Position numbers and translations under genes: made by a program
Notes under the pieces: generated by a model
Seen by the model: the letters and a program-made list of their open reading frames with translations, nothing else
What the model was told of the DNA's origin: nothing
The model's database searches: none
NCBI RefSeq assembly: GCF_030444335.1
Contig: NZ_CP128595.1
Location: 2,370,501-2,434,500, forward strand
Origin: Polaribacter huanghezhanensis
GTDB lineage: Bacteria > Bacteroidota > Bacteroidia > Flavobacteriales > Flavobacteriaceae
Direction of reading: 5' to 3'
DNA length: 64,000 nucleotides
Shown: piece by piece, positions 1 through 64,000 of the stretch
How the letters are laid out: each line of letters opens with the position of its first letter
Position numbering within the stretch: the stretch's first letter is position 1

Positions 1-1000
1 AAAAAGAAATTTTAGAATGATATTTAAATAAATAAACAATATGGCTTGTAGGCACCCCTAAAATTTCAGCGATATCATTTTGTGAAATTTTTGAGCTACG
101 AAAAATCACTTTTTTAATACTTAAATTATCAACTTCTTTAATATAACTTACAATGTTAGCTCTAATATTTTCTTGCAATCTCTTATCTTGACTGTTCTTA
201 TTACCCTCAGTTTCTAAAACCCAATTATTACTTACATTTTCATTAAATGTTTCAACCTCTTTCTTTTCAATTAGAGAATCATTAAATTTAAGTAAAGTTC
301 TATTAAGTATTGGAAGCCCAAATAATATTTCTGGAGATGTTAAAATTTTAAAAAACATAAATAACCAAAATAATAATAAAAAACTAGCCATTGATTTCCC
401 TGTAAGGTTACTGCCTTTATTAGCTTCGGTGTACAATGATACTAATAGTAGGACGCCAACAAGTGTGTTAATAGTAAATAAATATAATGTCCATTTTTTA
501 ACCAAATTAAAATGCTTACTATTTAAAAGTAAATTTTTTCTAAACCATATTTTCTTACTTAAGAAAGTAAAGGTTAATATTGAATAGAATAATATAAACA
601 TGCCTATAAAAAAGAAATTAGTCATCGCGCCAAAATAAAATATAAAACTATTTTCTATAGTTTCATTTGCGTTAATAAAAAATAGGACAAGAATAAAAAC
701 AACGTGTTTTAAATCTTTAAAATTATAGGGTTTATTTTGAAGTATTAAGTATTTATAATATAGATAAAAACAAGGAATAATAATTAAATAAAATATTGAA
801 TATATCCCTATGTCTGGATTTAAAACTGTCTGTAGTCCAAATTTATAACTACCATGAAGTAAAAAACGAAATGAAATTACACTAATAATTAATACTAGAA
901 AAAAATTACAAAAAGGGTTAGATTTATAAGACCTAACCATTAAAAGAAGGGTTATAACTCCAATAATGCCTGTCAATAAAAATAAAAATGATTCTATCAA
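1..1000 (-). CDS. Membrane-anchored AraC-family transcriptional regulator (3' end cut by window)
   Basis: This open frame of 333 visible codons runs off the left edge. It opens with TTG (minus codon at 998-1000), just after an in-frame TAA. The N-terminal 220 or so residues form about six or seven hydrophobic segments (for example LFLLTGIIGVITLLLM). A charged linker follows, and then an AraC-type helix-turn-helix (ISQNDIAEILGVPTSHIVYL). In this architecture, common in Flavobacteriia, a multi-TM sensor is fused to an AraC DNA-binding domain; ligand and targets are not visible. The second HTH helix and C-terminus are missing. An ATT two codons upstream is an alternative start. Family confidence is good. 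Confidence 0.8.
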   Translation of the reverse strand, partial: MIESFLFLLTGIIGVITLLLMVRSYKSNPFCNFFLVLIISVISFRFLLHGSYKFGLQTVLNPDIGIYSIFYLIIIPCFYLYYKYLILQNKPYNFKDLKHVVFILVLFFINANETIENSFIFYFGAMTNFFFIGMFILFYSILTFTFLSKKIWFRKNLLLNSKHFNLVKKWTLYLFTINTLVGVLLLVSLYTEANKGSNLTGKSMASFLLLFWLFMFFKILTSPEILFGLPILNRTLLKFNDSLIEKKEVETFNENVSNNWVLETEGNKNSQDKRLQENIRANIVSYIKEVDNLSIKKVIFRSSKISQNDIAEILGVPTSHIVYLFKYHSKISF

Positions 1001-1493
1001 AATATTATTAGATTAGAGTTTTATCTTTCAAAACTAATCAAATTGATTAAGCTATTTGAATTTGTTTTACTGTTTTATTAAAATTCTTACTGATTTCCTT
1101 AAAACACGAACAATATAAAAACTCTTTTATATCTAGATTTTGTTTTTTTGTTTTATGTTTGATCGAATTAAAGACTACCTATTGTGTAAAAAAATGCATT
1201 CACATTAAATACTTCTGCCAGTATTTTTTTTATAAAAGTATAAGAAGAGTAATAATTGATGTTTTGGGGGAAATATTAAAAACCTACTCTGAAAATTTAT
1301 TTAAATATATGTTGGCAGATTTTTTTACATATCATATTAAAAAAACTTCAATTTTTTATCTATTTATTTAATTACACAAATATTCTGCTTCAAAAACACA
1401 AATGAAAAAGATCTTGTAATTATATAAAATTTAGACAATAAAACTCTATAAAATCTCACTATTTAATTTCTTACATTTGCTGAAATTAAAAAA
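1001..1493. other. Long intergenic region with no supported gene
   Basis: This stretch of almost 500 bases lies between two divergently pointing genes. It is extremely AT-rich with many homopolymer runs. The only open frame of any size (1159-1371) encodes a low-complexity Lys/Phe/Tyr/Ile-rich peptide with no recognisable motif, so I do not call it a gene. The only signal I see is a TAnnTTTG box near the right end. Confidence 0.6.
1472..1479 (+). promoter_or_regulatory. Bacteroidota -7 promoter element for rdgB
   Basis: The sequence TACATTTG matches the Bacteroidota -7 consensus TAnnTTTG and lies 14 nt before the rdgB ATG. No convincing TTTG -33 box is seen at the expected distance, so strength is uncertain. 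Confidence 0.5.
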
Positions 1494-2075
1494 ATGAAAC
1501 TTGTATTTGCAACAAACAATCTCAACAAATTAGCAGAAGTTCAAAAAATGCTACCAAGCTCAATTCAATTATTAAGTTTGAGTGATCTCAATTGTTTTGA
1601 TGAAATTGAAGAAACTGAAACAACCTTAGAAGGAAATGCACAGTTAAAAGCAAATTATATTACAGAAAAATTTGGTTACAATTGTTTTGCAGATGATACT
1701 GGTTTAGAAGTTGAAAGTTTAAATGGCAATCCTGGAGTTTATTCTGCAAGATATGCAGGTACAGAAAACAATTCTGAAAAAAATATGCAAAAATTATTAT
1801 CAGAATTAAAAGATAAATCGAATAGAAAAGCACAATTTAGAACTGCCATTGCATTGAATTTAAACAACGAGCAATTTTTGTTTGAGGGAATTTGCAAAGG
1901 CGAAATTTTAACAAAAAAACAAGGTGAAAAAGGTTTTGGTTATGATCCTGTTTTTAAACCAAACGGATTCAACAATTCTTTTGCAGAAATAACATCAGAA
2001 GAAAAAAATAGCATTTCTCATAGAGGAAATGCCATTCAACAACTTATACGTTTTTTAATAAAAAATAAAACCTAA
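1494..2075 (+). CDS. rdgB: Non-canonical purine NTP pyrophosphatase (RdgB/HAM1 family)
   Basis: The 193-residue cytosolic enzyme is predicted to hydrolyse dITP, XTP and ITP to monophosphates, keeping deaminated purines out of DNA and RNA. All family signatures are present in order: [11 protein letters not shown] at residues 5-15, ADDTGL at 66-71 (catalytic Asp pair), GVYSARYAG at 81-89, GFGYDPVF at 147-154 and SHRGNA at 175-180. Length is typical. It is monocistronic in appearance, with a TAnnTTTG box 14 nt upstream of the ATG and a dispersed inverted repeat immediately downstream. Confidence 0.95.
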
Positions 2076-2085
2076 ATTTGTCTCC

Positions 2086-2136
2086 TCGAGCAGAGTCGAG
2101 AGGTTTTAATCTTGATTAGGTCTCGACCCCGCTCGA
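2086..2136. repeat. Dispersed inverted repeat, copy 1
   Basis: Arms TCGAGCAGAGTCGAGA (2086-2101) and TCTCGACCCCGCTCGA (2121-2136) are complementary at 14 of 16 positions around a 19-nt loop. The same arm recurs at 21810, 44160 and 62041, always between genes. The element could form a strong hairpin between rdgB and the downstream transporter genes and may act as a terminator or RNA-processing signal. Confidence 0.8.
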
Positions 2137-2154
2137 CCAGATATTTCTCTTTTT

Positions 2155-3180
2155 ATGAAAAACAAAACATATACAAAACAATTTATATTACTACTAGTTT
2201 TAGTAGTGGTTTTGTGCATTGTAAATATTAGTTTTGGTTCAGTTTCTATTCCTTTTAAAGATATTTTCGCTATCTTTTTAGGCGATGAAACCATTAAGGA
2301 AAGTTGGCAAACCATCATTCTAAATTTTAGGTTACCAAAAGCAATTACAGCTATTTTAGTCGGTTCTGGATTGTCAATAAGTGGTTTATTAATGCAAACA
2401 TTATTTAGAAATCCGTTAGCCGGCCCCTTTGTGTTAGGAATCTCTTCTGGAGCAAGTTTAGGAGTTGCATTGCTTATTTTAGGTTCTTCCTTTTTTGGCG
2501 GAATTGCTTTTTTAGAATCTACCAATTGGTCCATTGCAATCGCATCGAGTTTAGGTTCTTTTTTAGTCTTATCCGCAGTTATTTTAGCAGCAAACAAAGT
2601 ACGAAATACCATGTCGATTTTAATTATCGGATTGATGTTTGGTAGTTTTACGGCTGCAGTCATTAGCGTTTTATCTTATTTTAGTGAAGCACAACAAATT
2701 CAACAATATGTGTTTTGGAGTTTTGGTAGTTTAGGAAATTTATCTTGGGATGAATTAACGGTTTTTATCACCATTTACCTCATTGGTTTTACGGGAGTTT
2801 TTGCAATTATAAAGCCGTTGAACAGTTTTTTATTAGGAGAAAAATACGCAAAAAGCTTAGGAATTAACATCAAACAAAGTAGAATTATTATTTTGGTAAT
2901 TACAAGTTTGTTAACAGGAGTAATTACTGCCTTTTCTGGCCCAATTGCTTTTATCGGATTGGCCGTTCCACATATTGCAAAATTAATTTTTACCACATCA
3001 AATCATAAAATATTAATTCCGGCTACCGCAATTACCGGCGCAATTGTCTTGTTAATTTGCGATATTATAGCACAATTACCAACTCTAGAATATACGTTGC
3101 CAATCAATGCAATTACATCATTATTTGGCGCGCCTGTTGTTATTTGGTTGTTAATCAGAAAAAAGAAAATATACGTTTAA
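2155..3180 (+). CDS. FecCD-family ABC transporter permease (iron-siderophore/cobalamin importer)
   Basis: This 341-residue inner-membrane permease has roughly nine or ten hydrophobic helices. The FecCD signature FRNPLAGPFVLGISSGA is at about residues 84-100, and a second conserved segment, SGPIAFIGLAVPH, is near 261-274. It should form the translocation channel for a ferric siderophore, heme or B12 chelate. The ATPase gene starts at the next base after its stop codon, so the two form one operon. No periplasmic binding protein gene is adjacent, so substrate cannot be assigned. A dispersed inverted repeat lies directly upstream. Confidence 0.9.
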   Translation: MKNKTYTKQFILLLVLVVVLCIVNISFGSVSIPFKDIFAIFLGDETIKESWQTIILNFRLPKAITAILVGSGLSISGLLMQTLFRNPLAGPFVLGISSGASLGVALLILGSSFFGGIAFLESTNWSIAIASSLGSFLVLSAVILAANKVRNTMSILIIGLMFGSFTAAVISVLSYFSEAQQIQQYVFWSFGSLGNLSWDELTVFITIYLIGFTGVFAIIKPLNSFLLGEKYAKSLGINIKQSRIIILVITSLLTGVITAFSGPIAFIGLAVPHIAKLIFTTSNHKILIPATAITGAIVLLICDIIAQLPTLEYTLPINAITSLFGAPVVIWLLIRKKKIYV

Positions 3181-3981
3181 TTGAACACTTCTAAGAAACA
3201 TATCATTTTAGAAACCAAAAACTTAACTATTGGTTATCAGCAGAAAAAAGCAAAAAAAATAATTGCTTCGGATGTGAATTTAGCCATTGAAAAAGGGAAA
3301 TTTATTGCCTTGTTAGGGAAAAACGGAATCGGAAAATCAACCTTATTAAGAACTATTTCTAAAGTTCAAAATCAATTATCTGGTGACGTTTTTTTAAATG
3401 ATAAAAACCTACATGAATATAGCAATAAAGAATTGGCTACAAATTTAAGTTTGGTATTAACTGAACGTTTACCAGAAAGTCAATTAACTGTTTTTGAACT
3501 AATTGCACTTGGAAGGCAACCGTACACAAATTGGATTGATACTTTATCTGAAAAAGATATCGAAAAAATAAATGTCGCCATTCAACTTACCGAAGTAGAA
3601 CATTTAAAAGAACATCGATTTTATGAGTTGAGCGACGGGCAATTACAACGTGTATTAATTGCCAGAGCTTTGGCGCAAGACACAGATGTCATCATTTTAG
3701 ACGAACCAACTGCGCATTTAGATATGCATCATACGTATAAAATATTTCAGCTTTTAAAAAATTTGGTAGCAACTACTCAGAAAACCATCTTAATTTCTAC
3801 ACATCAAATTAATTTAGCCATCGAAATTGTTGATGAATTGATTATTATGAATTCTGATGAAGTAATTTCTGGAAAAACAGAAGACTTAATTGAACAAAAT
3901 AAATTCAAAAATCTGTTTCCTAAAGAAATATTACATTTTAATAAAAATTTACGCCAATTTACAATTAGCAAAGACAATTAG
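3181..3981 (+). CDS. ABC transporter ATP-binding protein (FecE/BtuD-like)
   Basis: This is the ATPase partner of the FecCD permease. It is 266 residues long with Walker A GKNGIGKST at 46-54, signature LSDGQLQR near 149-156, Walker B IILDEPT near 173-179 and a switch His in ISTHQ. The start is TTG directly abutting the permease TAA (TAATTG), implying translational coupling. No ATG fits better because the residues before the Walker A are all conserved family sequence. The last 40 residues are less conserved. Confidence 0.9.
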   Translation: MNTSKKHIILETKNLTIGYQQKKAKKIIASDVNLAIEKGKFIALLGKNGIGKSTLLRTISKVQNQLSGDVFLNDKNLHEYSNKELATNLSLVLTERLPESQLTVFELIALGRQPYTNWIDTLSEKDIEKINVAIQLTEVEHLKEHRFYELSDGQLQRVLIARALAQDTDVIILDEPTAHLDMHHTYKIFQLLKNLVATTQKTILISTHQINLAIEIVDELIIMNSDEVISGKTEDLIEQNKFKNLFPKEILHFNKNLRQFTISKDN

Positions 3982-3987
3982 TTTTTC

Positions 3988-3995
3988 TATATTTG
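3988..3995 (+). promoter_or_regulatory. Bacteroidota -7 promoter element for the M28 peptidase
   Basis: TATATTTG (TAnnTTTG consensus) lies 50 nt before the ATG at 4046 and seven bases after the preceding stop codon, suggesting the peptidase is transcribed separately from the ABC genes. A -33 box is not clear. Confidence 0.5.
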
Positions 3996-4045
3996 ATGTT
4001 AAATTTCTTGAAAAACGAATCAATCCAAACTATAGATAAATACCA

Positions 4046-5071
4046 ATGAAAAAAATACTTCTCTCTGCAAGTATAATTGCTTTTTTAGTTTCTTGTAGTG
4101 CTAGTAAAATTTCACCTAATTCTGATCCTAATATAGATTATGCTGAGAAATATGCAGCAACAATCACAGAGAAAGATTTAGCAAAGCATTTGTTTATTTA
4201 CGCTTCTGACGAATTTGAAGGTAGAGAAACAGGAAAAACAGGACAGAAAAAAGCAGCAGCTTATTTAAACAAGTTTTATGTAGATCATGGAATTGCATCT
4301 CCATTAGGTGGCGATGATTATTACCAAGAAGTTCCTGCTTCTTTTTTAAATCAAGGGAGAAGTTCTGATTTAAAGGATTCTGAAAATGTGGTTGCATTTA
4401 TTAAAGGTTCAAAAAAACCTGATGAAATTGTAGTAATTTCTGCACATTTAGATCATGTTGGAATTAAAAATGGGGAAACTTATAACGGAGCAGATGATGA
4501 TGGTTCTGGTACAGTTGCTGTATTAGAAATTGCAGAAGCATTTCAAAAAGCAGTAAAAGACGGAAAAAGACCAAAGCGATCTATTTTATTTTTACACGTA
4601 ACTGGTGAAGAAAAAGGATTGTTAGGTTCTAGTTTTTATGTTCAACATCCAATTTTTCCGATTGCAAATACTGTTGCTGATTTAAATATTGATATGATTG
4701 GTAGAATTGACGAAAGACATAAAGACAATCCTAACTTTGTCTATTTAATTGGCGCGGATAAATTAAGTACAGAATTGCACGAACTTTCTGAAGCAATGAA
4801 TGCAAAATACACAAAAATCGATTTAGATTATAAGTACAATGATGAGAATGATCCAAATCGTTTTTACTACAGATCAGATCATTATAACTTTGCGAAGTAC
4901 AATGTGCCAATTATCTTTTATTTTAATGGTGCACACGAAGATTATCACCAACCTACAGATACTCCAGACAAAATTAATTATGATTTGTTACAAAACAGAG
5001 CTCGTTTGGTTTTCCATACAGCTTGGGAAATTGCCAACAGAGAAAACAGATTGGTAGTTGACAAACCGTAA
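4046..5071 (+). CDS. M28-family zinc metallopeptidase lipoprotein
   Basis: The 341-residue protein starts with a lipoprotein signal (AFLVSC, lipid Cys17), so it should be membrane-attached outside the cytoplasm. Co-catalytic zinc ligands of family M28 are visible: SAHLDHVG (His134, Asp136 region), NGADDDGSG, catalytic GEEKGLLG, NIDMIGR and the final His in HQPTDTPD. It is predicted to be an aminopeptidase or carboxypeptidase acting on peptides; substrate is unknown. A bidirectional terminator follows, shared with convergent holA. Confidence 0.9.
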   Translation: MKKILLSASIIAFLVSCSASKISPNSDPNIDYAEKYAATITEKDLAKHLFIYASDEFEGRETGKTGQKKAAAYLNKFYVDHGIASPLGGDDYYQEVPASFLNQGRSSDLKDSENVVAFIKGSKKPDEIVVISAHLDHVGIKNGETYNGADDDGSGTVAVLEIAEAFQKAVKDGKRPKRSILFLHVTGEEKGLLGSSFYVQHPIFPIANTVADLNIDMIGRIDERHKDNPNFVYLIGADKLSTELHELSEAMNAKYTKIDLDYKYNDENDPNRFYYRSDHYNFAKYNVPIIFYFNGAHEDYHQPTDTPDKINYDLLQNRARLVFHTAWEIANRENRLVVDKP

Positions 5072-5099
5072 AACAAAAAATGCTTTTTTTTTTGATATT

Positions 5100-5126
5100 A
5101 AAAACCTCGCAATTTGTGAGGTTTTT
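5100..5126. terminator. Bidirectional intrinsic terminator between the M28 peptidase and holA
   Basis: The inverted repeat AAAAACCTCGCA / TGTGAGGTTTTT has A and T tracts on both sides. It sits between two convergent genes and can serve both strands. Confidence 0.8.
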
Positions 5127-5141
5127 ATTTTTTAATAACTA

Positions 5142-6146
5142 CTAATGCATAATTTTAAAAAGCAACTCTTTTAAGATATCAGCTTGCGGCATTCCGTTAG
5201 CGCCAACACCTTTGCTTTTTACATCTGCTTCTCTAAGTAAACCAATAATTTGAGACACTTTTCTCATTGGATAATTTTTAGCTGCAGCAACATAATCTCC
5301 AACAAAATATGGGTTTATGCCTAAACCTTTTGCAACGCTCATTTTATCTTTAGATTTTAAACCATGGTATTGCAATACTTGCGTAAAGAAACTATTCAGC
5401 AAAGAAATAGTCATTACAATAGGATTGTTCTTTGGGTTTTCTGCAAAATAATTGATGATTCTATTTGCTTTTACAATTTGCTTCTCTCCTACTGCTTTTC
5501 GCAATTCAAAATTATTAAAGTCTTTAGAAATTCCGATATTTTCTTCGATATGTTCAGGAGAGATAATCGAATCTTTTGGTAAAATGGTAATTAGCTTTTC
5601 GAGTTCGTTATTGATTTTACTCAAATCAGTTCCTAAAAATTCCACTAACATTAACGCCGCTTTTGGTTCAATTTTATAATTTCGCCCGTTTAAAACTCTA
5701 CGAATCCAATCAGAAACTTGATTGTCATATAATTTTTTACTTTCAAAAATAACTCCGGCTTTCTCAATTGCTTTGTATAATTTTTTACGCTTGTCTAATT
5801 TTTTGTATTTGTAATTTATAACCAAAACAGTTGTTGGCTGAATGTTTTCTGCATAAGAAATCAACTTTTCTATCGATCTGCTTAAATCTTGTGCTTCTTT
5901 AACAATAATAACTTGCTTTTCTGCCATCATCGGATAGCGTTTCGCCGAAGATGTTATTTCTTCTATAGAAACATCTCTTCCATACATCACAACTTGATTG
6001 AAGCCTTTTTCAGCTTCATCTAACACAGTAGCTTCTATTAAATCAGAAATTCTATCAATATAATATGCTTCTTCTCCCATTAAAAAATAAATGGGTTTTA
6101 CATTTCCGTTTTTTATATTGGTAACTATAGAATTTATTTCGTCCAT
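5142..6146 (-). CDS. holA: DNA polymerase III subunit delta
   Basis: The 334-residue protein matches HolA, the clamp-loader subunit that opens the beta clamp. The family opening (NGNVKPIYFLMGEEAYYID, near residues 13-31) stands in the nucleotide-binding-like fold without a true Walker A, as expected for delta. The middle segment LVEFLGTDLSKINNELEKL and the C-terminal collar-domain pattern are also typical. It is divergent from the HsdR-N gene, with only 17 nt between start codons. Confidence 0.92.
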   Translation of the reverse strand: MDEINSIVTNIKNGNVKPIYFLMGEEAYYIDRISDLIEATVLDEAEKGFNQVVMYGRDVSIEEITSSAKRYPMMAEKQVIIVKEAQDLSRSIEKLISYAENIQPTTVLVINYKYKKLDKRKKLYKAIEKAGVIFESKKLYDNQVSDWIRRVLNGRNYKIEPKAALMLVEFLGTDLSKINNELEKLITILPKDSIISPEHIEENIGISKDFNNFELRKAVGEKQIVKANRIINYFAENPKNNPIVMTISLLNSFFTQVLQYHGLKSKDKMSVAKGLGINPYFVGDYVAAAKNYPMRKVSQIIGLLREADVKSKGVGANGMPQADILKELLFKIMH

Positions 6147-6151
6147 TTTCT

Positions 6152-6159
6152 TACTTTTG
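6152..6159 (+). promoter_or_regulatory. TAnnTTTG box almost touching the start codon
   Basis: TACTTTTG ends four bases before the ATG at 6164. If used, transcription would begin at or next to the start codon, giving a leaderless mRNA. Similar spacing occurs at 6650-6657 and 25754-25761. Confidence 0.4.
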
Positions 6160-6163
6160 ATTG

Positions 6164-6607
6164 ATGCAAAAACTCAATCTTCCAACTTATTCTTTCAAAC
6201 TCAAAAGTAACGAAAAACATACGCTTATTTTTGATAATTTGAGAAAAAAATATTTTGTCTTAACTCCAGAAGAATGGGTTCGGCAACATTTTGTACGCTT
6301 TTTAATTAAGGAGAAAAAATATCCTGTTTCGTTAATCGCTTTAGAAAAACAATTAACGATTAACAATCGTAAAAAAAGAACTGATATTTTAATCTTTAAT
6401 GCGGATGGAAATCCGGATATAATTGTAGAATGTAAAGCGCCACAGATAAAAATATCACAAGACACTTTTGATCAAATTGCGCGCTACAACTTAAAATTAA
6501 AAGCCAATTACTTGGTTGTAACCAACGGATTAGAGCATTTTTTCTGTAAAATGGATTTTGAAAACGAAACCTATATTTTTTTAAAAGACATTCCTAATTA
6601 TCAATAG
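6164..6607 (+). CDS. Stand-alone HsdR N-terminal-like (PD-(D/E)XK) nuclease-fold protein
   Basis: This 147-residue protein matches the N-terminal domain of type I restriction subunit R and little else. Nuclease-fold residues are visible as KRTDILIF (Asp74) and IIVECKAP (Glu89-x-Lys91), followed by DQIARYN, a typical QxxxY-like helix. No methylase, specificity or helicase gene is nearby, so it is not a complete restriction system. Such orphan HSDR_N proteins are conserved next to holA in Flavobacteriia, which suggests a housekeeping role. I chose ATG 6164 over the TTG three bases upstream. Confidence 0.8.
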   Translation: MQKLNLPTYSFKLKSNEKHTLIFDNLRKKYFVLTPEEWVRQHFVRFLIKEKKYPVSLIALEKQLTINNRKKRTDILIFNADGNPDIIVECKAPQIKISQDTFDQIARYNLKLKANYLVVTNGLEHFFCKMDFENETYIFLKDIPNYQ

Positions 6608-6649
6608 CAAATTAACAAATTGTTACCAATCAAATTCACTTTTAAAACG

Positions 6650-6657
6650 TAAGTTTG
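6650..6657 (+). promoter_or_regulatory. TAnnTTTG box adjacent to glycosyltransferase start
   Basis: TAAGTTTG ends five bases before the TTG start at 6663, a second case of a box placed for a leaderless transcript. Confidence 0.35.
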
Positions 6658-6662
6658 CTGTC

Positions 6663-7661
6663 TTGAAAACTGCAGTCGTCATATTAAATTGGAACGGACA
6701 GAAATTGTTAGAGCAATTTTTGCCATCTGTCATAAATTTTAGTTCAGAAGAAGCTACAATTTATGTTGTAGACAATGCTTCTACAGACGATTCTATTCGC
6801 TTTATCAAAGAACATTATCCGTCTATAAAAATTATTGAAAATCCTGTAAACGGTGGTTATGCAAAAGGCTACAACGATGCTTTACAACATGTTGAAGAAG
6901 ATATTTATTGTTTGTTAAATTCTGATATTGAAGTTACCAAAAATTGGTTAACTCCAGTTATTGATGTTTTTAAACAAGAAGAAAACACCGCGATCATTCA
7001 ACCAAAATTATTAGATTATAAAGACAAAACGAAATTCGAATATGCAGGAGCTGGTGGCGGATTTATCGATTTATTTGGATATCCATATTGTAGAGGACGC
7101 GTTTTTAATCATTTAGAAACCGACAACAAACAATTTGATGCTATTTCTGAAATATTTTGGGCGTCTGGCGCTTGTTTATTTATTCGCTCAAAAGTATATC
7201 ATCAATTAGATGGATTTGACGAAGATTATTTTGCGCATCAAGAAGAAATAGATTTGTGTTGGAGAACTCAAAATGAAGGTTTTCAAATAAAATATGTGGG
7301 CACTTCAACAGTGTATCATCTTGGTGGCGCAACATTGCAAGAAACAAATCCGCAGAAAACATTTTTAAATTTTAGAAATAGCTTATTAAATGTGGTTAAA
7401 AATGTACCTAAACAATGGTTTTTATTTGTGATATTTTCTCGTTTAATTTTAGACGGAATTGCAGGAATTAAATTTATTATCGAATTAAGACCCATACACA
7501 CTTGGGCAATTATAAAAGCACATTTTAGTTTTTACAGGCACTTTAATCGGTTTTTAAAGAAACGTAAAAAGCTACAGAAAAAAACGGATTACAATTTACA
7601 CACAAGTATTGTTTGGCAGTATTTCTTTTTGGGAAGAAAAAAATTCAAGGATTTGAAGTAA
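6663..7661 (+). CDS. Family 2 glycosyltransferase
   Basis: The 332-residue GT-A enzyme shows VILNWNG at 6-12, VVDNASTD at 35-42, the metal-binding NSDIE at 86-90 and an acceptor-side DEDYFAHQEEIDLCWR stretch near 190-205. This pattern resembles rhamnosyltransferase-like GT2 proteins of surface glycan synthesis. A C-terminal hydrophobic or amphipathic region (WFLFVIFSRLILDGIAGI) suggests membrane association. The start is TTG; no ATG precedes the conserved first strand. It is not in an obvious glycan operon, so donor and acceptor are unknown. Confidence 0.88.
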   Translation: MKTAVVILNWNGQKLLEQFLPSVINFSSEEATIYVVDNASTDDSIRFIKEHYPSIKIIENPVNGGYAKGYNDALQHVEEDIYCLLNSDIEVTKNWLTPVIDVFKQEENTAIIQPKLLDYKDKTKFEYAGAGGGFIDLFGYPYCRGRVFNHLETDNKQFDAISEIFWASGACLFIRSKVYHQLDGFDEDYFAHQEEIDLCWRTQNEGFQIKYVGTSTVYHLGGATLQETNPQKTFLNFRNSLLNVVKNVPKQWFLFVIFSRLILDGIAGIKFIIELRPIHTWAIIKAHFSFYRHFNRFLKKRKKLQKKTDYNLHTSIVWQYFFLGRKKFKDLK

Positions 7662-7723
7662 TATTTCTTTTTTATGGAACCTTAAACAAGTGTTCTAAAT
7701 GATGCTTAAATTTTGAATTTGTT

Positions 7724-7798
7724 CTCGATACATCACGCTTTGGCGTGACACTCGAACTGACAAACTCATCAACCTTGTAACTTTGTAACTTTGTAACT
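7724..7798. repeat. Intergenic hairpin plus 3x8-nt tandem repeat
   Basis: A hairpin TCACGC-tttg-GCGTGA (7733-7748) sits inside outer TCGA-containing flanks. It is followed by three perfect tandem copies of TTGTAACT at 7775-7798, which end at the 3' end of the downstream minus-strand gene. It may be a diverged relative of the dispersed TCGAGC element. Confidence 0.45.
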
Positions 7799-8419
7799 TT
7801 AAAGAATATCTAAACTTCCTTTTCCTGCTCTTAACACCAAAGGTTCTGCAGCTGTTAAATCGATTACTGTAGAAGCTTCATTATCTCCATAACCTCCGTC
7901 AATAACAATATCTACTTTGTGCTGCCAACGTTCAAAAATTAATTCTGGATCTGTATTGTATTCTAAAATATCATCATCGCTATAAATAGAAGTAGAAACT
8001 ATTGGATTGCCCAAAGCTTTCACAATTTCTAAAGCAATAGAGTTATCAGGAACACGAATTCCGACTGTTTTTTTCTTTTTAAAAGCGTTTGGTAACGAAT
8101 TAGATCCTGGTAAAATAAACGTATAAGGTCCAGGCAGTGCTCTTTTTAAAAGTTTATACGTTGCCGTATCAATTTGTTTTACGTAGTCTGACAAGTGACT
8201 TAAATCGTTGCAAATAAATGAAAAATTGGCTTTGTCAAGTTTTATGCCTTTAATTTTTGCAATTTTTTCTAAGGCTTTTGTATTGGTAATATCGCAACCC
8301 AAACCATAAACGGTATCTGTTGGATAAATGACCAACCCGCCATTTTGCAACACTTTTACAACTTTGTCAATCTCTTTCTGATTTGGATTTTCGCTATAAA
8401 TCTTAATAAATTTCGCCAT
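7799..8419 (-). CDS. L-threonylcarbamoyladenylate synthase family protein (Sua5/YrdC/YciO)
   Basis: The 206-residue protein has the YrdC fold signature GLVIYPTDTVYGLGCD around residues 28-43 and the later RVPDNSIALEI and NPIVSTSIY segments that bind threonine and ATP. It should make threonylcarbamoyl-AMP for t6A37 of ANN-decoding tRNAs. Its length fits the short YrdC/YciO type, and it lacks a Sua5 C-terminal domain. YciO paralogues cannot be excluded because a second copy could exist elsewhere. Confidence 0.85.
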   Translation of the reverse strand: MAKFIKIYSENPNQKEIDKVVKVLQNGGLVIYPTDTVYGLGCDITNTKALEKIAKIKGIKLDKANFSFICNDLSHLSDYVKQIDTATYKLLKRALPGPYTFILPGSNSLPNAFKKKKTVGIRVPDNSIALEIVKALGNPIVSTSIYSDDDILEYNTDPELIFERWQHKVDIVIDGGYGDNEASTVIDLTAAEPLVLRAGKGSLDIL

Positions 8420-8450
8420 TTTATTTTCTTTTGATTCTGTAAGTAAAGTT

Positions 8451-8491
8451 ACTAAAAAAGCTCAATTGAAATTCAATTGAGCTTTTTTAGT
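8451..8491 (-). terminator. Intrinsic terminator after the response regulator
   Basis: A perfect 41-nt palindrome (stem ACTAAAAAAGCTCAATTGAA and its complement) lies just downstream of the minus-strand response regulator gene and upstream of the Sua5-type gene. A and T tracts allow function on either strand. Confidence 0.85.
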
Positions 8492-8507
8492 ACGTGAAAT
8501 TTTCTAT

Positions 8508-9203
8508 TTAATTTTCTACCAATCTAAATCCTTCACCATGAATGTTTAAAATTTCAACATTTTTGTCTAATTTTAAATATTTACGCAATTTAGCAATGTA
8601 CACATCCATACTTCGAGAAGTAAAATAATTGTCGTCTCTCCAAATTTTTGTCAATGCCAATTCTCTTGGCATTAAATCGTTTTTATGAACGGCTAACATT
8701 TTTAATAATTTACTTTCTTTTGGAGATAATTTTTGATTTTCTCCACCATCATAAGACAAATGTCTTAATTTAGAATTAAAGAAAAACTTACCAATTGTAA
8801 ACTCAAATTCATCAGATTCTTTATTGGAGTCAGATTCTTTTCTTTGTAAGATTGCTTTTATTTTAAACAACAATACTTCAGAATCGAAAGGTTTGTTTAG
8901 ATAATCGTCTGCCCCCACTTGATATCCTTTTAAAACATCTTCTTTCATGGTTTTAGCAGTTAAGAAAATAATTGGGATTTCTTTGTTTGTAGAACGGATA
9001 TCTACAGCTAATGAAAATCCATCTTTACGAGGCATCATTACATCTAAAATACACATATCAAAATCGTTGTTTTTAAACTCTATTAAACCTTCAATTCCGT
9101 CTTTTGCATGCGTAATATTGTAATCGTGCAACGCTAAATAATCTTTTAAAACTGTTCCAAAATTTGGATCATCTTCTACTAATAATATTTTTTTACTTCC
9201 CAT
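8508..9203 (-). CDS. OmpR-family response regulator (RprY-like)
   Basis: The 231-residue regulator has an N-terminal receiver with acidic pair Glu10/Asp11-Asp12, phospho-acceptor Asp54 (CILDVMMPRKDG) and conserved Lys near 104 (FLTAKT). The C-terminal winged helix has MDVYIAKLRKYL near 200. It follows the histidine kinase gene by 19 nt, forming a two-gene operon. The pair resembles Bacteroides RprX/RprY, known to influence stress and metabolic genes; that specific equivalence is inference. Confidence 0.9.
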   Translation of the reverse strand: MGSKKILLVEDDPNFGTVLKDYLALHDYNITHAKDGIEGLIEFKNNDFDMCILDVMMPRKDGFSLAVDIRSTNKEIPIIFLTAKTMKEDVLKGYQVGADDYLNKPFDSEVLLFKIKAILQRKESDSNKESDEFEFTIGKFFFNSKLRHLSYDGGENQKLSPKESKLLKMLAVHKNDLMPRELALTKIWRDDNYFTSRSMDVYIAKLRKYLKLDKNVEILNIHGEGFRLVEN

Positions 9204-9222
9204 AATATTGATATTTATTATT

Positions 9223-10791
9223 TTAAATTAATGGCAATTTTACCGTAAACGTACTTCCTTTTCCTTTTTCACTTTCAACAAAAACCGTTCCTTGATGGCT
9301 TTCTACAATTTCTTTTACATAAGCCAAGCCTAAACCATGACCTTTTACATTGTGAATATCTCCTTTGTGTTCTCTATAAAATTTATCAAACACATATTTC
9401 TGCGCACTTTTACTCATCCCAATTCCGTCGTCTTTTATTTTTAAGATAAAGAATTTAGCAGTACTTTCTGTAAATACTTCTATGTTGGGTTCATCGTTTG
9501 AGTATTTTAATGCATTTTCTAATATATTTACAACAACATTGGTTAAGTGCAAATCATTTCCTAAAACTTCTGATTGCAATGCGTGTAAATGCGTTGTAAT
9601 GTTTCCTTTTTTATCAGTTACCAACAAACGAACATGTGAAATTGCATCTTCAACAATGTCATCCATATCAATTGCTATTTTATGAATGTCGATTTGATTT
9701 TTCTCTAGTCTAGAAATTCGCAATACATTTTCTACTTGTGCATGCATGCGCTTATTCTCTTCACGAATCATTTTCACATACCTATTTACTTTTTCACTAT
9801 CATTTATAATCTTCGGATTTTTTATCGCATCTAACGCTAAGTTAATTGTAGCAATCGGAGTTTTAAATTCGTGTGTCATGTTATTGATGAAATCAGATTT
9901 TATTTCAGATATTTTTTTCTGTTTAATGATCTGATATAACGAACTTGAAAAAGCAACAATTATGATAAATATAAAAAATACCGAAAGCAATAATATGTTA
10001 GAAATATCGGCTAAAATGTGCTCTTGCTGATTTGGAAAAGTAACATATAATTTAAATTCACTATTTCCGCTATCATCAACAAATAATGGCGAACTAATAC
10101 TATTTGCTTTGTTAATGGTATAATAACCAGATTTTAAATTTGTTAAATATCCATCAGAACTATACACGCCATATTTAAAATCGATGTGAATTCCTCTTTT
10201 TGTAAATTCTTTCTTTAAGGTTGTATTTAATTCTCTATTGCTAATTCTTTTATGAATTGGAAAAGAAGATTTATATACTTTAAATGCATCTTTTAAAACA
10301 ATTTCTTCATATTCTGGATATCTTTTTATGGTTGTAAAAATCTGAGAAGCCTTGTTTTTAGAAAAATCAGTATTTGCAGAAAACTTGTTGGTATTAAAGA
10401 TGTCTTCTCTACCTGTAATTCTTTTTACAACCAAACTGTCATTCTCTAAAAAATCTATAGGAACTTTAATATTTTGTTCTAAAACAGTTAAACTGTATGC
10501 TGTTATTTGCTTGCCTGTGGTATCTATTTGTTGTAGAATAAAATTACGAAGCTCGTTGCTTTTAACATTTTGTGTTTTATCTAAATAAGGTTTTATTTTT
10601 CGTTGAAATTCTGCATATTCTTTGTCAGAAACTTCTTCAGAAACGCTTGTCAATGCTATTTTAACATCATTCAAAAATTGCTTCTTTTTTGTGTCTACAG
10701 CATTGCTTATCCAATACACCTGAACCGTTACAATTCCGATTAAAGAAAAGCTCATTAAAGCTACAATAAGAACAAACATTTTTTTACCCAT
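9223..10791 (-). CDS. Sensor histidine kinase (RprX-like)
   Basis: The 522-residue inner-membrane kinase has TM helices at about 5-28 and 264-284 flanking a periplasmic sensor of roughly 235 residues. The dimerisation box NNMTHEFKTPIATI follows with phospho-His307. The ATPase domain has N-box NILENALKYS, G1 DDGIGM, F-box FDKFYR and G2 GHGLGLAYV. It is the cognate partner of the downstream OmpR-type regulator. The ligand sensed is unknown. A TACTTTTG promoter box and an inverted repeat lie upstream. Confidence 0.92.
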   Translation of the reverse strand: MGKKMFVLIVALMSFSLIGIVTVQVYWISNAVDTKKKQFLNDVKIALTSVSEEVSDKEYAEFQRKIKPYLDKTQNVKSNELRNFILQQIDTTGKQITAYSLTVLEQNIKVPIDFLENDSLVVKRITGREDIFNTNKFSANTDFSKNKASQIFTTIKRYPEYEEIVLKDAFKVYKSSFPIHKRISNRELNTTLKKEFTKRGIHIDFKYGVYSSDGYLTNLKSGYYTINKANSISSPLFVDDSGNSEFKLYVTFPNQQEHILADISNILLLSVFFIFIIIVAFSSSLYQIIKQKKISEIKSDFINNMTHEFKTPIATINLALDAIKNPKIINDSEKVNRYVKMIREENKRMHAQVENVLRISRLEKNQIDIHKIAIDMDDIVEDAISHVRLLVTDKKGNITTHLHALQSEVLGNDLHLTNVVVNILENALKYSNDEPNIEVFTESTAKFFILKIKDDGIGMSKSAQKYVFDKFYREHKGDIHNVKGHGLGLAYVKEIVESHQGTVFVESEKGKGSTFTVKLPLI

Positions 10792-10800
10792 TCTTCAAAA

Positions 10801-10853
10801 ATATGCGTTTCTAATCTGTTAATTAACGTTTTTAACGCATATTAACAAAAGTA
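10801..10853 (-). promoter_or_regulatory. Promoter and inverted-repeat leader of the two-component operon
   Basis: On the minus strand TACTTTTG (10846-10853) matches TAnnTTTG. Between it and the kinase start there is a perfect 9-bp inverted repeat, ATATGCGTT (10801-10809) and AACGCATAT (10834-10842), enclosing the palindrome GTTAATTAAC (10818-10827). The position in the 5' leader suggests an operator or RNA hairpin, possibly for autoregulation. Confidence 0.5.
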
Positions 10854-10909
10854 GTGAGAATTTAAGAATATTTTAAGAAAAATATTGGATATATAAAAAT
10901 GTCAGCAGG

Positions 10910-11491
10910 TTATTGTGTTAAATTATTATGAATCTTCATAATTTGATTTAACAAGTTGTCTGAAGTATTATTTGTAATAATATAATTAGATAACAAGGCT
11001 TTTTTTGAATCTTTCCATTGATTGCGGATTCTGTTTTTAACTGCAATTTCTGACGTGTTGTCTCTTTTTACAACGCGTTGTATCCGTATGCTTTCATCAG
11101 CAATAACTGTAATTATTTTATCGCATAAAATAGCACTTGCGTTTTCAAATAAAATTGCGTTTTCATAGAGCACGTATTCTTTGTCTTTATTTGCTTCAAC
11201 AAAAGCCTTAAATTGTGTATACACTTCTGGGTGCACAATTGAGTTTAACGTCGCTAATTTCTCTTTATTAGAAAAAACGACATCTGCAATAAAAGCGCTA
11301 TTTAATTCATTTTCTTGATACGCTTTTTCACCAAACTCTTTACATATCTGGTTTTTAATGATGGATGAAGTTGTCATTAGTTTTTTAGCTTCGTCATCAG
11401 CAAAATACACCGCAACATTTCCAATTTTCTGAAATGCTCTTGCAACTGTAGATTTTCCGCTTCCGATTCCGCCTGTTAAACCAACTACCAT
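10910..11491 (-). CDS. coaE: Dephospho-CoA kinase
   Basis: The 193-residue enzyme phosphorylates dephospho-CoA at the ribose 3'-OH, the last step of CoA synthesis. The P-loop GGIGSGKST is at residues 7-15, with ADDEAKKL near 31-38 and the lid-region RVVKRD and RIRNQW motifs near 130-150. It is cotranscribed with the upstream YbbR-like gene, whose stop is one base away. Confidence 0.95.
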   Translation of the reverse strand: MVVGLTGGIGSGKSTVARAFQKIGNVAVYFADDEAKKLMTTSSIIKNQICKEFGEKAYQENELNSAFIADVVFSNKEKLATLNSIVHPEVYTQFKAFVEANKDKEYVLYENAILFENASAILCDKIITVIADESIRIQRVVKRDNTSEIAVKNRIRNQWKDSKKALLSNYIITNNTSDNLLNQIMKIHNNLTQ

Positions 11492-11492
11492 C

Positions 11493-12434
11493 TTATTTCT
11501 GAATTAAATATTCTATTTTATTTGGATTGACTTTAACTGAAGATACAAAATCTGGTTTTACAACAACTCTAGGAATTAAGTAATTTAGATTATTGTTTAT
11601 TGAATTGTTGTAATCGCATACAATTCTAAATGAAGTTGCATTTACTTTACTAAAGTTGGTTAAACCTACTTGATAAAAAATTTGAATAGTTTTTGGAAAT
11701 GTCGTTACCAAAGCATTCTCTGGTAAGTTAATTATTTCGAAAGGCAACTCTAACTTCCCTTCAGTAAAACGATCTACATCGGCTAAAACAGTTGCTTCTT
11801 TTATGCTAAATTTTAGTCTCTTAGAAATAGCATTAATTTTGATTGTTTGCGCAACAGATTTTGAAATATCTTTTAAAGTTAATTTTTGAAGATGTAAGTT
11901 TTGTAAGGTATCTATTTGCGATTTTGGTCCAGAAACTAAAATAGAATCTGGTGTAATTTGTATTGGCTTTGTTAAGTGGTATCCTGATTTATAAGAAAAA
12001 TCAAAATTTCCTTTTAACGGGACTTTCTTTGAAGTTAATTGACCCAAATCTAAATAAATGGTGTCTTGTGCAATTCCGTTGATGATAAAATTATTTGAAA
12101 CTTGATTTTGAATATCAATCTTTTGATTTTCTAATAAAAGATAATATTTTGAGTTTAATTTACGATGCGCTTTTTTAACATCTAATCTGATTTTTTTCTT
12201 AAAAAGACTAATTCCCAAAAGTTTAAATCCAGATGCATTTCCTTGAATATTTATTTTATCTAATGGCGTACTTTGGATTAATTTATCTTGCGGAATGTTT
12301 ACGTACTCAACAGGAAATGTAATAACTGTTTGATATTCTTTTGACAACTTTGTTAGCAACCAAAAAAACAAAGCAACGGCTAATGCAACAAAAAAAGATT
12401 TTGGTATTTTATGTTGATTTTTTCCTTTTTGCAT
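11493..12434 (-). CDS. YbbR-like domain protein (CdaR-like)
   Basis: The 313-residue protein has one N-terminal membrane helix (SFFVALAVALFFWLLTKL, about 14-31), then an exported beta-rich region with YbbR-like repeats. YbbR/CdaR proteins elsewhere regulate the diadenylate cyclase CdaA; no cyclase gene is adjacent here, so that role is not supported by context. It overlaps functionally with the coaE operon by position only. Confidence 0.75.
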   Translation of the reverse strand: MQKGKNQHKIPKSFFVALAVALFFWLLTKLSKEYQTVITFPVEYVNIPQDKLIQSTPLDKINIQGNASGFKLLGISLFKKKIRLDVKKAHRKLNSKYYLLLENQKIDIQNQVSNNFIINGIAQDTIYLDLGQLTSKKVPLKGNFDFSYKSGYHLTKPIQITPDSILVSGPKSQIDTLQNLHLQKLTLKDISKSVAQTIKINAISKRLKFSIKEATVLADVDRFTEGKLELPFEIINLPENALVTTFPKTIQIFYQVGLTNFSKVNATSFRIVCDYNNSINNNLNYLIPRVVVKPDFVSSVKVNPNKIEYLIQK

Positions 12435-12501
12435 AAAATTCTATTTTAATACTGCAAGCTACATAAAGCAATTTAAAAACACAACGTTGCAAAGATTTAT
12501 T

Positions 12502-12541
12502 CCATAAAAAAAGAGAGCAAAATTGCTCTCTTTTTTTATGG
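12502..12541 (-). terminator. Intrinsic terminator after yajC
   Basis: A perfect inverted repeat CCATAAAAAAAGAGAGCAA / TTGCTCTCTTTTTTTATGG lies 13 nt past the minus-strand yajC stop. It separates yajC from the YbbR/coaE operon. Confidence 0.88.
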
Positions 12542-12554
12542 ATTCTGATGAATC

Positions 12555-12863
12555 TTATTTTTTTGCCGGAGCATTTAATTTATTCGTTAATTCCAACGAA
12601 ATAGCAGCACGTTCAAATTTTATTTTACCCGCGCCAGTTTCTATAGTAATGGTGTTATCACTTTCGTGTAATTCTACAATTTTACCATGAATTCCGCTAC
12701 TTGTAATAACTCTAGTTCCTTTCTTAATTTCTGCTTGAAACTTTTTCTCTTTCTTTTGTTTTGTCATTTGTGGTCTAATCATAAAAAAATAGATGACCAC
12801 GATCATTGCTAAAAAAGGCAACATACTACTTATTCCGCTTGTACTTGCTTGTAAAATTATCAT
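12555..12863 (-). CDS. yajC: Preprotein translocase subunit YajC
   Basis: The small 102-residue inner-membrane protein has one helix (MLPFLAMIVVIYFFMIRPQM near 18-37), immediately followed by the KQKKEKKFQ positive patch and the GTRVITSSGIHGKIVE domain typical of YajC. It assists SecDF-YajC protein export. It starts four bases after the DUF1573 gene stop, indicating one transcript. Confidence 0.93.
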   Translation of the reverse strand: MIILQASTSGISSMLPFLAMIVVIYFFMIRPQMTKQKKEKKFQAEIKKGTRVITSSGIHGKIVELHESDNTITIETGAGKIKFERAAISLELTNKLNAPAKK

Positions 12864-12867
12864 TCGT

Positions 12868-13329
12868 TTATTTTTTCTTATTTACGATTCCTTTGATTCT
12901 TAAAATTTCTCTTCCAACAGCAGTATTTGTAAACAAGGTTACATCTTTAACTTGTCTTCCACCACCTTTACCATTCGTGTTAAATTTTACTGCTATTTCT
13001 GTAGATTCTCCTGGAGCAATTGGTTTATCTTTTGGCCAAGTTGGTACTGTACATCCACAGGTAGTCTTTGCATCTGTAATGATCAATGGAGATTTTCCGG
13101 TATTGGTTACAATAAAAGTTGTCTCAATAATATCTCCATCTGTTACAGTTCCAAAATCGAATTCTTTTTTATCTAACGAAATAACTGGCGCACCTTTGCT
13201 AATATCCATATCTCGTTTCTTAGCATCTGCTAATTTTGATTGATCTACTTTCGCAGCGGCATTTCCACCAGAACAAGCTGTTAAGATACCTAATGAAACA
13301 GCTAAACTAAAAATAATTATTTTTCTCAT
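12868..13329 (-). CDS. DUF1573 lipoprotein
   Basis: The 153-residue lipoprotein has signal MRKIIIFSLAVSLGILTAC with lipid Cys19. It then carries an Ig-like DUF1573 domain: FDFGTVTDGD, FIVTNTGKSPLIITDAKTTC, then CGCTVPTWPK. The family is abundant in Bacteroidota and of unknown function. The order nusB, DUF1573, yajC is conserved in many Flavobacteriia, as I recall. The gap to nusB is about 30 nt. Confidence 0.88.
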   Translation of the reverse strand: MRKIIIFSLAVSLGILTACSGGNAAAKVDQSKLADAKKRDMDISKGAPVISLDKKEFDFGTVTDGDIIETTFIVTNTGKSPLIITDAKTTCGCTVPTWPKDKPIAPGESTEIAVKFNTNGKGGGRQVKDVTLFTNTAVGREILRIKGIVNKKK

Positions 13330-13359
13330 GATTTATAAATTTTATGTAAAAATACTAAA

Positions 13360-14298
13360 TTATAATAATCCTCTCCCAATTTTATCAAGTCTTTTATTTT
13401 CAGAATATTCTCTAGAGAGTTTATCTAATACTCCGTTGATGAAATAACCACTTTTATTGGTTGAGTAATCTTTTGATATTTCTATATATTCGTTAATGGT
13501 AACTCGTACCGGAATTGATGGAAATTTTAGAAACTCACAAATTGCCATTTTTATTAAAATCATATCGATATCTGCAATTCTTTCTGCTTCCCAATTAGGA
13601 GTTTTACTGCTAATATCTTCTTCAAATTTTGTGTGATTTAAAATCACTTTTCGAAACAATTCTAAGACAAATTTCTCATCATCTTCATCTTTATAGATAT
13701 TTCCTAAAAGCAGTGATTTATTTTCTTTTACCTTACTTAATGTTCTTAGAATCCATGTGTTCACAAACGGAATATCATCTAACCAACTAATTGTTTGATC
13801 TTCATAATATTCTGCTAATTTATCATCTGGTGCAATAATTTCTGTAAAAAAATCTTGCACAAAACTCTTGTCCGTTTTAAAAAAATCTTCATTAGAATTC
13901 ATGTATTTGCTATACAAATCACTTGCTTGCAATTTTTGCCAAATAATAGTTACATACTCATCATCATTTTTCCAATTGTCTAATTTCTGATTAGAAATAT
14001 GATCAGAAATAGAAGTACTATTTGCAATTGCTGCAATTACTTTATTGTTGATGAATTTTGTATTTGGTTGTAAATCTTCTTTAGTTGCAAGGTGTTTCTT
14101 TTTTGAAAGTTCAATTTGCTGAGTAGCTAATTTCTGAACTTCAACCAACATTTGCAATTGCAAAACATACAAGTCTAACAATTTTTGAATGCTGTGTTTT
14201 AAGAATTTTTCTTCTTTTACTAAATCATCGGCTTTTGAAGTTGTCATTGCATAAACCGATTGCATTACTTTGACTCTAATATGTCTTCTATTAATCAT
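13360..14298 (-). CDS. nusB: Transcription antitermination factor NusB (long Bacteroidota form)
   Basis: The 312-residue protein is about twice the length of E. coli NusB, as usual in Bacteroidota. It opens with RRHIRVKVMQSVYA. The C-terminal half carries the conserved RNA-binding core: IADIDMILIKMAICEF, then RVTINEYIEISKDYSTNKSGYFINGVLD near 260-288. NusB binds boxA RNA with NusE and supports rRNA antitermination. First gene of the nusB-DUF1573-yajC run. Confidence 0.93.
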   Translation of the reverse strand: MINRRHIRVKVMQSVYAMTTSKADDLVKEEKFLKHSIQKLLDLYVLQLQMLVEVQKLATQQIELSKKKHLATKEDLQPNTKFINNKVIAAIANSTSISDHISNQKLDNWKNDDEYVTIIWQKLQASDLYSKYMNSNEDFFKTDKSFVQDFFTEIIAPDDKLAEYYEDQTISWLDDIPFVNTWILRTLSKVKENKSLLLGNIYKDEDDEKFVLELFRKVILNHTKFEEDISSKTPNWEAERIADIDMILIKMAICEFLKFPSIPVRVTINEYIEISKDYSTNKSGYFINGVLDKLSREYSENKRLDKIGRGLL

Positions 14299-14322
14299 TC
14301 TAAAGAACTTATTTAAAAAAAA

Positions 14323-14346
14323 GAGCGGTAGAAAATTCTATCGCTC
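14323..14346 (-). terminator. Intrinsic terminator after the amino-acid dehydrogenase
   Basis: On the minus strand GAGCGATAGAA / TTCTACCGCTC forms a hairpin followed by a run of T residues. It lies 29 nt beyond the dehydrogenase stop and before nusB. Confidence 0.85.
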
Positions 14347-14375
14347 TGCAAAAATATGATTTTTATTGATATGTA

Positions 14376-15476
14376 CTACTTGTTTTTTTCATTTTTACGA
14401 GCATCAATTCTGCTTTGTGCAATATTAAATGCCGCTCTGTGAGTGGTGATATTTTCTTTTTCTGAAAGATTAAAAATATCTAAAGTTGTATTGTAAATGT
14501 TTTCTGTTTTTCTTATAATTTCGTCTTTACCATAACCTTCTAACTCCGCATACACATTGATAATTCCGCCTGCATTAATTAAAAAATCTGGTGCATACGC
14601 AATTCCTTTTTCTTTTAACAATCTACCGTGTTTAACTTCATCTGCCAATTGATTATTTGCCGCTCCAGCAATCACTTTTGCTTTTAATTCACTAATTGTT
14701 TCATCATTTATGGTTGCTCCTAAAGCACAAGGCGCATAAATATCTACATCTAAACCGTAAATATCGTTTCCTAAAACAACGTTTGCGCCGTATTTTTTAC
14801 TTAATTCTTCTAAACGCGCTTCGTTTATATCATTTATAATTACTTTTGCGCCTTCGTCTGTAATGTGTTTTACCAAGGTTTCTCCAACATGACCAACTCC
14901 TTGTACTAAAATTTTCTTTCCATCTAAATTGTCTGTTCCGAATTGATATTTAGCTGCAGCTTTCATTCCCATATAAACTCCGTAAGCAGTAATTGGCGAT
15001 GGATTTCCTGATCCACCTTTGCTTTCTGAAATTCCTGTAACGTGCGGAGTAACTTCTCTAATGATGTCCATATCACGCGTTTCCATTCCAACATCTTCTG
15101 CAGTAATATATCTTCCGCTTAAAGAATCTACAAACTGACCAAAACGACGCATTAAGTCATCATTTTTTTGTGTTTTTGCATCACCAATAATAACCGCTTT
15201 TCCTCCACCAAGATTTAATCCTGTAATTGCAGATTTAAAAGTCATTCCACGAGACAAACGCAAAACATCGTTTAACGCGTCCCATTCACTATTATAATTC
15301 CACATTCTTGTTCCGCCTAAAGCTGGACCTAAAACCGTATTATGAATACCAATAATTGCTTTTAATCCTGTATCTTCGTCGTTGCAAAAAACGATTTGCT
15401 CATGACCATCAAAAGAAAATTGACCAAAAACTGGATCATTTTTTAAATCTTTTGCATCTAATATGTTTGTTGTCAT
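14376..15476 (-). CDS. Glu/Leu/Phe/Val-type dehydrogenase (leucine dehydrogenase-like)
   Basis: The 366-residue enzyme contains PALGGTRMW, LSRGMTFKSAITGLNLGGGK (catalytic and substrate Lys), TAEDVGM and the Rossmann motif GVGHVGE. These fit NAD-dependent leucine or branched-chain amino acid dehydrogenases, which deaminate amino acids reversibly to 2-oxoacids. Glutamate specificity is less likely given the short length. A full TTTG-N19-TACTTTTG promoter precedes it and a terminator follows, so it is a single-gene unit. Confidence 0.88.
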   Translation of the reverse strand: MTTNILDAKDLKNDPVFGQFSFDGHEQIVFCNDEDTGLKAIIGIHNTVLGPALGGTRMWNYNSEWDALNDVLRLSRGMTFKSAITGLNLGGGKAVIIGDAKTQKNDDLMRRFGQFVDSLSGRYITAEDVGMETRDMDIIREVTPHVTGISESKGGSGNPSPITAYGVYMGMKAAAKYQFGTDNLDGKKILVQGVGHVGETLVKHITDEGAKVIINDINEARLEELSKKYGANVVLGNDIYGLDVDIYAPCALGATINDETISELKAKVIAGAANNQLADEVKHGRLLKEKGIAYAPDFLINAGGIINVYAELEGYGKDEIIRKTENIYNTTLDIFNLSEKENITTHRAAFNIAQSRIDARKNEKNK

Positions 15477-15524
15477 TGTGTAGTGTTTATTACTGAAATT
15501 TAATATTTCTTAATTTTTATGGCG

Positions 15525-15555
15525 CAAAAGTAAGTTTTTAGCAAATCAAATCAAA
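15525..15555 (-). promoter_or_regulatory. Complete Bacteroidota promoter of the dehydrogenase gene
   Basis: On the minus strand TTTG (15552-15555), a 19-nt spacer and TACTTTTG (15525-15532) match the -33/-7 consensus exactly. The start codon is 48 nt further on. Confidence 0.75.
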
Positions 15556-15645
15556 AAAAACAGGGTTTAATTATGATATAATTAAGAAAAATAATATCAT
15601 TAAACAGAATAGAATATTTAAAAATACAGTAACCAACGTTTGTAA

Positions 15646-17400
15646 ATGAAAGCATTACAATACTTAAATAAATACTTTTTAAAATATAAATACCGATTGT
15701 TAATCGGGATTTTTATTACCGTTTTATCTAAAATTTTATCCTTACGGATTCCGAGACTTATTGGAGATTCGTTTAACATCGTTGATGAATATAGAAAAGG
15801 GATTATTTCTAATACAGACGACGTAAAATATCAGCTTTTAATGAATATTTTATTGATTATTGCTGTAACGTTGGTTGCCGGGTTTTTCACTTTTTTAATG
15901 CGTCAAACGATAATTGTTACTTCTCGTTTGATTGAATTTGATTTAAAAAACGAAATCTATCAACAATACCAAAGATTGTCTATCAACTTTTATAAAAAGA
16001 ATAGAACTGGCGATTTAATGAACCGAATTAGCGAAGATGTTTCTAAAGTTAGAATGTACTTTGGACCAGCAATTATGTACAGCATGAACATGATTGTTTT
16101 GTTTGCTGTTGGATTTTATCAAATGTATAGTATCGACGCAAAATTAACGATGTATACCTTAATTCCGTTTCCTGTTTTATCTGTTTCAATTTTTGTGTTG
16201 AGTAAAATTATCAACGAAAAAAGTACCATTGTTCAACAATATTTATCAAAATTAACGACGTTTAATCAAGAGTTTTTCTCTGGAATTAATGTGGTAAAAT
16301 CGTATGGAATTGAGAAATCCATCGTCAAAAATTTTGATGCTTTAGCAAATGATAGCAAAGAAAAAAACATCGATTTATATAAAGTGCAGGCGGTCTTTTT
16401 TCCGTTGATGGTTTTATTAATTGGCGTAAGTAATTTATTGGTTATTTATATTGGAGGAAAACAATATATCGCTGGCGAAATTCCGATTGGAGTAATTGCA
16501 GAATTTATTTTGTATGTAAACATTTTAACGTGGCCAGTTGCTATTGTTGGCTGGGTAACTTCGATGGTGCAACAAGCAGAAGCTTCGCAAAAAAGAATTA
16601 ACGAGTTTTTAGAAGAAGTTCCAGAAATAAAAAATATTGCAAAAAATAATACTGAAGTGCTTGGTTCTGTAACATTTAAAAATGTGAGTTTGGTATATGA
16701 TGATACAAATATTACAGCCTTAAAAAATATCAATTTTACAGTAAATAAAGGAGAAACAGTTGCCATTTTAGGAAATACTGGATCTGGAAAATCATCAATT
16801 ATCAATTTAATTTCTAGATTGTATGATATTTCTGAAGGGACTGTTTTAATTGACAACACACCTATAAAAGAAGTGAACTTAACAGACTTAAGAAATCAAA
16901 TTGGTTTTGTACCACAAGATCCGTTTTTGTTTTCTGATACGATTGAAAACAATATAAAGTTCGGAAAAGAAGACGCTACAAAAGAAGAAATTATTTTAGC
17001 AGCAAAAAATGCTGTAATTCACGATAATATTATAGCGTTTAAAGACAAATACGAAACTATTTTAGGAGAACGTGGCGTAACGCTTTCTGGCGGACAAAAG
17101 CAGCGTTTAAGCATTGCAAGAGCTGTAATTAAGAATCCTAAAATATTAGTTTTTGACGATTGTTTGTCTGCTGTAGATACAGAAACAGAAGAACAGATCC
17201 TTTCTAATCTAGAAAAGGTCTCCAAAGAAAAAACAACTTTTATCATTAGCCACAGAGTTTCATCAGCCAAAAATGCTGATAAAATTATTGTGTTAGAGAA
17301 TGGCGAAATAGTACAGCAAGGAACTCATAATCAACTAATAACAATAGATGGGTATTACAAAGAATTGTACGAACAACAACTTTTAGAAAAAGAAAACTAA
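15646..17400 (+). CDS. ABC exporter, fused membrane and ATPase domains (MsbA/MDR-like)
   Basis: The 584-residue half-transporter has six predicted helices in residues 15-310. The ATPase domain follows with Walker A GNTGSGKSS near 375-383, LSGGQKQR near 480-487 and Walker B ILVFDDCLSAVD just after. It should homodimerise in the inner membrane and export a lipid or drug. The substrate is not inferable. It is divergent from the dehydrogenase. Confidence 0.9.
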   Translation: MKALQYLNKYFLKYKYRLLIGIFITVLSKILSLRIPRLIGDSFNIVDEYRKGIISNTDDVKYQLLMNILLIIAVTLVAGFFTFLMRQTIIVTSRLIEFDLKNEIYQQYQRLSINFYKKNRTGDLMNRISEDVSKVRMYFGPAIMYSMNMIVLFAVGFYQMYSIDAKLTMYTLIPFPVLSVSIFVLSKIINEKSTIVQQYLSKLTTFNQEFFSGINVVKSYGIEKSIVKNFDALANDSKEKNIDLYKVQAVFFPLMVLLIGVSNLLVIYIGGKQYIAGEIPIGVIAEFILYVNILTWPVAIVGWVTSMVQQAEASQKRINEFLEEVPEIKNIAKNNTEVLGSVTFKNVSLVYDDTNITALKNINFTVNKGETVAILGNTGSGKSSIINLISRLYDISEGTVLIDNTPIKEVNLTDLRNQIGFVPQDPFLFSDTIENNIKFGKEDATKEEIILAAKNAVIHDNIIAFKDKYETILGERGVTLSGGQKQRLSIARAVIKNPKILVFDDCLSAVDTETEEQILSNLEKVSKEKTTFIISHRVSSAKNADKIIVLENGEIVQQGTHNQLITIDGYYKELYEQQLLEKEN

Positions 17401-17482
17401 TCTTTAGTTAGAAAAAGTAAAATATTTTTTTAGATTTGTTCAACAAAGAACAAAACAAAATTTAATTCTATTATAAATTATT

Positions 17483-17851
17483 ATGGCTGAGAGAGTGGAA
17501 CAAGAAGAGATTTTTTCTCAAGTTTTAAGAGCAGGAAGAAGAACATACTTTTTTGATGTAAGATCAACGAAAGCAGATGATTATTACTTAACAATTACAG
17601 AAAGTAAAAAATTTACACACGATGATGGTTCTTTTCATTATCAAAAACATAAAATTTATTTGTACAAAGAAGATTTTGAAGAGTTTAACGATATGTTAAA
17701 GGCTGCAACTGACTATATTGTAACAGAAAAAGGACAAGAAGTAATTAGCGAAAGACATCAAAAAGATTATAAAAAAGAAGACGTTGCTACTGAAGATGAA
17801 ACAACCACATCAACAGAAAGCTTTACAGATGTTTCTTTTGACGACATCTAA
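17483..17851 (+). CDS. PUR-alpha-like nucleic acid-binding protein (DUF3276)
   Basis: The 122-residue protein matches the bacterial PUR-domain family conserved in Bacteroidota: RAGRRTYFFDVRSTKADDYYLTITESKK in the first half, ending in a disordered acidic tail (EDETTTSTESFTDVSFDDI). Characterised homologues (Borrelia BpuR) bind DNA and RNA; the targets here are unknown. A bidirectional terminator follows. Confidence 0.88.
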   Translation: MAERVEQEEIFSQVLRAGRRTYFFDVRSTKADDYYLTITESKKFTHDDGSFHYQKHKIYLYKEDFEEFNDMLKAATDYIVTEKGQEVISERHQKDYKKEDVATEDETTTSTESFTDVSFDDI

Positions 17852-17869
17852 AATTCAAATAATTCTCAC

Positions 17870-17903
17870 AAAAAAACGTCCTCTAATTTAGAGGACGTTT
17901 TTT
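17870..17903. terminator. Bidirectional terminator between the PUR protein and menF
   Basis: AAAAAACGTCCTCTAA pairs with TTAGAGGACGTTTTTT between convergent genes, with A and T tracts on both sides. Confidence 0.85.
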
Positions 17904-17905
17904 AT

Positions 17906-18952
17906 TTATAATGCTTTTAGCATAATGTTGCTTTTAGCAACAGTCTCTTCCCATTCTTTTTCCGGATTACTTTCTTTTGTAATTCCGCCGCCAACATAAA
18001 TCTCTGCATTGTTATTTATAATTTCCATACATCTTAAGTTTACAAATAAATGTGAATTTTTATTTGTATTGATGTTCAATTCACCTAAAAAACCTGTGTA
18101 ATAAGAACGATTGTAATTCTCATTTTCTAAAATAAATTGTTTCGCTTTTTCTTTTGGCAAACCACAAACCGCCGGAGTTGGATGCAATAAATTTACCAAA
18201 GAAAACAATCCTTCTTTGGTTAAATCTCCTTTTATTTCTGTTCTTAAATGCAATAACGAACCTGCTTTTACAGTTTCAGTTTTTAATTGTTTTAAGTTCG
18301 TTGAAAACGACGAGAGCTTGTTTAAAATATAATCTGTAACAATTTGTTGCTCTTCAATCTCTTTAGGATTCCAACTTACTTTCTCACCCTTTTTATATAC
18401 TTGCGTTCCGGCTAAAGACATGGTTTTAAAGCTATTTTTTTCTACTTCTAACAAGGTTTCTGGAGTTGCTCCAAACCACAAACCAACTTGCGGATGAAAC
18501 CAAACATACACAAAAGCATTTGGATATAATTGCAGTAAGTTACTATAAATCTCCTCTACTTCTACTCCATTTAATGCAACAATTTCTTTTCTAGAAATAA
18601 CCACTTTTTTAAAATCATTTTTGTTGATGGCATCAAGTGCTTTTTGCACAATGTTAATATGTGTTGCTTTTGATGCATTATTGAAATATGATTTTTCCTT
18701 AAAATGAAGTTGCTCCTTTGTAAAGGAATCACTTATAAATTCTGATGCATCCAACGGAAAAAAAATCGTTTTTTCGGATGCATTAAAAGGTGCAAAAACA
18801 AAACCAGCTTGTGTAAAATCTGAAGCAATTTTGTGTAAAGTTGCCTCCTTTTGAAAAATTCCAAAAATGGTTGCATCATTGGGTTTGTTGTACGCAACAA
18901 ATGGCACCTTGTTTTTATATGCTTCTTTTATTTTATTTAAAAGTAAATTCAA
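17906..18952 (-). CDS. menF: Isochorismate synthase
   Basis: The 348-residue chorismate-utilising enzyme has the C-terminal core signatures KVVISRKEIV, VWFGATPE (here GLWFGATPETLLEVE), SLAGTQ and the final YVGGGITKESNPEKEWEE. It lacks a glutamine amidotransferase partner gene, favouring isochorismate over anthranilate or aminodeoxychorismate synthesis, hence menaquinone. The start is TTG overlapping the upstream hydrolase stop (TTGA), implying translational coupling with the hydrolase and thioesterase. Confidence 0.85.
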   Translation of the reverse strand: MNLLLNKIKEAYKNKVPFVAYNKPNDATIFGIFQKEATLHKIASDFTQAGFVFAPFNASEKTIFFPLDASEFISDSFTKEQLHFKEKSYFNNASKATHINIVQKALDAINKNDFKKVVISRKEIVALNGVEVEEIYSNLLQLYPNAFVYVWFHPQVGLWFGATPETLLEVEKNSFKTMSLAGTQVYKKGEKVSWNPKEIEEQQIVTDYILNKLSSFSTNLKQLKTETVKAGSLLHLRTEIKGDLTKEGLFSLVNLLHPTPAVCGLPKEKAKQFILENENYNRSYYTGFLGELNINTNKNSHLFVNLRCMEIINNNAEIYVGGGITKESNPEKEWEETVAKSNIMLKAL

Positions 18953-19806
18953 TTGACTTGTTTTAAGATTTCTTCTTTTATCAGTTCAAACTGTGTCCAA
19001 ACTAAAGCATGTCCAGTTTCCGGAATCGTTATCAATTTAAATTGCTTTGCAGGAAATTGTTGTTGCAAAAATAACGAATTTTCGTATGGAACAATTCCGT
19101 CATCATTTCCTTGAATACAAATAATTTGTGATGGGTTTGTTGTCCAATTATTTTCAATTTTTCGCAATTCAGATTTGTGTGTCCTTTTTTCTTCTGATGC
19201 CGATTGCCATATTGCAGGAACCAACCAGCGCGTTGCTTTCCATTTGTAAAAATTCAACATAAAAGGCATTGGTTCTACTTTGCTATACACTGCCGGAGCA
19301 ATTAATACAATACTTTTGTATTTTTCTTTTACTGCTAAAGCAATCGGTCCGCCATAAGAATATCCAACAATAATGGTTTTTGTTTTCTTTAAATTTTTAA
19401 GAACATCATGGAGTATTTCTACTTCAAAAGAGATTAATTTTTGAACGGTATTTTTATCCTTATAATTATACCCTATTCTATCATACGAAATCATATTTGC
19501 TTTTGTATTTAGCAAAGAATCTGCCAAATATTTTTTAAAATCTAATAAAGATCCTGGCGCTCCGTGCACAAATACCAATGTTGTTTTAGAAGTGTCAATT
19601 TCTTTTTGCATCGATACAACTCTGTACTCAAATCCTTTGTATGTATTTGTTGTTAATAGTGGTTTATGAAAGCTTTCTGCAAATTCTTCAATAACTTCTT
19701 CATTCGATTTTGGTGAAGAAAAATTGACAAATAAGAAGTACAAAACAAGGAATAAAACAACTATAATTGCACTTACAATTTTTAAAATTTTCTTTAGTCG
19801 TTTCAT
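18949..19806 (-). CDS. Membrane-anchored alpha/beta hydrolase
   Basis: The protein has 285 residues from the ATG at 19806, which lies just after the thioesterase stop; the longer frame would overlap that gene. An N-terminal membrane helix (VSAIIVVLFLVLYFLFVNF) precedes an alpha/beta hydrolase domain with HGAPGS (oxyanion), GYSYGG (nucleophile Ser) and ETGHALVW (His). It sits between a hotdog thioesterase and menF, but it lacks MenH-specific features that I recognise, so its substrate is open. Confidence 0.82.
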   Translation of the reverse strand: MKRLKKILKIVSAIIVVLFLVLYFLFVNFSSPKSNEEVIEEFAESFHKPLLTTNTYKGFEYRVVSMQKEIDTSKTTLVFVHGAPGSLLDFKKYLADSLLNTKANMISYDRIGYNYKDKNTVQKLISFEVEILHDVLKNLKKTKTIIVGYSYGGPIALAVKEKYKSIVLIAPAVYSKVEPMPFMLNFYKWKATRWLVPAIWQSASEEKRTHKSELRKIENNWTTNPSQIICIQGNDDGIVPYENSLFLQQQFPAKQFKLITIPETGHALVWTQFELIKEEILKQVN

Positions 19807-19810
19807 ACAC

Positions 19811-20230
19811 TTATTTCTTCTCCAAAATAATATTTGTGAGTTTACAAAGAGATACAAGTTCGTTTTTTTCATTCACAATTCTTATTTCCCATAAATGTGT
19901 AGTTCTTCCTTTATGTATCATTTTTGCGGTCGCGGTTACCACTCCGTCTTTTACACTTTTTAAATGATTTGCGCTTATTTCTATCCCTTTAACAAGGTAT
20001 TTATTTGTATCAACAAAGTAAGCCGAAGCCGAGCTACCAACACTTTCTGCCAATGCAACCGATGCTCCTCCATGTAAAATTCCATAAGGTTGATGTACTA
20101 TAGAATTTACAGGCATTGATGCTACTAAATAATCCTCACCAATATCAGTAAAACGAATTGCTAAAGTTTCCATTAATGTGTTTTCACACATTTTATTAAA
20201 TCTATTTAAGATTGCTTCTTTGTCTAACAT
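19811..20230 (-). CDS. Hotdog-fold acyl-CoA thioesterase (PaaI/DHNA-CoA hydrolase-like)
   Basis: The 139-residue thioesterase carries the PaaI signature HGGASVALAESVGS at about residues 53-66. Because it is first in a run with menF, a role as 1,4-dihydroxy-2-naphthoyl-CoA hydrolase in menaquinone synthesis is plausible. That is context-based inference. The downstream hydrolase starts four bases after its stop. Confidence 0.82.
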   Translation of the reverse strand: MLDKEAILNRFNKMCENTLMETLAIRFTDIGEDYLVASMPVNSIVHQPYGILHGGASVALAESVGSSASAYFVDTNKYLVKGIEISANHLKSVKDGVVTATAKMIHKGRTTHLWEIRIVNEKNELVSLCKLTNIILEKK

Positions 20231-20269
20231 TCTAATGAATTTAATGGTAAAAATACATATAATTTATTG

Positions 20270-20277
20270 TATTTTTG
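20270..20277 (+). promoter_or_regulatory. -7 promoter element that decides the start of the downstream gene
   Basis: TATTTTTG matches TAnnTTTG. It overlaps the region that a longer TTG-initiated frame would code, so translation should begin at the ATG at 20303, 25 nt downstream. Confidence 0.55.
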
Positions 20278-20302
20278 TTGCCGTTACTACAAGATAATTT
20301 CA

Positions 20303-20785
20303 ATGTATAAAGTACGCATCATATTAGATACCAAAAAAGATGTAATTAGAACAATTACGGTTAATAATACTATTAACTTAGAAGAATTACATTTTTTAAT
20401 TGCAAAATCTTTTGGATTTAATGGTCAAGAAATGGCTTCTTTTTACAGAACCGATGACGAATGGAATCAAGGAGAAGAAATTCCGTTGTTTAACATGTCT
20501 GAGTTTGGCGACGAAATCTCTATGAGTTCTTGTCTCTTAAATGAAACATTACCTAATGTTTATGATAAGTTGATTTATGTGTACGATTTCTTTAGCATGT
20601 GGACTTTCTATGTAGAAGTTATTGCAATTTCAAAAAAAGAAATAGACGGAACTAAAATTATTATGTCTGTTGGAGAGATACCTGATGAAGCTCCAGAAAA
20701 AGAATTTGTTGCAGAAAAATCGGACGATGAATTTTCTGATGACGAATTTGATTCTTTTGAAGATTACGATTTTGATAATTATTAA
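20303..20785 (+). CDS. pRiA4b ORF-3-like / IS1096 TnpR-like domain protein
   Basis: The 160-residue protein begins MYKVRIILDTKKDVIRTI, typical of the pRiA4b ORF-3-like domain, and continues with LEELHFLIAKSFGF and YVYDFFSMWTFYVEV. The C-terminal 30 residues are strongly acidic (DDEFSDDEFDSFEDYDFDNY). Despite the name, Bacteroidota members are chromosomal housekeeping genes with unknown function, and no transposon is nearby. Start chosen at ATG 20303 because a promoter box covers the upstream TTG. Confidence 0.8.
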   Translation: MYKVRIILDTKKDVIRTITVNNTINLEELHFLIAKSFGFNGQEMASFYRTDDEWNQGEEIPLFNMSEFGDEISMSSCLLNETLPNVYDKLIYVYDFFSMWTFYVEVIAISKKEIDGTKIIMSVGEIPDEAPEKEFVAEKSDDEFSDDEFDSFEDYDFDNY

Positions 20786-20880
20786 ACGATCCTTTTTTCT
20801 TCTTTTTAAAAATCTACAAATAATAGTAACATTTCCGTAACTTGTTCGTCGTATAACCATAATCGACTAAAACAATTTCT

Positions 20881-21780
20881 TTGGAAACAATCTTATCTCT
20901 TAAAAATTTAGACAAAAAATTTGGTCCTGTACATGCTGTAAACAATCTTTCTTTCGATATTCAAAAAGGAAATGTCTACGGAATTTTAGGTCCAAACGGA
21001 AGTGGAAAATCTACCACTTTAGGAATCATATTAAATGTTGTAAACAGAACTTCGGGTGAATTTAGCTGGTTTGATGGCAAATTATCTACACACGAAGCCT
21101 TGAAAAAAGTGGGAGCTATTATTGAGCGACCAAACTTTTACCCATACATGACAGCAACTCAAAATTTAAAATTGATTTGTAAAATTAAAGGTGTTTCGTA
21201 TGACAATATTGATGAAAAATTAAAAACTGTTAATCTGTACGAACGTAGAGATAGTAAGTTTAGAACATTTTCTTTAGGAATGAAACAGCGTTTGGCAATT
21301 GCTTCTGCATTGTTAAACAATCCTGAAATTTTAATTTTAGACGAACCTACAAATGGTTTAGATCCGCAAGGGATTCACGAAATTAGAAAAATCATCAAAG
21401 ATATTGCTAAAAACGGAACCACCATTTTATTGGCTTCTCACTTATTAGACGAAGTAGAAAAAGTATGTAGTCATGTGGTTGTGATTAGAAAAGGAATCAA
21501 ATTATATGCTGGTAGAGTTGATGAAATGACGGCTTCAAAAGGATTGTTTGAACTTAAAGTTGATAGCAATGAAGAACAACTTATCGAATTGTTAGAAAAT
21601 CATGCTTCAATAAATACCGTAAAAAAAGAAGACGAAATTATCATTGCAGCCTTAAAAGACGAAATGACTGCTTCAGAAATGAACGCTTATTTATTTGGCA
21701 AAGGAATTACGTTGTCGCATTTGCTAAAACGCAAACCAAGTTTAGAGCAACAATTCTTATCGTTAACAAACAACAATTAA
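20881..21780 (+). CDS. ABC transporter ATP-binding protein (ABC-2 type)
   Basis: The 299-residue ATPase has Walker A GPNGSGKST near 38-46, signature FSLGMKQR near 131-138 and Walker B ILILDEPTNGLDPQG. Its C-terminal extension of about 80 residues is typical of drug/bacitracin-type exporters. The start is TTG. It pairs with the permease at 21859, separated by one arm of the dispersed repeat. Confidence 0.88.
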   Translation: METILSLKNLDKKFGPVHAVNNLSFDIQKGNVYGILGPNGSGKSTTLGIILNVVNRTSGEFSWFDGKLSTHEALKKVGAIIERPNFYPYMTATQNLKLICKIKGVSYDNIDEKLKTVNLYERRDSKFRTFSLGMKQRLAIASALLNNPEILILDEPTNGLDPQGIHEIRKIIKDIAKNGTTILLASHLLDEVEKVCSHVVVIRKGIKLYAGRVDEMTASKGLFELKVDSNEEQLIELLENHASINTVKKEDEIIIAALKDEMTASEMNAYLFGKGITLSHLLKRKPSLEQQFLSLTNNN

Positions 21781-21809
21781 TCAACTGAATGTTAGTTCGA
21801 AATGTCATC

Positions 21810-21825
21810 TCGAGCGGAGTCGAGA
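21810..21825. repeat. Dispersed inverted repeat, copy 2 (single arm)
   Basis: TCGAGCGGAGTCGAGA matches the arms of the elements at 2086, 44160 and 62041. Only one arm is present here, in the 78-nt gap between the ABC ATPase and permease genes. Confidence 0.75.
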
Positions 21826-21858
21826 GGCGAGAACAAGTTCATAAAAATATAAAACACC

Positions 21859-22704
21859 ATGTTTAGATTACTAAATATAGAATTTCATAAATTAAAACAC
21901 AACAGAGCAAGTAAAGTACTGTCTATTATTTACTTTGGCTTATTAACTTCAATCGCATTAATTGCTGCCATTAAATTTGATATTGGTCCTGTTAAGTTCC
22001 ATTTAGCAGATCAAGGAATTTTTAATTTTCCATACATCTGGCATTTTAATACGTACATGGCATCCATTTTTAAATTCTTTTTATTGTTGGTCATTGTGTC
22101 TATGATGGCAAACGAATACAGCAATAAAACCTTAAAACAAAATTTGATTGATGGCTTGAGTAAAAAAGAATTTATTCTTTCAAAATTTTATACGGTACTC
22201 GTTTTTGCTGCAGTTTCTACGCTTTTTGTCTTTGTAACTTCTTTGATTTTAGGTTTTATTTATTCAGATTATAATGAGTTTTCCATCATTTTTTCAGATT
22301 TAGAATATTTGTTAGCCTTTTTTATCAAATTGGTTGGATTTTTCTCTTTCGGTTTGTTCTTAGGAATTTTAGTAAAACGTTCTGCTTTTGCTGTTGGCGC
22401 AATGATAGTTTGGCTGATTGTTGAAAGCATGTTTAAAGGATATTTATTCTACTCTTTTAGAGGCGAAGAAAACACTTCAGAACATGTAAATAGTGTGATG
22501 CAATTCTTGCCACTAGAAGCAATGTCTAATTTGATTAAAGAGCCATTTACAAGACTTGGAGCAGTAAAATCTGTTGCAAACCAAATTGGAGAACAAATAA
22601 CCAAAGATTTTTCAGTACAGTTTACAGATATTATTATCGTTTCTGTTTGGACAGCAATCTTTATATACCTGTCATATGCCTTGTTAAAAAAGAGAGATTT
22701 ATAA
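21859..22704 (+). CDS. ABC-2 type transporter permease
   Basis: The 281-residue membrane protein has about six hydrophobic helices (first at about 22-40, last near 258-275) and a large loop after the first helix, as in ABC-2 permeases of the bacitracin/lantibiotic or gliding-type exporters. It is the expected partner of the preceding ATPase. Substrate unknown. Confidence 0.82.
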   Translation: MFRLLNIEFHKLKHNRASKVLSIIYFGLLTSIALIAAIKFDIGPVKFHLADQGIFNFPYIWHFNTYMASIFKFFLLLVIVSMMANEYSNKTLKQNLIDGLSKKEFILSKFYTVLVFAAVSTLFVFVTSLILGFIYSDYNEFSIIFSDLEYLLAFFIKLVGFFSFGLFLGILVKRSAFAVGAMIVWLIVESMFKGYLFYSFRGEENTSEHVNSVMQFLPLEAMSNLIKEPFTRLGAVKSVANQIGEQITKDFSVQFTDIIIVSVWTAIFIYLSYALLKKRDL

Positions 22705-22715
22705 TACTTTTCTAG

Positions 22716-22723
22716 TATATTTG
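22716..22723 (+). promoter_or_regulatory. -7 promoter element for the T9SS-sorted protein
   Basis: TATATTTG fits TAnnTTTG, 23 nt before the ATG at 22747 and just after the ABC-2 permease stop. Confidence 0.5.
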
Positions 22724-22746
22724 ACGTTCGGATAAAAACCCGTCAA

Positions 22747-25638
22747 ATGAGAAGATTATTAAGTGTATTTATAGTTCTATTTACCTTAACAGCGTACGGA
22801 CAAAAAGAAGCAAATTATTGGTATTTTGGTCAAAATGCTGGGTTAGACTTTACCTCGGGGTCTCCAGTTGCTTTACAAGATGGAAAATTGAGCACACTTG
22901 AAGGTTGTTCTACAATTTCTGATAAAGACGGAAAATTATTATTTTATTCTGATGGAACAACTGTTTATGACAGTTCTCATCAAATAATGAAATATACAAA
23001 TGGAACCTTAGCTACAGATTTATATGGCGATCCTTCAAGTACACAATCTGCACTCGTTGTTCCAAATCCAACCGATCCAACTATTTACTACATTTTTACG
23101 GTACAAGCATACGGTGGCAACGGATTTAATTATTACACAATTGATATTTCTAAAAATGGTGGATTAGGAGAAATTATCTCCGGACCTGTAAATTTATCAG
23201 ACGGAAAAAAAGGTAGTTGGTCAGAGAAAGTCACTGCAGTTCAAGGTGCTGGATGTAATACCATTTGGATTTTATCAACTGTAAACAATCAATTTTACGC
23301 ATATAAAATTGATGGAAATGGTGTTGATACTGCAAATCCAGTAATCAGTACAACTAATTATTCATTAAGAGATAGAAGAGGGTATTTAAAAGTTTCTCCT
23401 GACGGAAAAAAGATTGCCCTTGCAGATTTTACTTATAACAACAACATTAGTAACGGAAATTTAATTTTATATGATTTTGATACTTCTAATGGTTCAGTTG
23501 GAAATACAGCTACGGTTTTAGCAAATGCAGCAAATGATGGAGCGCATTACGGAGTAGAATTTTCTCAATCTTCTTCTAAATTATATGCCTCTACATTTGA
23601 TGGCACAAACAATAAAGTGTATCAATTCGATTTAACTCAAGCTAATATTAAAACGACAAAAAACTTAATTCATTCTCAGATTGGGTATCGTGGTGCATTA
23701 CAATTAGGGCCAGACGGAAAAATTTACGCCGCCGTTTCTGTAAATTATAATATCGGAACACAATTTTTAGATGTGATCGAAAACCCTGATGATGATGCTT
23801 CAAATATTACTTACACAGAAGACAAAATTGACTTAGGTCCTGGAATAGCAACTCAAGGCTTGCCTCCGTTTATTCAATCGTTCTTTTCTCCTGTAAAAAT
23901 ATTGGATAGTGATACTAAAACAATAGACTTAACTACTGGAACACATCAAGTTTGTATTGGAGATTCTTTTAGTTTTGAGCCTGAATTAAACGGTGTTGCC
24001 GGATCAACATATACATGGACAAAAACTGGAGATCCAACTGTAAATGTAGACACCAGAAAAATAACAATTAACAATACGAATTACGGCTCTGGAACGTATA
24101 ATTTAGAAATGATTATTAATGATGGTTGTGGAAGAGTCAAAAAATACAACGGTTCTGTAGAAATTTTATTTGTCCCGAAACCAACCACTACAGCGATTCC
24201 TGTGTATGAACAATGTGATATTGATTCGAATCCAATAGACGGGATTACTTCTTTTAATTTAGAATCTAAAGAAGCAGAACTGACAAATAATACCGCTGGA
24301 ATTTCTGTTACTTTTTACGAAACTACAGATGTTAATTTCACATCACCAATTACCAATAAAGTGGGTTACAGAAATACAGTATCTACAAATACTGGAAATC
24401 ATAAGTTAGTGGTAAGATTAACAAATAACACTACTGGTTGTTATGATGATGGCGAATTAGAATTAAAAGTAAATGCAACCGCTTTAAATACGTATCCAGA
24501 CTTGTATGTATGTGAAATTGATTTGAATGCAGCTGTTCCTGGCTCAAGAAACAGCACAGGTTCTGGAAATGCTTTTTATGATTTTGATATTAAAACAGCC
24601 GATATCATTGCTAATTCTGGTGGAGCATTTTCTAGCACAACACATAATTTTGAATATTACAGAACTGCAAATGACGCATCTTTACAAACCAATCAAATGG
24701 TTGCGCCCTATGAAGATGATTTGTTTACAAACAACGCTGATGTTTTTGTGCGTATTTCTACAAAAGGTGCTAATGCGTGTTCTGGAATTGGTCAATTTAA
24801 AATATTTGTAAATACACGCCCAATTCCGCAAGGAAACACAACTCCGATGTATTTATGTGTCAATAATCCTATTGACAATCCGCAGCAAATAACAATTGAT
24901 TTAGATGGAAACACAGGAAACCCAACTGACACATATCAATGGTTTTTAAACGGAAATATAATTACGGGTGCAACCAATGCAATCCACAAAGCAAATGTGC
25001 AAGGAACTTATAAAGTAGAAGCTTACAGAGCATATCAAAACGATATTAATGACACAACTGATGATACTTCGTGTACTGGTTATAATACATTTACAGTACT
25101 TGAATCTAACAAAGCTTTGATTCTTTCTACAGATTTAATTGACGACCAAGACAATCCTGATGCAAATATATTAACAGTTACTATTTCTGGAATTGGGGAG
25201 TACGAATATGCTTTAAACAGTACCCGTTTAGCAGACTTTACAAAAGGAACTGAGAATTTAACCTTTACTTTTAAAGATGTAAAACCAGGATTAAATACTG
25301 TGTATATTCGAGATGTAAATGGTTGTGGAACTGTAAACAGTCAAAAATTATCTTTTCTTTTTTTTCAACGACATTTTTCTCCAAATAATGATGGAATTTA
25401 TGATACTTGGAAAATTTTAGGAACCAACAATGCCTTTTACAAATCTGCCAGAGTAGAAATTTTTAATCGATACGGAAAAGTGGTTGCGATAATTACAGAT
25501 AAAAATGGAAACGGTTGGGACGGAACGTACAACGGAAATAAATTACCATCAAACGATTATTGGTTCAATGCCGTTTTAGAAGATATAAATGGTACTATTA
25601 GAAAGGAAACTGGACATTTTAGTTTGCTTAGAAAATAA
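22747..25638 (+). CDS. T9SS type B sorting-domain surface protein
   Basis: The 963-residue exported protein has signal peptide MRRLLSVFIVLFTLTAYG. A beta-propeller-like region (about 25-380) carries repeated YDFD/YTID and SPDGKKIA elements. Several Ig/PKD-like modules follow (to about 860). The C-terminal gliding motility-associated domain contains HFSPNNDGIYDTW, VEIFNRYGKVV, GNGWDGTYNG and DYWFNAVLED. Such a tail directs secretion through the type IX system and surface attachment. The ligand is unknown; it is probably an adhesin or matrix component. Confidence 0.88.
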   Translation: MRRLLSVFIVLFTLTAYGQKEANYWYFGQNAGLDFTSGSPVALQDGKLSTLEGCSTISDKDGKLLFYSDGTTVYDSSHQIMKYTNGTLATDLYGDPSSTQSALVVPNPTDPTIYYIFTVQAYGGNGFNYYTIDISKNGGLGEIISGPVNLSDGKKGSWSEKVTAVQGAGCNTIWILSTVNNQFYAYKIDGNGVDTANPVISTTNYSLRDRRGYLKVSPDGKKIALADFTYNNNISNGNLILYDFDTSNGSVGNTATVLANAANDGAHYGVEFSQSSSKLYASTFDGTNNKVYQFDLTQANIKTTKNLIHSQIGYRGALQLGPDGKIYAAVSVNYNIGTQFLDVIENPDDDASNITYTEDKIDLGPGIATQGLPPFIQSFFSPVKILDSDTKTIDLTTGTHQVCIGDSFSFEPELNGVAGSTYTWTKTGDPTVNVDTRKITINNTNYGSGTYNLEMIINDGCGRVKKYNGSVEILFVPKPTTTAIPVYEQCDIDSNPIDGITSFNLESKEAELTNNTAGISVTFYETTDVNFTSPITNKVGYRNTVSTNTGNHKLVVRLTNNTTGCYDDGELELKVNATALNTYPDLYVCEIDLNAAVPGSRNSTGSGNAFYDFDIKTADIIANSGGAFSSTTHNFEYYRTANDASLQTNQMVAPYEDDLFTNNADVFVRISTKGANACSGIGQFKIFVNTRPIPQGNTTPMYLCVNNPIDNPQQITIDLDGNTGNPTDTYQWFLNGNIITGATNAIHKANVQGTYKVEAYRAYQNDINDTTDDTSCTGYNTFTVLESNKALILSTDLIDDQDNPDANILTVTISGIGEYEYALNSTRLADFTKGTENLTFTFKDVKPGLNTVYIRDVNGCGTVNSQKLSFLFFQRHFSPNNDGIYDTWKILGTNNAFYKSARVEIFNRYGKVVAIITDKNGNGWDGTYNGNKLPSNDYWFNAVLEDINGTIRKETGHFSLLRK

Positions 25639-25753
25639 GTCTAGAAGTAACATTTGAATTTGTAGCAAAACCAATATCAAATCCTTTTTTATCTCAGTAA
25701 AAGTTTCCAATTAAAATAAGTGCAACTTCTTTTAAATTCCGTTTCTTAATTGG

Positions 25754-25761
25754 TATTTTTG
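25754..25761 (+). promoter_or_regulatory. TAnnTTTG box adjacent to the uvrB start
   Basis: TATTTTTG ends five bases before the uvrB ATG, the third example of this spacing in the window, compatible with a leaderless transcript. Confidence 0.4.
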
Positions 25762-25766
25762 TCTTT

Positions 25767-27755
25767 ATGGATTTTCAATTACATTCTAAATTTAAACCTA
25801 CCGGAGATCAACCAGAAGCCATCAAACAATTGACCGAAGGTCTTGTTGAAGGAGAAAAATACCAAACTTTATTAGGAGTTACCGGTTCTGGAAAAACGTT
25901 TACGGTTGCAAATGTTATTGAAAAGGTAAATCGACCAACCTTGGTGTTGGCACATAACAAAACGCTAGCAGCACAATTGTATTCTGAATTCAAACAGTTT
26001 TTTCCAGAAAATGCTGTGGAATATTTTGTTTCGTACTACGATTATTATCAACCAGAAGCATACATTCCTGTTACAGGAACCTATATCGAAAAAGATTTAT
26101 CTATCAACGATGACATAGAACGACTTAGAATTAGTACGTCTTCTTCCCTACTTTCAGGACGAAGAGATGTGTTGGTAGTTGCTTCGGTTTCTTGTTTATA
26201 CGGAATTGGAAATCCAGTGGAATTTAAAAAGAACGTGATTCCGATTCAAGTTGGACAACAAATCTCTAGAACAAAATTCTTGCATCAATTGGTAACAAGT
26301 TTGTATTCTAGAACCGAATTTGACATCAAAAGCGGAACGTTTAAAGTAAAAGGAGATGTCATTACCATTTATCCATCGTATGGAGATAATGGGTATCGTG
26401 TTCATTTTTTTGGTGATGAAATTGAAGAAATAGAATCCTTTGAAATTGAAAGTAATAAAGTCTTAGAAAAGTTTCAACAACTTACTATTTATCCTGCAAA
26501 TCTATTTGTAACCTCGCCAGACATCTTGCAAAACGCCATCCATATGATTCAAGAAGATATGGTAAAGCAAGTTGATTATTTTAAAGAAATTGGCAAACAT
26601 TTAGAGGCAAAACGCTTAAAAGAACGCACAGAATTCGATTTAGAAATGATTCGAGAATTGGGATATTGTTCTGGAATCGAAAATTATTCTCGTTATTTAG
26701 ACGGACGAGAAGCAGGAACAAGACCTTTCTGTTTGTTAGATTATTTTCCGGATGATTATTTAATGATTATTGACGAAAGTCACGTTACCATTCCGCAAAC
26801 ACACGCCATGTACGGCGGAGATAGAAGTAGAAAAGAAAATTTGGTAGAACACGGTTTTCGCTTGCCAGCCGCAATGGACAATCGTCCGTTGAAATTTGAA
26901 GAATTAGAAGCCATTCAAAATCAAGTAATTTATGTAAGTGCAACACCAGCAGATTACGAATTACAAAAAACAGAAGGAATTTTTGTTGAGCAAATTATTC
27001 GTCCAACAGGATTGTTAGATCCTGTCATTGAAGTACGCCCGAGTTTAAATCAGATTGATGATTTGATCGAAGAAATTCAAATTAGAGTTGAAAAAGACGA
27101 ACGAACTTTGGTAACAACTTTGACCAAAAGAATGGCAGAAGAATTGGCAAAATACTTAACTAGAATTCAAGTTCGTTGTCGTTATATTCATTCTGATGTG
27201 GACACACTAGAACGTGTAGAAATTATGCAAGATTTACGTAAAGGTTTGTTTGATGTATTGATTGGCGTCAACCTTTTAAGAGAAGGTTTGGATTTACCAG
27301 AAGTTTCTTTAGTTGCAATTTTAGATGCAGATAAAGAAGGTTTTTTACGTTCTCACAGATCGTTGACACAAACTATTGGTAGAGCTGCAAGAAATGTAAA
27401 CGGATTGGCAATTATGTACGCCGATAAAATGACAAACAGCATGCAAAAAACCATAGACGAAACCAACAGACGACGAGAAAAACAAATTGAATACAACACA
27501 ACAAATAATATTACGCCAACACAAATTACCAAAGCAATAGACAATTCGTTGACAAAAAGTGCGGTTTCATCTTTTCATTATGACAATGCAATTAACAAAG
27601 CTGCAGAAGCAGATTTAGAATACTTGCCAAAGCCAGAAATTGAAAAACGCATCAGAGAAACTCGTAAAAACATGGAATTGGCAGCAAAAGCGTTAGACTT
27701 CTTAACAGCAGCTCAATTTAGAGACGAAATTGAAGTCTTGAGAAAGCATTTGTAA
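25767..27755 (+). CDS. uvrB: Excinuclease ABC subunit B
   Basis: The 662-residue DNA-damage recognition helicase of nucleotide excision repair is complete. Walker A GVTGSGKTF is near 39-47, the beta-hairpin YYDYYQPEAYIP near 93-104, the DEAD-like box IIDESHVT near 335, helicase motif VI QTIGRAARN near 540, and the C-terminal UVR domain (EKRIRETRKNMELAAKALDF). It is the last core gene before the cassette array begins. Confidence 0.97.
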   Translation: MDFQLHSKFKPTGDQPEAIKQLTEGLVEGEKYQTLLGVTGSGKTFTVANVIEKVNRPTLVLAHNKTLAAQLYSEFKQFFPENAVEYFVSYYDYYQPEAYIPVTGTYIEKDLSINDDIERLRISTSSSLLSGRRDVLVVASVSCLYGIGNPVEFKKNVIPIQVGQQISRTKFLHQLVTSLYSRTEFDIKSGTFKVKGDVITIYPSYGDNGYRVHFFGDEIEEIESFEIESNKVLEKFQQLTIYPANLFVTSPDILQNAIHMIQEDMVKQVDYFKEIGKHLEAKRLKERTEFDLEMIRELGYCSGIENYSRYLDGREAGTRPFCLLDYFPDDYLMIIDESHVTIPQTHAMYGGDRSRKENLVEHGFRLPAAMDNRPLKFEELEAIQNQVIYVSATPADYELQKTEGIFVEQIIRPTGLLDPVIEVRPSLNQIDDLIEEIQIRVEKDERTLVTTLTKRMAEELAKYLTRIQVRCRYIHSDVDTLERVEIMQDLRKGLFDVLIGVNLLREGLDLPEVSLVAILDADKEGFLRSHRSLTQTIGRAARNVNGLAIMYADKMTNSMQKTIDETNRRREKQIEYNTTNNITPTQITKAIDNSLTKSAVSSFHYDNAINKAAEADLEYLPKPEIEKRIRETRKNMELAAKALDFLTAAQFRDEIEVLRKHL

Positions 27756-27826
27756 CAGATACTATTTACGTCTTTTTAAAAGTTTTTAGTATCTTTAACA
27801 TCACTTTAATAACATTCACAAAAAGT

Positions 27827-27890
27827 AACGTTATCCGGAAAATGGACCGGAATAACATTATAAAATATAATTATATAACCAGTTAGCTAC
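27827..27890 (+). repeat. Cassette-array boundary site S0 (partial attC-like)
   Basis: The right side reads TTATATAACCAGTT, identical over 14 nt to site S7, and ends at GTTAGCTAC (27882-27890), the start of cassette 1. Upstream lies an imperfect hairpin GTTATCCGG / CCGGAATAAC (27830-27856). No matching AAC half precedes it because uvrB is core chromosome. It may be a boundary site analogous to attI or a half-degraded cassette site. Confidence 0.5.
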
Positions 27891-27910
27891 AACCTTAGAA
27901 TCGAACAAAA

Positions 27911-28843
27911 TTGGAAACTGATTACAAAAATTTTTACTATTCTTATTTAAAAGAATATCACGAAGTACGAGCAATTTATTTGAATAATTTATTGCAAAAT
28001 ACGAATGAATTAAATTCAGTAATAGAAGAAAAAGAACTTGAATCTGAAGGAATAAAAATACCATTAACTAATAATACAAAATTTATTATTCAAGCAGATT
28101 TGAGACAAAACTATTTTCATTCAATAGAAAGTTTCTTTGAATTTTTATTTGCGTTTTTACCTAAAAATGGAAAAGTTCCTGACAACAAGAATATTTTAAG
28201 AGCTTTAGTTAAATCTAAATGGAGTCAGAATTATAAAAAAATTGAATATATAGCGAATGGAAGTCTAAAATTAAATTTTCTTGATGAAGAAATTGATTTT
28301 CTAAATTATAAAGTAACTGTTGGTCATTATTTGTTTTTTATTGGAACTTTCTCAAAAGAAAAGTTTAATGATGAATATCAAAATTCAGTTAAAAAAAGTA
28401 TTACATCAATAAAAAAAATCATAAAAACAATAGCAAATGATTTTTGCAAAAGAGATGAATACAACGCCTACAAGCATACTATGAGAGTATTCCCTTCATT
28501 TAACTCTATTCATTTCCTAAATGCTGAAACTTTAAAAGAGGAATTAAAATTTGACTTATCAAACTCTGCTTCATATCAAATATACAATGACAAAGAAAAA
28601 GAAACTATTGTCAAAACGAAACTATTTGACCCTGAAAGAGATTTTAAAATGACAAGAATATGTAGTCATTTAATTTATAATATGGTTGAATTAAGAAGTA
28701 TAGTTTTTGGAAATAGAAAAAATAAAAATGAGAAAATAGCTTTAAACCTATTTAATGAAGATAATTTCGAAGAATCAAATAAACATAATGTGAAAATACA
28801 AGATTTGAGTTTCAGTTCAAAATTAATAAACGGCAGTAGCTAA
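27911..28843 (+). CDS. Cassette 1: unknown protein
   Basis: I do not recognise a family with confidence. The 310-residue protein has no signal peptide or membrane segment and is rich in Lys, Asn, Phe and Ile. It has the stretch CKRDEYNAYKHTMRVFPSF near residues 180-198, a pattern seen in helical, HEPN-like hypothetical proteins, but that is suggestive only. The start is TTG, 29 nt into the cassette. The stop codon TAA (28841-28843) lies inside the cassette's terminal inverted repeat. Confidence 0.7.
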   Translation: METDYKNFYYSYLKEYHEVRAIYLNNLLQNTNELNSVIEEKELESEGIKIPLTNNTKFIIQADLRQNYFHSIESFFEFLFAFLPKNGKVPDNKNILRALVKSKWSQNYKKIEYIANGSLKLNFLDEEIDFLNYKVTVGHYLFFIGTFSKEKFNDEYQNSVKKSITSIKKIIKTIANDFCKRDEYNAYKHTMRVFPSFNSIHFLNAETLKEELKFDLSNSASYQIYNDKEKETIVKTKLFDPERDFKMTRICSHLIYNMVELRSIVFGNRKNKNEKIALNLFNEDNFEESNKHNVKIQDLSFSSKLINGSS

Positions 28844-28978
28844 CACCGTGTAAAAAAAATTGCTGGTAAAAGCTCACTTACGAAAATCCTCTCGGATTTT
28901 CTTGGTTTGTGTTTTATTTATTAAATTCACTGCTTCAACCACGCAACTTTACTTACACAAACACGTTGTGTGCAATTA
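28836..28978 (+). repeat. attC-like cassette site S1
   Basis: The left core GTAGCTAAC (28836-28844) belongs to cassette 1 and is the exact complement of that cassette's start (27882-27890). Inner stem GTGTAA (28848-28853) pairs with TTACAC (28953-28958). A central hairpin GAAAATCC-tctc-GGATTTTC is present. The right core GTTGTGTGCAATTA (28965-28978) opens cassette 2. The central part is shared with S9. Confidence 0.75.
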
Positions 28979-29104
28979 CGACAAACCGACAATCTCGATA
29001 AAATATTCAAAGAAAGTAACATTTATAAAATTATCACGACAGATAGTAAACTGAAAACTATAGTAATAAATAGAATTTAGACTTAACATTAAAACAAATT
29101 CATT

Positions 29105-30205
29105 ATGAGTAATAGACGAAATTGGTTAAAACAAGTAGGTTTAGGAGTTGTGGGATTAGGTCTTGGACAAATTGAAACTTTTGCAAATCCAATACCTAAC
29201 TACTTTGTTTCTAACCCGAATGATACTCGAATTTTATTAAGGTCTAACGAAAATCCATACGGTCCATCACCATTAGCACGAACTGCTATGACAGAAAGTA
29301 TAAATATTAGCAACAGATATGGTTGGACACAAACATCTGAATTGATTACTCTAATAGCTAAAAAAAATAATGTTGCAGAAAAAAATATTCTTTTAGGAGC
29401 GGGTTCAACTGAAATTTTAGATTTAGCACTCCAATTTACTGCTTTAAAAAAAGGTACTTTTATTTTAGCCGAAACAACATATGATTATTGGACTTCTCCA
29501 GCAAAAACTTTAGGAATTAAAAAAATTACTATTCCACTTACAGCAGATAAAAGACTTAATTTGACCGCAATGCTAAAAGCCATTGATTCAGATACTAAAA
29601 TGATTTATATATGTAATCCAAATAATCCGACAGGAACAATTTGTGAAAGAGATGAACTTGTATCATTTATACAAGAAGCATCAAAGAAAGTGATTGTATT
29701 AGTAGATGAAGCATACATTGACTTTACAAATCAACAATCGTTAAGTAATCTTGTAATTGAAAATAAAAATTTAATTGTTGCTAAAACTTTTTCAAAAATG
29801 TATGGATTAGCAGGTGGACGCATAGGTTATGCAGTAGCAAATGAATCCACTATTTATGAGCTTAGCCAATTACAATCTTGGCCAAACGGAAGTGTTAGTG
29901 TCGTGTCAACAGCAGGTGCTTTAGCTTCATTAAAAGATGAAAATTTTAAAAAGGAAGTTTATTCATTAAATGAAAAAGTTAAAAAATATACAATTGAACA
30001 ACTTGAACACTTAAATATTACTTGTATTCCTTCGCATTCAAACTTTATTTATTTTTCCCTTTCTAATTATAAAAAAGATTTCTTTGAACAATTGGAAAAG
30101 AATAATATTGTTGGAACTAAAATTTATGAAGAACAAGGAAAATGGTCACGAATTACAGTCGGAACAATGCAAGAAATGGAAATGTTTATTAATGCCCTAA
30201 GATAA
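29105..30205 (+). CDS. Cassette 2: Tat-exported histidinol-phosphate aminotransferase-like enzyme
   Basis: This 366-residue fold-type I PLP enzyme is HisC-like: NENPYGPSPLA, NPNNPTGTIC, VDEAYIDF and the PLP-lysine in KTFSKMYGLAGGRIGYA near residue 230, then the C-terminal Arg region. Unusually it opens with a twin-arginine leader (NRRNWLKQVGLGVVGLGLG), so it is predicted to act outside the cytoplasm. It is not in a his operon. A role on an exported or scavenged amino compound is more likely than histidine synthesis; substrate is unknown. Confidence 0.85.
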   Translation: MSNRRNWLKQVGLGVVGLGLGQIETFANPIPNYFVSNPNDTRILLRSNENPYGPSPLARTAMTESINISNRYGWTQTSELITLIAKKNNVAEKNILLGAGSTEILDLALQFTALKKGTFILAETTYDYWTSPAKTLGIKKITIPLTADKRLNLTAMLKAIDSDTKMIYICNPNNPTGTICERDELVSFIQEASKKVIVLVDEAYIDFTNQQSLSNLVIENKNLIVAKTFSKMYGLAGGRIGYAVANESTIYELSQLQSWPNGSVSVVSTAGALASLKDENFKKEVYSLNEKVKKYTIEQLEHLNITCIPSHSNFIYFSLSNYKKDFFEQLEKNNIVGTKIYEEQGKWSRITVGTMQEMEMFINALR

Positions 30206-30207
30206 AA

Positions 30208-30346
30208 TAACTGCACACAACACCTCATAAAATTTATGCTTAAATTTGAACTAATAGAAACAACAAACATTCAACAAACAATTTGCTACGTCCGAAAAAT
30301 CTCCGATTTCTCAGTCGCACAAATCTTATAAAATCCCGTTGGCAAC
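30208..30346 (+). repeat. attC-like cassette site S2
   Basis: The left core TAACTGCACACAAC (30208-30221) complements the start of cassette 2 at 13 of 14 positions. The interior (CTCATAAAATTTATGC, then TTTGCTACGTCCGAAAAATC) is shared with S7, making a second site family. The right end CCCGTTGGCAAC places the next junction at 30338. Confidence 0.72.
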
Positions 30347-30358
30347 AAGCTGAAAAAA

Positions 30359-31912
30359 ATGAAATCCGAACTAACAATTTACTTTTTTCTACTCATAACA
30401 TTACTGTTTTCCTGCAAAGAAGAACACAATAATGTAAAATCCAAAGTAGAAAAACCAAATAAAATTGTTTTGATTTCAATAAATGCACCAGCAAAATACA
30501 CTCATTACATAAAGCAAGACAGCATAGGAAAAAAACTCAAGGATAGTTTAGGACCTAAAACATTTTGGAACAATAATGGTTTCACATATTTGAATTATAT
30601 GAACAATGAACAAACTTGGTTGCCCGAACCGAATGTTCGTGACACTATTGCAATTGAATGTTATTCAGAATATTTAGAATTATCTACAAATAACTTTTTT
30701 ACCTCAATAAAAGAGACATTTTTAGTAAAAAACGGAGACACAGTTGTTTTTAACTATAATCATAATATTCCAAATGCAGAAATAACAAACAGAGCTGTAA
30801 ATGACATAGAATTAAACTATAATAATTACAGACTTAAAAAATTATTCGATAACAAGTACACAAGTCATTACCTAATTTTTGGAAATCTTTTTCTAAACGA
30901 TGACTTTAAAAATTATGAACAAAATTCAATTGATTACTATAATAAGGCAAAAAATGATTTTGTTAGAGAAACACAATTATTAGATTCTTTATTAAAATCA
31001 AAAAGCATTACGCAGACAAATTACAATTATCGAAAAGATGCTTTGAATATGTTAATGGAAAAGCACAAAAAACTCAAGAATATTAAAAAGTGGTTGGAAC
31101 AAAACAAATCTTTAAGAGATAAAGAAACCATTGAGCAACTTTTTGGTTTCGATTTAGCCAAAACAGACTCTTTAATGAAATTTTCATTCTTTAGAGATTA
31201 TTTAAATAATATTTCGGAATACAAGTTAGAATTTATAATAGAAAATAATGGAAGTTCAGGTGGAGCTTATATAGACTCAAGAATTCGTTTTGACTCAATT
31301 TTAAAAGATAATCGATTTAATCAAGTTGCTAAAAACTATCTACTTTTCAATGCTTATGACGGAATTGGTAAAAATTTCAGAATCAGAGACAAAGAAAAAT
31401 ATTTTAAAAAACTACAGGAGAACACTACAAACAGAGAGCAACTCGACAAATTGCAGAAAAACTACAAATTGGATTTCAGCAAGTCTGACAAGCTGATTTT
31501 AACCGACTTAAAAAATGATACAATTACTTTTTCTAATGTTTTAAAAAACAACAAAGGAAAATGGCTCTATGTTGATTTTTGGGCAAGTTGGTGTAAGCCT
31601 TGTCGAGAGACAATGCCAGAATCTAACAAGCTTAAAAAGGAATTAAAAAATGAAAATATTGAGTTTATATATTTGGCTCTAAATGATAGAAAAGAAAATT
31701 GGGAAAAAGCAATAAAAATCGATAGTCTTACAAAAAGTCAAAACTACTTTATAGAAAACGGAAATGTTTCTAAAGTTGTTGAAGATCTAGGAATTAAAAC
31801 AATACCTCATTATTTAATTTATAATCCAAATGGAGAATTAATAAATGGATTTGCAAATCGACCAGGAAAAGGAGCAAAAGAACAATTAAGAAAATTATTG
31901 ACGGAAAAATAA
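30359..31912 (+). CDS. Cassette 3: TlpA-like thioredoxin-domain lipoprotein
   Basis: The 517-residue lipoprotein (ITLLFSC, Cys19) has a long N-terminal region without a recognised domain but with coiled-coil-like Lys/Glu stretches. A C-terminal thioredoxin domain follows with VDFWASWCKPCRETMPES near 404-421 (active site WCKPC) and cis-Pro TIPHYLIYNPNGE. It is predicted to be a periplasm-facing thiol reductase or a disulfide exchange protein. It is the only gene of its cassette, with a 20-nt leader. Confidence 0.85.
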   Translation: MKSELTIYFFLLITLLFSCKEEHNNVKSKVEKPNKIVLISINAPAKYTHYIKQDSIGKKLKDSLGPKTFWNNNGFTYLNYMNNEQTWLPEPNVRDTIAIECYSEYLELSTNNFFTSIKETFLVKNGDTVVFNYNHNIPNAEITNRAVNDIELNYNNYRLKKLFDNKYTSHYLIFGNLFLNDDFKNYEQNSIDYYNKAKNDFVRETQLLDSLLKSKSITQTNYNYRKDALNMLMEKHKKLKNIKKWLEQNKSLRDKETIEQLFGFDLAKTDSLMKFSFFRDYLNNISEYKLEFIIENNGSSGGAYIDSRIRFDSILKDNRFNQVAKNYLLFNAYDGIGKNFRIRDKEKYFKKLQENTTNREQLDKLQKNYKLDFSKSDKLILTDLKNDTITFSNVLKNNKGKWLYVDFWASWCKPCRETMPESNKLKKELKNENIEFIYLALNDRKENWEKAIKIDSLTKSQNYFIENGNVSKVVEDLGIKTIPHYLIYNPNGELINGFANRPGKGAKEQLRKLLTEK

Positions 31913-31917
31913 AGCCA

Positions 31918-32059
31918 GTTGCCAACAACGTGTATGCATCATTGCTGGTGGATTTTTCCGGTGGAAAAATCCAGTGATTATTCAATATTGGTTTTTAATT
32001 TACTATTTTTAGTGCTAGCCAGCCGCAACAACCCATACACGAACACGTTGTGCGTAATT
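31918..32059 (+). repeat. attC-like cassette site S3
   Basis: The left core GTTGCCAAC (31918-31926) is the exact complement of cassette 3's start. Inner stem GTGTATG (31930-31936) pairs with CATACAC (32034-32040). A hairpin GGATTTTTCC-ggt-GGAAAAATCC spans 31950-31972. The right core GTTGTGCGTAATT starts at 32047. The right 37 nt are identical to S5. Confidence 0.78.
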
Positions 32060-32064
32060 AAAAA

Positions 32065-33210
32065 ATGAAAATGAGAAAAATAAACTTTTTGCTAATTCTA
32101 TTATGTTTGTCATTATGGAATTGTACAAAAAAAACTGAAAAAGCTGTAATTTCTTTTAAAATCAATAATATGAATTCAAAAGAAGTTAAAGTAAGACTTA
32201 CTTCTTTTGGAGAAAAATTTTCAGATAAATATAAAACTGTAAATTTAGAAAACGGAGAATTTATTCTTGATACTTTAATAAATGAACCGAAAGAAGTTAT
32301 AATTCAACCAAACGAAATGTTGAAAAAACTCTCAAATGGTGAATTATTTCCTATTCCTTCCAAACTAGTTAAATTCTTTATTTATCCAAAAGATAGAGTG
32401 AATGTTAGTGGATCAATGAGCGAATATAAAGTTGATTACAAAGTTGATGGCAATTTATTAAACAATCAATATTCAGATTATAGAAAGAGTATTTTAAATA
32501 ATTATGAACTTGGAAGTAAACTATTTTATGATGTAGAAAATCTTTATTCTAAAGGAGCTAAAGATTCTATAATAAGAATAACTGAAAATAATGAGATAGA
32601 AGTTTCTAAAAAGAATAGAAAAGCACCAATTAATTATATTAATAAAAACCAGAACATTGAACTTTCATCATTTTTATTAGCAAATGAACAGAAAGAAGTA
32701 ATTATAGAAAATTATGATAATCTTTCCGAAAAAGTTAAAAAATCTGATTTTGGAATAATCCTTAAAAAAAGAATTGACAATTGGAAAAATCTTTCAATTA
32801 ATTCAACTGCTCCAAATTTTGAATATCAAACTTATAAAAGCGGAAAAATTAAATTATCAGAAAATAATGGAAAATTTATAGTTTTAGATTTTTGGGGAAG
32901 TTGGTGTGGACCTTGTATTATGGAAATGCCGAAAATGAAAGAATTCTATAAAAATAATAGTAAAAAAATTGAAATTATAGGAATTGCAGCAAGAGACAAA
33001 GAGGCAAACTGGATTAAGGCAATAAAAGAAAATAATTTAACTTGGAAACATATTTTTAACAATAAAAAGAAAGACGATTTAGTCAAAAAATATGGAGTTA
33101 CTGGATTTCCAACAAAAATTATTATAAATCCAAATGGAAAAATTGAAGGAATCTACTTGGGAATAAAAGAAGATTTCTATTTGAAAATGGAGGAATTATT
33201 GAAAAATTAA
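32065..33210 (+). CDS. Cassette 4: TlpA-family disulfide reductase lipoprotein
   Basis: The 381-residue lipoprotein (lipid Cys20 in CLSLWNC) has a DUF4369-like N-terminal region and a C-terminal TlpA/ResA thioredoxin domain: IVLDFWGSWCGPCIMEMPK with WCGPC near 281-285 and cis-Pro TGFPTKIIINPNGK. It is similar in plan to cassette 3 but not closely alike in sequence. The leader from the junction is only 18 nt, so it probably relies on an upstream promoter. Confidence 0.88.
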   Translation: MKMRKINFLLILLCLSLWNCTKKTEKAVISFKINNMNSKEVKVRLTSFGEKFSDKYKTVNLENGEFILDTLINEPKEVIIQPNEMLKKLSNGELFPIPSKLVKFFIYPKDRVNVSGSMSEYKVDYKVDGNLLNNQYSDYRKSILNNYELGSKLFYDVENLYSKGAKDSIIRITENNEIEVSKKNRKAPINYINKNQNIELSSFLLANEQKEVIIENYDNLSEKVKKSDFGIILKKRIDNWKNLSINSTAPNFEYQTYKSGKIKLSENNGKFIVLDFWGSWCGPCIMEMPKMKEFYKNNSKKIEIIGIAARDKEANWIKAIKENNLTWKHIFNNKKKDDLVKKYGVTGFPTKIIINPNGKIEGIYLGIKEDFYLKMEELLKN

Positions 33211-33212
33211 AA

Positions 33213-33359
33213 AACTACTGCCAACACCGTGTATAATTAATTGCTGCGGAATTTCCCTGTCAGAAATTCACGCGAATTAATTATCTTTCCGCTACGGCGG
33301 AAAGTGGATCGTGCTTTTAACCGCAAAAAATCATACACAACCACGTTGTAAATAATTTT
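33213..33359 (+). repeat. attC-like cassette site S4
   Basis: The left end AACTACTGCCAAC (33213-33225) is only weakly complementary to cassette 4's start (9/13). Inner stem GTGTAT (33229-33234) pairs with ATACAC (33333-33338). Two internal hairpins, GAATTTC/GAAATTC and CTTTCCGC-tac-GGCGGAAAG, are present. From GTGTAT to the junction it is about 95% identical to S8, 5 kb away. The right core starts at 33345. Confidence 0.8.
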
Positions 33360-33375
33360 AAAATAACCCCAATAA

Positions 33376-33996
33376 ATGAAAAAGAGCATTCTATTTTTAA
33401 CATGTCTAATTTTAACAAACTTATCATTTGGACAAAAAAACAATAGCAATCTGAAAATGATTTCCGATTACTCATCAAACAATCCTGAAATTAGAGATAT
33501 TTTACAGTTTGAAGGAATTGAATATTTGAAATTAAAATTTATTGGAAAAGAATTAAAAAACAAAAGCTATCATCTAACAGTAAAAGAAATTTGGAATGGT
33601 AAAATAGTTCGAGACACTACAGTTTTCAACAGTAAAACTATTGGAATTAAGCAATTTGAAAAAGTTAATGACACAATGTTAACTTTAAAAGTAATTTCCA
33701 AATTGACCCATAAGAACAAATTAAAAATGACTTTCCGATTTCCACGTTTTGGAATAACAAAAGAATATGACGCAATTGATACTAATGACTATAGTTTAAG
33801 AAATATTGCAGAAGAAAGCAAAATGGAAATTAGTTATGATAAAAAATTCTACTTGCTCGCTTATATTTTACCCTATGAAAAAAAAGATGGTTCAAAATCT
33901 TGGTGTGATGTTGGAACGAGTGGTAAAGACATTGAAAATTGGGGAAAGAAATTCGGAATAAAACATTATTTGTTATTTGAAATGAAATTTGAATAA
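33376..33996 (+). CDS. Cassette 5: secreted unknown protein
   Basis: The 206-residue protein has signal peptide MKKSILFLTCLILTNLSFGQ and no further domain that I recognise. The remainder is predicted to be beta-rich (KSYHLTVKEIWNGKIVRDT, KLKMTFRFPRFGITKEYDA), ending in LLFEMKFE. The ATG is 30 nt after the cassette junction and the stop is at the 5' edge of the following site, so the cassette carries hardly any non-coding sequence apart from the site. Confidence 0.75.
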   Translation: MKKSILFLTCLILTNLSFGQKNNSNLKMISDYSSNNPEIRDILQFEGIEYLKLKFIGKELKNKSYHLTVKEIWNGKIVRDTTVFNSKTIGIKQFEKVNDTMLTLKVISKLTHKNKLKMTFRFPRFGITKEYDAIDTNDYSLRNIAEESKMEISYDKKFYLLAYILPYEKKDGSKSWCDVGTSGKDIENWGKKFGIKHYLLFEMKFE

Positions 33997-34123
33997 AAAC
34001 AATTTACAACACCGTGTATATTTCCAATGGAAAAATCCGGTGATCATTCAATGTTAGTTTTATTTCATTAAATTTATCGCTAGCCAGCCGCAACAACCCA
34101 TACACGAACACGTTGGCATATTT
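33996..34123 (+). repeat. attC-like cassette site S5
   Basis: The left core AAAACAATTTACAAC (33996-34010) complements cassette 5's start at 13 of 15 positions. Inner stem GTGTAT (34014-34019) pairs with ATACAC (34100-34105). The right end GCTAGCCAGCCGCAACAACC...CACG matches S3. The next junction is at 34112. Confidence 0.78.
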
Positions 34124-34154
34124 CAGGACAAGACACATTTAAAAAAAAGGAAAA

Positions 34155-34919
34155 ATGATTAAAAGATTATTAAAACAAAATTTGTCAAATTCAAGTAAGC
34201 GCAAATTAAGGAATCATGTAAATGATTTTAAAGCAGTTTTTTTTTGTGGCAATTTGAATAAGCTAGGTAAAATATACGGCACAGATAAAATCGGAGGACA
34301 CTTCTATACTCCTCATTACATGACACATTTAAAAAAATTCAGATTAAAAAAAATAAACTTACTTGAAATAGGCGTTGGTGGTTATAAAAATCCATTGATC
34401 GGAGGTCAATCCTTAAGAATGTGGAAGAAATATTTTCCATTTGGTAGAATATTTAGTTTAGATATATATGATAAATCTTCCCTTCAAGAAAATAGAATAA
34501 AAATATTTAAAGGAAGTCAAGTAGATAAAGACTTTCTTGAAGGAGTTTCTGATTATATAGGCGAAATAAATATTATTATAGATGATGGTAGTCACATTAA
34601 TGAGCACGTTATTGAATCTTTTAATATCTTATTTCCAAAATTAAAAGATGGTGGAGTATATATTATTGAAGATACACAAACTTCCTATTGGGAAGATTTT
34701 GGTGGTGATAGTAAGGATTTAAAAAATCCTAAAACAATGATGAACTATTTTAAAAATTTGACTGATTCTTTGAATAACCAAGAGTTCATATTTCCTAATT
34801 ATAAACAAACCTACTTTGACAAGAAAATAATTTCAATTCATTTCTACCACAATTTAATTTTTATTTACAAGGGAAATAATAATGAAAAATCAAATATGGT
34901 AGTTAATAACCAAAGATAA
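34155..34919 (+). CDS. Cassette 6: SAM-dependent O-methyltransferase (MycE/TylE-like)
   Basis: The 254-residue protein resembles sugar O-methyltransferases of the MycE/TylE type: KIYGTDKIGGHFYTPHY near 37-53, SAM site LLEIGVGG near 70-77, IIDDGSHINEH near 140-150 and VYIIEDTQTSYW near 173-184. The Asp/His pair binds Mg2+ and the sugar acceptor in the family. It probably methylates a surface or secondary-metabolite sugar. It is a single-gene cassette. Confidence 0.82.
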   Translation: MIKRLLKQNLSNSSKRKLRNHVNDFKAVFFCGNLNKLGKIYGTDKIGGHFYTPHYMTHLKKFRLKKINLLEIGVGGYKNPLIGGQSLRMWKKYFPFGRIFSLDIYDKSSLQENRIKIFKGSQVDKDFLEGVSDYIGEINIIIDDGSHINEHVIESFNILFPKLKDGGVYIIEDTQTSYWEDFGGDSKDLKNPKTMMNYFKNLTDSLNNQEFIFPNYKQTYFDKKIISIHFYHNLIFIYKGNNNEKSNMVVNNQR

Positions 34920-34923
34920 ACTA

Positions 34924-35055
34924 CACACAACATTTTGTGTAAATAATGGCAGATAAAGTGGTAAATATCAAGGTTTTTATTCCGCTCAAACTGAGTAGCG
35001 GTTTGACAGGAAAGCACCACGAAATCTGCCACTACTCATACAATTTACAGTTGTG
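34924..35055 (+). repeat. attC-like cassette site S6 (long-stem type)
   Basis: Four nested stems are seen: CACAAC/GTTGTG (34926-34931, 35050-35055), GTAAAT/ATTTAC (34939-34944, 35043-35048), GGCAGAT/ATCTGCC (34948-34954, 35024-35030) and GTGGT/ACCAC (34958-34962, 35016-35020). The sequence differs from the other families, but the architecture is the same. The cassette 6 end does not complement its own start here. Confidence 0.72.
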
Positions 35056-35086
35056 AAAAATACTGAACTGTAACAATAAAAGACCT

Positions 35087-36094
35087 ATGAATATTAAGAA
35101 AATAATAACAGATAGACATTATCAAACTTGGCCTAGTTGGCATATTATTTATGAATGGGAAAATGAGATCTCAAAATCGTTAAATCTACCTCTCAAGAAT
35201 AGCCCTGGAATAAATAAATATATTTTCTTTCTCGTTAAAAATTTGAAACGAGTTAACAAGAAATTATTTAAAGGTCGATTTGATTCATTTTTGAACGAAA
35301 TATTAGTTCTCAATGCTAAAAATTCGTTTTATTTTGAAATGCATCCAAAGGGTCATAAACAATTCTCGAACTTTAGAAAAACAATCCCAATAATTGTTGA
35401 TTTTTTTAGTAAGTCAAAGATTGAGTTTTATAAAGAAATGTATGCAGACTGTCCTTATCTATTAATCACAAGTCTCGAGGTATTGAATTTCCTTGAAGAA
35501 AATCATATTAAAACTAAATTGATTCATTTTCCAATAAGTTTACCTTCAATGTATAAATTATTACCAAATCAATTTATTGAAAAAAAGTATGATATTGTAT
35601 TAGCAGGAAGGACAAATGTAGTTTTATGGGATTACCTTAAAAGGTATGAAAAATCACATCCAGAAGTTGAATATCTCTATCAAATTGAACAAAATGGAGA
35701 GTTATATTATAAGAGTAACTTAAATGGTATTATTGGAAATTTTCATACTCGTCAAGAGTATATTAATCTAATAAAATTAGCAAGAATCTCTTTCTATTCA
35801 ACACCGGGAATAGATGGAGGAGAAAAAAGAACAAATGGATTTAATCCTGTTACTCCAAGATTTTTAGAGTTATTATCTGCGGGTTGTCATATTATAGGAA
35901 GATATCCTAAAAATAGCGAAACTGATTATTATAAATTAGAAACAATTTGTCCTTCAACAAATTCTTATTCTGATTTTAAAAATCAATTAAATATTGTATT
36001 AAATTTAGACCCACCTATAAAAAGAAATTCTGAATATCTTGAGAATCATTACACATCAACTCGAATTGAAATTTTAAAAAAAATAAATGAATAA
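35087..36094 (+). CDS. Cassette 7a: glycosyltransferase-like protein (GT-B)
   Basis: The 335-residue protein looks like a group 1-like (CgeB-type) glycosyltransferase. The C-terminal Rossmann half contains YDIVLAGRTN, SFYSTPGIDGGE, then GFNPVTPRFLELLSAGCHIIG, the typical donor-binding region near 258-280. The N-terminal half is divergent. It overlaps the next gene by eight bases, so this cassette carries a translationally coupled pair, probably for glycan decoration. Confidence 0.75.
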   Translation: MNIKKIITDRHYQTWPSWHIIYEWENEISKSLNLPLKNSPGINKYIFFLVKNLKRVNKKLFKGRFDSFLNEILVLNAKNSFYFEMHPKGHKQFSNFRKTIPIIVDFFSKSKIEFYKEMYADCPYLLITSLEVLNFLEENHIKTKLIHFPISLPSMYKLLPNQFIEKKYDIVLAGRTNVVLWDYLKRYEKSHPEVEYLYQIEQNGELYYKSNLNGIIGNFHTRQEYINLIKLARISFYSTPGIDGGEKRTNGFNPVTPRFLELLSAGCHIIGRYPKNSETDYYKLETICPSTNSYSDFKNQLNIVLNLDPPIKRNSEYLENHYTSTRIEILKKINE

Positions 36095-37073
36095 ATCTAT
36101 TGTTATCACAAGTATTTTTGAACCTACTGAGGCCGTTAAAGCTTTTTCACAATTAAAAGGTTATGACTTGATTATTATTGGTGATAAAAAATCACCAATA
36201 AAATGGGATTGTAAAAACACAACTTATCTATCAATTGATGAGCAATTAAAATTAAACTTTCAATTGGTGGAATTATTGCCATTTAATCATTATTCAAGAA
36301 AAATGTTGGGTTACCTTATAGCTATAAAGAATAAATCAGATTTTATTATTGACACTGATGATGATAATATTCCTAAAGGAAATTGGAATTTCCCTTCATT
36401 CAACAAAGAATTTGATTGTATAACTGAAGACAATGGATTCGTTAATATTTATCAATTATTTACTGAACAAAAAATTTGGCCAAGAGGTTTACCATTAAAC
36501 TTAATAAATACCAACTATAATTTCAATGAATTAATTTCACAGAAAGAATGTAAAGTTGGAGTTTGGCAAGGTTTAGCAGATGAAGACCCTGACGTAGATG
36601 CCATTTATCGTCTAACTCTTGATGTACCATGCTATTTTAATGATAGAAGACCTATTGTACTTTCTAAAGGAACAATGTGTCCTTTTAATACTCAAAATAC
36701 AATTATTATAAAAGAATTATTCCCTTTATTATATTTGCCTACATACGTCACGTTTAGATTTACAGACATTTTACGCGGACTTATTGCCCAACCTATAATG
36801 TGGTTATATGGCTATCAACTTGGCTTTACAAATGCAACTGTAATACAAAAAAGAAATCCACATGACTATAAGAAAGACTTCATTTCTGAAATCCCAATGT
36901 ATGAGAATTGTGATGAGATAATAGAAATTGTGAGTAATGTTATATCTGCAGAAAATAATATTTCCGATAATCTTCTATTGGCTTACAAAGCATTATTGAA
37001 TAAATCAATCGTAACTAAAAATGAATTAATCACACTAGAGGCTTGGCTTGGCGACCTTAAAAACTTGTGCTAA
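36087..37073 (+). CDS. Cassette 7b: STELLO/DUF288-like glycosyltransferase
   Basis: The 328-residue protein shows the STELLO-type GT-A pattern: VITSIFEPTEAVK at the N-terminus, NHYSRKMLGYLIAI near 72-85, the acidic metal motif IDTDDDN near 88-94, then WQGLADEDPDVDAIYRL and CPFNTQNTI. STELLO-like bacterial proteins are poorly characterised and often sit in glycan islands. The stop TAA (37071-37073) lies within the AAC core of site S7. Confidence 0.78.
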   Translation: MNKSIVITSIFEPTEAVKAFSQLKGYDLIIIGDKKSPIKWDCKNTTYLSIDEQLKLNFQLVELLPFNHYSRKMLGYLIAIKNKSDFIIDTDDDNIPKGNWNFPSFNKEFDCITEDNGFVNIYQLFTEQKIWPRGLPLNLINTNYNFNELISQKECKVGVWQGLADEDPDVDAIYRLTLDVPCYFNDRRPIVLSKGTMCPFNTQNTIIIKELFPLLYLPTYVTFRFTDILRGLIAQPIMWLYGYQLGFTNATVIQKRNPHDYKKDFISEIPMYENCDEIIEIVSNVISAENNISDNLLLAYKALLNKSIVTKNELITLEAWLGDLKNLC

Positions 37074-37204
37074 CACCTCATAAAATTTATGCCCACATTT
37101 AAACTAAATAATGAACCGACAAACATTCAACTAGCGATTTGCTACGTCCGAAAAATCTCCGATTTTCCAGTCGCACAAATCTTATATAACCAGTTGTTTG
37201 CAAC
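37065..37204 (+). repeat. attC-like cassette site S7
   Basis: The site starts TTGTGCTAACACCTCATAAA and shares its interior with S2 (CTCATAAAATTTATGC; GCTACGTCCGAAAAATCTCC; CAGTCGCACAAATCTTATA). The right core GTTGTTTGCAAC begins at 37193. The left end does not complement cassette 7's start. Confidence 0.68.
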
Positions 37205-37234
37205 CTAAAAAACCAGCTGACTAATAAATAACTA

Positions 37235-37979
37235 ATGAAACTAGTAACAAGAGATGATATTGAAAATTGGGCAAGTACAGCTTTATCAAAAACTGACTTA
37301 CCATATCTAATTTCAAAACTGGTAAGAGCAACAACACCGCTTAGCACACAAGTAAATTTCCCTTCCGGAAGCACAGCATTCACAGGTGGTTGGGATGGTA
37401 TATGAAGAAAAGACACCTTATGTACCTAAAGGAGTTTCTTTGTATGAATTTGGAACCGAGAGTAACCCCAAGGGAAAAGCTGAAAAGGATTATAATAAAA
37501 GAAAAAAACATTCCCTTGGCTACGACCCTAAAGAAAGTGTATTCATTTTCATTACTCCAAGGTTTTGGAAATTTAAGGAAAAGTGGGTAAAAGAAAAGCA
37601 ATCTGAAGGGTTTTGGAAAGATGTTAAGACCTATGATTCATCTGATATAGAACAATGGCTTGATATTGCAGTATATGTCTCTGGCTGGTTTGCCAATTAC
37701 CTTAGAAAAGCTCCTCTAAATGGAGTTGATATAGCCGAGCTTTTTTGGAGATATTGGTCGGAATATGCAGGAATAAATATTCTACCTGAAACCATAGTTT
37801 CAGGTCGTGAAAACGAACAAGAAGAAATATTTAAATTCATTAATGATAAGCCAAATATATCCTCTCTGAAAGCCGCTACAAAGAATGAGGCTATTGCCTT
37901 TATTATAGCATCGGCTAAACTTTTCCCTGAAAAAGAATCAGAAATATTTTTCTCAAAAGCTTTAGAAGACCTGAACTAA
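37235..37979 (+). pseudogene. Cassette 8: frameshifted, truncated N-terminal part of a large nuclease-like protein
   Basis: An ATG at 37235 opens 51 codons (MKLVTRDDIENWASTALSKT...) that stop at a TGA near 37390. The same protein continues one base out of frame from about 37386 (VYEEKTPYVPKGVSLYEFGT...) to 37979. Joined, it resembles the first 245 or so residues of a much longer family with a Mrr/PD-(D/E)XK-like N-terminal region (WDGxVYEEKT, EFGTESNPKGKA). Both the frameshift and the missing remainder mark it as a decayed gene. A defence role is conjecture. Confidence 0.72.
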
Positions 37980-38040
37980 AAAACAACTCTTTTATTCTTT
38001 CTGATTTATAATCAAATTTAGTAAAAGACAAACTTAAGAT

Positions 38041-38169
38041 GTGTATAATTAATTGCTGCGGAATTTCCCTTCGGAAATTCACGCGAATTAATTATCTTTC
38101 CGCTACGGCGGAAAGTGGATCGCACTTTTAACCGCAAAAAATCATACACAAACACGTTCTACGCAATTT
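38041..38169 (+). repeat. attC-like cassette site S8 with eroded left core
   Basis: From GTGTAT (38041) to the junction at 38156 it is about 95% identical to S4, with stem partner ATACAC at 38144-38149. A perfect hairpin GAATTTCC-cttc-GGAAATTC is included. The usual ...AACACC before GTGTAT is replaced by unrelated bases, consistent with the decayed gene in cassette 8. The right core is GTTCTACGCAATTT (38156-38169). Confidence 0.75.
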
Positions 38170-38179
38170 GAGAAAAATT

Positions 38180-38209
38180 TTGCATTTATACCTATTTTTG
38201 GTATATTTG
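38180..38209 (+). promoter_or_regulatory. Promoter with overlapping operator-like palindrome for parDE
   Basis: TTG (38180-38182), a 19-nt spacer and TATATTTG (38202-38209) give a textbook Bacteroidota promoter. A perfect inverted repeat TATACC-N7-GGTATA (38187-38192, 38200-38205) overlaps the -7 box, as expected for an autorepressor site bound by the antitoxin. Confidence 0.7.
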
Positions 38210-38227
38210 AATTAAATTAGTATTAAA

Positions 38228-38479
38228 ATGAACAAAAACACATCAATATCACTCGGAAACTATTTTGACCAATTCGTTCAAAGTAGCGTTAATGAAGGAC
38301 GATTTAAAAATGTTAGCGAAGTTGTTCGTGCTGGATTAAGGCTTTTGGAAGAAGAAGAAAGTAAAGTTATAGCTTTGAAAAATGCAATTCAAGAAGGAAT
38401 TGACAGCGGAATTGCTTACGATTTCGACCCAAAAAAACATCTTGAATCACTAAAGGCGAAAAAACACTCAAATGCCTAA
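38228..38479 (+). CDS. Cassette 9a: ParD-family antitoxin
   Basis: The 83-residue protein has a ribbon-helix-helix N-terminus (NTSISLGNYFDQFVQSSV, then GRFKNVSEVVRAGLRLLEEEE) and an extended C-terminal toxin-binding tail (IDSGIAYDFDPKKHLES). It should bind the palindrome in its own promoter and neutralise the toxin encoded by the overlapping downstream gene. The gene pair has its own promoter, unlike most cassettes here. Confidence 0.92.
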   Translation: MNKNTSISLGNYFDQFVQSSVNEGRFKNVSEVVRAGLRLLEEEESKVIALKNAIQEGIDSGIAYDFDPKKHLESLKAKKHSNA

Positions 38480-38771
38480 TTATCAATTAACGAATAAGGC
38501 TGTTGCTGATTTATCAAAAATTTGGGAATACACATTTGAAGTTTGGTCAGAAAAACAAGCTGATAAATATTACGATGGAATAATTTCATATTGCGAGGAA
38601 ATAGCTGAAAATCCAGAAATAAGAAAAAATTATGAAGGTATTTCAAAGCAACTTTTGGGAATAAAAACAAATCGACATATAATATTCTACAGAACTTTAA
38701 ACAAAGATTATGTTGAAATAACAAGAATATTACACGAGAGAATGGATTTAAAAAAAAGAATAACTGAATAA
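38472..38771 (+). CDS. Cassette 9b: ParE/RelE-superfamily toxin
   Basis: The 99-residue toxin starts MPNYQLTNKAVADLSKIWEYT and contains YYDGIISYCEEIAENP and the core strands GIKTNRHIIFYRTL and VEITRILHERMD, typical of ParE gyrase-poisoning toxins. It overlaps the antitoxin gene by eight bases (ATGCCTAA). Toxin-antitoxin pairs are known stabilisers of long integron arrays. Confidence 0.92.
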   Translation: MPNYQLTNKAVADLSKIWEYTFEVWSEKQADKYYDGIISYCEEIAENPEIRKNYEGISKQLLGIKTNRHIIFYRTLNKDYVEITRILHERMDLKKRITE

Positions 38772-38936
38772 AAACTGCGTAGAACACCGTGTATAATTAA
38801 TGGCTAGTTCTCGCTTACTTACGAAAATCCTCGCGGATTTTCTACCTGCCTACCGGCAGGCAGGTTCGGTTTTTATTTGCTAAATTACGTCCTTAATCAC
38901 ACAACTACTCATAGCCGAGATAGTTGTGCTTCATTA
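38772..38936 (+). repeat. attC-like cassette site S9
   Basis: The left core AAACTGCGTAGAAC (38772-38785) complements the start of cassette 9 at 13 of 14 positions. GTGTAT follows at 38789. Hairpins GAAAATCC-tcgc-GGATTTTC and CCTGCC-tacc-GGCAGG are inside. The right junction is GTTGTGCTTCATTA at 38923; the right inner arm differs (GGCTA/TAGCC pairing instead of ATACAC). Confidence 0.72.
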
Positions 38937-38953
38937 TCTGAAACCGATAAACA

Positions 38954-39979
38954 ATGATACAATTCTTTCGAAAAACACAATACGGCCTTATGAAAAAAAA
39001 TAAAACTGAAAAATACTTTAAATCTCCCTTAGTAAAGAATTCCTTTATTTTTATTGGCATTTTAACTCTCCTTATTGCTAGTTGTGCTCCTTTAGAGAAA
39101 CCAACAAATCCATATTTGAAGGCTAAAAACGGCTATGTACAAGTAGAAGGTGGAAAAATTTGGTACGCTATAACTGGAGAAGGCGACAACACTCCTTTGC
39201 TGTATCTTCATGGAGGACCAGGAGGTACAAGTAATTTTAACTTGTCTGAAATTGCTGATGAACGACCAGTAATCGTATTTGATCAATTAGGAAATGGAAG
39301 GTCTGACCATCATAAAGATACTACGTTACTTAAAGTGCATAAGCTTGTTGAACAAGTACGTGCTATTAAAACTACATTGAAGTTAAATGAATTTTATTTA
39401 TCTGGAGGATCTTGGGGTACAGCTTTGGCTCTTGAATACTATAATAAATATCCTGAAGGTGTGAAAGGACTTATATTTAACAGCCCTTATTTTAGCACCA
39501 AGATTTGGACTGATGATGCTGACATACTTATAGCTGCATTACCTGATTCTATTCAATCTGCCATCAGAATTGCAGAAGCTGACAGTATTTTTGAAACGGA
39601 TTCGTATGCCAATGCCAACAAGGTTTTTGCAAAAAAACACGGAAGGAGAACTGCGTATAAAAAGCATCCATCTGATACTCTAAAATATACACGAGATTCA
39701 TTTATATACAACTTTATGTGGGGTCCAAGTGAGTTTACTTCAACTGGAACACTAAGAAATTACGACATTCACCAAACTCTTAAAGACATCACAGTTCCTG
39801 TATTATTTACTACTGGAGAATTTGATGAAGCGCGTCCAGAGACGGTTAAGAAATTTAGTGAAATGGTACCGAACTCTACAATGGTAATAATTGAAGGAGC
39901 TGGACATTCTACTTCTAATGATAATCGACCAGCGCTGATAGCTGCACTAAAACAATTTTTGAAGAATCAAAAAAAATAG
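38954..39979 (+). CDS. Cassette 10a: proline iminopeptidase-like alpha/beta hydrolase lipoprotein
   Basis: This peptidase family S33 hydrolase has up to 341 residues, with LHGGPGG (oxyanion), FDQLGNGRSD, GGSWGTALALEY (nucleophile Ser), TTGEFDEARPE (Asp) and GAGHS (His). A lipoprotein signal (FIGILTLLIASC) implies export. The alternative ATG at 38990 places the signal closer to the N-terminus and may be the true start. Natural substrates may be N-terminal prolyl peptides or small amides. Confidence 0.85.
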   Translation: MIQFFRKTQYGLMKKNKTEKYFKSPLVKNSFIFIGILTLLIASCAPLEKPTNPYLKAKNGYVQVEGGKIWYAITGEGDNTPLLYLHGGPGGTSNFNLSEIADERPVIVFDQLGNGRSDHHKDTTLLKVHKLVEQVRAIKTTLKLNEFYLSGGSWGTALALEYYNKYPEGVKGLIFNSPYFSTKIWTDDADILIAALPDSIQSAIRIAEADSIFETDSYANANKVFAKKHGRRTAYKKHPSDTLKYTRDSFIYNFMWGPSEFTSTGTLRNYDIHQTLKDITVPVLFTTGEFDEARPETVKKFSEMVPNSTMVIIEGAGHSTSNDNRPALIAALKQFLKNQKK

Positions 39980-39994
39980 AAACTAAATAAAAAA

Positions 39995-40159
39995 ATGAAA
40001 GTACTTGGTTTGATAGGAGGAACATCGTGGCATTCAACTATAGAATACTACAGATATATAAATCAGTATGTGAATACACATTTTGGAGACAATACGAATC
40101 CGCCTTTATTGGTTTATAAAAGTAAGATGAATAATTTTTTCATGATGTCTAATTTATAA
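39995..40159 (+). pseudogene. Cassette 10b: truncated aspartate/glutamate racemase-like gene
   Basis: A 54-codon frame reads MKVLGLIGGTSWHSTIEYYR and continues for about 40 residues as a clear N-terminus of the Asp/Glu racemase family (usual length near 230). It then loses similarity and stops. The catalytic Cys residues are missing, so it cannot work as a racemase. The break probably marks a deletion that removed the distal end of the cassette array, since no closing site is found. Confidence 0.75.
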
Positions 40160-40213
40160 GAGTTCAACAATATAAATCAAAAACATGAATTGAGTTCATC
40201 CGTTTTTAAGCAA

Positions 40214-40243
40214 AAAAACGCCTCACAAATGTGAGGCGTTTTT
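40214..40243. terminator. Bidirectional terminator before sucC
   Basis: AAAAACGCCTCACA pairs with TGTGAGGCGTTTTT between the array end and the convergent sucC gene. Confidence 0.88.
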
Positions 40244-40268
40244 AACACTTAAATATATTTACAAGCAA

Positions 40269-41468
40269 TTAAGCTTGTTGTAATACTTCTTGCACTTTAT
40301 CTGCAGCTTCTTGAAATTCTGTAGCAGAAATAATTTTCATTCCGCTATTATCAATTAGTTGTTTTGCTTCAACAGCATTGGTTCCTTGCAATCTACAAAT
40401 AATAGGCACATTAATTTTGTCTCCCATACTTTTGTATGCATCTACAACTCCTTGCGCTACTCTATCACAACGTACAATTCCACCAAAAATATTTACTAAA
40501 ATTGCTTTTACGTTTTTGTCTTTTAAGATAATTCCGAAAGCAGTTTCTACACGTTGTGCATCTGCTGTTCCTCCAACATCTAAAAAGTTTGCAGGTTCTC
40601 CACCAGCTTGTTTAATTAAATCCATCGTTCCCATTGCCAAACCAGCTCCGTTTACCATACATCCAACATTACCATCTAAATCTACATAATTTAAACCAGC
40701 AGCATTTGCTTCAACTTCAATAGGATTTTCTTCACGTAAATCTCTCATTAAAGCGTAATCTTTATGTCTAAACAATGCATTATCATCTAAAGTAACTTTC
40801 GCATCAACTGCTAAAATTTTAGAATCTGATGTTTTTAAAACCGGATTGATTTCAAACATAGAAGAATCTGAACCGATGTACGCTTTGTATAAAGCAGTTA
40901 CAAATTTTGTCATTTCTTTTAGAGCGACACCAGACAATCCTAAGTTGAACGCTATTTTACGCGCTTGAAAAGGCATGATTCCTAATAAAGGATCAATCTC
41001 TTCTGTGAAAATTAAATGTGGTGTTTCTTCTGCCACAGTTTCAATATCCATTCCACCTTCAGTAGAATACATAATCATATTTTTACCGGTGTTTCTGTTT
41101 AATAAAACAGACATATAATATTCTTCTGGCTCAGAATCACCAGGATAATAAACATCTTCACAGATTAAAACTTGGTTTACTTTTTTACCTTCTGCAGAAG
41201 TTTGTGGTGTTACCAACATCATTCCAATGATATCATTAGAAATACTTTCTACTTCAGCTAAATTTTTTGCCAATTTAACTCCGCCGCCTTTACCACGTCC
41301 ACCAGCATGAACTTGTGCTTTAACAACGTACCAACTTGTGCCCGTTTCTACGGTTAATTGTTTTGCTGCATCTACAGCATCTTTATGATTTTTAGCTACA
41401 ATACCGCGTTGAATTTTAACGCCAAAGCTATTTAAGATTTCTTTTCCTTGATATTCGTGTAAATTCAT
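40269..41468 (-). CDS. sucC: ADP-forming succinate-CoA ligase subunit beta
   Basis: The 399-residue TCA-cycle subunit has the full ATP-grasp pattern: MNLHEYQGKEIL start, VKAQVHAGGRGKGGGVKLA near 49-67, FEINPVL, LDGNVGCMVNGAGLAM and NIFGGIVRCD near 330-340. It converts succinyl-CoA to succinate with ATP formation together with SucD, whose gene is not adjacent here. A CAAAAATA (minus TATTTTTG) box at 41493-41500 is a likely promoter. Confidence 0.96.
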   Translation of the reverse strand: MNLHEYQGKEILNSFGVKIQRGIVAKNHKDAVDAAKQLTVETGTSWYVVKAQVHAGGRGKGGGVKLAKNLAEVESISNDIIGMMLVTPQTSAEGKKVNQVLICEDVYYPGDSEPEEYYMSVLLNRNTGKNMIMYSTEGGMDIETVAEETPHLIFTEEIDPLLGIMPFQARKIAFNLGLSGVALKEMTKFVTALYKAYIGSDSSMFEINPVLKTSDSKILAVDAKVTLDDNALFRHKDYALMRDLREENPIEVEANAAGLNYVDLDGNVGCMVNGAGLAMGTMDLIKQAGGEPANFLDVGGTADAQRVETAFGIILKDKNVKAILVNIFGGIVRCDRVAQGVVDAYKSMGDKINVPIICRLQGTNAVEAKQLIDNSGMKIISATEFQEAADKVQEVLQQA

Positions 41469-41656
41469 TTTTAAGAATGTTTTTTAACGCCACAAAAATA
41501 CAAATTCAAATGAGAATAACGCAGCAATTTTTATAAAATAACATAGAAAAAAGTTGTCTTAATAAAATCATAAATTGGTGAAGAAATTAACATGATTTTA
41601 TGATAATTACAATATAAGCTAAATATTTTTGCTTTTAAAACCAACCACGATTACTA

Positions 41657-44110
41657 ATGATGATAAAAAGCTCGAAACTATTAGTTCTAATTTCCCTTTT
41701 TACAACAACGTTTCTTTTTTCTCAAAGTCATATTCCCAAAAAGATACTAAACATAAAACGCAACACAAACAAGGCACCAAAAATTGATGGTTTGCTTACT
41801 GATGCTGCTTGGAAAGGTTTAGAAATTGCAAAAGATTTTGTAATGATGGAACCCAACAATGGCGAAAAAGAAAATCCAGATTACAGAACAAAAGTAAAAG
41901 TGTTTTATGATGATGAAGCCATTTATATTTCTGCAATGTTGTACGATCCTAATCCTTCAAAAATAGCAAAAGAGTTTACAAGTAGAGATAATTATGGGCA
42001 AGCAGATCTTTTTACAGTAGTATTAAACCCAAGTAACGATGGCGTAAACACAACACAGTTTGAAGTTTTAATTACCGGAACACAGGTAGATGCCAAAGTT
42101 ACTGATGGAGAAGAAGATAGAAATTGGAGCGCTGTTTGGAAAAGTGCAACAAAAATTTTAGACAATGGTTGGTCTGTAGAAATGAAGATTCCGTATGCTG
42201 CTTTGCGTTTTTCTAATGAAGAAATACAAACTTGGGGAATTAATTTTGGAAGAAAAATCATCAACTTAAACTCACAATATTCTTGGAATCATATTGACAA
42301 TAAAATTGGAAAGTGGACACAATACGATGGGATTTTAAAAGGTATTAGAAATATTGATCCACCAACTCGTTTAAGTTTTTATCCTTATGCTTCTACTTCA
42401 GTCTCTCATTATGATGGAGAAACAAAATACAACAACAACTTAGGATTGGATTTAAAATACGGAATTACAGAGAATTTTACACTAGACTTAACGCTAGTTC
42501 CAGATTTTGGACAAACGGCTTTTGATAATGTTACCCTAAACCTTGGACCATTTGAACAACGTTTTAACGAACAAAGACAATTTTTTACAGAAGGAACAGA
42601 ATTGTTTAATAAAGGAAGATTGTTTTATTCTAGAAGAATTGGAAACAGACCTGTTGGTTATTACGACGCCTATGATAATTTAGCCACCAACGAAGAAGTT
42701 TATGAAAATCCTAATAAAGTAAACATGTTAAACGCTTTAAAAATTTCTGGAAGAACAAAAGGTGGATTAGGAATTGGTTTTTTTAATGCTATTACAGATG
42801 AAACAAAAGCAACCATTAAAAGAACAGTTACCCAAGGAAATACCACCGTAGACGAATATTACAAAAAAGTAACGGAACCTTTTGCCAATTACAATGTATT
42901 GGTTTTAGATCAACAATTCAACCAAAACTCTTCGGTAACATTTATCAACACAAGTGTGTTAAGAGAAGGAAAATTTAGAGACGCAAACGTAACTGGTTTG
43001 TTATATCATTTAACAAATAAAGCAAATACTTATTTTGCTGATGGATATATAAAAACGAGTAATATTAAAGAAAACGGCACTACAGAAACTGGATATGGAT
43101 TTGATTCTAGCATCGCAAAAACCGCCGGTAATTGGCAAGGAGAAGTTGGATATAATATGGAAGATGATAAATTTAATTATAACGATTTAGGTTTTCAAAG
43201 AAGAAACAATCAACAAACCGTATATGCAATGATGAGCTACCGTATTTTAAAACCAGTTGGTCGGTACAATAGTTTTAAAGTAAATTTTAGATTGTTCAAT
43301 AGTTTTTTATACAAACCTGGGGTTTACACTGGTAATAGCTATAGAGTAGGTTTTTTTGCAAGCACAGACAAACGTTTTTCTTTTGGACTAAATGCAAAAG
43401 GGAAAATTGGTAAGCAAAAAGATTTCTATGAACCTAGAAGAGCAATTACAGAACAACGCTTTTTAGAAAGAAACCCAGAAATTGATTTCGACGGATTTAT
43501 CTCTACAGATTTTAGAAAAAAGTTTGCATTCGATTTAAAAGCAAACACTAGAAAAGTATTTGGAACAGATCAAACACGATTTGGTTTTGAACTTGGTCCA
43601 AGATATCGTTTTAGCGACAAAATGTCTGTTGTATTTAAGTTTAAATACAACAGAGATAAAAATGCAATTGGCTATGCAAATGATGATAATTCTGATATCA
43701 TTTTCGGGAAAAGAAATTCAGATTCTTACGAGAATAGTTTATCAGGAAAATATAGTTTTAGCACAAAATCTTCTTTATCATTATCGTTTAGACATTATTG
43801 GCAAACCGTAAAATACAACAGTCAGTTTTACAATTTAAATACAGACGGAACATTAACAAATCATTCGTACACAGGAAATCATGATGTAAATTACAATAGC
43901 TGGAATTTGGATTTGAATTATCTGTGGGAATTTGCTCCTGGAAGTCAGTTAACCGCTTTTTATAGAAATTCAATCTTTAATTCGAACGATCAATCTGCGT
44001 TAAATTTCATCAATAATATCAACGAATTATTCAATCAACCTGCCTTGCATACTTTTTCTATAAAGTTTGTTTATTTTATCGATTACAACAACCTTAAAAA
44101 GATTTTTTAA
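41657..44110 (+). CDS. DUF5916 / carbohydrate-binding family 9-like outer-membrane protein
   Basis: The 817-residue protein has signal peptide ending FLFSQS, an N-terminal CBM9-like domain (APKIDGLLTDAAWKGLEIAKDF; WSVEMKIPYAALRF near 175-190) and a long DUF5916 region with aromatic-rich alternating strands up to a terminal FVYFIDYNNLKKIF, consistent with a beta-barrel. Its function is unknown; homologues are often near proteases. It is the first of a tandem pair with the gene at 44356. Confidence 0.85.
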   Translation: MMIKSSKLLVLISLFTTTFLFSQSHIPKKILNIKRNTNKAPKIDGLLTDAAWKGLEIAKDFVMMEPNNGEKENPDYRTKVKVFYDDEAIYISAMLYDPNPSKIAKEFTSRDNYGQADLFTVVLNPSNDGVNTTQFEVLITGTQVDAKVTDGEEDRNWSAVWKSATKILDNGWSVEMKIPYAALRFSNEEIQTWGINFGRKIINLNSQYSWNHIDNKIGKWTQYDGILKGIRNIDPPTRLSFYPYASTSVSHYDGETKYNNNLGLDLKYGITENFTLDLTLVPDFGQTAFDNVTLNLGPFEQRFNEQRQFFTEGTELFNKGRLFYSRRIGNRPVGYYDAYDNLATNEEVYENPNKVNMLNALKISGRTKGGLGIGFFNAITDETKATIKRTVTQGNTTVDEYYKKVTEPFANYNVLVLDQQFNQNSSVTFINTSVLREGKFRDANVTGLLYHLTNKANTYFADGYIKTSNIKENGTTETGYGFDSSIAKTAGNWQGEVGYNMEDDKFNYNDLGFQRRNNQQTVYAMMSYRILKPVGRYNSFKVNFRLFNSFLYKPGVYTGNSYRVGFFASTDKRFSFGLNAKGKIGKQKDFYEPRRAITEQRFLERNPEIDFDGFISTDFRKKFAFDLKANTRKVFGTDQTRFGFELGPRYRFSDKMSVVFKFKYNRDKNAIGYANDDNSDIIFGKRNSDSYENSLSGKYSFSTKSSLSLSFRHYWQTVKYNSQFYNLNTDGTLTNHSYTGNHDVNYNSWNLDLNYLWEFAPGSQLTAFYRNSIFNSNDQSALNFINNINELFNQPALHTFSIKFVYFIDYNNLKKIF

Positions 44111-44159
44111 GCCTATTTTTTCTTTTATCCGCGAAACTATTAACCATCTAATTGTCCCC

Positions 44160-44221
44160 TTGAGCGGAGTCGAAAGGTCTATTGATTATCAATATCTTAG
44201 CAAGTTATCGACTCCGAACGA
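44160..44221. repeat. Dispersed inverted repeat, copy 3
   Basis: Arms TTGAGCGGAGTCGAAA (44160-44175) and ATCGACTCCGAACGA (44207-44221) are diverged relatives of the TCGAGCNGNGTCGAGA element. The short palindrome ATTGATTATCAAT lies between them. It sits between the two DUF5916 genes. Confidence 0.65.
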
Positions 44222-44355
44222 ACAGGTATTGGTTTCCCTTTTTATGTAATTTTTTTTTACATCAAAAAATCGTTTTAAGATTTAATTAACAAATCAGACT
44301 GTGACATTTTATTTTCTAAGAAGTCTTTACCGTAATCAATCAAAACAAATAAAAA

Positions 44356-46779
44356 ATGAAATTACGATCCATCTCACTATTATTTCTCTTAATTTTTCAA
44401 GTTACATTCTCACAAATAAAAACAGATAGAAAAAAAATTGCTGCAACAAGAATTACAACTCCACCAAAAATTGATGGTATTTTAGATGATGCCGCATGGA
44501 AAAATGCAGAATTGATAAAAGATTTTATTGTCTTTAGACCAGATAACGGAAAAAAAGTAGCTGATGAATATAGAACAATTGCAAAAGTTGTCTACAACGA
44601 TGATGCCATTTATATTTCTGCAATGATGTATGATCCACATCCAGATAAAATACCAATGCAATTTGCAACCAGAGATAATTTTAGCCAAGCCGATTTCTTT
44701 TTGGCAACTATAAATCCAAATGACGATGGTCAAAATCCTTTTGAATTTGTTGTTCAAAGCACCGGAAATCAAGGAGACTCTAAAGTTTCTAACGGAAATG
44801 AAGATTTTAACTGGAGTGCCGTTTGGGAAAGTGCAGCAAAAGTAAACGACAAAGGCTGGGCAGTAGAAATGAAAATTCCGTATTCAGCTTTGCGTTTTGC
44901 AAATGCGCCAGTGCAACATTGGGGTTTTAATTTTCATAGAAGATTAGAAAGATTAAATGAACAACACACTTGGACGCATATTGACAATGCTGTTGGAAGA
45001 TGGACACAACATGATGGGTTGATAGAAAATTTGAAAGATATCAAACCACCAACTCGTTTAGGTTTGTATCCATATGCTTCTGCCATTACAGATTCTTACA
45101 ACGGAAAAACTACAAATGATTGGAATCTTGGTTTGGATTTAAAATATGGATTGTCAGAAAACTTTACATTAGATGCCACGTTAATTCCTGATTTTAGTCA
45201 AGCTGGTTTTGATAATGTCGAATTAAATTTAGGTCCGTTTGAACAGCAATATGCAGAGCAAAGGCAATTTTTTACAGAAGGAACCGAGTTATTTAACAAA
45301 GGAAGGTTGTTTTATTCTAGAAGAATTGGAAGTTCTCCAATAGATCAATTTGATGTTTCTAGTCAATTAAATACCAACGAAGAAATTATAGATTATCCCA
45401 GGAAAGTAACCATGTTAAATGCCATTAAAATTTCTGGAAGAACAAAAAATGGCTTAGGAATTGGATTTTTTAATGCAATCACAGGAAAAACCGAAGCTAT
45501 CATTAAAGACAACAGTAACGGAAAAACTAGAAAAGTAGTTACAAGTCCGTTTTCTAACTACAATATTTTAGTGATTGATAAGCAGTTCAATCAAAACTCT
45601 TCTATCACATTAATCAACACAAATGTTACAAGAAATGGAAATTTTAGAGATGCAAATGTAACGGGATTTCTTTGGCATGTAGAAACTAAAGACAGCAAAT
45701 ATAATGTAGATGGTTCAGTAAAAATAAGTAATATTTTTGATGATGTAAACAATCCAAATACTGGATATACTTATGATACTAGCTTCGGAAAAAATGCTGG
45801 AAGATGGAATTGGGAAATCGGTTATAATTTTGAAGATCAAAATTTTAACCCAAATGATATGGGAATCTTATTTAGCAATAACGAACAACAAATTTATGGA
45901 AGCGCTGGATTTAGAACATTAAAACCAGAAGGAATTTTTAATAATTATGGTTTTAATTTTTATAACAACTTGCAATATCAATATGAATCTGGAATTTACA
46001 CAGGCTATCAAGCAGGATTAAACTTTAATGCACAAACTAAAAAAAGATTTAGTTTTGGTGCCAATATAAATTACGGTTCTGTTAGCAAAGATTTTAATGA
46101 ACCAAGACAAGGAAATACTAGCGGCGTTTATTTCACCAGACCAGAAAGATTGAATTTAAACTACTGGATAGATACAAATTCTCAAAAAAAACTACAAGTA
46201 AATTTTAACATGTATTCTTCTACATATTTTAACAATTCAATGAGTAGTTTTGGTTTTGGAATAAGTCCTAATTACCGTTTTAATAATCAGTTTTCTTTAA
46301 GCTATAACTTTAATTACAGTAAAACTCTAAACGATCAAGGCTATGTAGATAAAGTTGGTGGCGATATTATTTTTGGAGAAAGAGATAGAAAAAGTTACGT
46401 AAACTCAGTTTCTGGGAGATACAATTTTAGCACAAAATCTTCTTTATCATTATCATTTAGACATTATTGGAGTTCTGTAGATTATACAAATAATTACTTT
46501 AAACTAAATACTGACGGAAGTTTATCTTCTACAACTTACAACAACGGTAGCGATGTAAACTTTAATAGCTGGAATTTAGATTTAAATTATATCTGGCAAT
46601 TTGCTCCAGGAAGTCAGTTAATAGCATTGTACAGAAATACAATTTTCAATCAAGATTCTAATTCTAGTTTAGATTTCTTCAAAAATTTAGACAATCTATT
46701 TCAGCAACCAAATCAAAATGTGTTTTCATTGAGAGTGGTGTATTATATCGATTACAACAAACTAAAAAACATCTTTTAA
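44356..46779 (+). CDS. DUF5916 / CBM9-like outer-membrane protein, second copy
   Basis: The 807-residue paralogue of the preceding gene has the same plan: signal peptide, CBM9-like domain (PPKIDGILDDAAWKNAELIK; WAVEMKIPYSALRF), the strongly conserved LNLGPFEQQYAEQRQFFTEG block, and a barrel ending VVYYIDYNKLKNIF. The two copies share long nearly identical stretches such as TELFNKGRLFYSRRIG and STKSSLSLSFRHYW, showing a tandem duplication followed by divergence. A terminator hairpin follows. Confidence 0.85.
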   Translation: MKLRSISLLFLLIFQVTFSQIKTDRKKIAATRITTPPKIDGILDDAAWKNAELIKDFIVFRPDNGKKVADEYRTIAKVVYNDDAIYISAMMYDPHPDKIPMQFATRDNFSQADFFLATINPNDDGQNPFEFVVQSTGNQGDSKVSNGNEDFNWSAVWESAAKVNDKGWAVEMKIPYSALRFANAPVQHWGFNFHRRLERLNEQHTWTHIDNAVGRWTQHDGLIENLKDIKPPTRLGLYPYASAITDSYNGKTTNDWNLGLDLKYGLSENFTLDATLIPDFSQAGFDNVELNLGPFEQQYAEQRQFFTEGTELFNKGRLFYSRRIGSSPIDQFDVSSQLNTNEEIIDYPRKVTMLNAIKISGRTKNGLGIGFFNAITGKTEAIIKDNSNGKTRKVVTSPFSNYNILVIDKQFNQNSSITLINTNVTRNGNFRDANVTGFLWHVETKDSKYNVDGSVKISNIFDDVNNPNTGYTYDTSFGKNAGRWNWEIGYNFEDQNFNPNDMGILFSNNEQQIYGSAGFRTLKPEGIFNNYGFNFYNNLQYQYESGIYTGYQAGLNFNAQTKKRFSFGANINYGSVSKDFNEPRQGNTSGVYFTRPERLNLNYWIDTNSQKKLQVNFNMYSSTYFNNSMSSFGFGISPNYRFNNQFSLSYNFNYSKTLNDQGYVDKVGGDIIFGERDRKSYVNSVSGRYNFSTKSSLSLSFRHYWSSVDYTNNYFKLNTDGSLSSTTYNNGSDVNFNSWNLDLNYIWQFAPGSQLIALYRNTIFNQDSNSSLDFFKNLDNLFQQPNQNVFSLRVVYYIDYNKLKNIF

Positions 46780-46796
46780 GTTCCATTAAATAAATT

Positions 46797-46832
46797 TAAA
46801 GACCTTGTTGTGTGAAAGCTTCAAGGTCTTTT
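46797..46832 (+). terminator. Intrinsic terminator after the DUF5916 pair
   Basis: AAAGACCTTG and CAAGGTCTTT form a stem with a 14-nt loop, followed by a T-rich tract, 17 nt past the stop codon. Confidence 0.65.
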
Positions 46833-46881
46833 CTGTTTTTATAACATATTTTTAATACTTTCGTTGTATCGATATATTATT

Positions 46882-47541
46882 ATGATAATTGCTAAAAACA
46901 TACATAAATCTTACGGAAACGTTAACGTTTTAAAAGGGGTAGATTTACACATAAAAAAAGGTGAAGTTGTTGCTATTGTTGGTCCTTCTGGCGCAGGAAA
47001 AACAACTTTATTGCAAATAATTGGCACCTTAGACAAACCACAAACTGATATTGATTATGAATTGACTTTAAATGCGACTTCTTTAAAGGGAATTTCTGAC
47101 AATCAACTTTCTAAATTTAGAAATCAACACATCGGATTTATTTTTCAGTTTCATCAATTATTACCCGAGTTTACTGCCTTAGAAAATGTTTGCATTCCTG
47201 CGTTTATCGCAAAAAAAGAAAAGAAGGAAACCGAAAAAAAAGCCAAAGAAATCTTAGATTTTTTGGGCTTAGAAAATCGATATCAACACAAACCAAATCA
47301 ACTTTCTGGTGGAGAACAACAACGTGTTGCGGTTGCTAGAGCATTGATTAATAATCCGTCAGTAATTTTAGCTGATGAACCAAGCGGTAATTTAGATTCT
47401 ACTTCTGCAAAAAAATTACACGAACTTTTTTTTCAATTAAGAGATGAATTTAATCAAACCTTTGTGTTGGTTACACACAACGAAGAACTGGCTGTAATGG
47501 CTGATAGAACTTTAACAATGAAAGATGGTGTAATTATTTAA
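46882..47541 (+). CDS. ABC transporter ATP-binding protein (LolD/MacB-like)
   Basis: The 219-residue ATPase has [20 protein letters not shown] (Walker A near 35-42), the LolD/FtsE-type [15 protein letters not shown] near 133-147 and Walker [13 protein letters not shown]. It would drive lipoprotein release or another substrate exchange with a FtsX-like permease not encoded nearby. I place the start at ATG 46882, since an upstream TTG frame adds only six unconserved residues. Confidence 0.87.
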
Positions 47542-47564
47542 AACCATTTTTCTAATTCCTAAAA

Positions 47565-48335
47565 ATGCCACTACACAAAGCCGATTTAAAAGAGTTTTTA
47601 GACGAAAAAGTTGTTTTGTACAACAATCCGAAGTTTATTGAATCTGATCCGATTCAAATTCCGCATCAGTTTTCTAAAAAAGAAGATATTGAGATTGCTG
47701 GATTTTTAACGGCAACAATTGCTTGGGGAAATCGAAAAATGATTATCAAAAATGCCAATAAATTAATGGAGCTGTTAGACAATTCTCCGCATGATTTTAT
47801 TACCAATCATCAAGAATCAGATGTAGAACGATTTCAAAATTTTGTGCACAGAACATTTAATTCGGTAGATGCAATTCAGTTTGTAAAATCTCTGCAACAC
47901 ATTTACTTAAATCACAACGGGTTAGAGCAATCACTTGCTATTAGAGATAATACACAAAATTACAGAACAGCAATTTCTAATTTTAAACAATTATTTTTTA
48001 AAATTCCACATCAACAAAGAACACAAAAACACATCTCAGATCCTTTAAAAGGTTCAGCAGCAAAAAGAATAAATATGTTTTTACGTTGGATGGTAAGAAA
48101 TGATGCTTGTGGTGTTGACTTCGGTATATGGAAAACACACAATCCAGCACACATTTCTTGTCCGATTGATGTACATTCTGGAAATGTAGCAAGGAAACTC
48201 GGTTTGCTAAAAAGAAAACAAAACGATTGGAAAGCAGTTCTAGAATTGGATGAAAGTTTACGTCTTTTAGATAAAAAAGATCCTTCTAAATACGATTTTG
48301 CACTATTTGGATTGGGCGTTTTTGAAAAATTTTAA
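47565..48335 (+). CDS. DUF2400 / TIGR02757 family protein
   Basis: The 256-residue protein belongs to a conserved Bacteroidota family of unknown function: FLTATIAWGNRKMIIKNA near 45-62, AAKRINMFLRWMVR near 160-173 and HSGNVARKLGLLKRKQNDWK near 204-223. The helix-rich C-terminal half with KLGL and LDESLRLLDKKDPSKYDFALFGLG resembles HhH-type DNA glycosylases in outline, which is only suggestive. It is 23 nt after the LolD-like gene and probably cotranscribed. Confidence 0.82.
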   Translation: MPLHKADLKEFLDEKVVLYNNPKFIESDPIQIPHQFSKKEDIEIAGFLTATIAWGNRKMIIKNANKLMELLDNSPHDFITNHQESDVERFQNFVHRTFNSVDAIQFVKSLQHIYLNHNGLEQSLAIRDNTQNYRTAISNFKQLFFKIPHQQRTQKHISDPLKGSAAKRINMFLRWMVRNDACGVDFGIWKTHNPAHISCPIDVHSGNVARKLGLLKRKQNDWKAVLELDESLRLLDKKDPSKYDFALFGLGVFEKF

Positions 48336-48361
48336 TTCAAAAAAAGTCGATTTAGTTTACT

Positions 48362-48369
48362 TATATTTG
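48362..48369 (+). promoter_or_regulatory. -7 promoter element for the BatA-like gene
   Basis: TATATTTG fits TAnnTTTG 17 nt before the ATG at 48387. No clear -33 box. Confidence 0.5.
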
Positions 48370-48386
48370 AAATCTAATAAAGATTT

Positions 48387-50345
48387 ATGCAATTTAAACA
48401 TCCAGAAATTTTATACTTTTTAGGGTTTGTCATCATCCCAATTTTGGTGCATTTATTTCAGTTGAAAAAGTTTAAAAAAACACCTTTTACAAACGTTGCT
48501 TTTTTACAAAAAATTGTATTGCAAACTCGCAAAAGTTCGAAGCTAAAAAAGTGGATCATTTTAGCCTCCAGAATACTACTTTTTTCTGCAATCATTATTG
48601 CTTTTTCTCAACCTTATTTTAGCGATAAGGAAGCAGAAAAAAAACAACATACTTTTATCTATTTAGACAATTCTTTAAGTTTAAATTCTAAAGGAGAAAA
48701 AGGAGATTTATTACAAAACGCCATTAAAGAAATTATAGAAAATAGTTCAGAAAAAGAATCGTACAGTTTACTTACAAATTCTGATTTTCATGAAAACATC
48801 AATTCAAATGAGCTTAAAAAAGTATTATTAAATTTACAACCTAACGTTTCTTTTAGAAGTTTAGAGGAAGTTCTACTTAAAACCGAAAGCTTTAAATCAA
48901 ATAAAACAAAAACTTTATATAAACCAATATTAATATCTGATTTTCAAATAAATAAAAAAAATATAAATATAAATTTTACAAATGTAACAACGCCAATTTC
49001 TTTTATAAAACTCAATGTAGCACAAAAAAACAATCTTTCTATTGATAGCGTTTTTATAGACAATCAAAATGATAACAATTTTACAGTAACTGCTCTCATA
49101 AAAAATCAAGGGGATTTAAAAAATAATATTTCTATTGCACTTTACAATAATGAATCTGTCATCTCAAAACAAACTTTTTCTATCAAAGAAAATGAAGAAA
49201 AAATCATCTCATTCCCTATTCAAAATCAAGAAAAAATAAACAGAAAAATTGTACTTGATTTTGATGATGCTTTTAGCTTTGACAATACATTTTATTTTAC
49301 TACAAATTCAACTAAAAAAATCAACGTTCTTAGCATCGGAAAAAACACTGATTTCTTGTCTAAAATTTTCACAAAAAATGAATTTAATTTCGATTCAAAT
49401 TCTTTGCAAAATAGCAACTACAATATATTGCAAAAACAAGAACTTATTATCTTAAATGAACTAGAAAAATTACCTCAATCTTTAATCACATTTTTACAAA
49501 CTCATTTAAAAGAAGGAAAGAGTTTGGTTATAATTCCGAATGAAAATTCGAACATCAATTCTTACAATGCTTTTTTTAGCAGCATCAAAATTGGAAACAT
49601 TTTTAATAAAGTAAATGATTCTTTAAAAATTACCAACATCAATTTTAAAAATCCATTTTTTAGAAATGTGTTCTCTAAAGATGTTCAAAATTTTCAATAT
49701 CCTATTGTAAAAAGCTATTACACATCTAATTTTAAACACGCTTTAAGTTTATTAAATTTTGAAAATCAACAAGATTTTATCAGTCAAATTTCTATTAAAA
49801 AGGGCAATATCTTTTGGGTTTCAAGCCCTTTAAACACTAAAGTTAGCAACTTTATAAATTCTCCGTTAGTAGTTCCTGTTTTTTACAATTTCGGAAAGTT
49901 GAGTGCCAAACATCCAAAACCATCTTATACAATTGGAGAAACAAATTTTATTGACATTGAAACTATTTTAAAGAAAGATGAAGTGCTAACAATTAAAGAC
50001 GGCACAACTTCATTTATTCCGTTACAACAATTATTTGCTTCAAAAGTTACATTAGAGACTAAAGACAAACCAAATGAGCAAGGTTTATACACTGTAAATA
50101 AAGACAATATTGTTCTCGAAAATATCGCTTTCAATTATAATACATCAGAAAGTAAACTGACTTTTTTAAACATCAAAGAAGAAATTAAAGGTAATAAAAA
50201 CCTCCAATATTCTGAATCTATTGCAGCAGTTTTACAGAAAAATAATGAGAAAAATAAAGTTACTTGGCTTTGGAAATGGTTTTTAGCTTTAGCTATTGTA
50301 TCTTTGATCTTTGAAATATTGATTTTAAAATTCTTCAAACCATGA
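48387..50345 (+). CDS. BatA-like membrane protein
   Basis: The 652-residue protein has an N-terminal BatA (aerotolerance) region with two helices (about 7-23 and 55-75) and HPEILYFLGFVIIPILVHLF. A vWA-like segment starts with HTFIYLDNSLSLNSKGEKGD (the DxSxS-type metal site is only partly kept: DNSLS). It ends in a membrane helix near 628-646. Family proteins are common in Bacteroidota and of unknown molecular role. It overlaps the dihydroorotase-like gene by four bases. Confidence 0.82.
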   Translation: MQFKHPEILYFLGFVIIPILVHLFQLKKFKKTPFTNVAFLQKIVLQTRKSSKLKKWIILASRILLFSAIIIAFSQPYFSDKEAEKKQHTFIYLDNSLSLNSKGEKGDLLQNAIKEIIENSSEKESYSLLTNSDFHENINSNELKKVLLNLQPNVSFRSLEEVLLKTESFKSNKTKTLYKPILISDFQINKKNININFTNVTTPISFIKLNVAQKNNLSIDSVFIDNQNDNNFTVTALIKNQGDLKNNISIALYNNESVISKQTFSIKENEEKIISFPIQNQEKINRKIVLDFDDAFSFDNTFYFTTNSTKKINVLSIGKNTDFLSKIFTKNEFNFDSNSLQNSNYNILQKQELIILNELEKLPQSLITFLQTHLKEGKSLVIIPNENSNINSYNAFFSSIKIGNIFNKVNDSLKITNINFKNPFFRNVFSKDVQNFQYPIVKSYYTSNFKHALSLLNFENQQDFISQISIKKGNIFWVSSPLNTKVSNFINSPLVVPVFYNFGKLSAKHPKPSYTIGETNFIDIETILKKDEVLTIKDGTTSFIPLQQLFASKVTLETKDKPNEQGLYTVNKDNIVLENIAFNYNTSESKLTFLNIKEEIKGNKNLQYSESIAAVLQKNNEKNKVTWLWKWFLALAIVSLIFEILILKFFKP

Positions 50346-51598
50346 GTACGCTACTAAAATCAGCTACTATAATAGACCCTAGCAGTCAATTCAATAATCA
50401 AAAAAAAGACATTTTAATTACCGATGGCGTAATTGAAAAAATCGAAAATTCCATTCCAACCAAACCAAATTACACTGTTGTAAGCTTAGAAAACCTACAT
50501 GTTTCTTGTGGGTGGTTTGACACCAGCGTTTCGTTTGGAGAACCAGGTTTTGAAGAAAGAGAAACCATTGCAAACGGCTTACAAACTGCTGCAAAAAGTG
50601 GTTTTACAACGGTTGCAATCAACTCAAATACAAATCCGTTTATAGACAATAAATCTGCTGTTGAGTTTTTAATCAACAAAGGAAAAGGATTTGCCACTAC
50701 CCTATTTCCAATTGCTTCTCTAACTCAGAAAAGTGAAGGAAAAGAAATGGCAGAATTGTACGATATGCAACAATCTGGAGCCATCGCTTTTGGAGATTAC
50801 AACAAATCAATTGCCAATGACAACTTGATGAAAGTTGCTTTGTTATACGCTCAAAATTTTGATGGATTAATTTTAAGTTTTCCAAAAAACAACTCAATTG
50901 CAGCTGGAGGATTGGCAAACGAAGGAAACAACAGCACCAAATTAGGATTAAAAGGAATTCCCGCTTTGGCAGAACATTTACAAATTGCAAGAGACTTGTT
51001 CTTATTAGAATATACTGGTGGAAAATTACATATTCCCACAATTTCTACAACAGTATCTGTAAAACTAATTAAAGAAGCAAAAAAGAAAGGATTACACGTA
51101 ACCTGTAGTGTAAGCGCGCATCATTTAACATTAACTGATGATGAATTGCACGGATTTGACAGCAACGTAAAAGTTACGCCGCCTTTACGTACTCAAAAAG
51201 ATTGCAATGCATTGATCAAAGCCGTAAAAGACGGAATTATAGATATTATTACTTCTGATCACAATCCGATAGATATTGAACATAAAAAAGTAGAATTTAG
51301 CGCCGCTAAAAACGGAACCATCGGTTTAGAAAGTTGTTTTGGAGCAGTAAATTCTGTACTAACTTTAGAAGAAAGCATTGAAGCGTTGACCACAAAACCT
51401 CGCGCCATTTTTGATTTAGAAACTACCTCTATAACAGTTGGCGAAAAGGCTGACATCAGCTTATTTAATCCTAAGTTAAAATACACATTTGCAAAAGAAA
51501 ATATCTTATCGGCTTCTAAAAATTCTGCATTTTTAGGAAAAGAATTAAACGGAAAAGCTTACGGAATCTTTGCAAACAATAAATTGGTTATCCATTAA
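50342..51598 (+). CDS. Dihydroorotase-like protein with missing metal ligands
   Basis: This 418-residue amidohydrolase-fold protein is similar to PyrC/PyrC' dihydroorotases. The usual metal motif DxHxHxREPG is replaced by FDTSVSFGEPG at 59-69, so both histidines are serines, and the following HxST-type His region reads LHIPTIST. TSDHNPID keeps the later Asp. Loss of these ligands suggests a non-catalytic PyrC'-like partner of aspartate carbamoyltransferase or a changed function. It overlaps the BatA-like gene by ATGA. Confidence 0.85.
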   Translation: MSTLLKSATIIDPSSQFNNQKKDILITDGVIEKIENSIPTKPNYTVVSLENLHVSCGWFDTSVSFGEPGFEERETIANGLQTAAKSGFTTVAINSNTNPFIDNKSAVEFLINKGKGFATTLFPIASLTQKSEGKEMAELYDMQQSGAIAFGDYNKSIANDNLMKVALLYAQNFDGLILSFPKNNSIAAGGLANEGNNSTKLGLKGIPALAEHLQIARDLFLLEYTGGKLHIPTISTTVSVKLIKEAKKKGLHVTCSVSAHHLTLTDDELHGFDSNVKVTPPLRTQKDCNALIKAVKDGIIDIITSDHNPIDIEHKKVEFSAAKNGTIGLESCFGAVNSVLTLEESIEALTTKPRAIFDLETTSITVGEKADISLFNPKLKYTFAKENILSASKNSAFLGKELNGKAYGIFANNKLVIH

Positions 51599-51603
51599 AA
51601 TTT

Positions 51604-52251
51604 ATGAAATCAGAATTACATTATATTGTTCGTCAGCCAAAAACTGAACAAGAAAATCCGCCTTTATTGCTATTATTGCATGGTTACGGAAGCAACGAAG
51701 AAGATTTATTTTCATTTGCATCAGAATTGCCTGAAGAATTATTAATTGTAAGCGCACGAGCACCATTTGACATGAGTTTTGGTGGTTTTTCTTGGTATGA
51801 AATCGTTTTGGATGCTGATAATGAGAAGTCCTCTAACTTAGAGGAAGCAAGACAATCTTTGTCAAAAATTGCAACTTTTATCGATTACATAAAAGCAACT
51901 TATAAAACGGACCCAAATAATACGTTTTTATTAGGATTTAGCCAAGGAGCAATTTTAAGTTATGCGTTGAGTTTGAATTTTCCGAATAAAGTAAATCACG
52001 TTATTGCGTTGAGCGGTTATATTAACAAAGAATTAGTTCCGGCTTCTGTTTCTGAGCTAAATATTACTACAGATTATTATATTTCTCATGGAACGGTAGA
52101 TCAAGTTTTACCCATTGATTGGGCGCGAAAAGCACCTATTTATTTAAACGAAAACAACTTAGAAAATGTATATTCTGAATATCCTGTTGGACACGGAGTT
52201 GCACCGCAAAATTTTTACAGTTTTAAAGATTGGATTGTAAAAAGGTTGTAA
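51604..52251 (+). CDS. Phospholipase/carboxylesterase family serine hydrolase
   Basis: This 215-residue cytosolic alpha/beta hydrolase of the esterase D/phospholipase-carboxylesterase type has LLLHGYGSNEEDLF near 23-36, GFSQGAILSYAL (nucleophile Ser), SHGTVDQVLP (Asp) and VGHGV (His). It starts only five bases after the dihydroorotase-like gene and so is likely in the same transcript. The substrate is unknown. Confidence 0.88.
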   Translation: MKSELHYIVRQPKTEQENPPLLLLLHGYGSNEEDLFSFASELPEELLIVSARAPFDMSFGGFSWYEIVLDADNEKSSNLEEARQSLSKIATFIDYIKATYKTDPNNTFLLGFSQGAILSYALSLNFPNKVNHVIALSGYINKELVPASVSELNITTDYYISHGTVDQVLPIDWARKAPIYLNENNLENVYSEYPVGHGVAPQNFYSFKDWIVKRL

Positions 52252-52316
52252 TATTTCCTATTTGCTAGTTTCCTTATTTTGCTTTAGCTTCGTTCGTTGA
52301 AAACGAATTGTAGCAT

Positions 52317-53600
52317 ATGAAATCTTATATCAACCTTTTTTTTCTAATAATAGCAACCACAATTTGTTTGAGTTGCAAAAATAAAGAAGCACAAAAACTA
52401 CAATTCAATGTGCAAGTTCCGACTGCTGGAAATGCTTGGGTTCTTGAAAATAACAACTACATTCAATCGGATATTCTTACCAAAGATGGAATTCAAAATT
52501 GGGATAACAACAAAATCAGAACCTATGTTTATTTTAAAAATAAAGGCAATCTTTCTTTAGGATTGACAGCAAAAACAGCAACTAAAAACACGAAAATTAA
52601 AGTCAGTTTTAACAATACTCAAAAAGAAATTTCTTTAACAAATACGAAATTGGATAGCATTTTTATTGGCAATTATCAGATAGAAAAAGAAGGTTATTAC
52701 AATATTGATTTAGAATTACTAGAAGAAAACGCTTCTATAAACATAAAAGATGTATTAATTGGAATTTTAAACACCACTCAAGTGCTTTTTATCAAAGATG
52801 AATTTTATTGGGGACGACGCGGTCCATCGGTGCATTTAAATTATTTAGTTCCAAAAAGTGTAGAAAATATTGAATGGTTTTATAGCGAATTGATGATTCC
52901 TAAAGGTCAAGATGTAATTGGCTCTTATTATATGGCAAATGGTTTTAGTGGTGGATATTTCGGAATTCAAGCAAATTCTAAAACTGAAAGACGCATTTTG
53001 TTTTCAATTTGGAGTCCGTACAAAACAGACAAACCTTCTGAAATACCAGAAGCATATAAAATAAAACTATTGAAAAAAGGAAACGAAGTTCATAGCGGAG
53101 AGTTTGGTAACGAAGGCTCTGGCGGGCAAAGTTATAAAGTGTTTTCTTGGAAAACAGGAATCAATTATGGTTTTTTGATTGGCTCAAAACCAACCAAAAA
53201 TAATAGCACCATTTACACCGCATATTTTTACAATTCCGAAGAAAATAAATGGAATTTAATTGCGCAATTTAAAAGACCAAAAACGCATACATACTTAAAA
53301 GGATTGTATTCTTTTTTAGAGAATTTTATTCCAGAACAAGGAGTTTATGACAGAAAAGGGTTGTTCAGCAATCAATGGGTTTATAATAAAAATGGTTGGC
53401 ATGAGCTGAACAAGATTAAGTTTACAGCAGACAATACAGCTAGAAAACAAAATCGTTTAGATTATTCTGGCGGAATTGAAAATAATGTTTTTTACTTAAA
53501 AAATTGTGGTTTTACAAACGACAACATTGAAATTGGCACTACATTTGAAAGAATAAAAACAGGAAAACAACCACAAATTGATTTTAACAAGTTCAATTAA
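52317..53600 (+). CDS. DUF5077/DUF3472 lipoprotein
   Basis: The 427-residue lipoprotein (LIIATTICLSC, Cys20) has an N-terminal DUF5077-like beta domain (AGNAWVLENNNYIQ) and a C-terminal DUF3472 domain with FYWGRRGPSVHLNY, MANGFSGGYFGIQ, LFSIWSPY and EGSGGQSYKVFSWK. The family is thought to bind or process polysaccharides at the surface; the role is not proven. It seems to be a single unit. Confidence 0.8.
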   Translation: MKSYINLFFLIIATTICLSCKNKEAQKLQFNVQVPTAGNAWVLENNNYIQSDILTKDGIQNWDNNKIRTYVYFKNKGNLSLGLTAKTATKNTKIKVSFNNTQKEISLTNTKLDSIFIGNYQIEKEGYYNIDLELLEENASINIKDVLIGILNTTQVLFIKDEFYWGRRGPSVHLNYLVPKSVENIEWFYSELMIPKGQDVIGSYYMANGFSGGYFGIQANSKTERRILFSIWSPYKTDKPSEIPEAYKIKLLKKGNEVHSGEFGNEGSGGQSYKVFSWKTGINYGFLIGSKPTKNNSTIYTAYFYNSEENKWNLIAQFKRPKTHTYLKGLYSFLENFIPEQGVYDRKGLFSNQWVYNKNGWHELNKIKFTADNTARKQNRLDYSGGIENNVFYLKNCGFTNDNIEIGTTFERIKTGKQPQIDFNKFN

Positions 53601-53648
53601 AAACACAATCATACTCTTAACTTAACTGTAAGCAAAAAACAACAGAAA

Positions 53649-54029
53649 ATGAAGAATGAAAACTCAAAACTTCCAACAGACCTTGTTTCAGATATTAAAA
53701 CGAGACTGAAAACTTTGAGCGGACAAATCAATGGAATTGTAAAAATGCTGGATGAAGGAAAAGACCCTGAACAAATAAATATCCAATTCAAATCCATTGA
53801 CAAAGGAATACAAAAGGCACATTATTTACTTTTAGATGAAGTTTATCGAAAAGCACTTGCAATTGGGATTGTTAAAGCAGTTGCTTCTTGCCCAGGAGAT
53901 TGCGGAAATGAAGAAAAAATTGCATACTTAAAAAAAGAATTTCCTAATTTGGAATTGTCTGAATTAACAGACAAACTCAAAGAAATCCAAACTATAGAAA
54001 ACCGACTAAAAGACTTCAACGAAAAATAA
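53649..54029 (+). CDS. CsoR/RcnR/FrmR-family (DUF156) regulator with atypical ligands
   Basis: The 126-residue all-helical regulator matches the DUF156 fold (DIKTRLKTLSGQINGIVKML near 17-36). The copper ligands of CsoR (Cys, HxxxC) are not kept: the first Cys position reads DPEQ and His in KAHYLLLDE is not followed by Cys. Instead a CPGDC pair lies near residues 78-82. It heads a metal-type operon and probably represses the promoter at 54045-54074; the inducer may be Hg, Cu or another thiophilic metal. Confidence 0.82.
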   Translation: MKNENSKLPTDLVSDIKTRLKTLSGQINGIVKMLDEGKDPEQINIQFKSIDKGIQKAHYLLLDEVYRKALAIGIVKAVASCPGDCGNEEKIAYLKKEFPNLELSELTDKLKEIQTIENRLKDFNEK

Positions 54030-54041
54030 CTTAAAAAAAAC

Positions 54042-54074
54042 TTGTTGACCCCCTACCTCTCGTTCTCATCTTTG
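54042..54074 (+). promoter_or_regulatory. Probable regulated promoter of the metal-type operon
   Basis: TTGTTG (54042-54047), a 19-nt spacer and CATCTTTG (54067-54074, near TAnnTTTG) form a promoter. The spacer contains the GC-rich string GACCCCCTACCTCTCG, unusual for this AT-rich DNA and a plausible operator for the upstream CsoR-type protein. Confidence 0.55.
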
Positions 54075-54103
54075 TACTATTATTCATTTAAACTTCAAAT
54101 AAG

Positions 54104-54373
54104 ATGAAACGACAAGTAGAAATTTTCACAGCAGATTGCCCATTATGTGAACCTGTTGTAGCATTAATAAAAGAAACCGCTTGCGAAAACTGCAAAATAA
54201 CGATTCACAATCTATCTGAACAGTGCGAAAGCAAAATCTGTGTAACTAAAATGGAAGAATATGATGTAAAAAGACTTCCTGCTGTTGCAGTTGATGGAAA
54301 ACTAATAGACTGCTGTAAAAATGCAGAAATAACAAAAGACGATTTAGTTAACGTAGGAATCGGAAATTGTTAA
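54104..54373 (+). CDS. Cys-rich thioredoxin-fold small protein
   Basis: The 89-residue protein starts VEIFTADCPLCEPVVALIKE with a CPLC redox pair (Cys12/Cys15), keeps a cis-Pro-like KRLPAVAVDG, and has nine cysteines overall (12, 15, 27, 30, 41, 46, 70, 71, 89). It could reduce, chelate or hand over a thiophilic metal. It is the first structural gene after the promoter. A close functional name is not justified. Confidence 0.75.
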   Translation: MKRQVEIFTADCPLCEPVVALIKETACENCKITIHNLSEQCESKICVTKMEEYDVKRLPAVAVDGKLIDCCKNAEITKDDLVNVGIGNC

Positions 54374-54397
54374 TTATTAACCTTAAAAGATATCAAA

Positions 54398-54727
54398 ATG
54401 AAAATCAAAAATATATTAATCGTTTTAGTGACAATAATTAATGTTTCTATCATAACATCTTGCTCATCATCCGACAAAAAAACTGAAAAAACAATTATTG
54501 TTAAAGAATCCGATATTGTCCGAGAAAGCATTGGAGTAAATGGAATGACTTGTGTAGGTTGTGAAGTCACACTTGAAGATAATATTTCAAAAATTGAAGG
54601 TGTTGTCAGTGTAAAAGCCTCTCATACAGAAAAGAAAGCAACAATTGAATTTGATTCAACTAAAACAGATATCAAAACCATTACTAAAACTATTAAAAAA
54701 TCGGGCTACAAACCTTTTAAAAACTAA
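54398..54727 (+). CDS. MerP-like heavy-metal-associated domain lipoprotein
   Basis: The 109-residue protein has a lipoprotein signal (VSIITSC, Cys22) and an HMA domain with the metal motif GMTCVGCE (Cys52, Cys55), then VVSVKASHTEKKATIEFD and KKSGYKPF. It resembles periplasmic mercury-binding MerP but is lipid anchored. It would deliver a soft metal ion to the membrane protein encoded two bases downstream. Confidence 0.85.
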   Translation: MKIKNILIVLVTIINVSIITSCSSSDKKTEKTIIVKESDIVRESIGVNGMTCVGCEVTLEDNISKIEGVVSVKASHTEKKATIEFDSTKTDIKTITKTIKKSGYKPFKN

Positions 54728-54729
54728 CT

Positions 54730-55359
54730 ATGGAGATTTTCTTGAATTTTGGCGAAAAGATAGATGGTTATGACTACAAAGTCATCAATGAAAGAGATGC
54801 AAGAGCAAGTGCAGGAATAATGTTTTTGCTTGGTGTTTTAAGTCTTTTCTCAGTTCACCTTTATAGAACTATATTTTGGGCTGAACTCTTTTCAATTACT
54901 TTCATCATAGAGTTTATTGTAAGAATTCTAATAAACCCAAGATATGCACCATATATGCTAATTGGAGGTTTAGTAGTTAGTAATCAACAACCTGATTGGG
55001 TAGAAGCAAAACCAAAAAGGTTTGCTTGGTTATTAGGTATGGTTTTAGGAGTAATTATGACTTATTATATCATTTTTGACATTATTACACCTATAAGACT
55101 TGCTATTTGCTGGTTGTGTCTATTTTTAATGTTTGTTGAATCTGTTTTCGGAATTTGTTTGGGTTGTCTTCTATATAAAAAACTCAAATGGAAAACTTAC
55201 AATTGCCCAGGCGGAATCTGTGATGTTCCCTCACCGCCATACAACAAAAGGAAATTGGTAATAATTGCAGCCTTTTTAGGTCTCTTCTTTCTGACTTATG
55301 TGTCATTGAAATCATATAAATTTAATGAAAAACCAAAAATTATTATTATCAAAGAATAA
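54730..55359 (+). CDS. DUF4395-like Cys-rich membrane protein
   Basis: The 209-residue inner-membrane protein has about five helices and DUF4395-like layout (NERDARASAGIMFLLGVLSL; INPRYAPYMLIGGLVV). Cysteine motifs are placed for metal or redox handling: CWLC near 142-145, GICLGC near 155-160 and YNCPGGIC near 172-179. Together with the MerP-like lipoprotein it could act as a MerT-like transporter or as a thiol oxidoreductase. Function is inference. Confidence 0.72.
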   Translation: MEIFLNFGEKIDGYDYKVINERDARASAGIMFLLGVLSLFSVHLYRTIFWAELFSITFIIEFIVRILINPRYAPYMLIGGLVVSNQQPDWVEAKPKRFAWLLGMVLGVIMTYYIIFDIITPIRLAICWLCLFLMFVESVFGICLGCLLYKKLKWKTYNCPGGICDVPSPPYNKRKLVIIAAFLGLFFLTYVSLKSYKFNEKPKIIIIKE

Positions 55360-55390
55360 GCTAAAAAGAAGAATGCTAGCAAGTAAAACT

Positions 55391-55522
55391 GTATAAAAAA
55401 TAATAGCGGTTTTAGTACTAAATCAAAGGTCGTGGTATTATCCTTGCACAAGTTTTAGTAGTAATATGAAAGATAGGCTTCTTGAAATAAATGGCTATTC
55501 TTACACTAATCGTACGTTGGCG
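55391..55522 (+). repeat. Solitary attC-like site S10
   Basis: GTATAA (55391-55396) and AATAGC (55402-55407) pair with GCTATT (55494-55499) and TTACAC (55501-55506, with one G-T/A-C change), and the right end reads ACGTTGGCG (junction G at 55516), like S5. The left core is unclear (GCTAGCAAG). It lies after the metal operon and may be a lone cassette site. Confidence 0.45.
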
Positions 55523-55535
55523 AAGCATAAAAAAA

Positions 55536-56297
55536 TTACACTTTAATTTTCAATCCATCAAAAGCCAAAAACACATTTTTGGGTAATGCTTTTTGAACTT
55601 CGTTATGAAAACCTAATTTGTGGCTAATATGAGAAAAGTAAGCACGTTCTGGATTTATTTCTGCTACAAATTCTAAAGCTTCTTCTAAATTAAAATGGGT
55701 AGGATGCGATTCTTGTCGCAATGCATTTACAACCAGTACTTTTACACCTTTTAATTTTTCTTTTTCTGTATCAGAAATTGTTTTTACATCTGTTAAATAT
55801 GCAAAATTTCCAAAACGATAACAGGTTACAGGCAACGTTCCGTGCAAAACTTCTATGGGTGTAACTTCTACTCCATCTAAATAAAAAGCGGTATCATCAA
55901 TTATATTTACGGCAACTTTTGGAGCTCCAGGATATCTGTTTTTTGTAGTAAAAATATATTCAAACCGTTGTTGTAAACTTTTCAACGTTCTTTTATCCAC
56001 ATAAATTGGCACCTCTCCCATTTGATAACTAAACGGTCTTACGTCATCAAAACCTGCTGTATGATCAGAATGTTCATGTGTAAACAAAACTCCATTGATG
56101 CTTTGTACGTTTTCTCGCAACATTTGTGTTCTAAAATCTGGACCACAATCCACAATATAATTTATGTCATCCCAAGAAACCATAATAGAAGAACGCAAAC
56201 GCTTGTCTTTTATGTTTTTAGACAAACAAACCGGATGATTATTTGTAATCATTGGTATTCCTTGTGAAGTTCCGGTGCCTAAAAAAGTAATTTTCAT
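55536..56297 (-). CDS. MBL-fold metallohydrolase (PhnP-like)
   Basis: The 253-residue metallo-beta-lactamase fold protein has MKITFLGTGTSQGIPMI, DCGPDFRTQ, THEHSDHTAGFDD (zinc site near 74-86), LTDVKT and a late SHISHKLGFH. It resembles PhnP-type cyclic phosphodiesterases. No phosphonate genes are nearby, so the substrate may be another phosphodiester. CAAAAATA at 56326-56333 (minus TATTTTTG) is a likely promoter. Confidence 0.86.
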   Translation of the reverse strand: MKITFLGTGTSQGIPMITNNHPVCLSKNIKDKRLRSSIMVSWDDINYIVDCGPDFRTQMLRENVQSINGVLFTHEHSDHTAGFDDVRPFSYQMGEVPIYVDKRTLKSLQQRFEYIFTTKNRYPGAPKVAVNIIDDTAFYLDGVEVTPIEVLHGTLPVTCYRFGNFAYLTDVKTISDTEKEKLKGVKVLVVNALRQESHPTHFNLEEALEFVAEINPERAYFSHISHKLGFHNEVQKALPKNVFLAFDGLKIKV

Positions 56298-56341
56298 AAA
56301 CGATAAGAAGTGTTCTATACACGTACAAAAATAAGATAAAA

Positions 56342-56374
56342 TTTGACTAGAAAAGCTTAATTTTAGTACATTTG
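56342..56374 (+). promoter_or_regulatory. Promoter deciding the start of the next gene
   Basis: TTTG (56342-56345), a 21-nt spacer and TACATTTG (56367-56374) match the Bacteroidota consensus. A TTG-initiated longer frame would begin inside the -7 box, so the ATG at 56393 is the start. Confidence 0.65.
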
Positions 56375-56392
56375 TTTTATAAAATTTTATCC

Positions 56393-57844
56393 ATGGGAAT
56401 TACGTTAAAAGGAGATCAAAAAATTACCGCAGTACCATCAACTAAAAGCAAATCGTTGCGTGTAAATTTAAATGCACATATTTATGGAACTTTTGCAGAA
56501 ATAGGAGCTGGTCAAGAAACGGTGCGTAATTTTTTTAGAGCTGGTGGAGCTTCTGGAACAATTGCAAAAGCAATGAGCGCGTATGATAAAGATTTTTCTG
56601 ATGCGATTTACGGAGTTGAATCTGACAATCGGTACGTAACTGAGCCAAGATTAAAGACAATGCTTTCTCATGAAATTGAGCTGATTGAAGAACGTTTGAG
56701 TAGGAAAAAACATCCAGATAAATTATTTTTTAGTTACGCTAATACAGTTGCTACGATAAATTTTAGCAAAAAATTTAAAGGTCATGGTTGGGTTGGAGTT
56801 CGTTTTCAATTAGATCCTTTAGAAGAATACAACGAGATTGTATTGCATTTGCGTTTTAAAGAAACCGACGCTCGTCTGCAACAAGAAACCCTAGGTATTT
56901 TAGGTGTAAATCTAATTTATGGCGCGTTTTACATGAATGACAATCCAAAGGAATTGGTGAAATCCTTTTACGACAACTTAAGTAAAGATCAATTAGAAAT
57001 TGATATGGTTAATTTCTCTGGACCACGTTTTATGTATGTTGACAATCGTTTGATGAGTTTACAATTGGTTAAAAATGGTATGACAAATGCTGTGATGTTT
57101 GATTCTGACGGACACAATTTATTGCCAGCACAAGTTTTATATAAAAAGAACATTTTGGCTTTACGTGGTAGTTTTAGACCCGTAACCAAAGTAAATATGG
57201 ATATGTTCGAAAAATCTAAAGAACTCTTTTTTAGCGAACGCAAAGTAGATCCAAAAAACTCACAAATCATTTTTGAAATTACCTTAGCAAATTTAAGAGC
57301 TGAAGGAGAAATTAATGAACGAGATTTCTTAGACAGAGCAGAATTATTATGTTCTCTTGGTCAGAGTGTAATGATTACAAATTTTCAAGAATATTATAAA
57401 TTGGTAGAGTATTTTAGTGAATTTACTAAAGAAAGAATGGCTTTAGCAATGGGCGTTTACAATCTAATTCAGATTTTTGACGAAAAATATTACCGCAATG
57501 TTAGTGGCGGAATTTTAGAAGCTTTCGGCAAACTTTTTTACAGAGATTTAAAAGTATATATGTATCCGTATAAAGATGAAGAAACTGGAGAATATATTAC
57601 GAGTGAAAATCTAAAAGTGCATCCAAGAACAAAAGAATTGTACAAGTTCTTTAAACATAACGGAAAACTAATCGACATTAAAGATTACAATCCAGAAATA
57701 CTACACATTTTTTCTAGAAGAGTTCTAAAAATGATTCATAACAACCAAGCTGGTTGGGAAAAAATGTTGCCAGAAGGAATTGCCGAATTGATAAAAAAAG
57801 ACAGACTTTTTGGATACATTAGAAGAAAAAAAGCAGTTAAGTAA
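56393..57844 (+). CDS. Conserved protein of unknown function (about 483 aa)
   Basis: I recognise this as a conserved Flavobacteriia protein but cannot name a function. The 483-residue cytosolic protein has no signal or membrane segment. Conserved-looking segments are HIYGTFAEIGAGQETVRNFF near 25-44, GHGWVGVRFQ near 131-140 and a C-terminal basic stretch GYIRRKKAVK. It is followed by the ECF sigma operon in the same direction. Annotation as a nucleotidyltransferase would not be supported by the sequence. Confidence 0.75.
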   Translation: MGITLKGDQKITAVPSTKSKSLRVNLNAHIYGTFAEIGAGQETVRNFFRAGGASGTIAKAMSAYDKDFSDAIYGVESDNRYVTEPRLKTMLSHEIELIEERLSRKKHPDKLFFSYANTVATINFSKKFKGHGWVGVRFQLDPLEEYNEIVLHLRFKETDARLQQETLGILGVNLIYGAFYMNDNPKELVKSFYDNLSKDQLEIDMVNFSGPRFMYVDNRLMSLQLVKNGMTNAVMFDSDGHNLLPAQVLYKKNILALRGSFRPVTKVNMDMFEKSKELFFSERKVDPKNSQIIFEITLANLRAEGEINERDFLDRAELLCSLGQSVMITNFQEYYKLVEYFSEFTKERMALAMGVYNLIQIFDEKYYRNVSGGILEAFGKLFYRDLKVYMYPYKDEETGEYITSENLKVHPRTKELYKFFKHNGKLIDIKDYNPEILHIFSRRVLKMIHNNQAGWEKMLPEGIAELIKKDRLFGYIRRKKAVK

Positions 57845-57896
57845 TTTTTAACTTAAACCTTTTTGCTTTCTTAGTGTCTAAAACAAAAACGACTAG

Positions 57897-58445
57897 TTGG
57901 TAGACGAAATACACTTTATAGAACGGTTACGAAATGTTCAAACTAAAGAAAAAGCCTTTAGAGAGTTAGTTGCTACTTATAAAGAACGCTTGTATTGGCA
58001 TATTCGTAAAATTGTTATTTCTCATGATGATGCAGATGACGTATTGCAAAATACTTTTATCAAAATTTTTAGAGGCATCGATAATTTTAAACTAGAAAGT
58101 CAACTTTTTTCTTGGATGTACAGAATCGCAACAAACGAATCTATTAGTTTTATCAATAAAAGAGCAAAAGAAAAAAATGTTGATATTTCTGATTATCAAC
58201 ATAGCTTAACATCTAATTTAGATAGCGATCTTCATTTTGATGGAAATCAGATTCAACTCATATTACAAAAAGCAATCAAAAAATTACCAACAAAACAGCA
58301 ATTGGTTTTTAATATGAAGTATTTTGATGAATTAAAATACAAAGAAATATCAGAAATATTAGAAACATCGGAAGGCGCTTTAAAAGCATCTTATTTTCAC
58401 GCAGTAAAAAAAATTGAAGATTATATAAAAAATAATGCACATTAA
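57897..58445 (+). CDS. ECF-type RNA polymerase sigma factor
   Basis: This 182-residue group 4 sigma factor has region 2 ATYKERLYWHIRKIVISHDD followed by DVLQNTFIKIF and SWMYRIATN. Region 4 reads IKKLPTKQQLVFNMKYFDEL, then YKEISEILETSEGALKASYFHAVKKIE (helix-turn-helix). The start is TTG. It is followed by a predicted anti-sigma-like membrane protein and a periplasmic small protein, forming a signal-transduction operon. The regulon is unknown. Confidence 0.9.
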   Translation: MVDEIHFIERLRNVQTKEKAFRELVATYKERLYWHIRKIVISHDDADDVLQNTFIKIFRGIDNFKLESQLFSWMYRIATNESISFINKRAKEKNVDISDYQHSLTSNLDSDLHFDGNQIQLILQKAIKKLPTKQQLVFNMKYFDELKYKEISEILETSEGALKASYFHAVKKIEDYIKNNAH

Positions 58446-58481
58446 TTAAACCTTTGAAAGACTTTACAGTCTAAGAATTAA

Positions 58482-59024
58482 ATGGATACAAAAAACAAAT
58501 ATAGTTTAGAACACATAAAGAGTACTACTCAGAATAAAAGCGGGTTTTCTACACCAGAAAATTACTTTGATTCTGTAGAAGATGCTGTGTTCTCTGAGAT
58601 AAGAGCGCAATCGTTTTCTAAAGAAAATGCATTTACGACTCCTAAAAACTATTTTGAAAATTTTGAAGATTCATTATTTACTAAAATTGATTTCCCTCAA
58701 AAAGAAGTAAAAGTAATTTCGCTAAAATCTAGATTGTTACAAATAATTCCTGCCGCAGCTGCAGCAAGTGTGTTGCTTTTTATTGGATTGAATTATTTTA
58801 CATTTTCAGATACAACTTCTTTTGATTCTATTTCTTCTGAAGATTTAGAAAATTGGTTAGATGATAGTTATATCAACGATGCATCATCAACCGTTAATTT
58901 TGTGGATGCCGATTTTAAAGACAGCAATGCACTAGAAGAAGATGCATCTATAAAAGATGAAGATATATTAGAGTATTTAAACACCATAGATAATACTGCA
59001 TTATTAACCGAAATAGAATCGTAA
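58482..59024 (+). CDS. Anti-sigma-factor-like membrane protein
   Basis: The 180-residue protein has a cytoplasmic N-terminus with repeated FSTPENYFDSVEDAVF / FTTPKNYFENFEDSLF units (about 21-63), one central membrane helix (LLQIIPAAAAASVLLFIGL near 86-104) and an acidic periplasmic tail. The repeat is typical of Bacteroidota proteins cotranscribed with ECF sigma factors; it likely controls the upstream sigma factor. Its stop overlaps the next start (TAATG). Confidence 0.75.
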   Translation: MDTKNKYSLEHIKSTTQNKSGFSTPENYFDSVEDAVFSEIRAQSFSKENAFTTPKNYFENFEDSLFTKIDFPQKEVKVISLKSRLLQIIPAAAAASVLLFIGLNYFTFSDTTSFDSISSEDLENWLDDSYINDASSTVNFVDADFKDSNALEEDASIKDEDILEYLNTIDNTALLTEIES

Positions 59025-59488
59025 TGAATAAAAAAACATACATATTTACACTTATTTTTTCGCTACTTATAAGTATGCAACTATTTTCGCAAGAAAGAGG
59101 AAGCAATCAAAAAATTAAAGCTTTAAAGGTTTCTTATATTACAGAAAAACTAGTATTAACACCAGCAGAAGCTGCTAAATTTTGGCCTGTATATAACAAG
59201 TTCGAGAAAGAACGCTATCAATTATATCATGTAGAAAGAGCTAAAATGAAAAAGAAGATTGAAGTTTTAGGCGGAATTGATAAATTAACAGAAAAACAAG
59301 CTGAAGCTTTTACAAAAGACATGCTTGCTTTAGAAAAGTTAGATTATGATACAAATGTTAGATATCAAATTGCTCTTAAAAAAGTAATTTCTTACAAGAA
59401 AATGATAAAATTACAAATCGCAGAAAGAGATTTTAATAGACAACTCTTTAGAAGATATAAAAACCGAAAATCAAAAGATAAAAAATAA
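59024..59488 (+). CDS. Secreted CpxP/Spy-like small helical protein
   Basis: The 154-residue protein has signal peptide MNKKTYIFTLIFSLLISMQL and a helical, Lys/Glu-rich body with LTPAEAAKFWPVYNKFEKER near 47-66 and a basic end (RRYKNRKSKDKK). It is described in related genomes as a sensor of ECF-type sigma factor. A role in sensing envelope stress is inferred from the operon and from similarity in plan to Spy/CpxP. Confidence 0.75.
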   Translation: MNKKTYIFTLIFSLLISMQLFSQERGSNQKIKALKVSYITEKLVLTPAEAAKFWPVYNKFEKERYQLYHVERAKMKKKIEVLGGIDKLTEKQAEAFTKDMLALEKLDYDTNVRYQIALKKVISYKKMIKLQIAERDFNRQLFRRYKNRKSKDKK

Positions 59489-59498
59489 GCTATATCAT

Positions 59499-59532
59499 AA
59501 AAAAAGGAGAACTAATTAGTTCTCCTTTTTTT
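59499..59532. terminator. Bidirectional terminator after the sigma operon
   Basis: AAAAAAAGGAGAACTAA pairs with TTAGTTCTCCTTTTTTT between convergent genes. Confidence 0.85.
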
Positions 59533-59534
59533 TG

Positions 59535-59735
59535 TTATTTCTTATCTATTAATGCTAAACAAACAAATAATTCTGGTTTGTTAGAGGTAAATTGCTTAAT
59601 CCAAATTGTCAACTCAGCTACTTCATGCGGCAACAATCTTTTTAATGCTTTCTCTAGCTCTTTACAGAATAAATCTGCGTTAAAACTTACTTTCTTTAGT
59701 ACGGTTTTACTGTACTCAAACATTGCTCTTGCCAT
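59535..59735 (-). CDS. Small conserved Bacteroidota protein (66 aa)
   Basis: MARAMFEYSKTVLKKVSFNA and CKELEKALKRLLPHEVAEL match a small conserved family in Flavobacteriia of unknown function. It is soluble and helical, and ends VCLALIDKK. A bidirectional terminator adjoins the stop codon, which supports that this short frame is a genuine gene. Confidence 0.7.
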   Translation of the reverse strand: MARAMFEYSKTVLKKVSFNADLFCKELEKALKRLLPHEVAELTIWIKQFTSNKPELFVCLALIDKK

Positions 59736-59810
59736 ACTTAATTTCAGGGTATTATCAAGTTAAACGACTCAACTTTCATTTTAGTATTAAACTGACATAA
59801 AAATACAAAA

Positions 59811-59838
59811 AAAATCATCTTTTTTCAAAGATGATTTT
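59811..59838 (-). terminator. Intrinsic terminator after the 87-aa gene
   Basis: AAAATCATCTTT-tttc-AAAGATGATTTT, followed on the minus strand by a T run, lies 22 nt past the stop of the gene at 59861-60124. Confidence 0.75.
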
Positions 59839-59860
59839 ATAAAAATACGTTAAATAACGT

Positions 59861-60124
59861 TTATATTTTATTCAATTTTTCTACCAAAGCATTTGCTTTC
59901 GCTTCTAACTCAGTATTAATTGCTTTGTAGTGAGCTCTTTTGTTTTCTACTCCTTTTGCATGTACTTTTTCTATTAATATATCAAAAGACTCAATTGCTT
60001 CATCTATAATAGCTTCCGTTTTCTTTGAGTTTGCAGGAGTTAACATTTGAGCGATATAACACTCTTCAATAATATCTCCTAGAGTATAATTAATATCTTT
60101 TTTTAAATTTTTTACGCTTGCCAT
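59861..60124 (-). CDS. Small conserved helical protein (87 aa)
   Basis: The 87-residue helical protein (NYTLGDIIEECYIAQMLTP, then ANSKKTEAIIDEAIESFDIL) is a family I recall from Flavobacteriia without known function. A TAAATTTG box at 60146-60153 (minus strand) is 21 nt before the ATG, and a terminator follows, so it is its own transcription unit. Confidence 0.75.
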   Translation of the reverse strand: MASVKNLKKDINYTLGDIIEECYIAQMLTPANSKKTEAIIDEAIESFDILIEKVHAKGVENKRAHYKAINTELEAKANALVEKLNKI

Positions 60125-60187
60125 AATTCTTCTTTATTTTGGATGCAAATTTACTATAAATTATTGACTTAAAATGTAATAATTATA

Positions 60188-61270
60188 TTACATTTTTTCA
60201 TACATCGTTCTTAATTTTTTTCTTGTGATTGTTTTTTGCCAATCTTTACCTAAAGCGTTTTCCCAAAGTGGAACTAAACTTAAAGAAACATCAATCATTG
60301 TATCAAACTCTTTGTCTGTTAGGTTTTTACACAATCCTTTAGGAATATCAATATTGTGCTTTTTAACCATTAGTTTAAATTCTGCAACTCCTTCTGGGTA
60401 AAACTCCTCTAATTGATCAAAAACAATACAGTTTCCGATTCCGTGTTTAGTTCCTAAAAGATACGAAAGTCCATAACTCATAGCATGTGCAACTCCAACT
60501 TGAGAATATGCAATACTCATACCTCCATGCCAAGAAGCCATCATTAATTCGTCTTGACTTTCTTCATCACGAATGTCTTTTTCTATATATACTTTTCTAC
60601 ATAAATCCAACGATTTCTCTCCGTAACTCTGACTAAATGTGTTTAAAAAAGTTCCTGTTAGCGATTCTATACAATGTATATAACAATCCATTCCTGTGTA
60701 AAACCATTGGTTTGTTGGAACATCTTTACATAATTCTGGGTCTAAAACTACTTGATCAAATGGTGTATAATCAGAATTCATTCCTAATTTACGTTCTGGT
60801 CCAGTTAAAACTGTGGTTCTAGAAACCTCTGCTCCTGTTCCAGATATTGTTGGAATCCCAACATGATATACTCCTTGTTTTTTAACCAAATCCCAGCCTT
60901 GATAATCTGCAGAACTTCCTGGATTTGTTAACATCAAAGCAATTGCTTTTGCGTAATCTAACATCGTTCCTCCACCAATTCCGATAATTCCAGACGGAAT
61001 TTCATCAAACTCAGCAACTAAATCATCCCTATAACCATCAACATATTTTGTTTTTGGCTCTTCCTCTGCACTAACGTATATAATTTTATCATTAAAATGC
61101 AACGGAATTCTACTGATTAACCAGTCGTTTCCTTTAAAAACATCATCAACAATAAAGATAAATGGTGCTTTTTCGCTTGTACGTTCTGGTGTTAAAATTT
61201 CATCTAATTGATTAAAACATCCTCTACCGAAAACTACGCGAGGAACCATTGGGAAATTTCTAAAACTCAT
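60188..61270 (-). CDS. kdnB: 3-deoxy-alpha-D-manno-octulosonate 8-oxidase
   Basis: This 360-residue iron-containing alcohol dehydrogenase-fold enzyme has the nucleotide motif IIGIGGGTMLDYAKAIA near 97-113, GIPTISGTGAEVSRTTV and metal-ligand regions DCYIHCIESLTG and HAMSYGLSYLLGTKHGIGN. In Shewanella KdnB oxidises Kdo at C8 so that KdnA can aminate it to 8-amino-3,8-dideoxy-Kdo (Kdo8N) for lipopolysaccharide. The kdsB and kdnA genes upstream support this assignment. TATTTTTG (minus, 61291-61298) is the probable promoter. Confidence 0.85.
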   Translation of the reverse strand: MSFRNFPMVPRVVFGRGCFNQLDEILTPERTSEKAPFIFIVDDVFKGNDWLISRIPLHFNDKIIYVSAEEEPKTKYVDGYRDDLVAEFDEIPSGIIGIGGGTMLDYAKAIALMLTNPGSSADYQGWDLVKKQGVYHVGIPTISGTGAEVSRTTVLTGPERKLGMNSDYTPFDQVVLDPELCKDVPTNQWFYTGMDCYIHCIESLTGTFLNTFSQSYGEKSLDLCRKVYIEKDIRDEESQDELMMASWHGGMSIAYSQVGVAHAMSYGLSYLLGTKHGIGNCIVFDQLEEFYPEGVAEFKLMVKKHNIDIPKGLCKNLTDKEFDTMIDVSLSLVPLWENALGKDWQKTITRKKLRTMYEKM

Positions 61271-61305
61271 TGTGTTTAATTTATTTGTTACAAAAATACA
61301 TCAAT

Positions 61306-61998
61306 CTAAAGAAAAGTACGTATTTCTGATAATTTTTTTACTGTTTTATAGTCTGTTATTGATTGTTCTTTTGTAGAAACTTCTTCATGCGCCCAAGTTG
61401 TATGAAACGGAACGTGAATTGCTGAGGCACCAATGTTTACCAACGGAAGAATATCTGATTTTAACGAATTTCCAATCATTAATAATTGTTTGGATTTAAT
61501 ATCTAAATGTGATATTAATTTCTGATAATCTGCTTCTTTTTTATCCGTCATCACCTCTATGTGATGAAAATATTTTAACAACCCAGATTTTTCTAATTTC
61601 CGTTCTTGGTCTAACAAATCGCCTTTTGTAGCAACAATTAATTTATACTTTCCATATAATGATTTTAAAACACCTTCAACTCCATCAAGTAATTCGATTG
61701 GTTTTTCTAGCATTTCTTTCCCAATTTGTAAGACCTGTGCTATTTTTTGTTGACTGATTTTATAGTTCGAGATTTCTAAAGCACTTTCTACCATAGACAA
61801 CATAAATCCTTTTACACCATAACCATAAATAGAAAGATTTTTGATTTCGGTTTTAAACAATTCTTGATCTATTTTATTTTCTGTTTCATACGCAGCTAAT
61901 AATTTCGCAAATTGTTGTTCTGCTTCTCTAAAATACGTTTCGTTTACCCAAAGCGTATCATCAGCATCAAAAGCGATTACTTTTATTTTTTTATACAT
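61306..61998 (-). CDS. HAD-family hydrolase
   Basis: The 230-residue HAD phosphatase has motif I FDADDTLW (nucleophile Asp near 10-12), motif II VATKGD, and motif III/IV MIGNSLKSDILP. A helical C1 cap follows motif I. It sits between kdnB and kdsB and could be a sugar-phosphate phosphatase for this pathway, but it is not a KdsC-type capless enzyme, so the role is open. Confidence 0.85.
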   Translation of the reverse strand: MYKKIKVIAFDADDTLWVNETYFREAEQQFAKLLAAYETENKIDQELFKTEIKNLSIYGYGVKGFMLSMVESALEISNYKISQQKIAQVLQIGKEMLEKPIELLDGVEGVLKSLYGKYKLIVATKGDLLDQERKLEKSGLLKYFHHIEVMTDKKEADYQKLISHLDIKSKQLLMIGNSLKSDILPLVNIGASAIHVPFHTTWAHEEVSTKEQSITDYKTVKKLSEIRTFL

Positions 61999-62040
61999 TT
62001 TCTAAAATTAAAAAAACTCATAAAATAAATTCTTATCTGT

Positions 62041-62100
62041 TCGAGCGGAATCGAGAACTCATTAAAAGCTAAATTTAAATAACATCTCGACTCCGCTCGA
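62041..62100. repeat. Dispersed inverted repeat, copy 4
   Basis: TCGAGCGGAATCGAGA (62041-62056) and TCTCGACTCCGCTCGA (62085-62100) are complementary at 15 of 16 positions around a 28-nt loop. It separates the HAD gene from kdsB. Confidence 0.8.
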
Positions 62101-62117
62101 TGAGACAATGAAGAAGT

Positions 62118-62849
62118 TTAATCTTTTAAATATTTTTGTGCTTTAATCAAATCTTCGGGAGTATCAATTTCGATGCCCATAAAATCTGTTTCTACCATTT
62201 TTATTTTCTTACCGTATTCTAAATAACGGATACATTCAATTTTCTCCGTCGCCTCTAAAGAACGCATTGGCAAATGATAAAAATCTAAAATAGCTTGTTT
62301 TCTAAACGCATAAACTCCGATATGTTCAAAATAACGCGCACCCGCATTTTTATCTCTTGGATACGGAATTGGAGAACGAGAAAAGTACAAAGCAAAATCG
62401 TGTTCATCTACTATTACTTTTACGTAATTAGGATCTGTAATATCTTTCCAATCTGTAATTTCTTGCATTAACGAAGCCAAATCTATTTGATCAGCATCAT
62501 CTCCTTTAAAAACTTTTAAAACATCCTCTAAAGGTTGTTTTTTTACAAATGGCTCATCGCCTTGCACATTGACAACAATATCTACCTCTAAATTTTCAAC
62601 AGCTTCAGCGATTCGATCAGAACCGCATTCGTGTTCTTTAATACTCATGATTGCTTTTCCTCCAAACTTCTCCACTTCATCTTTAATGATTTCACTATCA
62701 GTAACTACATACACATCATCAAACAATGCTGTTTTTACAGTTGCTTCATAGGTTCTAACAATTACAGGTTTACCGCCTAAATCTGCCATTAATTTTCCAG
62801 GAAATCGAGTTGCTCCATAACGAGCCGGAATCATTGCAATAATTTTCAT
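62118..62849 (-). CDS. kdsB: 3-deoxy-manno-octulosonate cytidylyltransferase
   Basis: The 243-residue CMP-Kdo synthetase has [21 protein letters not shown] near 3-23, [19 protein letters not shown] near 86-104 with the catalytic Asp region, [21 protein letters not shown] and [15 protein letters not shown]. It activates Kdo or Kdo8N with CTP before transfer to lipid A. It lies just downstream of kdnA on the minus strand. Confidence 0.95.
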
Positions 62850-62930
62850 TCTTTATGAATTTTATTTTTAAAAATGAGATTCCTGCCTTACTGAATCTAG
62901 TTCAGCATAAATCGCAGGAATGACCTTAAT

Positions 62931-64000
62931 TTATAATACTGATTTAATTGCCGCAACCATGTTTGCTGCTCTTTCATTTACTTGTGCTTCTGTCCACGAT
63001 AATTTTATCAAACAAGAAATATTTCTTGAAATTAAATCATCAGATTGCGGGAATTTAGCCGTATTTAAATCTTGCATTCCGTTTACAATTTGATCTGATA
63101 ATGGAAATAAAGAAACTTGATCCTTTAAATGATTCCATTTGCGCACATAATGCCAATCGTTTTCGTAATAATTCCAATAGGCATCAACACCGTGTTCTTT
63201 AAAAGCTTTCACCACTTTGTCTGTCAATTCTTTAGTAGCCATAAAAAATGATAAAAACCCTGCGCTATCTCCAGCTTCATCCGGAATTCTTCTAAAAGTA
63301 ACTTCTGGAATTGTTTTTAAAGCATCTTTTAATACTTTTTTATTTTTACGTTGTGTTTCCACAAATCCATCTAAACGTCTAACTTGTGCCAAACCAACAG
63401 CAGCATTTAATTCTGAAATTCTAAAATTGTATCCTAAAAAGGGATGCGATTCTGCGCCTCTATCATTCCCAACATGATCGTGACCGTGATCTGTATAATG
63501 ATCAGCATTTACTGCTAAATTTGGATCGTTGGTAACCATTGCACCACCTTCACCACAGGTAATTGTTTTTACATAATCAAAAGAAAAACAACCTGCATCG
63601 CCTATTGTTCCTAGTTTATTTCCTTTATAAGAACCTCCAATTGCCTGACAAGCATCTTCTAATAAAATTAAATTGTATTTGTCGCATATTGCTTTTAACG
63701 CATCTAAATCTGCCATAGAACCACACATATGAACGGGCATTACAACCTTTGTTTTTGGTGTAATTGCAGCTTCCACAGCTTTTGGATCTAAAGTTAAGGT
63801 ATCATCTATTTCTACTAAAATCGGAGTTGCTCCGGCAGCTAAAATAGATTCGAAACTTGCCACAAAAGTAAACGTTGGCATAATTACTTCGTCTTCTGCT
63901 CCAACTCCTAACACTGCTAACGCAACATTTAAAGCAGTTGTTCCGCTACTTGTTAATTGCGCGTGTTTAACGCCTAAGTTATTTTGTAATTCTTGTTCTA
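62931..64000 (-). CDS. kdnA: 8-amino-3,8-dideoxy-D-manno-octulosonate transaminase (5' end beyond window)
   Basis: This DegT/DnrJ/EryC1-type PLP aminotransferase is open at the right edge; about 355 residues are visible and the first residues are missing. Motifs are TSSGTTALNVAL, PTFTFVASFE, EDACQAIGGSYKG and the PLP Lys in CFSFDYVKTITCGEGG, then YNFRISELNAAVGL. Because kdsB and kdnB follow, I assign Kdo 8-amination. A GTG at 63914 is not the start: the frame and family sequence continue upstream. Confidence 0.88.
   Translation of the reverse strand, partial: EQELQNNLGVKHAQLTSSGTTALNVALAVLGVGAEDEVIMPTFTFVASFESILAAGATPILVEIDDTLTLDPKAVEAAITPKTKVVMPVHMCGSMADLDALKAICDKYNLILLEDACQAIGGSYKGNKLGTIGDAGCFSFDYVKTITCGEGGAMVTNDPNLAVNADHYTDHGHDHVGNDRGAESHPFLGYNFRISELNAAVGLAQVRRLDGFVETQRKNKKVLKDALKTIPEVTFRRIPDEAGDSAGFLSFFMATKELTDKVVKAFKEHGVDAYWNYYENDWHYVRKWNHLKDQVSLFPLSDQIVNGMQDLNTAKFPQSDDLISRNISCLIKLSWTEAQVNERAANMVAAIKSVL

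What the first reader, a model, noticed from the sequence alone, without database searches (positions are those of the whole stretch)
27882..38923. Integron-like gene cassette array in a flavobacterium with non-canonical attC-like sites and no integrase in the window
Seen: ten unrelated gene units on one strand, each closed by a 100-150 nt palindromic site whose outer edges are ...AAC and G/TT.... Nested inner stems are GTGTAT/ATACAC, GTGTAA/TTACAC, GTAAAT/ATTTAC, and there are internal hairpins. Known: integron cassettes have this plan (one gene plus one attC, same orientation, folded two-box sites, recombination at G/TT). Difference: the cores here are not RYYYAAC/GTTRRRY; only AAC and GTT are kept, so a canonical attC model would probably miss them. 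Inference: a related but distinct recombination system, or a cluster of attC-like sites mobilised by a recombinase encoded elsewhere. I know of no name for this site family.
Basis: partly seen in the sequence, partly recalled or inferred. Interest (0 to 1): 0.95.

Follow-up and report, generated by a model that had tools for sequence, protein, structure and literature searches.

The report
Integrons without the classic integrase
Flavobacteria carry rows of genes, most with a start tag that mirrors its own end tag; they are likely swapped as folded single DNA strands by an enzyme that lacks a part held essential for this in known integrons, which would make the origin of integrons testable.

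Summary
The window holds nine cassettes (27883-38923) behind an attI-like head after uvrB. Cassette starts mirror their OWN far ends: 66 of 76 cassettes from window and relatives agree in at least 5 of 6 positions (shuffles: maximum 15), 18 of 20 in an added set, in the window itself 5 of 8 testable. The relative with the most similar uvrB has an attI-like site at the same place but other cassettes. A tyrosine recombinase gene elsewhere in the genome is followed by attI and cassettes. All 32 family members aligned lack the 42-residue insert of all 18 IntI aligned, where I2, held essential for cassette capture, lies. Sites lack conserved extrahelical bases; instead top-strand A.C mismatches become bottom-strand G.T wobbles (146 against 4), and the bottom strand folds better (55 of 59). 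It works like an integron but fails the IntI test: a new variant, found in many genomes of the order. Catalysis, single-strand use and action in trans are inferred.

The parts
27819..27885 (+). S0: attI-like array head (hairpin, then TATATAACCAG/TT); junction between 27882 and 27883
   Evidence: The same element lies behind the integrase in L023 and L031 and behind other genes in L089, L090, L093; the same ATATAACCAG/TT follows the integrase in L011
27883..28965 (+). Cassette C1 (ORF 27911-28843, no Pfam family)
   Evidence: Start TTAGCTAC mirrors own end GTAGCTAAC, 6 of 6
28833..28977 (+). attC-like site S1
   Evidence: R1 126.1 bits; used to build R1
28966..30338 (+). Cassette C2 (aminotransferase-like ORF 29105-30205)
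   Evidence: Start TTGTGTGC mirrors own end GCACACAAC, 6 of 6; Pfam
30210..30350 (+). attC-like site S2
   Evidence: R1 49.8 bits, not used in the model
30339..32047 (+). Cassette C3 (thioredoxin-like ORF 30359-31912)
   Evidence: Own ends mirror, 6 of 6; a relative at 89% over 1.6 kb in two other genomes, L094 and L095
31915..32059 (+). attC-like site S3
   Evidence: R1 99.5 bits; used to build R1
32048..33345 (+). Cassette C4 (thioredoxin-like ORF 32065-33210)
   Evidence: Own ends do not mirror, 3 of 6
33214..33357 (+). attC-like site S4
   Evidence: R1 112.5 bits; used to build R1
33346..34112 (+). Cassette C5 (ORF 33376-33996, no Pfam family)
   Evidence: Start TTGTAAAT mirrors own end ATTTACAAC, 6 of 6
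33999..34122 (+). attC-like site S5
   Evidence: R1 59 bits, not used in the model
34113..35050 (+). Cassette C6 (methyltransferase-like ORF 34155-34919, weak Pfam match)
   Evidence: Own ends do not mirror, 1 of 6; Pfam
34920..35062 (+). attC-like site S6
   Evidence: R1 77.5 bits; used to build R1
35051..37193 (+). Cassette C7, two genes (35087-36094; STELLO-like 36087-37073)
   Evidence: Own ends do not mirror, 2 of 6; Pfam
37063..37205 (+). attC-like site S7, right end TATATAACCAG/TT as in S0
   Evidence: R1 38.4 bits, not used in the model; motif
37194..38156 (+). Cassette C8 (gene looks interrupted; longest ORF 37386-37979)
   Evidence: S8 lacks AAC, so its ends were not testable
38032..38168 (+). 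attC-like site S8 (degenerate R'')
   Evidence: R1 75.4 bits, not used in the model
38157..38923 (+). Cassette C9 (ParD-like antitoxin 38228-38479 and the ORF behind it, 38472-38771)
   Evidence: Start TTCTACGC mirrors own end GCGTAGAAC, 6 of 6; the same start behind other sites or elements in L065, L067, L070, L071
38774..38935 (+). attC-like site S9
   Evidence: R1 95.6 bits; used to build R1
38924..39979 (+). Tail after S9: ORF 38954-39979 with no site found behind it; a relative of this gene lies 0.9 kb behind an S0 element in L089

Best explanation
The window holds nine gene cassettes in one orientation behind an attI-like head, each ending in a hairpin-forming site with its junction at G/TT, and they are likely inserted and excised by a tyrosine recombinase encoded elsewhere in the same genome, whose family lacks the insert that sets classical IntI apart. 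Shown from sequence: most cassettes have a start complementary to their own end (12 nt apart from position 10), as expected if the two meet in an excised circle; the G/TT junction is kept in homologous cassettes, at the orthologous locus of a relative and at solitary sites of this genome; the recombinase gene is followed by attI and cassettes on its own strand. Inferred: the circle's site folds on the bottom strand, strand choice being favoured by fixed G.T wobbles (R arm position 10, L arm positions 7 and 12) in place of the extrahelical bases of classical attC; the recombinase would cut the folded bottom strand between G and TT and join it to attI, with the window array served in trans.
For: Own-end mirroring 66 of 76 cassettes, same-site pairing 1 of 80; added set 18 of 20; cassettes behind attI 9 of 9, behind S0 3 of 3. 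Junctions: of 13 loci with a C9 relative displayed, 4 share the first 11 or more nt of the cassette right after G/TT behind a different site or element, 3 have another start that matches their own end in 5 or 6 of 6, 6 show neither. Orthologous locus in G316 with attI and other cassettes. Solitary element: 3 filled copies with both flanks kept, 3 uninterrupted, 1 unclear. attI behind the integrase in 12 of 13 near loci with DNA downstream. Genomes with 5 or more sites: 27 of 28 have the integrase. 35 sites on one strand over about 37 kb at the G316 integrase. R, K, H, R, H, Y invariant in 25 of 25 (their catalytic role recalled). Bottom strand folds better in 55 of 59 sites that could be built from the 76 cassettes; top-strand A.C 146 against G.T 4 in 65 of 84 sites, 53 against 0 in the added set.
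Against: No experiment, and no excised circle was looked for. In the window only 5 of 8 testable cassettes mirror their own ends and S8 is degenerate, so part of the array is rearranged or decayed. 38 of 85 genomes with the integrase show no site, and 23 of 70 with a site show no integrase at the limit used. Of 37 sites within 20 kb of an integrase hit, 10 are not downstream on its strand; 9 of these lie by shorter recombinases matched without the N-terminal part, 1 by a full-length one (given a hand-copied part of the rows printed). An attI-like motif with up to 2 mismatches is found behind 18 of 41 integrases, and before 1 of 41. Part of the bottom-strand lean is composition: shuffles 74% against 93%. 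19 of 84 sites do not fit the symmetric arm. L027 has the integrase and no attI. XerA-type proteins match the recombinase better than IntI and were not in the tree.
Confidence: 0.9

Rival explanations
1. A decayed canonical integron cassette cluster (CALIN) written by a classical IntI that has been lost.
For: Cassette plan, G/TT and bottom-strand folding are those of integrons; classical IntI over the cut-off occurs in 105 of 395 genomes of the phylum, and two papers list Bacteroidota among phyla with integrons (PMC9668308, PMC8618304, passages).
Against: Of the 106 genomes with a match, 105 are labelled same phylum and one same class, none same order, family or genus (how many of the 395 are of the order the output does not say); the own genome has none over the cut-off; the linked recombinase lacks the insert in 32 of 32; the site model finds 0 sites in 20 IntI loci of 71 kb, which reach only about 1.5 kb to each side.
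Confidence: 0.05
2. Cassettes are moved by housekeeping Xer recombinases of the host, the linked gene being incidental.
For: Xer-like genes are present in the genome, and Xer can be hijacked by mobile elements (PMC7790495, passages).
Against: attI lies right behind the linked gene in 12 of 13 near loci; 27 of 28 site-rich genomes carry the family, while the Xer subgroup is in almost all classes (PMC8138268, passages).
Confidence: 0.04
3. Dispersed palindromic repeats (MITE or REP) that happen to sit between genes.
For: The sites are palindromic, repeated and spread; a solitary palindromic element of 7 copies exists too.
Against: A repeat would not make the two far ends of a gene unit complementary (66 of 76), nor keep G/TT junctions.
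Confidence: 0.01
4. Transcription terminators or structured RNAs at gene ends.
For: They follow genes and fold.
Against: No Rfam family reaches its gathering score in 26000-42000; RNA of the gene strand would carry the A.C mismatches, the fold favours the other strand.
Confidence: 0.01

Closest known systems
Integrons with IntI (class 1, Vibrio superintegron, archaeal integrons)
   Same: Cassettes of mostly one gene plus one folded site, G/TT junction, R and L boxes with a central spacer, attI as head, up to 35 sites in one region here; tyrosine recombinase
   Different: Integrase without the IntI insert and with an N-terminal extension; sites without conserved extrahelical bases but with fixed wobble positions; GTTRRRY in 1 of 76; integrase gene runs into attI and cassettes on one strand
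CALIN (attC clusters lacking an integrase)
   Same: The window array has no integrase beside it
   Different: It has an attI-like head, and the same genome holds an integrase with its own attI and sites
attG secondary sites of integrons (PMC12901181, passages; the primary paper only as a reference there)
   Same: Cassettes inserted at G/TT of solitary genomic sites, here a palindrome of about 65 nt
   Different: Here the target is one repeated element, seen both uninterrupted and filled in one genome
XerA and archaeal Xer recombinases (NCBIfam NF040815; PDB 4a8e, 5hxy)
   Same: Best sequence and Foldseek matches of the catalytic part; NF040815 just met (220.8 bits, cut-off 220), a model that NCBI describes as 'site-specific tyrosine recombinase/integron integrase'
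   Different: N-terminal extension, attI behind the gene, cassette arrays
Integron-like subgroup of tyrosine recombinases (PMC8138268, passages)
   Same: That paper notes that the insertion is not fully conserved in its subgroup; these proteins may belong there (not tested)
   Different: The passages read describe no cassette arrays or sites for members without the insertion

Membership tests
Integron | Integrase IntI with the IntI-specific extra domain (I2) near patch III | tested here: not met
   K motif to H.LRH: 65-66 residues in 32 of 32 family members (10 of 42 rows dropped for internal stops), 107 in 18 of 18 IntI (2 of 20 loci dropped), 68-73 in 4 own Xer-type proteins; TIGR02249 207.6 bits against cut-off 265. 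That I2 lies in this stretch is recalled
Integron | attI next to the integrase gene | tested here: met
   12 of 13 near loci with DNA downstream; 18 of 41 by a strict motif that includes distant members
Integron | Cassettes with attC-type sites, junction at G/TT, ends complementary in the circle | tested here: met
   66 of 76, 18 of 20 added, junctions
Integron | Core consensus RYYYAAC / GTTRRRY | tested here: not met
   GTTRRRY 1 of 76, RYYYAAC 6 of 76; the consensus is taken from the finding and recalled, and is loose in classical sites
Integron | Extrahelical bases on the folded bottom strand | tested here: not met
   L arms 16 and 16 nt in 15 of 18; 65 of 84 sites fit a symmetric 16-bp arm, 19 do not
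Integron | Bottom strand favoured in folding | tested here: met
   55 of 59, beyond composition
Integron | Recombination of the folded bottom strand by the integrase, replicative resolution | not testable with these tools
   Needs an experiment
Integron | Expression of cassettes from a Pc promoter | not tested
   No promoter test was made
NF040815 (XerA type / integron integrase, NCBIfam) | Score over the curated cut-off | tested here: met
   220.8 against 220 for the window genome's protein; all 25 aligned members match the model at E 1e-20 or better, their scores against the cut-off not shown
MITE or REP repeat | Solitary insertions unrelated to gene units | tested here: not met
   Sites close gene units whose ends mirror

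The most novel reading that the evidence does not exclude
Flavobacteria carry a second kind of integron: an I2-less, Xer-like integrase recombines folded bottom-strand cassette sites, and a code of fixed G.T wobbles, not extrahelical bases, tells it which strand to use. It would be either the surviving stage before I2 arose, answering which came first, attC or I2, or an independent solution.
Probability: 0.6. Interest if true: 0.95.

Novelty: new variant of a known kind. Interest (0 to 1): 0.9.

Why it matters
I2 is described as necessary for cassette capture, and its deletion as a complete loss of function of IntI1 (PMC7790495, passages); Escudero et al. call the order of I2 and attC a chicken-egg paradox (PMC4792948, passages). 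Cassette arrays tied to an I2-less integrase make that question testable. For the Bacteroidetes/Chlorobi group IntegronFinder 2.0 reported earlier In0 elements, Chlorobi and Ignavibacteriae, and now Salinibacter ruber (PMC9024848, passages; the word Flavobacter does not occur there), whereas here 70 of 296 genomes of the window's order show such sites: a large gene-exchange reservoir may have been overlooked.

Tried and rejected
HARP-like N-terminal domain: Pfam hit below the gathering score, in 1 of 25 members only, so dropped as a name; the extension itself is real. A short attI pattern in the own genome gave fewer hits than its reversed control (27 and 27 against 57 and 66); of its four exact hits two lie beside sites (503854, 1915275), the other two were not looked at. 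Convergent origin or IntI nested in the family: the tree does not decide (family held together p-AU 0.473), several long rows were left out of that tree, and XerA was in neither tree. Replication-strand bias: sites fall in two blocks of opposite strand in the own genome, but origin and terminus were judged from weak skew in 20 samples, so it is not used. Phage or plasmid carriage: 0 of 58 phage records covers 80% of the integrase; among plasmids the best by coverage and identity is 40.7% identical, from Chryseobacterium. Paper searches for integrons with Bacteroidetes, Flavobacteri, Bacteroidota, Bacteroidia, Polaribacter, Tenacibaculum, HARP and I2: as far as the listed titles, abstract beginnings and passages show, none describes this system; bioRxiv and most subscription journals are not held. 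The first script of own-end matching took the wrong AAC for C3; one search corrects it.
Full report
OBSERVATION. The stretch 27882-38923 lies between uvrB and sucC. Nine attC-like sites are found there on one strand by a covariance model (R1) made from 18 sites, five of them from this window; four of the nine were not used to build it. The pairs covary: 14 cells with changes on both sides, reached by 0 of 500 shuffles, and sliding the partners by one to three columns drops pairing from 95.6% to 19-43%. The genome has 22 such sites at E up to 0.05: nine in the window, two at the integrase locus, eleven elsewhere.

CASSETTE ENDS. In an integron cassette the bases right after the G/TT cut come from the 5' end of the same circular cassette whose 3' end carries R''. 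So a cassette's start should be complementary to its own end. Of 84 sites, one lacked AAC and three lacked GTT where expected; 76 cassettes could be tested. At positions 3-8 after TT, 427 of 456 bases agree and 66 of 76 cassettes agree in at least five of six (63 in all six); 10000 shuffles gave a mean of 5.1 and a maximum of 15. The two boxes that face each other within one integrated site agree that well in 1 of 80. Loci that gave no row to the model: 27 of 30. An added set from G316: 18 of 20, shuffles mean 1.6, maximum 8 (the same genome gave rows to the model through L023, but none of these sites). In the window 5 of 8 testable cassettes mirror (C1, C2, C3, C5, C9); C4, C6 and C7 do not and C8 cannot be tested.

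JUNCTIONS. (a) The ParD-type cassette C9 recurs in the genus. Of 13 loci displayed, four (L065, L067, L070, L071) share the first 11 or more nucleotides of the cassette right after G/TT while a different site or element lies before it; three (L072, L074, L088) have another start box that matches their own end in five or six of six; six (L066, L068, L069, L073, L076, L081) show neither. (b) In G316, the relative with the most similar uvrB end, the flanks are about 90% identical (uvrB side to window 27803, sucC side from 40116); uvrB is again followed by an attI-like site (TATATAACTAG/TT), then by other cassettes and two sites, then sucC; of its two cassettes one mirrors 6 of 6, one 4 of 6. None of the other 28 uvrB loci fetched (of 93 genomes with a match) shows an attI-like site within 200 nt. 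(c) A solitary palindromic element occurs seven times in the window's genome. In three copies a stretch that ends in an attC-like site lies exactly between ...ATTAAAG or ...ATATAAG and TTAGCGAA, its start mirroring its R'' in six of six; in three the element is uninterrupted, one of these in a shorter form; one is a variant that I could not class.

THE RECOMBINASE. The genome's best integron-integrase match is a gene at 738384-739553, matched in two pieces, under the cut-off. About 35 nt behind its stop comes GATATAACCAG/TT, then a cassette of two genes and an attC-like site whose R'' mirrors the cassette start; next is a 5.4-kb cassette with restriction-modification-like genes. With 13 further loci from named genomes, an attI-like site and then different sequence follow the gene in 12 of the 13 loci that have DNA downstream, the window's genome counted; L027 has none, and L025 ends. 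More distant members, at about 40% identity, show motifs like CATATAAAYAAG/TT at the same place (read by eye); a strict motif count gives 18 of 41 downstream against 1 of 41 upstream. The residues R, K, H, R, H and Y are invariant in 25 members. The predicted structure (mean pLDDT 82.7, pTM 0.50) is closest in Foldseek to archaeal Xer and XerA, then to IntI, all with modest TM-scores.

WHAT IS MISSING. The stretch between the lysine motif and H.LRH has 65-66 residues in 32 of 32 family members (42 rows, ten dropped for internal stops), 107 in 18 of 18 classical IntI (20 loci, two dropped) and 68-73 in four Xer-type proteins of the own genome; the alignment with the solved Vibrio IntI breaks at the same place. 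Classical IntI over the cut-off is found in 105 of 395 genomes of the phylum; of the 106 genomes with a match one is labelled same class and 105 same phylum, none same order. R1 finds no site in 20 of these IntI loci (71 kb, E up to 1). The tree joins the family with IntI apart from the own Xer-type proteins, but whether IntI lies inside the family is open, and XerA, which matches the recombinase better by sequence, was not included.

SITE STRUCTURE. All 18 model sites have a central spacer of 3 and 6 nt, and 15 of 18 have arms of 16 and 16 nt; 65 of 84 sites fit a symmetric 16-bp arm, 19 do not. Classical attC carries extrahelical bases that direct strand choice (PMC2727003, passages). Here mismatches are one-sided: 146 A.C on the top strand, hence G.T on the bottom, against 4 of the reverse; position 7 in 55 of 65, position 12 in 57 of 65, R arm position 10 in 64 of 66; added set 53 against 0. 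For the 59 of 76 cassettes whose site could be built, the folded circle site is more stable on the bottom strand in 55 (mean -24.7 against -20.8 kcal/mol). Shuffles lean the same way by composition, but less (1.3 against 3.9 kcal/mol, 74% against 93%).

DISTRIBUTION. In 296 genomes of the order, 85 have the integrase (E up to 1e-40) and 70 have sites; both in 47. With five or more sites (at most ten were scored per genome): 28 genomes, 27 with the integrase. Beside the integrase of G316, 35 sites lie on its strand over about 37 kb. Of 37 sites within 20 kb of an integrase hit, 27 lie downstream on its strand; nine of the ten exceptions sit by shorter recombinases matched without the N-terminal part, one by a full-length member (hand-copied rows). 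DNA of the array has matches at E up to 1e-15 in 136 of 166 genomes of the genus, many of them to the sites alone.

MECHANISM. Shown: units with mirrored own ends, kept G/TT junctions, replaced cassettes at an orthologous site, filled and uninterrupted solitary sites, a recombinase with attI behind it. Inferred: that this recombinase does the reaction, on the folded bottom strand, with wobbles in place of extrahelical bases, and in trans for the window array.

MEMBERSHIP. It works like an integron. As a member of the IntI integrons it fails the I2 feature and the extrahelical-base feature; so I call it a new variant. PMC8138268 states that the insertion is not fully conserved in its integron-like subgroup, so such proteins may have been seen before, and NCBI names some of them 'site-specific tyrosine recombinase/integron integrase'; the paper searches named in Tried and rejected gave no description of their arrays.

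Noticed in passing
G000:C1, element copies at 480375, 1272167, 1346951, 1357191, 1958807, 2008588, 2061194: A solitary palindromic element (about 65 nt, with TTCGCTAAC and GTTAGCGAA boxes) is the insertion point of cassettes in three places and is uninterrupted in three.
   Followed up: partly
G000:C1, 22 sites: Sites lie on + at 114-746 kb and 2399-2409 kb and on - at 1269-2117 kb, two blocks; this may reflect replication direction (weak skew).
   Followed up: partly
L011:11196-16554: A 5.4-kb cassette with type I restriction-modification-like genes and a DUF6602 gene, with mirrored ends: an unusually large cassette.
   Followed up: no
window:37235-37979: The gene of cassette C8 looks interrupted (an ATG frame ends at 37405, another frame runs on to 37979).
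   Followed up: no
L017, L020, L021, L022, L025, L026: Contigs end within 1.6 kb behind the integrase in six of 13 loci, as expected if repeated sites break assemblies; such arrays may be under-represented in draft genomes.
   Followed up: no
L019:12203-13316 and 18243-18739: The same 496-nt unit (start TTAGAGAAAACA, own end matching 4 of 6) recurs three times within one array.
   Followed up: no
G128:C13, G246:C44, G133:C1: Shorter recombinases of the same superfamily lie near some sites without the strand rule; G133 has several with similar scores.
   Followed up: no
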